Shown here: piece by piece, positions 1 through 32,006 of the stretch
How the letters are laid out: every line of letters begins with the position of its first letter
Numbering within the stretch: the first letter of the stretch is position 1
Notes under the pieces: model-generated
Told to the model about the DNA's origin: nothing
The model's database searches: none
What the model saw: only the letters and a program-made list of their open reading frames with translations
Translations under genes and position numbers: made by a program
Source of the DNA: a virus
Strand: one strand, 5' to 3'
Virus record (IMG/VR): IMGVR_UViG_3300033141_001098
Coordinates: 1-32,006 of that record
DNA length: 32,006 nucleotides

Positions 1-1
1 T

Positions 2-1417
2 GATTGGGATATTAAGAAGAACGGCTATGTTGGCCCCGATATGTGGCTCTTGAACATTCGTGATGTTTTCCCTCAGGTCGGGGCAGTATCAATCGAAGAC
101 AGCGACTATATTATCGTCCGCACCTGGAAACCACTCTCTTACTTTGAAGGCTTATCTAAGCAAAAGGGCTTCAAGAATGTTGGCAAGATTGTTACCAAAC
201 TTAAAGATATTGCCGGCTCTAAACAAAACCGCTCGGAAAGCACCAGCAAGTCGGAGAGAGAAAGGGAGCAATACCCCTCAGCGGCTGCGGCCAAGGAAGC
301 AGGGTTTTACGAGGTGTTGACGCAGTATGAGAAAGACCGTTGGGTTGATTTCTGCGTTGATGCTGATATGGAGTATCGGGATATCAAGAACCCGCACGAG
401 AACGGAGAATTACCAGTCGCTTGTAAATACTCTATTCCTTTGCTTGATGACTTTATGGGTATGGGAGACTTTGAAAGAGGCAAGTCAATGCAAATGGCGA
501 TTAACTCTGTCTGGAATCTTTACTTTGACGCTATTAAAATGTCTATCTTCCCTCCCGTCATTATTAACAAAGACAATGTTGCTGCCGCCAGTTCTTTCAA
601 GTATGGAGCGGCCGAGAAGTGGTTAGCAAGAGGGCAAGTTAATAACGTTGCCCAAGCGGTTAACCTCAGTCCCAAGGGTATTGCTACCTTCAACAACACC
701 TACCAGGTCGCTAATGCCGCTCTCCTGAATATGTTTGGCACAAGCGATACAACCGTCACGGCTCAGACAGAAGCCGGCTTTGGCAAGACGCCGGAGGCTT
801 TGAAGATGCAGGGAAGGAGAGAAAACACAAGAGATAACGCCGACCGCTTCTACATGGACCAATTTTTGAAGACAGTAATGACCAAAATGGTCAATCTTGT
901 TTCTAAAAAGCAAATGGGGCCGATTACTTTCCGCTTGTTTGGTGATGACTTTGAAAAACTAAGCAGAACCAACCCTGACTTAAAGGAGAATTATGACGAA
1001 GAAACAGGCAAGATAACCATTGACAAGAAGAAGACCGGCTCAGCGCTTTATGACTACGAGATAATCCCCGGCTCAACCTACGCTGTTGACCAACAATCGC
1101 AACAACAGAATATGGTAATGCTTTTACAGCTTCTGTTAAAGAGTCCGGAGCTGATACAGATGATTGACCAAGAGGGATACACAATAAAGATGGGCGAGTT
1201 GTTCAAGAGAGTAATATCCAATTCCGGCGTTCAAGATTGGGATAAGATTTTAGAGGAAAAGACAGAGGAGGAAAAGGCTAGTGCTGTCTTACAAGCTGAC
1301 GCCGAGAGACTAGCGATGGCAGTGGAACAAATGCAACAGCCGGCCGGTGGGGCAAATATGAACATGAACCAAGTGCCGCCTCAGCCCGAGCAAACAGGAG
1401 GGATACCGAATGCCTAG
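2..1417 (+). CDS. Portal protein (5' end cut by window edge)
   Basis: The frame is open from base 2, so this is the C-terminal part (471 codons) of a longer protein; the first in-frame ATG (41) is internal. It is read as the dodecameric portal through which DNA is packaged and to which the tail attaches. Support is the polar, helical stem/wing character, a Gln-rich stretch near residue 350 (QQSQQQN), a C-terminal acidic coiled coil and a Gln/Pro-rich tail, and above all its place directly before a scaffold and major capsid gene. The family assignment rests on overall resemblance to podovirus portals, not on a catalytic motif. The following gene starts inside its stop region (8-bp overlap), indicating translational coupling. 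Confidence 0.8.
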   Translation, partial: DWDIKKNGYVGPDMWLLNIRDVFPQVGAVSIEDSDYIIVRTWKPLSYFEGLSKQKGFKNVGKIVTKLKDIAGSKQNRSESTSKSEREREQYPSAAAAKEAGFYEVLTQYEKDRWVDFCVDADMEYRDIKNPHENGELPVACKYSIPLLDDFMGMGDFERGKSMQMAINSVWNLYFDAIKMSIFPPVIINKDNVAAASSFKYGAAEKWLARGQVNNVAQAVNLSPKGIATFNNTYQVANAALLNMFGTSDTTVTAQTEAGFGKTPEALKMQGRRENTRDNADRFYMDQFLKTVMTKMVNLVSKKQMGPITFRLFGDDFEKLSRTNPDLKENYDEETGKITIDKKKTGSALYDYEIIPGSTYAVDQQSQQQNMVMLLQLLLKSPELIQMIDQEGYTIKMGELFKRVISNSGVQDWDKILEEKTEEEKASAVLQADAERLAMAVEQMQQPAGGANMNMNQVPPQPEQTGGIPNA

Positions 1418-1760
1418 AGATAACCAAGCGGTTAGACCAGACAATTATTTTTCATCTTTACCGAATGTCATTAAAGACGAGGAGGCCAAGAAGAAAGGCA
1501 CGACCGAAGAGGAAAGAGCGTTGATGGCTCTATCAGAAACAATGGGGTGGAAAATATTAAGCGAATACATTGACCGTCTCGTTGAAGATCTTGACAATGT
1601 TAGCGGTCTAGCAATAGCTGACGGGGCAACGTTTGAGGAAATCGGGAGAAATACCGTGGTTGTCAATTTAGCCAAAGGAGTAATTAAACGAATAAAAGAT
1701 AAGGTTGCCGATGCCAAAGAAATATGTGAAGCAGAACCAAAAGGAAAATCAGGAAAATAA
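1410..1760 (+). CDS. Small virion-associated protein, unknown
   Basis: 116 aa, mostly alpha-helical and charged, with no transmembrane segment and no motif I recognise. AGGAGG at about 1396-1401 lies 8 nt before the ATG and the start overlaps the portal stop, so it is well supported as a translated gene. Its position between portal and scaffold suggests a head-assembly or packaging accessory role, but that is inference from gene order only. Confidence 0.7.
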   Translation: MPRDNQAVRPDNYFSSLPNVIKDEEAKKKGTTEEERALMALSETMGWKILSEYIDRLVEDLDNVSGLAIADGATFEEIGRNTVVVNLAKGVIKRIKDKVADAKEICEAEPKGKSGK

Positions 1761-1965
1761 TGAGGAAGTCTTAGACTTTAATAAGCCAAGCTTTGTCTTC
1801 ATTCCGAAGGGGAATCACAAGTGGAGACAGCAAGGATTTTATTTAGTGTGTAAAAGCTGTGATTTACAACACGCGGTTTACATCGGACCGGATATGATAA
1901 TGACAGGCTTAGACAAAGAAGGCCAGCCGATATTAAAGAGTAGAAAATCCATACAGGGGTTTTAA
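1711..1965 (+). CDS. Small protein with a single CxxC pair, unknown
   Basis: 84 aa from ATG 1711; an in-frame TTG at 1705 is a less likely start. The gene overlaps the previous one by 50 bp in another frame. The N-terminus is Lys/Gln/Asn/Glu-rich and probably disordered. The C-terminal half has LVCKSCDLQHAVYIG, a half zinc-ribbon-like CxxC that could form a disulfide or bind metal as a dimer. The stop codon sits in the loop of a perfect 8-bp hairpin (1955-1977). Function is unknown; synteny places it in the head module. Confidence 0.65.
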   Translation: MPKKYVKQNQKENQENNEEVLDFNKPSFVFIPKGNHKWRQQGFYLVCKSCDLQHAVYIGPDMIMTGLDKEGQPILKSRKSIQGF

Positions 1966-1977
1966 CCACAAACCCCT
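1955..1977 (+). promoter_or_regulatory. Perfect 8-bp hairpin around a stop codon, upstream of scaffold
   Basis: AGGGGTTT (1955-1962) pairs with AAACCCCT (1970-1977) across a 7-nt loop that contains the TAA at 1963-1965. A second small stem, GGGC (1982-1985) with GCCC (1994-1997), follows at once. No T-run follows, so an ordinary intrinsic terminator is unlikely. An mRNA-processing, stability or translation-control structure ahead of the highly expressed scaffold/capsid pair is possible. Confidence 0.5.
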
Positions 1978-2028
1978 CTATGGGCGTTTTACAGCCCGGG
2001 TATTCTCACATTACCAAACAGGTGTGTA

Positions 2029-2040
2029 AAAGGAGGTGAG
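2029..2040 (+). promoter_or_regulatory. Very strong Shine-Dalgarno for the scaffold gene
   Basis: AAAGGAGGTGAG gives a nearly full anti-SD match 10 nt before the ATG at 2047. It fixes that start and stands out because many genes in this window have little or no SD. Confidence 0.85.
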
Positions 2041-2046
2041 TAGGAA

Positions 2047-2838
2047 ATGACTCATCAAAACAATGATGTAAATCAAACAAAGGCGTTAAACGAAATGGGC
2101 GAGGATAAAGCCCTTGACACTACGCCGGTGACAAAACAAGAAACCACTGAGGAAGTTGAAGAATCGGTCGCGGAAACCAAACCGACGGGGGAGGTAGAAA
2201 CGAAAGAGGAAACAACCGAAACAGAAGAAAGTTCGAAGAAAGGCTACAGCCAAAGAGTTCAAGAACTCAACACCAAAGCCAAAGAGGCCGAGGCAAGAGC
2301 GAAAGAGGCAGAGCTTAAATCGAAGTCGTTAGCAGAAAAGATTGAGGAGCTGACAAGTTCCTCGGGTGAAACCGAGAGGACACAATATCAGCCACAGGTT
2401 GAACCAGGGTCTGAAGTTAGTCCGGATCAATATAAGCAAGATGTTATGCGAGCAGCAGACAGTCTTGTTCAGATCAGGATAAAACAACAGAACGCTGTCA
2501 ACCGAATCAATAACGAAGCCAATGACGCGATTAAAGAATACCCTCAGCTTGACCCTAAGAGCAAGGAGTACGATCGAGAACTTTCTGATTCAGTTACCGC
2601 TGCGGTAGAGGCACATGTAAGAGCCGATCCGTATAAAGCGTCAGTAAGCAAGTTTGTCGCCAAACTGATGAAGCCCTATAACAGGGCGGTAACTAAGCAA
2701 GTTGGCAAGGTTACCGAGAACATCGCTAAGCAAGTATCGGAGACCGCAACTAGACCAACTAGTGTGGCGTCAGGCGAGAAGAAATTCGAGGAGCTGTCTA
2801 TAAAAGAGATGGAGAAGAAGCTCGGAATGGTTCAATAG
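2047..2838 (+). CDS. Capsid scaffolding-like protein
   Basis: 263 aa, directly before the major capsid gene. The N-terminal ~65 residues are very rich in Glu and Thr and low in hydrophobics. Then comes a long coiled coil with Ala/Lys/Glu heptads (about residues 70-105), a helical middle, and a basic C-terminal region (about 195-263, with KLMKPYNRAVTKQVGKV) of the type that contacts the capsid protein in other scaffolds. This composition and order match phage scaffolds that fill the procapsid and then leave. There is no visible protease motif. The start is set by the excellent SD at 2029-2040. Confidence 0.8.
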   Translation: MTHQNNDVNQTKALNEMGEDKALDTTPVTKQETTEEVEESVAETKPTGEVETKEETTETEESSKKGYSQRVQELNTKAKEAEARAKEAELKSKSLAEKIEELTSSSGETERTQYQPQVEPGSEVSPDQYKQDVMRAADSLVQIRIKQQNAVNRINNEANDAIKEYPQLDPKSKEYDRELSDSVTAAVEAHVRADPYKASVSKFVAKLMKPYNRAVTKQVGKVTENIAKQVSETATRPTSVASGEKKFEELSIKEMEKKLGMVQ

Positions 2839-2896
2839 AACATTCAGCACGAACTTAGCAGATCAGCGACTAGCTGGAAAAGGAGAGTGAATAAAT

Positions 2897-3820
2897 ATGG
2901 CACAAAATAATATCACAACTACCCTAAGTCAGGAAGTGATGACTTACTATGAGAAAGTCTTTCTTGCGAGGGCAGAGTATGAATTAGTTTTGAAAGAAGG
3001 AGCGCAAAAGAGAAGTCATTCGGACAATTCAGGCCGAACGATTAACTTCACACGGTATACACCGTTGACGATAATCACCGACCCATTGACTGAATCTTCG
3101 AACCCAACAATTTGTGCGATTACTGCTTGCACAGTGGCCGTTACTCTTTCTGAGTATGGTTTGACTGTTAACACCTCCAAACTTTTGTCTTTAGTTTCTA
3201 TTGACAAGAATATGGCGGAGAAAGTGGCTTTAGTCGGACAGAACATGGGTGAGACTCTTAACCGTTTAGTAAGAAACGAACTTGCTAATGCGACCCAGGC
3301 TTATCCGAACAGTGCGACATCAAGCACTATTGCTTCGACCGATAAGTTGGACGCAAGCGCAATTCGTGGCTTTACGAAGACATTGGAAATCAATAAGGCA
3401 CGACCTTATCCCGATGGCTTCTTCCTGGGTAAGACTACGCCTCAAAACAAGTATGACTTGATTGGGGATAGCACCTGGATTACGGCCAAGTCTTATTCTG
3501 ATGTTAAGGACCTTTACAAAGGCGAAATGGGTGAACTGTATCAAGTTCGCTGGCTTTTGAATAAGGATGTTGCGTCAGCGACTGGAGACCCAGCAAGCGC
3601 AGCTTGCGACGTTGTAATGTATTACTCATACATTCACGGCCAAGATGCCTTTGGAGCCTTTGACTTGGAGGGCGATAAACCCAAACTCTATGTCTTAGCG
3701 AACCAAATTGACAGCGGGAACCCAGCGGCAAGACTTACCAAGATTTCTTGGGCAGGCTCTTATGCGGCTAAACTATTAAATTCCGAATGGGCTTTAGTAG
3801 CGAAGTGTGCTGCTTCCTGA
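2897..3820 (+). CDS. Major capsid protein, N4-gp56 family
   Basis: 307 aa with AGGAG at 2881-2885 before the ATG. The N-terminus (ARAEYELVLKEGAQKR), the segment GRTINFTRYTPLT (about 46-58) followed by a LTES/NPT stretch, and the C-terminal ISWAGSYAAKLLNSEWALVAKC fit the N4-gp56 family, whose members end in a strand containing W..Y.A..L.....V. The protein forms the HK97-fold icosahedral shell. It comes directly after the scaffold gene. The next gene is separated by a 105-nt spacer with strong folding potential. The family assignment is from memory of its conserved blocks; a profile search would confirm it. Confidence 0.88.
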   Translation: MAQNNITTTLSQEVMTYYEKVFLARAEYELVLKEGAQKRSHSDNSGRTINFTRYTPLTIITDPLTESSNPTICAITACTVAVTLSEYGLTVNTSKLLSLVSIDKNMAEKVALVGQNMGETLNRLVRNELANATQAYPNSATSSTIASTDKLDASAIRGFTKTLEINKARPYPDGFFLGKTTPQNKYDLIGDSTWITAKSYSDVKDLYKGEMGELYQVRWLLNKDVASATGDPASAACDVVMYYSYIHGQDAFGAFDLEGDKPKLYVLANQIDSGNPAARLTKISWAGSYAAKLLNSEWALVAKCAAS

Positions 3821-3825
3821 TAGCA

Positions 3826-3912
3826 TAGGGAATTAACCCTAAAATGCTGTGGCGACAGCTTGAGTGGAAATTGACGGGGAAACAAATAAACCGTCGAAGC
3901 ACCACATCGCCA
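3826..3912 (+). ncRNA. Structured spacer downstream of the capsid gene
   Basis: The 105-nt spacer 3821-3925 holds a small hairpin TAGGG/CCCTA (3826-3830 with 3837-3841) and a larger nested fold. In the larger fold TGGCGA (3850-3855) pairs with TCGCCA (3907-3912), GCTT (3858-3861) with AAGC (3897-3900), and GACGG (3873-3877) with CCGTC (3891-3895). The three stems are coaxially nested. No T-run follows, so it is not a classical terminator; an RNA-stability or processing element on the capsid mRNA is a reasonable guess. No known family is recognised. Confidence 0.5.
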
Positions 3913-3925
3913 TTAATAAACTGAT

Positions 3926-4162
3926 ATGAGAGATAGAACAACAAGACGAGATGATTTAGACCGTCTTAGCAAAGAATACAAATACGCCGACAGAGATGGA
4001 CGGAGGAGAATAGAAAAGACCGCCCATAAGATTCTTAATGAATCAAAAGAGATACGGTCGATGAGGCAGGAGCTGATTAAGGCTCACCGCAGGGGAGACA
4101 AAGACAGGATAAAGGAGATTCATTACGACGTTGATAAATATAGCAAATACCGCAATGGCTGA
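3926..4162 (+). CDS. Small, highly charged helical protein, unknown
   Basis: 78 aa, about half Arg/Lys/Asp/Glu, with no hydrophobic core segment; it probably forms one or two long helices. There is no clear SD before the ATG, which directly follows the structured spacer. The stop overlaps the next start by 8 bp. It could bind nucleic acid or act in head completion; function is not known. Confidence 0.6.
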   Translation: MRDRTTRRDDLDRLSKEYKYADRDGRRRIEKTAHKILNESKEIRSMRQELIKAHRRGDKDRIKEIHYDVDKYSKYRNG

Positions 4163-4589
4163 GACAGTATTTAGAGAACAACCATCAGTGTCAGACGCGA
4201 GACCGAGAGAGAAAACGACTAGCCCTGCTAATCCCAAGACCGACGGCAAGACAACTGTTGAACCCCCCTTTCTTGATTATGAGAAAGTCAATGGCCGTCC
4301 CTATCTTGTTGACCACTTTAAGTTAGGCGATAGCTGGCAAGATAAGATGGGCGGATTTGAGGGAGAGATAAAAACGATAGACGGTTATTTAGCCAATCAG
4401 ATTAAGTATGGCAAGATAGATAATTCGGTCGAGGCAGTCAAGAGAGCGTTAAAAAAGATAGAGAAGATGTGTGGGGCAGATAAGACGGAGAGAACGACAA
4501 TGAGGATAGAGAAGATGGCCGCCTATGCCGAGTTCTTGAATAAGACAATGAATATTGATTATAATAATTATAAATATGGCCACCGATAA
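4155..4589 (+). CDS. Small virion-region protein, unknown
   Basis: 144 aa from ATG 4155; an in-frame TTG at 4131 would add eight residues inside the upstream gene and is less likely. The N-terminal ~40 residues are Pro/Thr/Lys-rich and probably flexible, then comes a mixed domain containing PFLDYEKVNGRPYLVDHF, then two basic helices (about 85-125). Sited between capsid and fibre genes, it may be a minor structural or head-completion protein. No family is recognised. Confidence 0.65.
   Translation: MAETVFREQPSVSDARPREKTTSPANPKTDGKTTVEPPFLDYEKVNGRPYLVDHFKLGDSWQDKMGGFEGEIKTIDGYLANQIKYGKIDNSVEAVKRALKKIEKMCGADKTERTTMRIEKMAAYAEFLNKTMNIDYNNYKYGHR
4536..4565 (+). promoter_or_regulatory. Candidate sigma70 promoter, TTGAAT-18-TATAAT
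   Basis: TTGAAT (4536-4541), 18-nt spacer, TATAAT (4560-4565) inside the 3' end of the upstream gene. Transcription would start about 4572, only a few bases before ATG 4576, giving a near-leaderless mRNA. It is weaker than the other promoters here and lies in an AT-rich stretch, so chance is possible. Confidence 0.4.
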
Positions 4590-4908
4590 GAAAGACCAAA
4601 TTACACAGACAGAGCAGAATATCTTGAACAAGAGCCAAGACACGACTTTTAAGGTGCTGGTTACGGAGGGATTGGGTTATGATGGGAAATCACTTCAGAG
4701 AATGGCGGCCGATGCTCTAGCGGTTAAGATAACCGTGGTAGGAGATGTTACTTATGTTGGAATAGCTGCCCCCGGAACGGCTCAGGGGGATGCTAAGTGG
4801 CAATGTAAGAAGATAGATGAAACAACTGGGACAGTGATTACTTGGGCCGATGGCGATGCCGACTTTAATAATACCGCCACTGACTTAACAACTCTTAGTT
4901 ATTCATGA
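4576..4908 (+). CDS. Small beta-rich phage structural protein
   Basis: 110 aa from ATG 4576, overlapping the previous gene by 14 bp. After a short Gln/Lys-rich N-terminus it is mostly beta, with the block VTYVGIAAPGTAQGDAKWQ followed by CKKID. This block is common in small proteins next to phage fibre genes, where it may form part of a tail or fibre attachment. It ends one base before the fibre start. The assignment as structural rests on this motif memory plus synteny; no enzymatic motif is visible. Confidence 0.65.
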   Translation: MATDKKDQITQTEQNILNKSQDTTFKVLVTEGLGYDGKSLQRMAADALAVKITVVGDVTYVGIAAPGTAQGDAKWQCKKIDETTGTVITWADGDADFNNTATDLTTLSYS

Positions 4909-4909
4909 T

Positions 4910-7396
4910 ATGGCTGTAACATTCGACAAACTATTAGGAAAGCCCTTACTACACTCTCACACGAAGGATTTAGACACCCGCTATCTTAAGCTCTCTGGCG
5001 GGACTATGACGGGCTTGCTGACTCTTTCTGGTGCTCCTACCGCCGACTTACACGCTGCCACCAAAAAATATGTTGATGATAATGCTGGTGGTGTTTCTGA
5101 CCATTCGCTTCTTAGTAATCTTGATTATGCTTCCGCTGGGCATACGGGTTTCTTACAAGATGCTGCTGATGTTATCAAAGACACCCACATTGATTGGGGA
5201 ACAGGAGCAAATCAAGTTAGTGCTGTTGATTTACCCATTGCTGACGCTGGTTCTTACTTTGTCGGCACGGATGTAGAGGCTGTCTTACAAGAAGCGGGCA
5301 AGGAAACAACCTATGCTGATAGTCCTGGAATAATGACTGGCGGAGAGATTAGTGAAGGAACTAATGCCGGAACTTTTAAGGTGGCAGCATTGACAGCCTA
5401 TTTACGGTCAACGAATAGTTCTACTGGTTCATTGGTTTATGTAACCCTAGGGGAACAAGATAACCAACCCATAACAACTGCTGATACAACCTATTTTGTC
5501 TGCCTAGATTACAATGGTGGCACTCCCCAGATAGTTCTTTCAACAACCAATCCCTATGGCAGAACATCATCGCCTGACAAAACCCAAATACCCATAGGCA
5601 AGGTAAGAAAAGACGGTAGTGATAATGTTCACTTTATTAGTGGTGGATTTAATCTTCAAGACGGAGTGATGAAACTTCACCAGAGAGCGGGCACTTTAAG
5701 GGCAAAAGAACTAACAAGCGGTTCAACAATTGCTTATTCGGGAACAAACAATTTTACAATGTCAGCGGGTATTGCCTATGTGGGTATTAATAGGGTTATT
5801 TTGGATTCTTATGATAGTGCAACGACTCAATTTACTCCAATTTATCGAGACGGTAGCGGTGGCTGGACAGAGGGGGCACCAAGAAACACGATTGATTATG
5901 CTCACTATGACGATGGAGATGGAACCTTAGGGAATGTGGGGGTTAGCAAATATGGTTGTCATTGGGTTTATAAGCATATTGACGATAACCATGTTTATGT
6001 GGTTTATGGCAGGGGAAGCTACAAGTTGGCGGAGGCTGAACTTCAAGGCGAACCATCAAGACCTGACCAGCTAACAGATTTTGGTTGTTTAATCGGCAAG
6101 ATTATTGCTCCTCAGTCGGGTGGTTCATTTGCCGTCATTCAAATGGTTACAGACACTTTTTTTGTAGGAACTTCGGTATCAGACCACGGGGCGTTGGGAG
6201 GATTAGATGATGACGACCATCCGCAATACCTTCTAGCAGATGGCTCACGCAATCTCACAGGTAATCTTGCGGTTGATGCTGGGATAACAATCGATGGGAT
6301 AGACATAGGGACAGCTGTGCCTCTCAATACAACCCATCGCACCTCAGATGGCTCAGACCATTCATTTATTGACCAGTCAGTTGTTAGCGGGGCTTCTCCT
6401 ACTTTCAATGGTGCTAACTTTACTGGTATTCCAGATGGGGCATTGAATACTGATTATGTAGAGGTAGCGGGTGATACCATGACAGGTAATCTTCAACTCA
6501 ATGATGGTATTAAACTTCTTTTAGGAACTGGTTCTGATGGAGAAATATATTCTTCTTCTGACAACCTCTATATTGCCAATGTCACCCAAGACAAAGACAT
6601 TTACTTTAATGTTAATGATGGTGGAGTAACCAAGACGCCTTTGTTTATTGATGGGAGTACGGGGAGGGTGGGGATAGGGACGACGGGACCAGGAGCAGTA
6701 CTTCATCTTGTTAAAAGTGGGGGAGATAAGGAAATGCTTCATGCAGAGTATGCTGGTGATAATCAGTTTGAACCCCTTTTGCGGTTCAAAAAGGCTCGTG
6801 GTTCAATTAGTTCTCCTTCAGTCGTTAGTAACAATGATCATCTTGGGACATTTTACTTTCAGGGTTACGACGGTACGCAATATACCAATGCAGGCTATTT
6901 TGCAGTTGATGTGTCTGGATCGATAAGTAATGGTGTTGTTCCAGGGGCAATGAGGTTTGCGATTTATGATACAAGTGGTGCCGCTTCTACTTTGCTTTAT
7001 CTTAAAAGCGATAAAACAGTTGATATTGGGAGTGGTGTTTCGGAGGGCTGGAATGTGAATATCAAAGGCGATTTATATGTTGATGAGTGGTGTTCTGTGT
7101 TGGGAATTACTGATCGCTCACCTTACGAGGGCGATATTGAAAAAGCGTTAACTGCGGTAAAATCAATGCAGACTAAGGGAAAGGGGAAACTGGATCATGA
7201 CAAACTCGATCCAATAATAAAATCAGAAAAAAATGGTTCTTTGGGACGAAACCTATCTGCTTCTGTTTCTGTAAACAACAGGGTAATCCAATATCTTGTT
7301 GATGAAGTAGAAAAACTGAGCAATAAACTTGGAAGCTTAGGAGTTGAAATTGCTAAAATTAAGGCAGAATTATCGATTGATGGGGGGGTGAAGTAA
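4910..7396 (+). CDS. Large tail fibre / receptor-binding protein
   Basis: 828 aa. Fibre-stem repeats of the LxGGTMTGxLxL type occur at about residues 27-45 and again near 520 (VAGDTMTGNLQLNDG). A typical AATKKYVDDN motif lies near 49-58, and the linker HGALGGLDDDDHPQYL near 427-442 is a hallmark of phage trimeric fibres. The middle (about 140-410) is beta-rich and may be the adsorption domain. The end (about 730-828), containing DRSPYEGD and LDHDKLDP and then a heptad coiled coil, resembles C-terminal trimerisation or intramolecular-chaperone regions, although no S74 peptidase dyad is evident. It recognises the host surface; the sugar operon follows directly. Confidence 0.85.
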   Translation: MAVTFDKLLGKPLLHSHTKDLDTRYLKLSGGTMTGLLTLSGAPTADLHAATKKYVDDNAGGVSDHSLLSNLDYASAGHTGFLQDAADVIKDTHIDWGTGANQVSAVDLPIADAGSYFVGTDVEAVLQEAGKETTYADSPGIMTGGEISEGTNAGTFKVAALTAYLRSTNSSTGSLVYVTLGEQDNQPITTADTTYFVCLDYNGGTPQIVLSTTNPYGRTSSPDKTQIPIGKVRKDGSDNVHFISGGFNLQDGVMKLHQRAGTLRAKELTSGSTIAYSGTNNFTMSAGIAYVGINRVILDSYDSATTQFTPIYRDGSGGWTEGAPRNTIDYAHYDDGDGTLGNVGVSKYGCHWVYKHIDDNHVYVVYGRGSYKLAEAELQGEPSRPDQLTDFGCLIGKIIAPQSGGSFAVIQMVTDTFFVGTSVSDHGALGGLDDDDHPQYLLADGSRNLTGNLAVDAGITIDGIDIGTAVPLNTTHRTSDGSDHSFIDQSVVSGASPTFNGANFTGIPDGALNTDYVEVAGDTMTGNLQLNDGIKLLLGTGSDGEIYSSSDNLYIANVTQDKDIYFNVNDGGVTKTPLFIDGSTGRVGIGTTGPGAVLHLVKSGGDKEMLHAEYAGDNQFEPLLRFKKARGSISSPSVVSNNDHLGTFYFQGYDGTQYTNAGYFAVDVSGSISNGVVPGAMRFAIYDTSGAASTLLYLKSDKTVDIGSGVSEGWNVNIKGDLYVDEWCSVLGITDRSPYEGDIEKALTAVKSMQTKGKGKLDHDKLDPIIKSEKNGSLGRNLSASVSVNNRVIQYLVDEVEKLSNKLGSLGVEIAKIKAELSIDGGVK

Positions 7397-7397
7397 A

Positions 7398-7550
7398 TTG
7401 AAAAAAGAAATAAAAAAGGTAGAATTGACCAAGGAGGAACTAAAAACTCTAATCCAAATTGTCAACGAACCTAGACAGCAAAATCTTCAAACAGCAGGGT
7501 TTTTGATTACGTTAAGTAATAAGATGAGCAGGATGATTGACCAAAAGTAG
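7398..7550 (+). CDS. Small TTG-start protein, unknown
   Basis: 50 aa from TTG 7398, one base after the fibre stop, with GGGGTGA just upstream as SD. It is a charged N-terminal helix followed by an amphipathic C-terminal helix; no motif is recognised. Its last codons (Ile-Asp-Gln-Lys) contain the -35 box of the sugar-operon promoter. It could be a fibre chaperone or assembly factor by position, but this is a guess. Confidence 0.55.
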   Translation: MKKEIKKVELTKEELKTLIQIVNEPRQQNLQTAGFLITLSNKMSRMIDQK

Positions 7551-7566
7551 ACAATAGTGTTATAAT
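7537..7566 (+). promoter_or_regulatory. Near-consensus sigma70 promoter of the sugar operon
   Basis: TTGACC (7537-7542), 18-nt spacer, TATAAT (7561-7566). The predicted start near 7573 leaves a ~23-nt leader before ATG 7596. No terminator hairpin lies in this leader, unlike those at 14.5, 19.5 and 22.3 kb. All genes to 14523 overlap or abut and are probably one transcript. Confidence 0.8.
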
Positions 7567-7595
7567 AAATTCAGTTAGTTAATTTAGGCTTATTT

Positions 7596-8375
7596 ATGGA
7601 TTACGTCACTGGCGCCCATGGATTTTTAGGGACACACTTACTTAAAGCCCTCGAAGGCAGGGAAGTTACCCCTATCCCTCACGCGAAGATTAAGACAATC
7701 AAGCTAAAACCATTTGATAACTTTTTCTTTCTTTCCGCCTATGGCAACATGTATTCCCACAAGGACGACAAGAAGATTATTCAAGCCAATGTCTCAGACT
7801 TAATCAAGATAGTTTTACAAGTGGACGGCAAGCCCTTTAACTCCTTCGTCTATATAAGCACCTCTTCTGTCAAGCTCCCCAAACAAACAATGTATTCCCG
7901 CACCAAGAAAGCCTCAGAGGAGATATTGTTATCCTTCGCTGAGAAATATCACAAGCCTTTTTGTATTATCCGCCCCTATTCTATTACCGGCGTTGGCGAA
8001 CAAAAAGAGCATTTAATCCCCACCCTTATCAGAAGCTGTTTCGAGGGAGAACAAGTTAATTTCGTTCCCCACCCCGTCCACGATTTTCTTGACGTTGAAG
8101 ATGTAGTGGCAGGAATAGTCAATCTTTCTTCTCATCACGCCAGAGGAATATTCGAACTCGGCTCCGGCAAGAAACACACTAACCGGCAAGTGCTAGAGAT
8201 AGTGGAGAGGGTGACGGGAAAGAAGGCTAACATCAATACTGTCGGCCAGCTAAGGCTATATGATACGGATAATTGGGTGTCATCTAACTTTAGGGCAAGG
8301 AGCTACGGTTGGTTACCAAAGAAGACTTTAGAGCAAAGCATTATTGAACAAGTGGAGGCGTATAAGAGTGAATAA
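7596..8375 (+). CDS. NAD-dependent epimerase/dehydratase (extended SDR)
   Basis: 259 aa cytosolic nucleotide-sugar enzyme. A Rossmann start TGAHGFLG (5-12) binds NAD(P). YISTSS (86-91) holds the catalytic Ser/Thr, YSRTK gives the catalytic Tyr100 and Lys104, and IRPYSITG (125-132) is the usual strand after the active site. The HDFLDVEDVV block and a late GSGKKHT motif fit sugar epimerases, dehydratases and reductases acting on NDP-hexoses. It is slightly short for the family (about 300). It is the first gene after the promoter and overlaps the transketolase gene by 8 bp. The exact substrate is not readable. Confidence 0.88.
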   Translation: MDYVTGAHGFLGTHLLKALEGREVTPIPHAKIKTIKLKPFDNFFFLSAYGNMYSHKDDKKIIQANVSDLIKIVLQVDGKPFNSFVYISTSSVKLPKQTMYSRTKKASEEILLSFAEKYHKPFCIIRPYSITGVGEQKEHLIPTLIRSCFEGEQVNFVPHPVHDFLDVEDVVAGIVNLSSHHARGIFELGSGKKHTNRQVLEIVERVTGKKANINTVGQLRLYDTDNWVSSNFRARSYGWLPKKTLEQSIIEQVEAYKSE

Positions 8376-8994
8376 ATTAGAAAAAAGAATAATCGAGCTA
8401 TCTTACAAGTATGGAGCAACCCACATTGGCTCTTGCCTAGCTAGCGTCAATGTTATCGACAAAATCTATCAAGTCAAGCAGAAAGACGCCCCTTTCATTC
8501 TTAGCAACGGTCACGCCGCCTTAGCCCTTTATGTCGCCCTAGAGAAATGGGAGGGTAAAGACGCTGAGGAACTGTGGAAGAAGCACGGCACGCACCCCAA
8601 CCGTGATTTAGAAGACGGCATTTACTGCTCGACCGGCTCACTCGGTCAAGGAATAACAGTCGGTGTCGGAATGGCACTAGCGGATAGGAAAAACAAGGTG
8701 TATGTCTTGATGAGTGACGGCGAGTGTGCCGAGGGGGCGGTCTGGGAAGCACTACAGGTGGCCGCTAAACAAAAGCTAGAGAACCTCAACATTGCTGTTG
8801 TCTGTAATGGCTACTCCGCTTATGGTCGAGTAGACGTTGATGACTTAGACACAAGGTTGAATACTTTTTATCCAACTCTTTGCTTTAGAACCAATCTCTT
8901 TAATCTGCCGGACTGGATACAGGGACTGGCAGGGCATTACTTGAAATTAGACGAGAAGCAATATAAAGAATTAACCAATGAAAAGACACAATAG
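8368..8994 (+). CDS. Transketolase-like N-terminal (TPP-binding) subunit
   Basis: 208 aa from GTG 8368, with GGAGG 9 nt upstream inside the SDR gene. Motifs of the PP domain are His19, SNGHA (46-50), TGSLGQG (89-95) and the thiamine-diphosphate/metal site SDGE (116-119) running to Asn147; GDG is changed to SDG. It should pair with the next gene to form a split transketolase that transfers a two-carbon ketol unit, as in split transketolases of sugar clusters. At 208 aa it is shorter than typical N subunits (about 270), so the C-terminal part of the domain is reduced. Confidence 0.85.
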   Translation: MNKLEKRIIELSYKYGATHIGSCLASVNVIDKIYQVKQKDAPFILSNGHAALALYVALEKWEGKDAEELWKKHGTHPNRDLEDGIYCSTGSLGQGITVGVGMALADRKNKVYVLMSDGECAEGAVWEALQVAAKQKLENLNIAVVCNGYSAYGRVDVDDLDTRLNTFYPTLCFRTNLFNLPDWIQGLAGHYLKLDEKQYKELTNEKTQ

Positions 8995-9475
8995 CTTTCG
9001 TGGGTATTTTGCCTACGAGTTACACCAGCAGATGAAGAAGAACCCCGACATTCGGGTTATCACGGCGGATTTGGGCTGGGGTATGTTCGACGCTATCAAG
9101 AAAGACTACCCCGACCGCTTCATTAGCGTAGGCGCGGCGGAACAGGCAATGCTCGGCATTAGCGTTGGAATGGCCCTAAAAGGCTTGATACCCTTTTGTT
9201 ATAGCATTACCCCATTTCTGCTTTATCGGCCGTTAGAATGGATAAAGAACTACCTACACCACGAGAACATCGCTGTTAAACTAGTCGGAGCCGGCGTTGG
9301 CAAGGATTACGGTGATGACGGCTTCACCCATTGGTCAGACGAACCATTTAACACCATTATCAATCGCTATCCCAACATTCAGCAATTTTGTCCGGAAAAG
9401 AAAGAGGCTGTGCCGGCAATGGTCAAGGAAATGATAACCAACAAGAAACCGTCATTTATACATTTACACCGATGA
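8978..9475 (+). CDS. Transketolase-like pyrimidine-binding subunit, no C-terminal domain
   Basis: 165 aa, overlapping the N subunit by 17 bp. The PYR-domain hallmark VGAAEQAMLGISVGMAL carries Glu55, which activates the thiamine ring. The protein ends after this domain: the third, transketolase-C domain (about 110-130 aa) is missing. It should form the active site at the interface with the preceding subunit. With an SDR and glycosyltransferases around it, a role in making an unusual sugar is likelier than central carbon flux; this is inference. Confidence 0.85.
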   Translation: MKRHNSFRGYFAYELHQQMKKNPDIRVITADLGWGMFDAIKKDYPDRFISVGAAEQAMLGISVGMALKGLIPFCYSITPFLLYRPLEWIKNYLHHENIAVKLVGAGVGKDYGDDGFTHWSDEPFNTIINRYPNIQQFCPEKKEAVPAMVKEMITNKKPSFIHLHR

Positions 9476-9711
9476 AAAAACTAACAGAGATAGAACAATG
9501 CTATGTAGATACGACAGAGTATCTAAAAAGCATAGGGCTGAACACTTTTCTATACGGTTCCCCTCTTTTACAGATTATACGGTCTGGGGAACTTAAAAAC
9601 AGACATAGATTTGATAAAGAGCTAAACATTGGCTGTTTAGATGAAGATTTAACAGAGAAGATGATAAAAAGGATTAGAAAAGATTATGACAATCCTTTAC
9701 TTTGGCAATAA
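9472..9711 (+). CDS. LicD-like phosphotransferase, N-terminal half
   Basis: 79 aa, ATGA overlap with the previous gene. FLYGSPLL (26-33), then IRSGELKN, then FDKELNIG (47-54) line up with the LicD/FKRP nucleotidyltransferase start (FLxxGTLLG..R.G.....DDDIDIG). The acidic triad is degraded: only some of the expected Asp remain. LicD proteins move phosphocholine or similar groups from CDP-linked donors to glycans. The frame stops at 9711, and the remainder of the fold continues in another frame from 9686. This is either a frameshifted gene, a programmed shift, or two subunits. Confidence 0.6.
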   Translation: MKKLTEIEQCYVDTTEYLKSIGLNTFLYGSPLLQIIRSGELKNRHRFDKELNIGCLDEDLTEKMIKRIRKDYDNPLLWQ

Positions 9712-10003
9712 TGACTCCAAAAATCTTTGGGGAGACAAGGGACTCTTTACTCTATTAGCGCCATTCTTTCTTAAAGATAATCTAAGAGTTGAATATATGG
9801 GGGGCGGTATTTGTAAGACTTGGCCGAAGCGCCATTATGAAAATCTTGGCACCATTGACTACAAGGGTTATACCTTCAACATTCCCAATGACCCAGAGGG
9901 GTGGTTAGAGCATTACTTTGGCTCGGATTGGCGAGAGGAGAACCTAAATTGGCATTGGCAAACTGACGCTAAGAATGTTGAAAAATTAAGTAATGTCTTA
10001 TGA
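9686..10003 (+). CDS. LicD-like phosphotransferase, C-terminal half
   Basis: 105 aa in the next frame, overlapping the N half by 26 bp. The block NIPNDPEGWLEHYFGSDWR (65-83) followed by W.W matches the LicD C-terminal signature (P.....YLe..YGdW). Its ATG could be used by reinitiation, with AAAGGA about 12 nt upstream. The cytidylyltransferase gene starts within its stop (4-bp overlap), and such an enzyme would make a CDP-activated donor. Splitting of the pair is the odd point; the domain identification is moderately sure. Confidence 0.6.
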   Translation: MTILYFGNNDSKNLWGDKGLFTLLAPFFLKDNLRVEYMGGGICKTWPKRHYENLGTIDYKGYTFNIPNDPEGWLEHYFGSDWREENLNWHWQTDAKNVEKLSNVL

Positions 10004-10413
10004 ATAATAAAATTGTTGGATATACAAGTGGTGTTTTTGACCTGTTTCACGTTGGTCATCTAAGGCTCTTGGAGGCTTGTAGGGAGAGGTGCGAAAGCTT
10101 GACGGTGGCCGTTTCTACCGACAAGCTGGTTAAAAGCTATAAAGGCAAAAAGCCAATTATCCCTTTTCACGAGAGGGTGGAGATTGTTGAGAGCCTGTGG
10201 TGTGTTGATAGTGTCATTGCCCAAAACAGTCTTGATAAGTTTAGGGCGTGGGAAAAGCTAAAATATGATATCCTATTTGTTGGCGATGACTGGTTTGGGA
10301 CTGAGAGCTGGAAGGATTACGAGAAGAAGCTAAAGAAACGAGGAGTAGTTGTTGTTTATTTCCCTTACACCAAAGGCATCTCTACCACTAAAATTAGAAA
10401 GAAACTAAGATGA
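10000..10413 (+). CDS. tagD: Glycerol-3-phosphate cytidylyltransferase-like (TagD family)
   Basis: 137 aa, close to TagD (about 130). The HxGH nucleotide-binding motif lies in GVFDLFHVGHL (H17, H20) and the second signature ISTTKIR is at 127-133. LFVGDDWFG and the ERVEIV block also fit. The family reaction is CTP + sn-glycerol-3-phosphate to CDP-glycerol + PPi; ethanolamine-phosphate or other cytidylyltransferases are related alternatives. The adjacent LicD-like genes suggest that the CDP-alcohol is used to decorate a glycan. Overlaps of 4 bp on both sides show one operon. Confidence 0.85.
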   Translation: MNNKIVGYTSGVFDLFHVGHLRLLEACRERCESLTVAVSTDKLVKSYKGKKPIIPFHERVEIVESLWCVDSVIAQNSLDKFRAWEKLKYDILFVGDDWFGTESWKDYEKKLKKRGVVVVYFPYTKGISTTKIRKKLR

Positions 10414-11087
10414 ACGAATCTAAAATAAAACTTAATGGAATTTTTTACCCTTCAGTTGGCGTGAACGGTAATAAAATACCCTTTGACTCTTTATTTATCC
10501 CCTACATCTTCAAGGAAATTTATTTGGAGGGTGTTTATGTTGACATCTTTAACCAAAAGAAAGATATGACTATCCTTGACGTGGGTGCAAATGTGGGAAT
10601 TGTTACCCACTATATGCGCCAGTTTGCTAAAAAGGTATATGCCGTTGAACCATCTCCGGAGCACTTTGAGGCGCTCAAAAAGAACAAGGAGTTTAACAAG
10701 TGGGACAATGTGGAGATTTTTAACCTTGCTCTTGCTGATACCAACGGCAAGATGAACCTTAACATTAATCCTGGCAACCGAACCTGTAATAGTCTTGTTT
10801 TGGACTACAACAAAAACTCCGTCGAGGTTGAAACAATGCGTTTCGATACCTTTATGGAAAAGAATAAGATTAAAGAGGTTGACTTCTGTAAGTTTGATGT
10901 TGAAGGGGCAGAAGATATGATTTTAAGAAGCGAGGGGTTTAAGAAAGTGGCTCACAAGATTAAGGCGATTGAGGTCGAATTTCATTTCCCAAACTGGCAG
11001 GAACTTGTGAAATATATGCTTGAATTAGGCTATACCGCCAGAAGATACGAAAGTAGCGCTATAATAATTTTATTTACTCGGGGCTGA
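10410..11087 (+). CDS. FkbM-family methyltransferase 1
   Basis: 225 aa, SAM-dependent. Motif I ILDVGANVG (55-63), the acidic end of strand 2 in YAVEPS (77-82), and the FkbM signature KFDVEGAE (161-168) are all present. Members methylate hydroxyl groups on sugars or polyketides, so O-methylation of a glycan made by this operon is likely. It shares a 4-bp overlap with tagD and one base with the second FkbM gene. The two FkbM copies differ strongly, so this is not a recent duplication. Confidence 0.88.
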   Translation: MNESKIKLNGIFYPSVGVNGNKIPFDSLFIPYIFKEIYLEGVYVDIFNQKKDMTILDVGANVGIVTHYMRQFAKKVYAVEPSPEHFEALKKNKEFNKWDNVEIFNLALADTNGKMNLNINPGNRTCNSLVLDYNKNSVEVETMRFDTFMEKNKIKEVDFCKFDVEGAEDMILRSEGFKKVAHKIKAIEVEFHFPNWQELVKYMLELGYTARRYESSAIIILFTRG

Positions 11088-11728
11088 TGAAAGATTTATT
11101 TACATTTCCTAATATAAATAAGGGCAGACCACTCGCCATTTCTTATAAAAGAAAGAGGTTCATTGGCGAGGTCATCGTCGGCAACGAATATGGTTTTGTC
11201 TTCGACGACTTGGTAGTGGTTGATATCGGGGCGGGAATTGGCGCTTTCTCTCTTTGGATTTACGACCGAGCCAAACAAATTTACGCTATTGAGCCGGCCA
11301 AAGATGTTCTCGACTGTCTTAACGAGACGGTCAAGGATAACGACCTGACAAAGATAAAAACCTATATGCTGGCAATATCTGACGAGACTTTTCTTGGAAG
11401 AATGAGAGAAGAAGGCGACCCCCATTTAGGGGCATGGCAGATTGACCCACAAGGTAAATACCCGACCGAGATAATGTCTTTAGGCAAGTTTTTTGAGAGA
11501 GAGGGGATTGAACACGCTGATATTGTTAAGATAGACGCCGAGGGAATGGAAGAAAGGATTTTATTAGCCGATGACTTCCCGAAAGATAAGATTAGCACCA
11601 TTATCGGCGAAGACCACGACTTTAGAAAAGAGAAAGACAGACGGTCGTTGAAACCCGCCCTAGACAAAATAGGCTTCGAGTATTTTGAGTGTCCACATCA
11701 TCACTTTATGGGGAGGAAAAGAATATGA
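11087..11728 (+). CDS. FkbM-family methyltransferase 2
   Basis: 213 aa. Motif I VVDIGAGIG (44-52), YAIEP (66-70) and the FkbM signature KIDAEGME (148-155) define the fold. A His/Asp-rich segment (EDHDF, then PHHHF near the C-terminus) may take part in the active site. It probably methylates a different sugar position from its neighbour. The glycosyltransferase that follows starts within its stop codon (ATGA). Confidence 0.88.
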   Translation: MKDLFTFPNINKGRPLAISYKRKRFIGEVIVGNEYGFVFDDLVVVDIGAGIGAFSLWIYDRAKQIYAIEPAKDVLDCLNETVKDNDLTKIKTYMLAISDETFLGRMREEGDPHLGAWQIDPQGKYPTEIMSLGKFFEREGIEHADIVKIDAEGMEERILLADDFPKDKISTIIGEDHDFRKEKDRRSLKPALDKIGFEYFECPHHHFMGRKRI

Positions 11729-12471
11729 AAAAAGAGAAAGTTTGCGCATTTACCTTTGTCTCGGACGACTATTATCAGCCTATTGGCACGCCGAAGATGA
11801 TTAATTCTTTCAAGCGTTTTCACCCTGACATCGACTTGATTGTTTTCCGGCAAGACGTAGTTGACGTAATGTTTAGGAAGTTTGGCTTTCTTAACTGGCT
11901 CAATGCTAAACCCACCTTTGCTAAGCTCTTAGCTGACCAATACGACTTGGTGGTTAATATCGACGCTGATAGTGTTATCTTGGGGCGGTTGGAGTCAGTT
12001 TTAGCTCAAGACTACGAAGTAGGAGCGGCTTGGAACTACAATGACTACGAGAATAGGAAGGTTAAGAATGTTACCGAGAAGATGTTTGTCAATGCTGGCT
12101 TGGTCGCTTCAAGAAAGAAGGAGTTTTGGGATATTTGGGAGAGAGAGAACCAAGAGGCCTACAAGTATGTCTGCGCCGAGAACGATATTCTTAACTTGAT
12201 TTGGTATAACAACACTGCCTTTAACAAAAAGATATTCGATAAGAAAAAAGACTATTACGGGTGTAAGTCGTTAGGGAGAGAAAGAGAGTTTGAGGTTAAA
12301 GATAACAAGGTAATGCTTCGTGGCGAGCAAGTGTTACTTTACCACCACGCTAAAGGGCCAGGAGCAATGCCCAAGCTCCAGTTTGAGAAAATGGGATTTA
12401 ATGATGATGTGGTTAATTATATGAATTTTGTTAGCTCTTATGGAAAGAGCGCTATTTATGGAAATATATGA
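11725..12471 (+). CDS. GT-A type glycosyltransferase
   Basis: 248 aa from ATG 11725 (ATGA overlap with the upstream gene). A hydrophobic strand leads to NIDADSV (78-84), a DxD motif that binds metal and nucleotide-sugar, followed by FVNAGLVASRK, typical of GT8-like enzymes, and a late LYHHAKGPG with the His expected to ligate the metal. It has no membrane segment and acts in the cytosol. Donor and acceptor are unknown. Confidence 0.82.
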   Translation: MKKEKVCAFTFVSDDYYQPIGTPKMINSFKRFHPDIDLIVFRQDVVDVMFRKFGFLNWLNAKPTFAKLLADQYDLVVNIDADSVILGRLESVLAQDYEVGAAWNYNDYENRKVKNVTEKMFVNAGLVASRKKEFWDIWERENQEAYKYVCAENDILNLIWYNNTAFNKKIFDKKKDYYGCKSLGREREFEVKDNKVMLRGEQVLLYHHAKGPGAMPKLQFEKMGFNDDVVNYMNFVSSYGKSAIYGNI

Positions 12472-13259
12472 GCAAGCTTTATAGCGTCTGGACACCACAA
12501 TTCGTTCCCTGGAGTGGTGGCATTCGAGTGCTACACGCTTTTATTGATGCCTTGAGAAAGAAAGGCCAACACGTGCTCGTTAACGCCATTGTCGAAAATC
12601 AAGACGCCATTGCTGTCTATCCCGAACTTGCCCACGGTAACCCACTACAAGCTAATGAGGTAGTGCGGTGGATACTAAGCTGGCCGGGGTTTGTCGGCGG
12701 TGGACCAACTAAGTTTGATAAGACCGACAAGATATTCGTTTTCTCCAAGATTTATAACACCATGGGCGTTGATGACGACCATATTATGTTTCTTCCCGCG
12801 ATTGACATTAACATCTTTCACCAGACTAACTTTGGCAAGAGAACCAAGAAGTGTAAGTATGTCAGCAAGGGGGTTGACCTTCACTTGCCGGAGCTTGAGG
12901 GGGTAGAGGAGCTTCATAAGGAGATGGCGGTTGACCAGCAAGCCCTAGCTGACTACCTTAACGAGTGTGAGGTGCTATATTCCTACGATCCGGCTTCGGC
13001 TATCTTCGAGTGTGCCCGCCTGTGCGGCTGTCGCGTGGTGATTATCCCGCCGAAGAAATACGCTCACTCTAAATATGGTAATATGACCAAGAAAGAGTTT
13101 AGCCAATATGAACCCGGAATGAACGGGATTAGTTGGGGGCTAAAGGAACACAATGAGTTAGACGCTGAGAAGTTTATGAACCACTACATCGATATGATTA
13201 TGGAGTTTGACCGTAAGCTAAATAAGTTTATTGAGATAACGCAAGGGGGTGGGAAATAA
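12468..13259 (+). CDS. GT-B-like glycosyltransferase of a phage/cell-surface type
   Basis: 263 aa. SGGIRVLH (16-23) is the Gly-rich N-terminal loop of GT-B enzymes. YPELAHGNPL and RWILSWPGFVGG (about 51-78), then YSYDPASAIFECARLCGC, are blocks shared by a family often seen beside methyltransferases and LicD genes. Overlaps of 4 bp and 1 bp tie it to its neighbours. It is somewhat short for a complete two-domain GT-B, so the donor domain may be reduced. Confidence 0.72.
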   Translation: MSKLYSVWTPQFVPWSGGIRVLHAFIDALRKKGQHVLVNAIVENQDAIAVYPELAHGNPLQANEVVRWILSWPGFVGGGPTKFDKTDKIFVFSKIYNTMGVDDDHIMFLPAIDINIFHQTNFGKRTKKCKYVSKGVDLHLPELEGVEELHKEMAVDQQALADYLNECEVLYSYDPASAIFECARLCGCRVVIIPPKKYAHSKYGNMTKKEFSQYEPGMNGISWGLKEHNELDAEKFMNHYIDMIMEFDRKLNKFIEITQGGGK

Positions 13260-13411
13260 TGCCTAAAGCAATGGAGAAAAAACTAAAAGCGGAAGCAAGA
13301 AAGAAGTTTCATTCAACCACCAGCGCCAGAGCGAGAAAGTATATTTACGGAGCAATGAGAAAGGTTGGTTGGAAGCCGAAGAAGAGAAAAAAAAGGAGAA
13401 CCAAGAAATGA
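13259..13411 (+). CDS. Small, very basic protein inside the sugar operon
   Basis: 50 aa, about 40 percent Lys/Arg and ending in KKRKKRRTKK. The core RKYIYGAMRKVGWKP resembles small basic phage proteins with a Y.YG..RK.GW pattern, whose function is unknown to me. It starts on the last base of the glycosyltransferase stop and ends inside the next start, so it is genuinely part of the operon. DNA or RNA binding, or packaging with the genome, is plausible from charge alone. Confidence 0.65.
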   Translation: MPKAMEKKLKAEARKKFHSTTSARARKYIYGAMRKVGWKPKKRKKRRTKK

Positions 13412-14523
13412 AGACGATTCGCCTCTTTGCGTTGCCGAGTCACGCCTCTAAGTCGAGAGTCTCTGGCGTTGACTTTTGTAGGATTATCCAACCAATGGAA
13501 CACCTTGACGGCTGGACAGATGGTGAAGTTAAGTTCAAGGTTGATGTCTGGAACATTTACGATAAGAATAAGGCTGACTGGCGCAAGATTGCCAAAGAGT
13601 ATGACATTATTTACCTTAATTATCTTAATCAAGCGTGGGGATTTGCGGCAATGGGTTGTATGGTGAGAAAGTATGGGCGGAAGATGGTAATGGACTTTGA
13701 CGACAACCTCTGGGGTATCTTGCCCGACAACACCGCTTATCAGGTTTATAAGAAAGGAAGTGAGGGGATAAAAGTGATTACCAGTATCGCTAAAGAGGTT
13801 GATTACATTACCTGCACCAATTCCTATTTAAAGAACGCCATTGCCTACAACACGAATAAGAAACACGAACTAATCAGGGTTATGCCCAACTATATCGACC
13901 TCGACCTCTATAAATATCACCCTCGCTTTAAAGATGACCAACAAATTCAACTAGTTCACTTTGGCAGTAGTAGCCACTTTACTAGCCTTCAATCAGAGCA
14001 GTTTAATAAGGGGATAGATAAAATCCTCAAGGAATATCCCAATGTCGTGTTCAAGACAGTCGGTGCCTTTATTCCGAAGTATAAACTGCGTTGGGGAGCT
14101 AGATATTTACACTCTTTTGGGGATACTGATGTGTATAAGTGGATAAAGGGAAGATTTCCGGATGTAATGAAAGAAACAGATATTCTTGTAGCGCCATTAA
14201 CCGAAAATGTCTATAATCGCTGTAAAAGCTCTATTAAATTCTTAGAAGCAAGTAGTGCTAAAAGACCTGGAGTTTGGCAAGATATCCGTCAGTATCAAGA
14301 AGTGGTTAATAACGGCGAGAACGGCTTTCTAGCGCGTGTGTCGCGAGATTGGTATGAAGCGATTAAGAAGCTCATTGACGACAAGGCGTTGAGAAAAGAA
14401 ATGGGCAAACAAGCCTTCAAGACGGTTGAGGATAAGTGGCAGATGAAAGACAATCTTGACCGCTACGGTAATTTCTTCAAAGAGGTTTTTCTTGACAAGA
14501 ATAATAAGATTCACTATAATTAA
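13408..14523 (+). CDS. GT4-like glycosyltransferase
   Basis: 371 aa from ATG 13408 (AAGGAG about 9 nt upstream; an in-frame TTG at 13369 is rejected). Signs of a two-domain GT-B fold are VMDFDDNLW (about 94-102), HFGSSSHF starting the second domain, and KSSIKFLEASSAKRPG (about 274-289), where the donor-binding Glu expected of GT4 enzymes sits. It is the last sugar gene. Its final codons (LDKNNKIHYN) also encode a perfect TTGACA-17-TATAAT promoter for the next block. Confidence 0.85.
   Translation: MKTIRLFALPSHASKSRVSGVDFCRIIQPMEHLDGWTDGEVKFKVDVWNIYDKNKADWRKIAKEYDIIYLNYLNQAWGFAAMGCMVRKYGRKMVMDFDDNLWGILPDNTAYQVYKKGSEGIKVITSIAKEVDYITCTNSYLKNAIAYNTNKKHELIRVMPNYIDLDLYKYHPRFKDDQQIQLVHFGSSSHFTSLQSEQFNKGIDKILKEYPNVVFKTVGAFIPKYKLRWGARYLHSFGDTDVYKWIKGRFPDVMKETDILVAPLTENVYNRCKSSIKFLEASSAKRPGVWQDIRQYQEVVNNGENGFLARVSRDWYEAIKKLIDDKALRKEMGKQAFKTVEDKWQMKDNLDRYGNFFKEVFLDKNNKIHYN
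14492..14520 (+). promoter_or_regulatory. Perfect consensus sigma70 promoter
   Basis: TTGACA (14492-14497), 17-nt spacer, TATAAT (14515-14520), all inside the last codons of the glycosyltransferase gene. The expected start is near 14527. The transcript runs at once into a hairpin and a terminator before reaching ATG 14608. Confidence 0.88.
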
Positions 14524-14526
14524 TAT

Positions 14527-14596
14527 TAAGTAAGCTTTTCGGCTACCATTAGAGTAGCGCGTTGGCTCTCACGACTTTGTTGTGGGAGCTTTTTTT
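14527..14596 (+). ncRNA. About 70-nt leader RNA 1: hairpin plus terminator
   Basis: Hairpin 1 is GCTAC (14542-14546) with GTAGC (14554-14558), 7-nt loop. The second is the terminator listed separately. The plan (consensus promoter, 7-nt-loop hairpin, terminator with T7, then a structural gene) is the same as at 19.45 and 22.27 kb, although sequence identity to those is low. The product may be a short RNA or a conditional leader of the 14608 gene. Confidence 0.7.
14565..14596 (+). terminator. Intrinsic terminator, 8-bp stem plus T7
   Basis: GCTCTCAC (14565-14572) pairs with GTGGGAGC (14582-14589) with one G-U, followed by TTTTTTT (14590-14596). It could end the sugar operon, but it also lies only ~40 nt downstream of the start of its own promoter, so it would attenuate the virion genes. 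Confidence 0.82.
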
Positions 14597-14607
14597 ATTT
14601 ATACAAT

Positions 14608-15906
14608 ATGGGAATATTCAATACACTAGGATATCAACCGTGGCGGATTACTAATCAAGGCTATTCCGGACCAGGACCAAGTGGATATCAAGAGTATGCT
14701 CCAATAACAGCACCAGGGTATCAAGACACCCGAATGACTAGTCAAGGCTATTCCGGACCAGGACCAAGCGGATATCAAGAGTATGCTCCGGTAACAACGG
14801 GGGATGTTCTCGGTGCTTCAACTGGTGGCGATGGAGCCGGTGGCGATACCTTCTTCGATACAGCGGCAAATTATGGCAGGGTCAACGGTCGAGAGACTCG
14901 CGACTACAACGAATACCTGCGAATGACCGGACAACAAGGGGCGGTCGGAAGTGAACCGGCTGGTCCATCAGCAGAAGAACTTGCTCGACAAGCAGAAGAA
15001 GAAAGACGCCGAGCGGCGGAAGAAGAAAGACGCCGATACGAGGCCGAGGTAAGAAGTAACATTGAATCTGGTTATTCTGGTTACTTTGACAAGTTGAACG
15101 CCATGCTTAACGAGGGTTTGCCAGCACAACGAACAGCTCAAGAGGGCATTGCTAGAAGTCAGTATGAACAAGGAGTGGCAGGTCTTGGTTCACAGAGAGA
15201 AGAAGGACTGGGAATGCTTGGTAAACAACGAGAGAGAACGACAGAGAGTCAAGCAAAAAATCTTCGTGATATTGCTGCCAACCTTAGAAATGCCTTTATG
15301 GCTGGAAACATTTACCTCGGTTCACAAGGGGCGGGAGATAGTTCAGCCGCCAACCAATATTCTTATGCTTTGACAAAAATGGGCACTCGCCAAAGAGGAG
15401 ATATAATGAGACAGACGGCTGATATTCAAAGAGAGATTGACGATAGGGAAGCAAAGCTCCAGAATATTTATACTGATGAAGTTAATCGTCTTGCCGCTGA
15501 AAGAGACCAGAAGATAATGGGAGTGGCTCAATGGTTTGCCGAAGCACAAAATCAAATAAGAGAAGCTCAAGGGCGAGGGGAATTAGAAAAGGGCCAAGAC
15601 CTAGCCAGTCTTTCTCAAAACTTGCTCAATGAGGCTATTAATAATTTGAATGCTATTAAACAAGAAGAAGCCAACCGCAGAGGAATGCTCGAAGAATGGG
15701 CGCTTAACAACGCTAAGGGTATCCAGCAGGTAAGAGCCAATATGGGAACAGTTCAAGGATATACTCCGCAGTTGCCTCAAGCCCCAAGAGCAATCGCTGG
15801 TCAACCCCAAATGAGCGCTAGGGGAAACATAACTGTTCCAGGATATGGTTATAACCAAGATGAAGAACGCAAAACCTTATTTAACAATCCATCGTGGTTG
15901 GCATAA
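14608..15906 (+). CDS. Probable internal virion / ejection protein
   Basis: 432 aa. The N-terminus has two tandem 29-residue repeats (residues 8-65) built around GYSGPGPSGYQEYAP. Next is a Glu/Arg/Ala coiled coil (about 125-150, with EERRR twice) and a long helical, Gln-rich region to about 375; the tail is Pro-rich. There are no enzymatic motifs and no signal peptide. This make-up, and its place before a 1171-aa protein and the tail genes, match podovirus inner-core or ejection proteins. There is no SD: the leader is AU-rich after the terminator T-run. Confidence 0.62.
   Translation: MGIFNTLGYQPWRITNQGYSGPGPSGYQEYAPITAPGYQDTRMTSQGYSGPGPSGYQEYAPVTTGDVLGASTGGDGAGGDTFFDTAANYGRVNGRETRDYNEYLRMTGQQGAVGSEPAGPSAEELARQAEEERRRAAEEERRRYEAEVRSNIESGYSGYFDKLNAMLNEGLPAQRTAQEGIARSQYEQGVAGLGSQREEGLGMLGKQRERTTESQAKNLRDIAANLRNAFMAGNIYLGSQGAGDSSAANQYSYALTKMGTRQRGDIMRQTADIQREIDDREAKLQNIYTDEVNRLAAERDQKIMGVAQWFAEAQNQIREAQGRGELEKGQDLASLSQNLLNEAINNLNAIKQEEANRRGMLEEWALNNAKGIQQVRANMGTVQGYTPQLPQAPRAIAGQPQMSARGNITVPGYGYNQDEERKTLFNNPSWLA
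14629..14802 (+). repeat. Two tandem 87-bp coding repeats
   Basis: Units 14629-14715 and 14716-14802 encode 29 aa each. The core GYSGPGPSGYQEYAP is identical in both and nearly identical at DNA level, so the duplication is recent or kept homogeneous. The Gly/Pro/Tyr-rich character suggests an extended, flexible segment. Confidence 0.85.
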
Positions 15907-15921
15907 TAAAGGAGGCTCACA

Positions 15922-18900
15922 ATGAGTTTACTCGACCTCGGTGAAAAAATCAGAAAAATTCTCAATGTCTCGACACAGAATCTCAGGGCGTGGGGGCAAG
16001 TGGCTACACAACCAAAGTTAAGACAAGAATATAGCCAGAGGGTGGCTAAGCCCGCTATTCAATCCAAAATAAATCGTGCCGCAGTATCTTTGGCTGGGCC
16101 TAATTTCTCTAACTGGAGTCAGGACTTGGAAGAAGATTATAGAAAAAGAGGAGTATTCCAAGGTCTGCAAAGCACATTTAATCCCCTTCTAATGAATAAG
16201 CATGTTTATCCTATTGCAGAGCCGATTGTTAGCAAGCTTAGGGTTGGGCGATATAAGCTTAGCAAGCAATGGGAGAAAGAACAACCATATATGAAGGCAC
16301 AATTAAGAGCCGGAGTATCGCTTCCGCCAGAAACCCCTGCCTCTTACTTCTTGACCAAAACACCGATAGGGCAAAAAGTTAGAGCCGCTATCGAGAAGCC
16401 ACGAATACCCTACGGCAAACCAGGGACATTTTTAACGACTAAGAAACCACAGATTGGATGGAAACAACCAGGCAAACTACTTACTTCTTTTTTAACCGAA
16501 CGGCCAGAGACGACTCAAGTTAGGGCAAAGTTACAGAGAGGAGAAGATTTAACAGGGGAAGAGAAACGAATAGCCCAAATAGCATCACAACAACAGATGA
16601 TGGGCTTTACAGGTGGGGTTAAAACAGTCCGCGGCGTTAATCCTCAAATGGCAAGAAAAATTTTGAATGTCAAGAAAGGAGCAACAGCAAAGGAGATAAA
16701 CAAAGCCTTCCGGATATTAGCTAAAAAGGAATGGCCAAGAACAATACAGGAGGTAGCCAGCAAAAACAAGACGACAGCGGCGAGGATTGTTGGCGAGGCA
16801 AAAGATATACTATTGAACGAAGCAAAGAAAATCAAGATAGTTCCTAGGTTGGGAGGAGCAGTTGAAGGAGTTAGCCGAAAAGCAGAATTGCCAATAAAAA
16901 TAAAGGGAGAACTGCCTAAAATCAAAGTTCCTGAAAGTCCGAGAATTAAGATTATTCAAGGAGGAGACCCCGTTCAAAAGGTAATCAACGCACTAAAAGG
17001 AGCACCACGGGTAAGAACCAAACAAGAAGCCTTATACGCCCTTGAGAGAGCTAAGCGGACAGCAAAAGTGGCAGGAGTAGGTAAAATGGTTGGGGGGGAG
17101 AAGGGTTACTTCGCTCAACTTGGTCAACTAAAGGGCAAACTACCAAAAGTAGAGTTTGAAAGTATTAGGAAACAAATTAGCCAAGATGATATTGATAGCT
17201 TGTTTAACAAAGTAGAACAGAGCACTACCCTCTTGCCATTAGAAAAGGTAAGCACTAAAACGGGGTTGTCTAAACTGTTGGGAGCAGAAGGCGGGTCGGT
17301 TCCTACCAAAGGAGAATTAAAACTATTAAACGAAGTTTTTCCTCCTGAGTTTGTCCAAGCAGTCCTTGATAAAAGGTCGCTAACTAAAAAGCTATTCCAA
17401 GCAGGGGTAGAAGCATTAAACGTTCCACGGGCAATAATGGCTACTGCCGATATGTCCGCCCCGCTAAGACAAGGAGTATTTCTAATTGGCCGACCCAAAA
17501 CTTGGGGGCCAGCATTTAAGTCAATGGTAAAGAGCTTCTTTAATGAAAAATCCTATCAGGGTATGATGGACGATATAAAAAGTAGGCCAACCTATAAGGC
17601 AATGCGGCGAAACAAACTTTCCTTAACAGAACTTGATGGTATGTTAACCTCACGAGAAGAAACCTTTATGTCACAACTGCCAGAGAGAATCCCCCTATTT
17701 GGTAAAGTAGCTAGAGCCTCAAACCGAGCCTATGTGGGCTTTTTGAATAAACTAAGGGCTGACACTTTTGATGATTTATATAGAACCGCCCAAAGCCAGA
17801 ACCTTGTCAAAGGAAATCCTAAGTTGACTCACGATATTGCCAACTTTGTCAACGCCGCTACTGGTAGAGGTGGTCTTGGGAAACTTGAAGGAGCGGCAGT
17901 AGCATTAAATAGCACCTTCTTTTCGCCAAGATTAATGGCTTCTCGTCTTAACCTTCTTAATCCTGCCTACTATGCTAAACTTGAACCTTTTGTGAGAAAA
18001 CAGGCCCTAAAATCCCTATTTACCTTTTTAGGGACAGGCCTAACGGTGCTTACTTTAGCTAAGATGGGCGGAGCAAAAGTTGGTTCAGACCCGAGAAGCG
18101 CTGATTTTGGCAAGATAAAGATAGGCAACACCCGCCTTGATATTTGGGGTGGCTTTCAACAGTATGTCAGATTAGCAGGTCAACTTATTAGTGGGAAGCT
18201 CATCAGTTCTACAACAGGAAAAGAATATACTTTGGGAGAAGGATATAAGCCAATTACAAGACTGGGGATTATGGGTCGGGCGTTGGAATACAAAGAAGCC
18301 CCTGTCATCTCTTTTGCAACAGCCCTCTTAAAGAACCAAGATGTCTTTGGACAAAAGCCAAACTGGGGGGCAGAGGTAATTAATCGATTTACGCCAATGG
18401 TTGTTCAAGATATGTATGACCTATACAAAGAAAGAGGGTTGGTGGGCATTGGTATGGCTACGCCAGCGATATTTGGAATAGGTGTCCAAACTTATGGCGA
18501 GCAAGTGCCAATTAAAGACGTAACGGCAACTGGCAAACCAAAGGTTAGTTTTATCAACAAGCCAGGGTTGGGAGAGGATGTTTGGGCTAAGATAACGGGA
18601 GATAAAAGGGAAGAAATAATTAGCGACCCGACTCTCTATCCTGAATATCTTAGGAAAAAACAAGCAAAAGTAGCCTTAGATAAGGCTAAACAGGAAGCAC
18701 GAAAGAAGGGGATTAAAATAAGTGCGACAGAACCAGCCCTAACAATAGGATTACCAAAGGAAGAAGAAGCAAGCAAAGAGCTTTATAAAGATGCTGTTTC
18801 TAAGGTTAAATCGTTAGAGAGTAGGTTGCTTACTATGCCCTACGAGCCAAGAGAAAAGATTAATGAGATTTCAAGAGAATATGATATTCGAGAAAAACAA

Positions 18901-19437
18901 AACGAACTTGAAAGATACAAAAGACTATTGAATAAGTTTGAAACAGAAAGACCAGAACAGGTCTTTGAATACAAGATAGATACTTACCGCTCTGGTGGTG
19001 GTCAAAAGGTAGACACTCGCGCTAAGTGGGTAGCCGACACCCTAAGGGGACTAGAGGGCAAAGAGAGACAGGAAATGATTAACCGCCTCTGGGACGAGAA
19101 AGTTATCACTAAAGGGGCAAGCGGTGTAGCTCAATATCTGAAAGATAACTTTAACCTTGATGTATGGAACTATACCTCTAGCACGGGTAGCACAGGCAAA
19201 GGGAGAAAAACAACAAAGGCCAAGGCTGTTAAGAAAGTATCTTATCGAAAAATATCCATTCCAAAGGTAAAGATGACCAAGATAAGACACCGGAAGATGC
19301 CGGTTCTCAAGATAGCCAAACCGCCGACAATGAAAACAACCGCCCGAAAAGCAAGAAAGATACCAATGCCTGCTTATAAAGCACCGACAATCAAAATCTC
19401 TAAACCGAAAGGTTTGACCGTGGGACGCTACAGGTGA
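15922..19437 (+). CDS. Large internal virion protein with a degenerate J-domain-like segment
   Basis: 1171 aa; AAAGGAGG before the ATG. At about residues 245-300 a J-domain-like helix pattern is seen (ARKILNVKKGATAKEINKAF), but the HPD motif is replaced by EWP, so Hsp70 stimulation is unlikely. The segment about 480-830 (with LNSTFFSPRLMAS near 662-674, a hydrophobic stretch 696-716, then RLDIWGGFQQYVRLAGQLI) matches a region common in very large phage virion polypeptides that enter the host with the DNA. The last ~80 residues are strongly basic. It likely forms part of the ejected core or DNA channel. Its end abuts a promoter: the -10 begins right after the TGA. Confidence 0.7.
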   Translation: MSLLDLGEKIRKILNVSTQNLRAWGQVATQPKLRQEYSQRVAKPAIQSKINRAAVSLAGPNFSNWSQDLEEDYRKRGVFQGLQSTFNPLLMNKHVYPIAEPIVSKLRVGRYKLSKQWEKEQPYMKAQLRAGVSLPPETPASYFLTKTPIGQKVRAAIEKPRIPYGKPGTFLTTKKPQIGWKQPGKLLTSFLTERPETTQVRAKLQRGEDLTGEEKRIAQIASQQQMMGFTGGVKTVRGVNPQMARKILNVKKGATAKEINKAFRILAKKEWPRTIQEVASKNKTTAARIVGEAKDILLNEAKKIKIVPRLGGAVEGVSRKAELPIKIKGELPKIKVPESPRIKIIQGGDPVQKVINALKGAPRVRTKQEALYALERAKRTAKVAGVGKMVGGEKGYFAQLGQLKGKLPKVEFESIRKQISQDDIDSLFNKVEQSTTLLPLEKVSTKTGLSKLLGAEGGSVPTKGELKLLNEVFPPEFVQAVLDKRSLTKKLFQAGVEALNVPRAIMATADMSAPLRQGVFLIGRPKTWGPAFKSMVKSFFNEKSYQGMMDDIKSRPTYKAMRRNKLSLTELDGMLTSREETFMSQLPERIPLFGKVARASNRAYVGFLNKLRADTFDDLYRTAQSQNLVKGNPKLTHDIANFVNAATGRGGLGKLEGAAVALNSTFFSPRLMASRLNLLNPAYYAKLEPFVRKQALKSLFTFLGTGLTVLTLAKMGGAKVGSDPRSADFGKIKIGNTRLDIWGGFQQYVRLAGQLISGKLISSTTGKEYTLGEGYKPITRLGIMGRALEYKEAPVISFATALLKNQDVFGQKPNWGAEVINRFTPMVVQDMYDLYKERGLVGIGMATPAIFGIGVQTYGEQVPIKDVTATGKPKVSFINKPGLGEDVWAKITGDKREEIISDPTLYPEYLRKKQAKVALDKAKQEARKKGIKISATEPALTIGLPKEEEASKELYKDAVSKVKSLESRLLTMPYEPREKINEISREYDIREKQNELERYKRLLNKFETERPEQVFEYKIDTYRSGGGQKVDTRAKWVADTLRGLEGKERQEMINRLWDEKVITKGASGVAQYLKDNFNLDVWNYTSSTGSTGKGRKTTKAKAVKKVSYRKISIPKVKMTKIRHRKMPVLKIAKPPTMKTTARKARKIPMPAYKAPTIKISKPKGLTVGRYR

Positions 19438-19443
19438 TATAAT
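19414..19443 (+). promoter_or_regulatory. Near-consensus sigma70 promoter with extended -10
   Basis: TTGACC (19414-19419), 18-nt spacer, TATAAT (19438-19443) preceded by TGA, giving a TGnTATAAT extended -10. The -35 lies in codons of the 1171-aa gene and the TGA stop is part of the extended -10. The start is expected near 19450. Confidence 0.88.
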
Positions 19444-19449
19444 CTAATT

Positions 19450-19520
19450 ATAGTTATCTTTACCTACAAGAGCGGTAGGTTAGACGAGTAACCTGTTAAT
19501 TGGGTGGCTCGTCTTTTTTT
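19450..19520 (+). ncRNA. About 70-nt leader RNA 2 (copy A of a repeated element)
   Basis: Hairpin 1: ACCTAC (19462-19467) with GTAGGT (19475-19480), loop AAGAGCG. Hairpin 2: AGACGAG (19482-19488) with CTCGTCT (19508-19514), a 2x2 internal loop, then ACCT (19491-19494) with GGGT (19502-19505) and a 7-nt loop. T7 at 19514-19520 touches ATG 19521. Copy B at 22266-22336 keeps every stem through compensatory changes, showing a functional RNA. Confidence 0.85.
19482..19520 (+). terminator. Intrinsic terminator abutting a start codon
   Basis: A 7-bp stem (19482-19488 with 19508-19514) and T7 (19514-19520) directly before ATG 19521. Read-through is required for the adaptor gene to be expressed from its own promoter, so this is probably an attenuator. 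Confidence 0.85.
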
Positions 19521-20207
19521 ATGGCAACAATTATCAAAACATTATCAGACGCTATTTCTTACATCAACAGTCTTTACGAACAAGACAGCACTGCGCCCTC
19601 AAGTGGTGATGAAAGTTACACCCTGTGGACGGCTTTAATCAATATCGCTGTTGGTCTTTGGGAGAATGAAGAAGGTGTTTTATGGCGAGAACTTTACACT
19701 ACCCTTGCTGATGCCTCTGACGGCGACAAGACAATTACCGCTTCTACCTGGGACTACGATTGCCCCTCTGACTTTAACTTTGTTGTTGGCAAGGTAAGGC
19801 TTGTTTCACCGAGTGGCGTTTCTTCCTACTATGAGGTTATCCCCTCTAGCGATGTTAGCCTTTATGACGACAATAGCGACCGCTGGTGTTACTTTACCGG
19901 CAATGCTTCTGACGGATATAAAATCCACTTCAACCCCGATTTAACGCTGACAACGGGATATACAATCGCCTACGAGTATTATAAAACCGCTACTAAGATG
20001 ACGACTGGCGCAGACACCTTTGAAATGGCTGACCCGATGTTCGCTGTTTTTTACACACTAGGTGAATTAAAGAAAGACGAGGGGGACACAACCGCAATGG
20101 GGATTGCGACACAGAAGCTGGAAGCAATGAGGGTAAAAAATATGATGCCGTCTTTTTATCAAGATACCTCTCTTCGCGACCGAACCGGAGATGGTTTTGG
20201 CTTTTAA
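19521..20207 (+). CDS. Head-tail adaptor / tail-tube A-like protein
   Basis: 228 aa from ATG 19521; an in-frame TTG at 19500 lies inside the terminator hairpin and is rejected. A helical N-terminus (SDAISYINSLYEQD, then LWTALINIAVGLWEN), a beta-rich centre, and a helical C-terminal part (MFAVFYTLGELKKDEGDTT, then EAMR) resemble podovirus adaptors that sit beneath the portal. Its place before the tail-hub gene supports this. There is no SD; translation must start right after the U-run of the terminator. No motif proves the family. Confidence 0.6.
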   Translation: MATIIKTLSDAISYINSLYEQDSTAPSSGDESYTLWTALINIAVGLWENEEGVLWRELYTTLADASDGDKTITASTWDYDCPSDFNFVVGKVRLVSPSGVSSYYEVIPSSDVSLYDDNSDRWCYFTGNASDGYKIHFNPDLTLTTGYTIAYEYYKTATKMTTGADTFEMADPMFAVFYTLGELKKDEGDTTAMGIATQKLEAMRVKNMMPSFYQDTSLRDRTGDGFGF

Positions 20208-20222
20208 TTACAAATATGACTT

Positions 20223-22229
20223 ATGAGATTTTCACAACCCAAAAAGAAGCCCAAAGAAATACTGATTGACATCAAAGACTTTTCCGGTGGCAGCAACTCC
20301 CTCATTGATGAAGCCCGAATGCCTGCTAAATTCTCCGTTGAAAGCAATAATATGATGATGAGCCAAGACGCTGTTTGGAAAACACGCTGGGGGTCAACTT
20401 ACTACGGAGCTGACTTTGGCGCTAATCCGGACGGAGCAAGTGAATATGTTAAATCTGACGGAAGCACAGAGTTAATTGTTATCGCTGACGGTAAAGCGTG
20501 GAAGTCAACTGACGGCGGGACAAAGACAGAGGTTACCGGCGCGACCTTCACGGCCGGCAAACAATGTTACTTTATGCAAATAGCCGGCTATCTCTATATT
20601 GCTAACGGCACAGACCCTCTTGCCCGCTACGATGGCACCGACCTTGACACTTATACCGAAATCAACGCTCCGGCCAATTTAGGGGCATCTCGTGTCGCCT
20701 CCGGCCTATCTTCCGGCACTTATACTTATTATGCCGAAGTAACCGCCCTCAATTCTGTTGGCGAAACAGTTGGCTCAACCGAGGCCTCAATTACCGTTAA
20801 TAAAGACCGCGATGAATGGATAGTCGGCACAGATAAGATTGACTGGTATTGGGACGCTGTCGCTACCGCCGCTCGCTATCAGCTTTATCTTTCTGATGAG
20901 AGTGGATATGAAACTCTTTTAACTTCCACAACAGAAACCAACTTTATCGATGACGGCTCTCTTGACCTCAACCCCTATGTCGAGCCTCCCGAGGATAACA
21001 CCACTGGAGCGCCTAAGTTTATTTCAATGTGTATCTCCAATAACCGGATATGGGCAACCAACAATACTAACGATAAGTATAAGGTTTATTTCTCCGGCAC
21101 AGGGCAGTTTATCGGCAACTTCTCCGACTTTTACGGTGGTGGTTGGATTAACCTTGAAAAAGGCGGTCGAGAAATGCCGGTATCTGTTGTTCACTACCAA
21201 AGTGGTGGCGGTGAAGGGAGAGCGACTGTCTTGTGTAAGACGCCAGATGGAAAAGGCGCTGTTTGGCAAATACAGATAGCAACGGCTACAGTAGGCGATA
21301 CTTCATTCTCTATCCCCTCGGCCTCGAAAGTGGTTGGCTCATTTGGAACAGAATCAGTCTTGGGAGTGGTAACAACCGAGAATGATATTGCTTTCCCGAA
21401 TCGCAAGGGGTGGTTCTCGTTAGGGCCGGAAAAGAACTATTATGGGATTTTAAGAACAAAAGAGCGGTCATCTAATATCCGTCCCGATTGGCGCAATCTT
21501 TGGGAAGACAAAATCTCTACCATTGCCTCTTACTTTTATGACGCTAAGATATTCATTTCCGTGCCTTCTTCTTCAAGCGGTAATGATAAGACGTTCGTTT
21601 ATGACACCGAGCGGGGGGTTTGGATGATTGACTGGTCGTTTGGGGCAAAGCAGTTTTTAGAATACACCGACACCGACAACAAGAGTCATTTTCTCTATAT
21701 TCCTCTCTCCGGAAACAAACTAATCGAGCTATCCGAGAACACTATCAATGACTTGGGAACAGCCTTTAACCAGTCTTATATTTCTCCTCTTTTGCCGGTA
21801 GCGAAAGACAAAACTTATTTAATGAAACTCCGAGAGGCGGTAGTAACCCTCGGAAGACCGCAGGGTTCTATCAAGTTTCAGATATTGGGAATTGGCAAAG
21901 ACAACAACTTTACCTCCATTGCCACTAAGACAATCACTAGCGCCACTTCTACCACCGGAGTGGGAACCGACGCCCCTGGTGAATTTTATGCTACCTCGAC
22001 CAATGCCAGTGTCAAGAAAGTAGATGGCACTTGGACGATTTATCTTGTCAACGCACCTTCATCTTTCCAGCAAGCCCTCACGAGAGCAGCCATTAAAAAG
22101 AATAAACAGATTTACGCAATACAATTTAAGATTTATAGCACGACAGCTGATACCAGTTTTAGCATTCTTAATGTTCAAGCAAGAGGGTTACTTTTACGCA
22201 AGAGGATACCCTCATCTTGGACAAGTTAA
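20223..22229 (+). CDS. Tail hub / stabilisation-like protein, beta-propeller type
   Basis: 668 aa. The N-terminus (FSGGSNSLIDEARMPAKFSV) is typical of podovirus tail-tube B or gp10-like stabilisation proteins, in which GG.N....P....... opens the fold. Many short beta repeats follow, with DGTDLDTYTE and WFSLGPEKNYYG as blade-like elements. An Ig/FN3-like insert lies at about 165-255 (PANLGAS, then YTYYAEVTALNSVGE). It would close the portal channel and hold the fibres. The C-terminal ~100 residues are beta. The next promoter begins 3 bases after the stop. Confidence 0.72.
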   Translation: MRFSQPKKKPKEILIDIKDFSGGSNSLIDEARMPAKFSVESNNMMMSQDAVWKTRWGSTYYGADFGANPDGASEYVKSDGSTELIVIADGKAWKSTDGGTKTEVTGATFTAGKQCYFMQIAGYLYIANGTDPLARYDGTDLDTYTEINAPANLGASRVASGLSSGTYTYYAEVTALNSVGETVGSTEASITVNKDRDEWIVGTDKIDWYWDAVATAARYQLYLSDESGYETLLTSTTETNFIDDGSLDLNPYVEPPEDNTTGAPKFISMCISNNRIWATNNTNDKYKVYFSGTGQFIGNFSDFYGGGWINLEKGGREMPVSVVHYQSGGGEGRATVLCKTPDGKGAVWQIQIATATVGDTSFSIPSASKVVGSFGTESVLGVVTTENDIAFPNRKGWFSLGPEKNYYGILRTKERSSNIRPDWRNLWEDKISTIASYFYDAKIFISVPSSSSGNDKTFVYDTERGVWMIDWSFGAKQFLEYTDTDNKSHFLYIPLSGNKLIELSENTINDLGTAFNQSYISPLLPVAKDKTYLMKLREAVVTLGRPQGSIKFQILGIGKDNNFTSIATKTITSATSTTGVGTDAPGEFYATSTNASVKKVDGTWTIYLVNAPSSFQQALTRAAIKKNKQIYAIQFKIYSTTADTSFSILNVQARGLLLRKRIPSSWTS

Positions 22230-22231
22230 TA

Positions 22232-22260
22232 TTGACAATAAGTTATTGCCGATATATACT
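22232..22260 (+). promoter_or_regulatory. Consensus sigma70 promoter, TTGACA-17-TATACT
   Basis: TTGACA (22232-22237), 17-nt spacer, TATACT (22255-22260). Unlike the other promoters, it lies just past the stop of the upstream gene. It feeds leader copy B. Confidence 0.88.
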
Positions 22261-22265
22261 AAAAA

Positions 22266-22336
22266 TAGTTATCTTTACCCGCAAGAGTGGCGGGTTGGAT
22301 GAGCAGCTCGCTAGTTGAGTGGCTCATCCTTTTTTT
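22266..22336 (+). ncRNA. About 70-nt leader RNA 3 (copy B of the repeated element)
   Basis: It starts with TAGTTATCTTTACC like copy A (19451-19464). Hairpin 1: ACCCGC (22277-22282) with GCGGGT (22290-22295), loop AAGAGTG. Hairpin 2: GGATGAG (22297-22303) with CTCATCC (22323-22329), a 2x2 internal loop, GCTC (22306-22309) with GAGT (22317-22320), 7-nt loop. T7 is at 22330-22336, then ATG 22337. Pair changes relative to A: U-A to C-G and A-U to G-C in stem 1; A-U to G-C and C-G to U-A in the terminator stem; C-G to U-A in the upper stem. Confidence 0.87.
22297..22336 (+). terminator. Intrinsic terminator abutting a leader-peptide ATG
   Basis: A 7-bp perfect stem (22297-22303 with 22323-22329) and T7 (22330-22336). 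It is the homologue of the 19482 terminator. It separates the tail-hub gene from the fibre gene and lies within the fibre's own leader. Confidence 0.87.
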
Positions 22337-22387
22337 ATGGCAAAAAATAGTTTCAAAAATATTTTAAACAAAAGGATGGTGAATTAA
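22337..22387 (+). CDS. 16-aa putative leader peptide before the fibre gene
   Basis: ATG directly after the terminator U-run, then 16 codons (MAKNSFKNILNKRMVN) and TAA. The position is the same as that of the adaptor start in copy A (ATGGCAA in both), so the element seems to have been placed before a short ORF here. The stop lies one base before TTG 22389, and the end of the ORF holds AAGGATGGTGA, the SD of the fibre gene, so translation coupling is likely. Expression is unproven. Confidence 0.5.
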   Translation: MAKNSFKNILNKRMVN

Positions 22388-22388
22388 A

Positions 22389-23282
22389 TTGGCGGCTGCA
22401 AACACAGACAAATTCAAAAAATTGGCTCGCAAGTGGACTGGGGCGATTGGCTCCGGTGGTGTGGCCAATGACTCAACAACAACCATTCCTCTTGCTTCTT
22501 CTACCAACCTCCCGACCGATACGGCTGTGGTCGCCGTGATTGACCGCGTTGATGCTAATGGAACAAAAACTCCTTCACTAGAAGAAAGCGTTATCGGGGT
22601 TGTTTCCGGCAGCAATTTAGTTACTTGCACGAGAGGGGTGGAGGGAACGGCACAAGCTCACTCAGCCGGAGCAGTGGTAGAGATTTTATTTACCAACAAG
22701 GGCTGGGAAGATTTAATTGACGGAATACTGGCGGAGCATAATCAAGCAGGCGCTCATACCACCGACACTATTTCCGAGAAAACAGCCGCGGCAGGAGTAA
22801 CCATTGATGGCCTACAGATAAAAGATGGTGTTGGAGTATATACTGACAAAGCACCAAAGATTAATGTTAAAGCAAGAGCCTATTTATCTGCCGCTCAAGA
22901 AGATTTGGTGAGTGATGTATTTACCAAAATTCTTCTTGATGCAGAGGATTATGATACGGGGAGTGATTTTGATGTGGGGAATCATGAATTTGTAGTTCCA
23001 ATAGACGGATATTATTTGATTACCTTTGGGGTGCGTTTTGATAATGTGGTTGTCAATAAAAATTATCAAGTTTCGATATTTATAGGAGAAACTGGAAAGT
23101 TTTACGCAAGGAATCAGGCCGCAATCGCCGATGATGTATTGGTATCAGGTTCAGATATTATGAATTTGTCGGCAGGAGAAAAAGTTAGTCTTAGGGCTTA
23201 CCATAACGCTGGGGTTAATACAGTGGATATATATGGATCACCCTATTATACAATGATGGCAATTCACCTATTAAGCATCTAA
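22389..23282 (+). CDS. Tail fibre with C1q-like tip domain
   Basis: 297 aa from TTG 22389, with AAGGATGGTGA as SD. The N-terminal part (about 1-130) is like phage minor fibres: VTCTRGVEGTAQAHSAGAVV, then a helical AEHNQAGAHTTDTI segment leading to a short stalk. From about 157 to 297 it resembles a C1q/TNF jelly roll: VKARAYLSA, DVGNHEFVVPIDGYYLITFG (the Y-rich strand pair), LSAGEKVSLRAYH and the final MMAIHLLSI. Such trimeric heads bind glycans or proteins. It may be an alternative receptor-binding protein beside the 828-aa fibre. Confidence 0.75.
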   Translation: MAAANTDKFKKLARKWTGAIGSGGVANDSTTTIPLASSTNLPTDTAVVAVIDRVDANGTKTPSLEESVIGVVSGSNLVTCTRGVEGTAQAHSAGAVVEILFTNKGWEDLIDGILAEHNQAGAHTTDTISEKTAAAGVTIDGLQIKDGVGVYTDKAPKINVKARAYLSAAQEDLVSDVFTKILLDAEDYDTGSDFDVGNHEFVVPIDGYYLITFGVRFDNVVVNKNYQVSIFIGETGKFYARNQAAIADDVLVSGSDIMNLSAGEKVSLRAYHNAGVNTVDIYGSPYYTMMAIHLLSI

Positions 23283-23371
23283 TGAAACAATCAAACGACA
23301 TCCAATACGGAATGGTTATCGGAGCAATTATCGCCTGTTTCTTTGTCTTAATGGCGTGGTTAACAACATAA
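23282..23371 (+). CDS. 29-aa single-span membrane peptide
   Basis: It starts on the last base of the fibre stop. Ten polar residues are followed by a transmembrane helix (about 10-27, MVIGAIIACFFVLMAW) and a short tail. It precedes the amidase, so a holin, pinholin or spanin-like helper is possible. No known family can be named at this length. A 13-codon frame between it and the amidase (23376-23417) looks accidental. Confidence 0.5.
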   Translation: MKQSNDIQYGMVIGAIIACFFVLMAWLTT

Positions 23372-23413
23372 AAATATGACAGCAGGAGGAAGAGGAAAAC
23401 CAGATAAAAAGAA

Positions 23414-24322
23414 ATGAAAATCACAGATATTAGGAAGCAGTTAGCTTACAGAAATATTGCACCACATAGGAAGATTAGTGATATCAAATTCATAATTTTA
23501 CACCACGACGCCGTAGAAGTAACCCCAAATTACGACCCTCTTGTTCGTTACAAGTCAGAGGCAAAGTTTCACTACAATAAAGATTGGAACGGTGATGGGA
23601 AAGCAGATGGGTCGGGAATTATGTACCACTACAAAATTGATTATGACGGTAATCTTTACTTCTGCCGTAATTTAGGTGAAGCCTTGTGGCATTGTGGAAA
23701 TTACCAAAAAAACCTCGAAAGTATTGCGATATGTCTAGATGGCCACTTGACCAATCAAAAGCCTTCTAAGGCCCAACTGGTGACGCTAGCGGAGTTTTTA
23801 AGAGGTCTTTCAACGCAACACCCTGAATTTCCTGCTAGTTTCAAAGACATCTTCGGTCATCGAGAGATATCGGCCACTAATTGTCCTGGCGATAACCTCA
23901 TTAAGTTTGTTCAAGACTTTAGGGAAAAGAAAGGGCAAATAAATGTTGATGACTATCCTCACACTCCCAGCGCAGTCGAAACTCCCCCAGAAGAACCCCA
24001 AACGCCTGAAATTGAAAAGCCTTGCCAAGAAATTGAAAATTATTCTGAAAAAAACAACACTATTTTAGAAGAAATTGCCCCGATGATAGGGGAAATTCAC
24101 GACTTCATACCAAAATGGCAGAAAGAGTTAGAGAGTGCCAATAAAAAAGTAGCAAAATTAGAGAAAGAGATTGTCAAAATCGACGAAGAAAGGAAGAATT
24201 TTCAACGATTATATAAAGAGAAACTCGAAGGAACGATTGACAAGGCGACGGTGGGACAACTTCTGTCTGCCCTCATCGGTCGCTTTAGCAAAACTCAACG
24301 GGCGAAAACCCCTGAGCAGTAA
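23414..24322 (+). CDS. Endolysin: N-acetylmuramoyl-L-alanine amidase (Amidase_2/PGRP)
   Basis: 302 aa. It cuts the bond between MurNAc and L-Ala. The zinc ligands are expected at His30 or His31 (ILHHDAV), His149 (FGHREI) and Cys157 (TNCPGD). An insert with NGDGKADG (59-66) looks like a calcium-binding DxDG loop. After a Pro/Glu linker (about 180-205) comes a helical coiled coil (about 208-285) instead of a known wall-binding domain. It has no signal peptide, so it needs a holin. The stop codon lies in the first copy of a tandem 40-bp hairpin repeat. Confidence 0.9.
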   Translation: MKITDIRKQLAYRNIAPHRKISDIKFIILHHDAVEVTPNYDPLVRYKSEAKFHYNKDWNGDGKADGSGIMYHYKIDYDGNLYFCRNLGEALWHCGNYQKNLESIAICLDGHLTNQKPSKAQLVTLAEFLRGLSTQHPEFPASFKDIFGHREISATNCPGDNLIKFVQDFREKKGQINVDDYPHTPSAVETPPEEPQTPEIEKPCQEIENYSEKNNTILEEIAPMIGEIHDFIPKWQKELESANKKVAKLEKEIVKIDEERKNFQRLYKEKLEGTIDKATVGQLLSALIGRFSKTQRAKTPEQ

Positions 24323-24389
24323 TAGGGCAAGAATTACTTCTCAACGGGCCCCTGAGCAGTAATAGGGCAAGAATTACTTCTCAACGGGC
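24309..24389 (+). repeat. Tandem 40-bp repeat, each unit a hairpin
   Basis: Copies 24309-24349 and 24349-24389 are identical at 40-bp period. Each holds TGAG-c-AGTAAT, a 9-nt loop, ATTACT-t-CTCA, a 10-bp stem with one mismatch. A further partial copy of the end (CTCAACGGGC) lies at 24294-24303. The first unit spans the amidase stop. No T-run follows. It may be a recent duplication, a protein-binding site or a processing element. Confidence 0.85.
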
Positions 24390-24398
24390 GTCTCGCTC

Positions 24399-24427
24399 TT
24401 GAGATTTTATGTGAAAGTGATTATAAT
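24399..24427 (+). promoter_or_regulatory. Sigma70 promoter giving a leaderless holin mRNA
   Basis: TTGAGA (24399-24404), 17-nt spacer, TATAAT (24422-24427). Only 7 bases separate the -10 from ATG 24435, so transcription would begin at or next to the A of the start codon. There is no SD for this gene, which agrees with leaderless initiation. Confidence 0.75.
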
Positions 24428-24434
24428 TAAATAT

Positions 24435-24659
24435 ATGACAAACAAAAAGATTTGGGAATTATTGTGGAAAGGAGCGAAAGAACCACTGCGGTTGTTAGTC
24501 TTATCTGCTCTGCCGATACTGATTGCTTATCTAAGAGATTTGCCTTACCAATGGGCGGCGGTAGCGATACTCATCTTACGACTAGCTGACAAAATTCTTC
24601 ACGAGATTGGCAAAGAAACTAAGGATGATAATTTATTAAGGGGACTTACACGCTTTTGA
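24435..24659 (+). CDS. Holin-like two-helix membrane protein
   Basis: 74 aa from ATG 24435; an in-frame ATG at 24399 overlaps the -35 box and is rejected. Two hydrophobic stretches (about 20-35, LVLSALPILIAYL, and 40-56, WAAVAILILRLADKI) and a charged C-terminus fit a class II holin or holin-accessory protein that makes membrane holes for the amidase. It lies next to the amidase and before an XhlA-like gene. No sequence family could be fixed. Confidence 0.65.
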   Translation: MTNKKIWELLWKGAKEPLRLLVLSALPILIAYLRDLPYQWAAVAILILRLADKILHEIGKETKDDNLLRGLTRF

Positions 24660-24660
24660 T

Positions 24661-24870
24661 ATGACTAAAAATGGAGGGACTCTAACTTACCGCGTCGGAC
24701 AGTTAGAAAAAAACTATGAAACGCTTGACCATAAGATTGAGAAACTTTTAGTTAATGATATTCCCCACCTTCAACAGAGTATGTCTTCTCTTAAAGTGAG
24801 AATGGATGTCTTAACCATTGTTAATGTTGGGGCGATAATTGCTGGAGTTATCATTTCAAAGATATTATGA
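24661..24870 (+). CDS. XhlA-like holin accessory protein
   Basis: 69 aa: a coiled-coil N-terminal part (about 8-47, heptads in LEKNYETLDHKIEKLL) and one C-terminal transmembrane helix (about 50-68, LTIVNVGAIIAGVIISKIL). This is the arrangement of haemolysin XhlA and similar phage lysis helpers. It begins one base after the holin-like gene and shares a 4-bp overlap with the next gene. Confidence 0.68.
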   Translation: MTKNGGTLTYRVGQLEKNYETLDHKIEKLLVNDIPHLQQSMSSLKVRMDVLTIVNVGAIIAGVIISKIL

Positions 24871-25073
24871 GTCAAGAAAGGTTATCACCATATGAAGCGG
24901 TCGAAGCACGACTGGCAATGATATCAAAGCTCAAAAGACTTGAAGGTGAGGGGAAGAATGTTACCGCTACCACTGCTAGGATAGAAGAAGAAATGTTTCA
25001 AGCGGTCGATGATAAAATTGATGAAGATTTAGCGAGGAAAAGTCAAGACAAAAGGGTGTTCATCAAGCCGTAG
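24867..25073 (+). CDS. Small helical protein at end of lysis cassette, unknown
   Basis: 68 aa, acidic and helical, with no membrane span. Repeated Glu/Ala/Lys heptads suggest a coiled coil. It overlaps the XhlA-like gene by 4 bp, so it is co-transcribed. Function is unknown; the 81-base spacer after it contains the next candidate promoter. Confidence 0.6.
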   Translation: MSQERLSPYEAVEARLAMISKLKRLEGEGKNVTATTARIEEEMFQAVDDKIDEDLARKSQDKRVFIKP

Positions 25074-25121
25074 TTGCCAGATACTCCTAGTCGGGATATC
25101 CCCTCTTGTCTTGAGTAATCC

Positions 25122-25127
25122 TATAAT
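25122..25127 (+). promoter_or_regulatory. Candidate -10 box without a good -35
   Basis: TATAAT in the 25074-25154 spacer, 27 bases before ATG 25155. No hexamer like TTGACA lies at 16-18 bases upstream, and no TGn precedes it. It may be activator-dependent, or chance in AT-rich DNA. A second TATATT follows at 25132. Confidence 0.3.
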
Positions 25128-25154
25128 AGCATATATTAGCTTATAGGTCAAATT

Positions 25155-26111
25155 ATGCCGGAATTAATAATAAACGGACGAGGAGAAACAAAGTTTGTTG
25201 CCCCGAAAGAACACATTTTATACGAAGCGAAAAAAATCCCCATTGTTGACGAAGAAGAAATCCTCCACCACTTATCCGAAGCCCGCCGTCTTTCCAAAGA
25301 AATGTCAGTCGGTCAACGAACGGCAACAGTAAACATTGAAACGCAACACCCCGAAATACCGGCAATGGTTTGGTTGTGGTGTGATAGCCACCTCGGTTCA
25401 AAGGCGGTCGATTATGAGGCGTTTCTTCAAGACTACCACACGGTTTTAGAAACCCCGAACTTCTTTGCGATATCCAATGGTGACTCAATCGACAATTTTA
25501 TGGTTACAAACAATGCCGCTTCCGGAACTTATGAGAACCCCATTAACCCCCAACAACAAGCCCTGCTTATTCAACGGCTTTATAAAAAACTTGACGATAA
25601 CGGAAAACTTTTAGCCAGTAGTTGGGGAAACCACGAGAACTTTATTAAACGAAGTGGTTATTCTTTTGAAGGCACTTGGTTAAGAGACTTGAAAGCCCCT
25701 ATCTTTAATTGCGGCGGATTGCTAACAATGAAATACGGGGAACAAGAATATAAACTGGCAATGACGCATTATTTTTGGTCAAAATCACATCTTAATTTAA
25801 CCCTTGCGGCCAAACGATATATGGAACACGAATATCCCGAAGCCGACATTGCTTTTACCGCCCACACCCACTTGAAGTCTTTTGAGAAATTCACTAAGGG
25901 AGGAAAAGACTTAATCGCTGTATCCGGTGGTAGTTACAAACCCGACGACGAGTTTCTCCCCACTCACGGTCAAGGCGGTCGAAATTTTGCCATTGGCGGA
26001 ATAACGCTGGCTCTCTATCCCGACCAGCATAATGTTATTCCTTTTTATACGGTTGAAGAAGGATTACAATTTTACGAAGCAGAGAAAAAGCTACATAATA
26101 TAAATGAATAA
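25155..26111 (+). CDS. Calcineurin-like metallophosphoesterase
   Basis: 318 aa. The five blocks of the family are present: DSH (Asp77, His79), NGD (Asp110), WGNHE (157-161), MTH (His205) and TAHTH (His237, His239), binding two metals. A ~70-residue N-terminal extension has no motif I know. Phage members may act on DNA 3'-ends, cyclic nucleotides or signal dinucleotides; the substrate cannot be told. It starts the replication/early-type block, with an 8-bp overlap to the next gene. Confidence 0.9.
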   Translation: MPELIINGRGETKFVAPKEHILYEAKKIPIVDEEEILHHLSEARRLSKEMSVGQRTATVNIETQHPEIPAMVWLWCDSHLGSKAVDYEAFLQDYHTVLETPNFFAISNGDSIDNFMVTNNAASGTYENPINPQQQALLIQRLYKKLDDNGKLLASSWGNHENFIKRSGYSFEGTWLRDLKAPIFNCGGLLTMKYGEQEYKLAMTHYFWSKSHLNLTLAAKRYMEHEYPEADIAFTAHTHLKSFEKFTKGGKDLIAVSGGSYKPDDEFLPTHGQGGRNFAIGGITLALYPDQHNVIPFYTVEEGLQFYEAEKKLHNINE

Positions 26112-26319
26112 AGAAAGAAACCTTGAGTCTTTAATAGGCCACCGAGTGCTTGCTGGCGGGACGATTGAGGGAGTAGTAACGGCTGTTAGACCACCGCACC
26201 CTTTGCCGGCCTTGGTGGGCGGAGAGGAATGGTTTTTACCACCGGTGGTAACGATAGACGGAGAAATATATGTTCACCCTGATAGAGTAGAGATACTTGA
26301 CAAAAAGAAGAAAATTTAG
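26104..26319 (+). CDS. Small beta protein, unknown
   Basis: 71 aa with a possible SH3-like small barrel: GHRVLAGGTIEGVVTAV, then VVTIDGEIYVHPDRVEIL. This pattern is seen in small phage proteins that bind nucleic acid or partners, but no family is recognised. Its last codons (LDKKKKI) contain the -35 of the following promoter. Confidence 0.6.
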   Translation: MNKERNLESLIGHRVLAGGTIEGVVTAVRPPHPLPALVGGEEWFLPPVVTIDGEIYVHPDRVEILDKKKKI

Positions 26320-26325
26320 TAGGAT
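26297..26325 (+). promoter_or_regulatory. Candidate promoter, TTGACA-17-TAGGAT
   Basis: TTGACA (26297-26302), 17-nt spacer, TAGGAT (26320-26325; 4 of 6 match). ATG 26334 is 8 bases after the -10, giving a leaderless or near-leaderless mRNA. The -35 is inside codons for Leu-Asp-Lys of the gene before. Confidence 0.5.
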
Positions 26326-26333
26326 ATAAGAAG

Positions 26334-26558
26334 ATGAAATTGAAATTGAATAAAAAACTTCTAGAACAGCGGGAAAAACTTCAGCGATTATCGCAACTTT
26401 CTTATACTTATTCTAAACTTAATTCTAATTATAGGGGAGGTGACTTGTCTGACGAAGAGGCCCGAGAGCTAATTATTATTTATGATGGACTATTAAACAA
26501 GGTCATTATTTTAGGAAAAGAAATTGAAACTGAACTTAAAAATGAAAAACAAAAGTAA
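26334..26558 (+). CDS. Small helical protein, unknown
   Basis: 74 aa, Lys/Leu/Glu-rich, predicted as two helices forming a coiled coil around a polar turn (NSNYRGGDLSDEEAREL). It overlaps the next gene by 17 bp. Function is not known; it lies directly before the replication-initiator-like gene. Confidence 0.55.
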   Translation: MKLKLNKKLLEQREKLQRLSQLSYTYSKLNSNYRGGDLSDEEARELIIIYDGLLNKVIILGKEIETELKNEKQK

Positions 26559-27318
26559 CCACGAAGGGTATATTCCTTTATTTAGAAGGTTTCTTAGCAA
26601 CGAACTTTGGACTGAGAAGAGAAAATTTTCAAAAGCTGAAGCATGGATTGACTTGCTTTTCATGGCAAGGTATGGGAAGGAAACAGAGGAAATAATTGAT
26701 AGAGGAGAACTCATTAAGGTCGGTTATGGAGAAATCTTAACTTCAATAAAAACACTTGCTAAAAAATGGTATCGTTCCGAAACTTGGGTTAGAGCACTTT
26801 TGGAGCACTTAGAAAGCAAAAGGTCAATAAAGAAGCACACAAAAAAGAACAGAAGAACTATAATAAAGGTCGTTAAATTGGGATATTTTCAGGAACTTAT
26901 CAAAAAAAGAAGCACAGAAAGACTTACAGAAGAAGCACAGAAAAAGCACAGAAAAAGCCATAAGAATAAAGATAATAAAGAAAGAAAGGATAATATAATA
27001 CCTAATAAGGTATTACGTAAAAAAACTTACGGTAATGAAAAGATTAATTTCATTATTAAAGAATTTCAAGAGAGGTGGGGATATCCTCCTACCGACAAAC
27101 GTCCTCGTTTTGAGGCGTGGAATTTGGTTCAGCGGATAGATGGTTTTATAAGGGCATGGGGAAAGAAGCCAACTTACAAATACTTCTGCCGCGCCGTCAA
27201 CCTACTTTTTAAGAAAATTTTGAAAGAAGACTGGGCAGAGCATATCCAAACAATTAGTGTTATCCGGCGTAAAATGCCAATATATTTGAGGCCACCGAGG
27301 GAGGTGAAAGAAAAATGA
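26542..27318 (+). CDS. Replication-initiator-like protein (DnaD/O-like)
   Basis: 258 aa from ATG 26542. The N-terminal block GYIPLFRRFLSNELWTEKR, then SKAEAWIDLLFMARYG, is typical of phage winged-helix replication proteins. TSIKTLAKKWYRSETWVRALL continues the helix-turn-helix. A Lys-rich linker (about 115-155) precedes a C-terminal domain (about 165-255, with NFIIKEFQERWGYPP) like the second domain of DnaD-type proteins. It would bind origin DNA and recruit a helicase loader. The identification is by pattern, without a single decisive residue. Confidence 0.65.
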   Translation: MKNKSNHEGYIPLFRRFLSNELWTEKRKFSKAEAWIDLLFMARYGKETEEIIDRGELIKVGYGEILTSIKTLAKKWYRSETWVRALLEHLESKRSIKKHTKKNRRTIIKVVKLGYFQELIKKRSTERLTEEAQKKHRKSHKNKDNKERKDNIIPNKVLRKKTYGNEKINFIIKEFQERWGYPPTDKRPRFEAWNLVQRIDGFIRAWGKKPTYKYFCRAVNLLFKKILKEDWAEHIQTISVIRRKMPIYLRPPREVKEK

Positions 27319-27791
27319 TTAGTAAAAGAGAATTGAGCGAAGAATTAGATATTAAAGAGAAAATGGTCAATACCCTAGAAACACGGGAAACTCTTTTTGA
27401 TGAATATACAGAAAAGCCTTATCATAACATTGTAAAAGATATATTAGAGTTTATTGCCAAACCGGCGGAATGGAAAAAGAAACAAGCGGACGAGTGGGAT
27501 AATTATTATGAAATGGTTAAGACCACCAATGCCTACGAGCGGTATCAAATGCAAAGGAAGGCTTTTAAAAAAGGCGATATTGGCTTGGTAAAGAAAATAG
27601 CCGAAGTTTCGAGAAGGGCTTTAGCAGAGGGTAGACAGCAAATTCCACTGCCGAGAGAACTTGATATTGAGTCGTTGAAACAAGATTATCATTACCTACA
27701 ATATCTAAACCTTAAAAAGAGAGTCGTGTCATTAAAGAAACAATTAGGCGAAACATCAGCCTACGAATCAGCAAAGGAGGTTTTCAAGTGA
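27315..27791 (+). CDS. Unknown protein of replication block
   Basis: 158 aa, charged and helical, with an ATGA-type 4-bp overlap to the initiator-like gene. There is no P-loop, zinc site or membrane span. The middle (about 50-75, AKPAEWKKKQADEWDNYYEM) is rich in Trp/Tyr. A helicase-loader or replication-accessory role is possible from context alone. Confidence 0.6.
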   Translation: MISKRELSEELDIKEKMVNTLETRETLFDEYTEKPYHNIVKDILEFIAKPAEWKKKQADEWDNYYEMVKTTNAYERYQMQRKAFKKGDIGLVKKIAEVSRRALAEGRQQIPLPRELDIESLKQDYHYLQYLNLKKRVVSLKKQLGETSAYESAKEVFK

Positions 27792-27820
27792 CTTTACTTG
27801 AGCAAATACTTGACAAATAA
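27788..27820 (+). other. 10-codon GTG frame carrying a -35 box
   Basis: GTG at 27788 overlaps the TGA of the upstream gene (GTGA) and codes MTLLEQILDK before TAA. It is too short to claim as a gene. Its ILDK codons hold TTGACA of the next promoter, the same pattern as the real gene ends at 14.5, 26.3 and 29.9 kb, so it may be the remnant of a longer reading frame. Confidence 0.3.
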
Positions 27821-27837
27821 GAGAAGTAGTGTATAAT
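27810..27837 (+). promoter_or_regulatory. Consensus sigma70 promoter, TTGACA-16-TATAAT
   Basis: TTGACA (27810-27815), 16-nt spacer, TATAAT (27832-27837) with TG just before. The next ATG (27849) follows after 11 bases, so the mRNA would have about 5 bases of leader and no SD. It probably drives the block 27849-29882. Confidence 0.85.
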
Positions 27838-27848
27838 GATAATTAGAA

Positions 27849-28001
27849 ATGAGAACGATAGGAAGTTCACCAGTCCCCACCTTCGAAGCGGCAATGAGCC
27901 AAATCAAAAGAAACAATGTTACCAGCGTTAAAGGCTGGCCAATCATTGACCCCGTTAAACAAGTTGAAGTCAAGAGAACGAAATACAATAAACCCTTTTA
28001 A
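27849..28001 (+). CDS. 50-aa protein, unknown
   Basis: ATG 27849 is the first start after the promoter. Basic, with a PVPTFEAAM start and KRTKYNKPF end. It has no recognised motif. There is no SD, as expected if the mRNA is near-leaderless. Another frame (27916 on) crosses it but belongs to the start-extended next gene. Confidence 0.5.
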   Translation: MRTIGSSPVPTFEAAMSQIKRNNVTSVKGWPIIDPVKQVEVKRTKYNKPF

Positions 28002-28002
28002 A

Positions 28003-28266
28003 ATGAAACAACATATAACAAAAAAACAGTGGCACGAGTTAGACAGAAAGGCTAAGGGTAGATGGAATGATTGGTGTCATGAACATGGTCATAAAGTTGC
28101 TAGTTTCGGACCAGCAAATGTTTTCAACAATTCTCCATTTATCGGTCAGATGATAGAGTTTTTGGATGAGAGTGAGGAAGGCGATTGGAGAGATGCCTAT
28201 GAGGGGAATGCTAAAGATTTATGTGATGCTCTCTGGCAAGCAACTAAGGAGGTATTAAAAAAATGA
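28003..28266 (+). CDS. Small protein, unknown (Trp/His-rich N-terminus)
   Basis: 87 aa from ATG 28003; in-frame upstream codons to 27916 overlap the 50-aa gene and look non-coding. The sequence TKKQWHELDRKAKGRWNDWCHEHGHK suggests a nucleic-acid-binding or anti-restriction-like small phage protein, but no family is known to me. The acidic middle (FLDESEEGDWRDAYEG) and helical end are notable. ATGA overlap with the next gene. Confidence 0.6.
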   Translation: MKQHITKKQWHELDRKAKGRWNDWCHEHGHKVASFGPANVFNNSPFIGQMIEFLDESEEGDWRDAYEGNAKDLCDALWQATKEVLKK

Positions 28267-28400
28267 AAAAACTAAAACTACCTAAACACGAGGACTACGA
28301 CCGTTGCCGTGATTGCGGCCGGAGATTGCCCGACAAAGATGAATATGTTTGCCCTTGTGGCGCCACATACACGAGAGATATCCAATATCCAAATGAGTAA
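28263..28400 (+). CDS. 45-aa zinc-ribbon-like protein
   Basis: It carries CRDCGRRLP, then CPCGATY: a CxxC...CxC pattern typical of a single treble-clef or zinc ribbon. It may bind nucleic acid or the polymerase. ATGA overlap with the gene before and 8-bp overlap with the gene after. Confidence 0.65.
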   Translation: MKKLKLPKHEDYDRCRDCGRRLPDKDEYVCPCGATYTRDIQYPNE

Positions 28401-28563
28401 ACAAAAAGCACTAAAGAACTGGGTCTTTCAACTAGACGAACAAACTGAAAGACTGACAATCTGGCTCAAGACCGGTGATGAGATGTTGCCAATGACGCCG
28501 GTGGCCACGATGAAGAAACAGGAGTGGAAAGCATTAGAAAGATTTTTGAAACAAAATGTCTAG
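28393..28563 (+). CDS. 56-aa protein, unknown
   Basis: Starts at ATG 28393 (in-frame upstream codons to 28309 lie inside the zinc-ribbon gene). Mixed alpha/beta, Trp-containing, with WVFQLDEQTERLTIWLKT as a probable beta hairpin and KKQEWKALERFLKQ as C-terminal helix. No family is recognised. It overlaps the nuclease gene by 8 bp. Confidence 0.55.
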   Translation: MSKQKALKNWVFQLDEQTERLTIWLKTGDEMLPMTPVATMKKQEWKALERFLKQNV

Positions 28564-29305
28564 AATCGATCAAACCATAGATAGAGCCATCACCGACCGT
28601 CTTGTCAAGAAAGACCGCTTGCGGAGTCGGCTACACAAGAGTTCCGGTCGCTTGTCTGCCTCCATTCTCTATTATCCGACCTTGTGGCAAGTGCTTCATA
28701 CTATCGGGATCGAGAGAGAGGGAATAGGCCCCTATGTCTTGCGGAAGTTTGCCAGAGGTTATCACGTTGAAGAATGGTTGGCCGATCAAATCCCAGGGTT
28801 AATTCAGAAGCAGATGTTTTTAGAATACCGCGATGCGATTGGTTATGCCGATACGGTTGTTGACACGACCGACTACGACTTTCACAACGGTATTGTCCCC
28901 AACGAGATTAAGTCAGTTACCAATGCCAAATTCAAATGGATGATTAAAAAGAAAGGGCCGGACGAGAGCCACTGTCTTCAAGCGGCTTTTTACGCTTTAG
29001 CGATGAAAGCTGATCACGCTTTGCTGACTTATGTGGCGGCCGATGATTACCGGATTAAATGTTTCGTTTTAGACACAAAGGATTATAAGGCACAGGTTGA
29101 CGGTATTATTGATGACTATCAGAAAGCAATGAAAGACTGGAATGAAAAAGAAGTCTTGCCGGCGTTTAAAGCACGGGCCGATTGGCAAGCAAACCCGAAG
29201 TATTCCGCTTATCCGGCCTTTAATGGCTTGAATGCCGAGGAAGCGGTCGAGATGATGAAACAGATAAAAAGCACACAATTGGAGATAGAGGGGGTGAAGA
29301 AATGA
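28556..29305 (+). CDS. PD-(D/E)XK nuclease, RecB/Cas4-like
   Basis: 249 aa. Family residues are visible in order: His70 (ARGYHVEEWL), Asp99 (GYADTVVD), Glu117-x-Lys119 (PNEIKSV), and Gln142...Tyr146 (CLQAAFYAL). No cysteines for a Cas4-type iron-sulfur cluster are seen. Such phage exonucleases process DNA ends for recombination or replication. The next gene encodes an OB-like protein, which fits a nuclease/ssDNA-binding pair. It starts within the upstream gene. Confidence 0.85.
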   Translation: MSRIDQTIDRAITDRLVKKDRLRSRLHKSSGRLSASILYYPTLWQVLHTIGIEREGIGPYVLRKFARGYHVEEWLADQIPGLIQKQMFLEYRDAIGYADTVVDTTDYDFHNGIVPNEIKSVTNAKFKWMIKKKGPDESHCLQAAFYALAMKADHALLTYVAADDYRIKCFVLDTKDYKAQVDGIIDDYQKAMKDWNEKEVLPAFKARADWQANPKYSAYPAFNGLNAEEAVEMMKQIKSTQLEIEGVKK

Positions 29306-29694
29306 CTTTAAATTTAGACAAAATTGTTAAAGACTTAGAGAAAAGGGGTTTTACTGAAACTGGTTCTCAGACAACGAGTGGCACTTGGGACTTTGAGAAA
29401 GAGCCTGTTTTAGAGGGCATTTTCATTGAAAAGCAAGAAAATGTTGGCCATAATAATTCCAATATTTATGTTTTCGAGGTAAAAGACCACAAGCGTTACG
29501 GTGTTTGGGGCAGTAGTGTTCTCGACACTCGGTTGAAGAATTTGGTTGCCGGAGAGGAAGTGACTATCGTGTTTGTCGGTCGAGCCAAAAGCGAAAAGAC
29601 TGGTCGGACTTACAAAAACTACCGCGTGTTTCATAAGAGCAACGAGGATACATTTAACGACGACATCCCATTGCCAAAGGAGAGTGATAGATAA
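29302..29694 (+). CDS. OB-fold-like protein, possible ssDNA-binding partner
   Basis: 130 aa, beta-rich core (about 30-112): VLEGIFIEKQENVG, then YVFEVKDHKRYGVWGSSVLDTRL, then GEEVTIVFVGRAKS and TYKNYRVF. Alternating strands and a G.....G.....Y pattern resemble small phage OB-fold proteins. The acidic C-terminus (EDTFNDDIP) recalls ssDNA-binding proteins that use an acidic tail for partners. The adjacent nuclease supports a recombination role. This is inferred from pattern, not from a diagnostic motif. Confidence 0.55.
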   Translation: MTLNLDKIVKDLEKRGFTETGSQTTSGTWDFEKEPVLEGIFIEKQENVGHNNSNIYVFEVKDHKRYGVWGSSVLDTRLKNLVAGEEVTIVFVGRAKSEKTGRTYKNYRVFHKSNEDTFNDDIPLPKESDR

Positions 29695-29882
29695 TGACAA
29701 TAAGAAGAGAAGATATGTATAACCAGCGTAATAAGAAAATCTATGAAGCCTATCGAGCGGTTAATGAGTTTGGTGGGCCGAAATATATGAGGAAGGAGAT
29801 TGGCGAGATGTTCGGAATAACAGGCGTTCGAGTGGGACAAATTGTTAGGAAGATGGAGCAAACACTTGACAAGAGAAAGTAA
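29694..29882 (+). CDS. Small HTH DNA-binding protein (sigma region-4 like)
   Basis: 62 aa. The C-terminal half has MRKEIGEMFGITGVRVGQIVRKME, a helix-turn-helix with the sigma70 region 4 / MarR-like spacing (about 33-56). It could be a transcription regulator or a polymerase-binding protein, which matters here because the window has many sigma70 promoters and conditional terminators. It overlaps the upstream stop by 1 base. Its last codons (TLDKRK) carry the next promoter's -35. Confidence 0.7.
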   Translation: MTIRREDMYNQRNKKIYEAYRAVNEFGGPKYMRKEIGEMFGITGVRVGQIVRKMEQTLDKRK

Positions 29883-29894
29883 GTGATGTATAAT
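29866..29894 (+). promoter_or_regulatory. Perfect consensus promoter, TTGACA-17-TATAAT
   Basis: TTGACA (29866-29871) inside the HTH gene, 17-nt spacer, TATAAT (29889-29894). A start near 29901 would give a 137-nt leader before ATG 30038. Confidence 0.9.
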
Positions 29895-29900
29895 AGGATT

Positions 29901-30020
29901 TAGAAGATTAGCAATAGATTCTAGGGACCGAAAGGATTCTTCCTTTCGGAGGAAGCCTTGCTTTGAAACAACCACGGGCAAGAGGTTGACAATGAGAGGC
30001 TGGGCTTCTTTCAAAGGGAA
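29901..30020 (+). ncRNA. Pseudoknot-capable structured leader RNA
   Basis: P1: CCGAAAGGA (29928-29936) with TCCTTTCGG (29941-29949), TTCT loop, a perfect 9-bp hairpin. Then GAAGCC (29952-29957) pairs with GGCTTC (30003-30008), and CTTTGAAA (29961-29968) with TTTCAAAG (30009-30016): the order is A-B-A'-B', a pseudoknot. CAACC (29969-29973) with GGTTG (29984-29988) forms a hairpin inside. AAAGGGAAG at its end may be part of the ribosome-binding region. No known riboswitch is recognised. Confidence 0.7.
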
Positions 30021-30037
30021 GAATTATTAAAACAAAA

Positions 30038-30406
30038 ATGAAACAACAAAAGACAAAATTCAGAGTCTGGGATAAAAAGAATAAGGTAATGTATAACTCA
30101 AAAAACAAACTTGAGTTTTGTTCTTCTTTTGAAAAGGGATGGGCTTTCTTAGAACTAGAAGGAATAGAAACTGAAGACTGCATTTTGATGCAATACACTG
30201 GCCTCCTCGATAAGAATGGCAAGGAAATTTGGGAGGGAGACGTAGTGAAGTTTGTCGCCGAAGATTCAATTGGAATTGTTTATTTTGCTTCGGGAGAATT
30301 TTTGGTTAAGGAACTACCAAAAGAAAATCTTGTTCGGTTGTCGTGGTGTAAAGAACACGCAGAGGTTATCGGCAACATTATGGAAAATCCTGAATTATTA
30401 AGATGA
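30038..30406 (+). CDS. YopX-like phage protein
   Basis: 122 aa. The order FRVWDKKNKVMYN (8-20), DCILMQYTGLLDKNGKEIWEGDVVKF, then EVIGNIMENPELL is the YopX pattern: F R..D.....M, LMQ.TGL.D..G..I.EGD, and a final VIGNI..NPEL. YopX proteins are common in phages of many hosts; their job is not known. It follows a structured leader and overlaps the RlpA-like gene by 4 bp. Confidence 0.85.
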   Translation: MKQQKTKFRVWDKKNKVMYNSKNKLEFCSSFEKGWAFLELEGIETEDCILMQYTGLLDKNGKEIWEGDVVKFVAEDSIGIVYFASGEFLVKELPKENLVRLSWCKEHAEVIGNIMENPELLR

Positions 30407-30918
30407 AACTACAAACTTTCAACCATCACTACCGTCTCTCCCTGAAAATCAGCGAGAAGATTATTTTAATCGCAGCTATTATCGTCACTACCGCCATTAT
30501 TGGCGTCATTTACTGGTGGTTCTCCACTTCGGTATACATAGAGCCCATTTCGCCACTTTCGACCGATTTTGAGCCAACTCCTGCTTTGGCACCGACAGAA
30601 AAGCCGAGAAAGAGGTTTACCAATACATCTACCGCTTCTTATTATTGCGAGGGGTTTGAAGGCAATCGCACCGCGTCAGGGAGTATATATCATTGTGAAG
30701 ATTTAACCTTTGCACATAAATCGATGAAGTTTGGCACTAAGGTTAAGTTCTTATATGACCCCGACGGGGACGGGCAGGGAAATGTGGTTACGGCTGTCTG
30801 TAACGACAGGGGCCCGTTTATAGCAGGAAGGGATTTTGACTTCTCTAAGACTGTTTTTCAGAGATTAGCACCTAAATCGAAGGGAGTAATTCGGGTGAGA
30901 TGGGAGGTAGTGGAATGA
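30403..30918 (+). CDS. Membrane-anchored RlpA-like double-psi beta-barrel protein
   Basis: 171 aa. An N-terminal transmembrane helix (18-41) is followed by a Pro-rich spacer (about 48-70) and the domain (78-170): ASYYCEGFEGNRTASG, then LTFAHKSMKFGTKV, then NDRGPF (134-139) and GRDFDFSK, all RlpA/3D-type signatures. An insert DPDGDGQGN (119-127) looks like a calcium loop. Three cysteines (Cys82, Cys98 and one in VCNDRG) could form disulfides outside the membrane. It may cut glycan strands or help in wall passage; RlpA acts on naked glycan. Confidence 0.85.
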   Translation: MKLQTFNHHYRLSLKISEKIILIAAIIVTTAIIGVIYWWFSTSVYIEPISPLSTDFEPTPALAPTEKPRKRFTNTSTASYYCEGFEGNRTASGSIYHCEDLTFAHKSMKFGTKVKFLYDPDGDGQGNVVTAVCNDRGPFIAGRDFDFSKTVFQRLAPKSKGVIRVRWEVVE

Positions 30919-31127
30919 CTAAAGCAAAAAAAATACATTTTGAGTGGTGGAAGTTAATATTTAGCATTTTAATATGGGCAGTATTATTGACGGCATTGTG
31001 TTTTGATTGGGCATTTTTTGTATTTTGTTATCTATGGGTAGGATTTTTAATATGGGGGATTTGTGGTTTTCGGAAAGACCTTATCCATTTAATAATTACT
31101 TGGAGTGTTAATTTGTGGACAAAATGA
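30915..31127 (+). CDS. Small two-span membrane protein
   Basis: 70 aa from ATG 30915 (ATGA overlap; the in-frame ATG at 30900 is within the RlpA-like gene). Two hydrophobic spans (about 13-30, LIFSILIWAVLLTALCFD, and 33-50, FFVFCYLWVGFLIWGI) rich in Trp and Phe. It may help the RlpA-like protein or act as holin; no family is known. Confidence 0.6.
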   Translation: MTKAKKIHFEWWKLIFSILIWAVLLTALCFDWAFFVFCYLWVGFLIWGICGFRKDLIHLIITWSVNLWTK

Positions 31128-31420
31128 CTAAAGGAAAGAAAAACTGGGAATTAACTTTTAGAAGAATGTTAGAGCCATTTTTGGATGACTATTGGCACGT
31201 TGTTGACCCTAACCATAGACATCAATTTAAAAAAGATATGGATGAGTTTGTTAATTTTATCCAATCCCTTCTCCAACAGCAACGGAAGGAAGCAATAAAA
31301 ATCATCACGGCAAGTAGACCGATATTCTTCGGCAAGGAGGATAAGGAAAAAATGGTGAGTGATATTGTCTATGAAACTAAGGAACAGATAATTGAGGATT
31401 TATTAAAAGAAAATGAGTAA
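31124..31420 (+). CDS. Small soluble helical protein, unknown
   Basis: 98 aa from ATG 31124 (ATGA overlap); a GTG at 31115 is an alternative. Helical, with EFVNFIQSLLQQQRKEAIKI as a likely coiled coil and an acidic C-terminus. No motif is recognised. Confidence 0.55.
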   Translation: MTKGKKNWELTFRRMLEPFLDDYWHVVDPNHRHQFKKDMDEFVNFIQSLLQQQRKEAIKIITASRPIFFGKEDKEKMVSDIVYETKEQIIEDLLKENE

Positions 31421-31583
31421 AACAAAGAAAGTATTGGTAATAAATTCCCTGGGTAAACCAATAATCAGGAAGGCGTGGAGAGCCGACTGTCCAGACAGTG
31501 GCAAGAGTACTCTAAGCTGGACGGTTGAGATCCCTGCAAGTTTTTCTGACGATGTTAAGATTATGATAAAACAAAATGACTAA
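31413..31583 (+). CDS. 56-aa protein, unknown
   Basis: It begins inside the previous stop (8-bp overlap). Beta-strand-rich (KVLVINSLGKPIIRKAW, then LSWTVEIPASFSD), with a lone Cys-Pro. Probably a small cytosolic protein; function is unknown. Confidence 0.5.
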   Translation: MSKTKKVLVINSLGKPIIRKAWRADCPDSGKSTLSWTVEIPASFSDDVKIMIKQND

Positions 31584-31710
31584 CAAACTAGAACTACAAA
31601 AAACCTGGGGGAGAGTCTTGACCCTTCTAGCCGTGATGAGCATTACTTGGGCATTAGCATTGGGATTCATTGTTTATTTGTTAATAGAGGGAATGGTGGT
31701 GTTGAGATGA
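31576..31710 (+). CDS. 44-aa single-span membrane protein
   Basis: Overlaps the previous stop by 8 bp and the next start by 4. A short basic N-terminus, then one transmembrane helix (about 15-38, LTLLAVMSITWALALGF). No function can be assigned. Confidence 0.5.
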   Translation: MTNKLELQKTWGRVLTLLAVMSITWALALGFIVYLLIEGMVVLR

Positions 31711-32006
31711 GAAAAATAGACAACAATATACAATCGGCTATCATTAGAGAAAGCAAGTTTATTTTTGAACTTAATCTTTCTGTTGTTGAGAAGATAAGGC
31801 TTTTATTGCTTATAAATCGGATGCTTGCTTTTGATTCTAGTCTATTAGCGGTTTTGCACGGCTCTACGGCGGTTACTAAGAAAGGAAATACGATACTTTT
31901 CGGTGATGGAATAGATTGTAAAGGAAAAACAATGACAGCACTGGCAGTAGCAAAAGATTCTGGCAAGTTTTTGGTTGATGAATGTTCAATTTACAATGAA
32001 GCAACG
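31707..32006 (+). CDS. HprK-like P-loop kinase (3' end cut by window edge)
   Basis: First 100 codons; the frame stays open at the edge. LLAVLHGSTAVTKKG, then the Walker A GIDCKGKT (68-75) and the Walker-B-like KFLVDE (87-92), match the core of HPr kinase/phosphorylase and related PEPCK-fold kinases (H..., G....GK[ST], DE). True HprK has a C-terminal K3-loop region that cannot be seen here. Members modify a Ser residue in regulatory proteins, or phosphorylate small molecules. A phage copy is unusual. ATGA overlap with the upstream gene. Confidence 0.6.
   Translation, partial: MRKIDNNIQSAIIRESKFIFELNLSVVEKIRLLLLINRMLAFDSSLLAVLHGSTAVTKKGNTILFGDGIDCKGKTMTALAVAKDSGKFLVDECSIYNEAT

Follow-up and report, generated by a model that had tools for sequence, protein, structure and literature searches.

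Recurring promoter–terminator cassettes with a conserved RNA hairpin as candidate transcription gates of virion-region genes in uncultivated phages

A 32,006-nucleotide stretch of viral DNA (the window: IMG/VR record IMGVR_UViG_3300033141_001098, positions 1 to 32,006) contains three copies of a cassette in which a near-consensus σ70 promoter is followed by a U-rich box, a small hairpin (hairpin 1, or P1) and an intrinsic terminator at or near the start codon of a gene. Judged from sequence, the promoter match, hairpin 1, the terminator, covariation, position and recurrence at orthologous genes are established features of what is a widespread structured leader family of uncultivated phages, not represented in Rfam and under clear structure selection. 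These cassettes probably serve as gates that keep virion-region genes off until a signal lets RNA polymerase through. That the gates are off by default and opened by a factor in a RAT-like manner is a more specific reading, to which we give about an even chance.

All three cassettes lie on the + strand. Copy A (19414-19520) begins with the promoter TTGACC-18 nt-TATAAT (19414-19443), which agrees with the σ70 consensus at 11/12 positions; this score, matches out of 12, is used throughout. The 5′ box AUCUUU (19456-19461) is followed by hairpin 1 (ACCUAC-AAGAGCG-GUAGGU, 19462-19480), recognized by its fold and by covariation, and by the terminator (19482-19520), which consists of a stem-loop (19482-19514) and a U tract (19514-19520) with the ATG coming next, at 19521. 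The gene behind it codes for a 228-aa protein (19521-20207). Copy B (22232-22336) comprises the promoter TTGACA (22232-22237)-17 nt-TATACT (22255-22260), also with 11/12 matches, a box AUCUUU (22271-22276) that is complementary to the terminator foot and conserved in relatives, hairpin 1 (ACCCGC-AAGAGUG-GCGGGU, 22277-22295; fold and covariation), and a covarying terminator (22297-22336; ΔG −19.7 kcal/mol) with its stem-loop at 22297-22329 and U7 at 22330-22336. The gene behind copy B encodes a 297-aa protein with a C1q domain, a putative fibre (22389-23282). A 16-codon open frame, MAKNSFKNILNKRMVN, lies at 22337-22388, with its ATG right behind the U tract of copy B and ahead of the TTG with which the C1q gene begins; this insert is absent in the sister phage described below. 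Copy C (14492-14596) has the same layout: the promoter TTGACA-17 nt-TATAAT (14492-14520) matches the consensus at 12/12 positions, the box AGCUUUU (14533-14539) and hairpin 1 (GCUAC-CAUUAGA-GUAGC, 14542-14558) are kept in the sister, and the terminator (14564-14596) is a stem-loop with a U tract (U7, 14590-14596) ahead of a gene for a 432-aa protein (14608-15906) with no assigned function.

Hairpin 1 carries a 7-nt loop in copies A, B and C, and all three terminators have the form of intrinsic terminators, with a U7 tract and ΔG values between about −16 and −20 kcal/mol. In the three window cassettes and in three cassettes of the sister (A′, B′ and C′), 69-70 nt separate the −10 box from the U tract. 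The terminator ends at the start codon in A, A′ and B′ (within one base in B′), and elsewhere some tens of bases upstream. A U tract that runs straight into the ATG without a Shine–Dalgarno sequence is seen in the window (19514-19523), in locus L004 (9301-9310) and in L195, L198, L202, L207 and L208 (~9307-9340); many other genes of the window carry Shine–Dalgarno sites. The other strong promoters of the window (at 7537, 24399, 27810 and 29866) have no terminator downstream, and the replication genes (a DnaD-like loader and a Cas4-like exonuclease) lie among these ungated promoters. Among the strong promoters of the window, only those of the virion region have the candidate gate.

Some further features of the window may be recorded here. 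A perfect 40-bp tandem duplication (24309-24388) stands directly before the promoter-like site at 24399. In this promoter (24399-24437) the −10 box lies only 7 nt upstream of the ATG at 24435, which suggests that its transcript would be leaderless. A metabolic gene cluster (7596-14523) encodes an NAD-dependent epimerase, a cytidylyltransferase, an FkbM methyltransferase, the halves of a transketolase in two reading frames (8344-9475) and a glycosyltransferase (13369-14523).

The original prediction had described copies A and B as members of a dispersed RNA family under structure selection. With leader position 1 set at the A of AGTTATC (19452 in copy A, 22267 in copy B), the two leaders can be aligned over 69 nt with no gap and do have in common the predicted TAGTTATCTTTACC, the loop AAGAGYG and GTGGCTC. 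They differ at 16 positions, every one by a transition, and 13 of these differences fall within the helices formed by positions 11-16 with 24-29 (P1) and by 31-38 with 56-63 and 40-44 with 50-54 (terminator). No pair is broken, and five pairs are changed on both sides. The individual replacements had been read correctly: U-A to C-G and A-U to G-C in P1, A-U to G-C and C-G to U-A in the terminator stem, and C-G to U-A in the upper stem. When 13 random transitions were placed onto the A/B helices, an outcome with no broken pair had a chance of P = 0.009 and one with at least five two-sided pairs of P = 0.007. The A/B observation is confirmed, and the two-sided base changes in the stems show the RNA shape to be under selection.

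Other details of the prediction needed correction. The supposed 2x2 internal loop is a 1x1 A·G mismatch, because the outer position, pair 38-56, forms (U·G in A, C-G in B). Loops of 7 nt are present in hairpin 1 (AAGAGUG, AAGAGCG), but the terminator loop has 5 nt. Of the genes said to follow the elements, the C1q domain of the putative fibre is backed by a Pfam match (E 8.8e-6), but the 228-aa gene called an adaptor has no family match. The promoter at 22232-22260, copy C, the nearness to start codons and the spread of the family are additions to what had been described.

Lack of covariation in a larger alignment had been named as the outcome that would refute a dispersed RNA family under structure selection; larger alignments of distinct sequences (16, then 30) revealed strong covariation instead. 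Among 16 distinct A/B-type sequences, 95.5% of the pair cells are standard pairs, 14 of the 19 pairs show two-sided changes, and the covariation score is 0.453, compared to 0.190 for shuffled data (0/500) and at most 0.139 for slid partners. The second alignment comprised 30 distinct sequences; here two-sided changes were found in 17/19 pairs, with a score of 0.543 versus 0.176 for shuffled data and at most 0.105 for slid partners. Both alignments were fitted to a covariance model; an independent MAFFT alignment analysed with RNAalifold gave 12 predicted pairs, nine of them with two-sided changes. A second covariance model, built from the 16 sequences, reaches more divergent cassettes, including two of a relative designated G006, with modest E-values of 0.0008 and 0.03, and, weakly, copy C of the sister. 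All of its matches up to E 0.5 coincide with cassette sites or lie close to them, always on the + strand. The most conserved parts of the A/B type are the box UCUUU(A/G)C, which lies just before hairpin 1 and extends into its start, a loop near ANGAGUG and one G-C pair in the terminator foot; the upper terminator stem is absent in many relatives. A search of the window against Rfam returned no family match that reached the gathering score, only chance-level matches (E 1.5 and 2.4) outside the element.

The sister phage (G001, IMGVR_UViG_3300031227_000243) contains cassettes A′, B′ and C′ with the 69-nt spacing of the window, and a fourth, D′, upstream of its portal gene. In the window the portal gene (1-1417) lacks its first part, about 125 codons compared with the sister, as the record is incomplete there, so that a copy D would not be visible. 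DNA pattern scans of viral contigs returned the sister only, and a broad pattern mostly matched unrelated coding sequence. A first set of 42 relatives was collected by way of the 1171-aa protein (15922-19437). This protein has a sub-threshold DnaJ domain (residues 246-303), and its region 349-858 is common to many otherwise unrelated viral contigs. Most of the 42 relatives have one shared domain without other virion genes; most other virion-region genes are shared only by G001, G003, G006 and L024/L026, and clear cassettes were found in G001, G003, G006 and L024. A first covariance model, run on these relatives, matched A and B only. One strand of G006 carries five occurrences of the 9-mer TTGACTGTA, all of them at cassette heads, and the other strand carries none.

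The virion gene blocks are reordered among the window, G006 (L009), G003 (L006) and L024, with a cassette at the rearranged joints. The window has the order copy C, 432 aa-1171 aa; copy A, 228 aa-668 aa; copy B, fibre. The order in G006 is cassette f, 228 aa-645 aa; cassette g, 329 aa-1171 homologue; cassette a, fibre; in G003 and L024 the blocks stand in one row with a single cassette in front. The equivalence of the 228-aa and 329-aa genes of G006 to window genes rests on size, position and short motifs, because tblastn gave no direct match.

Fresh relatives were gathered by alignment of the 668-aa protein, a procedure that is blind to the RNA element. This gave 25 loci (L193-L216 and L232) with 53-73% identity, and thus 27 examined loci together with the window and the sister. 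In 26 of the 27, a leader-terminator (a stem-loop with U5-8) stands before the orthologous gene upstream of the 668-aa gene; in the exception, L216, the site is further upstream and less certain. In L199 and L210 the automatic choice of site was wrong, and the covariance model locates the cassette. For the 21 unique loci, the mean promoter score before the terminator is 9.5/12, compared to 6.3 in control windows, and 67% of the loci but 1% of the controls score at least 9/12 (MWU p 4e-9). The hairpin anchored directly upstream of the terminator exceeds in strength what shuffles give (Fisher p 1e-10; 21 unique loci). In many loci another cassette precedes the fibre gene, and some contain a third one upstream of that.

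To account for this arrangement we propose that each copy acts as a self-contained transcription gate at the front of a block of virion-region genes. Starting from a strong host-type promoter, a leader RNA of ~50-70 nt would fold into hairpin 1 and then into the intrinsic terminator. The U tract ends at the start codon or some nt upstream of it, so that transcription would by default stop ahead of the gene. As long as the 3′ arm of the terminator has yet to be transcribed, the box (G/A)UCUUU could pair with the foot AGAC of the 5′ arm; the resulting hairpin would have two tiers separated by an asymmetric internal loop, and it and the terminator would be mutually exclusive. The two-tier hairpin would be held by a factor that infection produces or activates and that is probably an RNA-binding protein; polymerase could then pass, and the virion-region genes would be switched on together. 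The default-off state, the opening factor and the timing are what we infer from this arrangement; a point against the gate model is that the terminators may simply be leaky.

The alternative fold in this proposal can be judged from the pairing between box and foot. Besides resembling the end of the terminator 3′ arm (GUCU-UUUU), the box (G/A)UCU complements the terminator foot (AGAC). By pairing of box and foot, hairpin 1 can be extended to a two-tier antiterminator that would exclude the terminator. Folds predicted before the 3′ arm emerges are mostly two-tier, consisting of the box-foot helix, an asymmetric internal loop (e.g. 2x1, 3x2, 4x3) and hairpin 1. In several cassettes box and foot differ together, as in L198 (GGCGUC/GACGCC), L213 (CUCU/GGAG) and G003 (GACU/AGUC and AGUC/GACU). 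Their complementarity is higher than that of shuffled boxes (p 0.002) and of boxes exchanged among the cassettes within a group (p 0.018), and a partition-function test gave p 0.004, or p 0.002 with a nonredundant set; a weaker result came from an earlier, cruder test for pairing of any kind of the leader with the terminator arm (p 0.03). With 2-6 bp the box-foot helix is short, and in copy A, where it contains an A·C mismatch, it is weak. As the box and arm segments were hand-chosen and single cassettes are rarely significant, box-foot pairing as an alternative fold is moderately supported rather than shown. Other pairings were considered and rejected. A trp-like attenuator helix (24-31/38-45) has 9-10 pairs in A and B (p 0.01 and 0.0015), but it is broken in copy A of the sister and impossible without the upper stem, which rules it out as the general mechanism. 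A pseudoknot between the box and the loop AAGAG was dropped, as the sister's loop AUGAGUG breaks the pairing.

For the trans-acting factor we searched the phage proteins with family models. No match was obtained for NusG (PF02357) or phage Q (PF06530, the Q model used) in five phage records, nor for CAT_RBD (PF03123) in 21. ANTAR (PF03861) gave no match in 21 phage records, where the control was also below the cut-off in every genome. Sigma region 4 gave no convincing match; a 62-aa HTH protein (29694-29882) that matches it weakly was set aside, as it is not conserved in relatives. The search for a single-subunit RNA polymerase is uninformative, because it and its control likewise found nothing. 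Small basic proteins like λ N would escape the models used, and the opening factor could be a host protein.

Processive antitermination by way of hairpin 1, of the λ nut, HK022 put or LoaP type, would not need the alternative fold: the box UCUUU(A/G)C and the hairpin would form a boxA/boxB-like site, a factor or the RNA itself would modify polymerase, and box-foot pairing would be incidental. At put of HK022 it is the RNA by itself that renders polymerase resistant to terminators further downstream. The conserved box UCUUU and the loop ANGAGUG beside a small hairpin are consistent with such a site, and the LoaP-controlled dfn leader also combines a small essential hairpin with an intrinsic terminator (PMC12691694). 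However, the likeness to boxA is confined to the core, the box is lost in G003/G006, box-foot complementarity is above chance, the five phage records contain no NusG-like protein, and the loop of hairpin 1 differs from the UNCG tetraloop present at the LoaP site. We regard this explanation as unlikely. It is quite unlikely, in our judgement, that the cassettes are passive boundaries, in which a leaky terminator closes the preceding unit and dampens the promoter next to it, while the repeats, like PeSLs in T4-type phages, also provide joints at which modules are shuffled by recombination. The differing block orders of the window, G006 and G003/L024, with cassettes at the rearranged joints, are what this idea would lead one to expect, and PeSLs are described, in work cited in PMC4503421, as composite promoter-terminator motifs that mediate modular shuffling. 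Yet it leaves the conserved hairpin 1 and box unexplained, and the promoter sits before, not after, the terminator. Stems and boxes also differ among the cassettes of one genome, which lowers the homology available for recombination.

Termination itself could be incidental if the element were a leader for mRNA stability or translation, in which the hairpins protect the mRNA and the U tract by the AUG replaces the Shine–Dalgarno sequence. Copy A is a case in point, as are the sister and several relatives: the U tract abuts the ATG, and no such sequence is present. On the other hand, a Shine–Dalgarno sequence follows the U tract in G006 f and g, L213 and L215, a strong stem with U5-8 is the form of a terminator, and many genes of this phage use Shine–Dalgarno sites, which makes this account very improbable. 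Hardly credible is the idea that the cassettes are genes for small RNAs (~60-75 nt) acting in trans. It would fit with their own promoter and terminator and with the conserved 5′ segment of the A/B type, but the cassettes lie almost always directly before the start of an orthologous gene, and their stems and boxes are variable, without a seed that the lineages have in common.

The cassettes might constitute a new class of phage antiterminator RNA: a regulon in which the host-type promoter of every virion-region block is under a RAT-like two-tier hairpin/terminator switch, and in which one common RNA-binding factor, encoded or induced by the phage, opens all of them together and has co-evolved with the hairpins in each lineage. 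We put this forward tentatively, as somewhat less likely than not. The structured RNA family has no Rfam match and recurs at orthologous genes in more than 25 uncultivated phage contigs. It suggests how phages that use strong host promoters could delay their virion genes, namely by per-block terminators that are opened together, and it predicts an antitermination factor that could be sought with the hairpin as bait. The compact leader parts are also on offer for tests in synthetic gene control.

In the late leader of lambdoid phages, pR′-tR′, a constitutive promoter is followed by a short leader, a terminator and the late genes, and Q provides antitermination. The cassettes resemble this arrangement in their constitutive promoter, short leader, terminator and late genes. 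They differ from it in that a lambdoid genome has one such site whereas the cassettes occur several times per genome and carry a conserved RNA hairpin, and in that Q (PF06530) had no match in five records. A literature search for promoter-terminator phage leaders found nothing apt. The LoaP-controlled dfn leader of Bacillus velezensis needs a small hairpin for read-through of an intrinsic terminator (PMC12691694) and is thus similar to the cassettes in its combination of leader hairpin and terminator, but it has a UNCG tetraloop, spans hundreds of nt and involves a NusG paralogue; the cassettes differ in loop and length, and five phage records gave no NusG match. PeSLs of T4-type phages (PMC4503421) and the inverted-repeat motif of HGTV-1 (PMC3950731), as citing papers describe them, likewise repeat a promoter with a terminator or an inverted repeat before genes and are tied to shuffling; compared on this basis, the cassettes differ by their place on virion-region genes and by the additional conserved hairpin and box. 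ANTAR leaders are defined by two small hairpins whose loops have A1 and G4 (PMC3369936), whereas in the cassettes a single small hairpin precedes the terminator, and in the A/B type its loop mostly has 7 nt. Closest to the proposed gate are the RAT leaders of BglG, SacY and LicT, in which the antiterminator hairpin shares the terminator foot (PMC9981650, PMC3369936): there, as predicted for the cassettes, an imperfect hairpin overlaps the foot with its 3′ strand and the two folds are exclusive. The 21 phage records contain no CAT_RBD protein and the element has no Rfam match. Unlike RAT leaders, which serve sugar operons, the cassettes are very short leaders beside start codons, present several times per phage genome and placed on virion-region genes.
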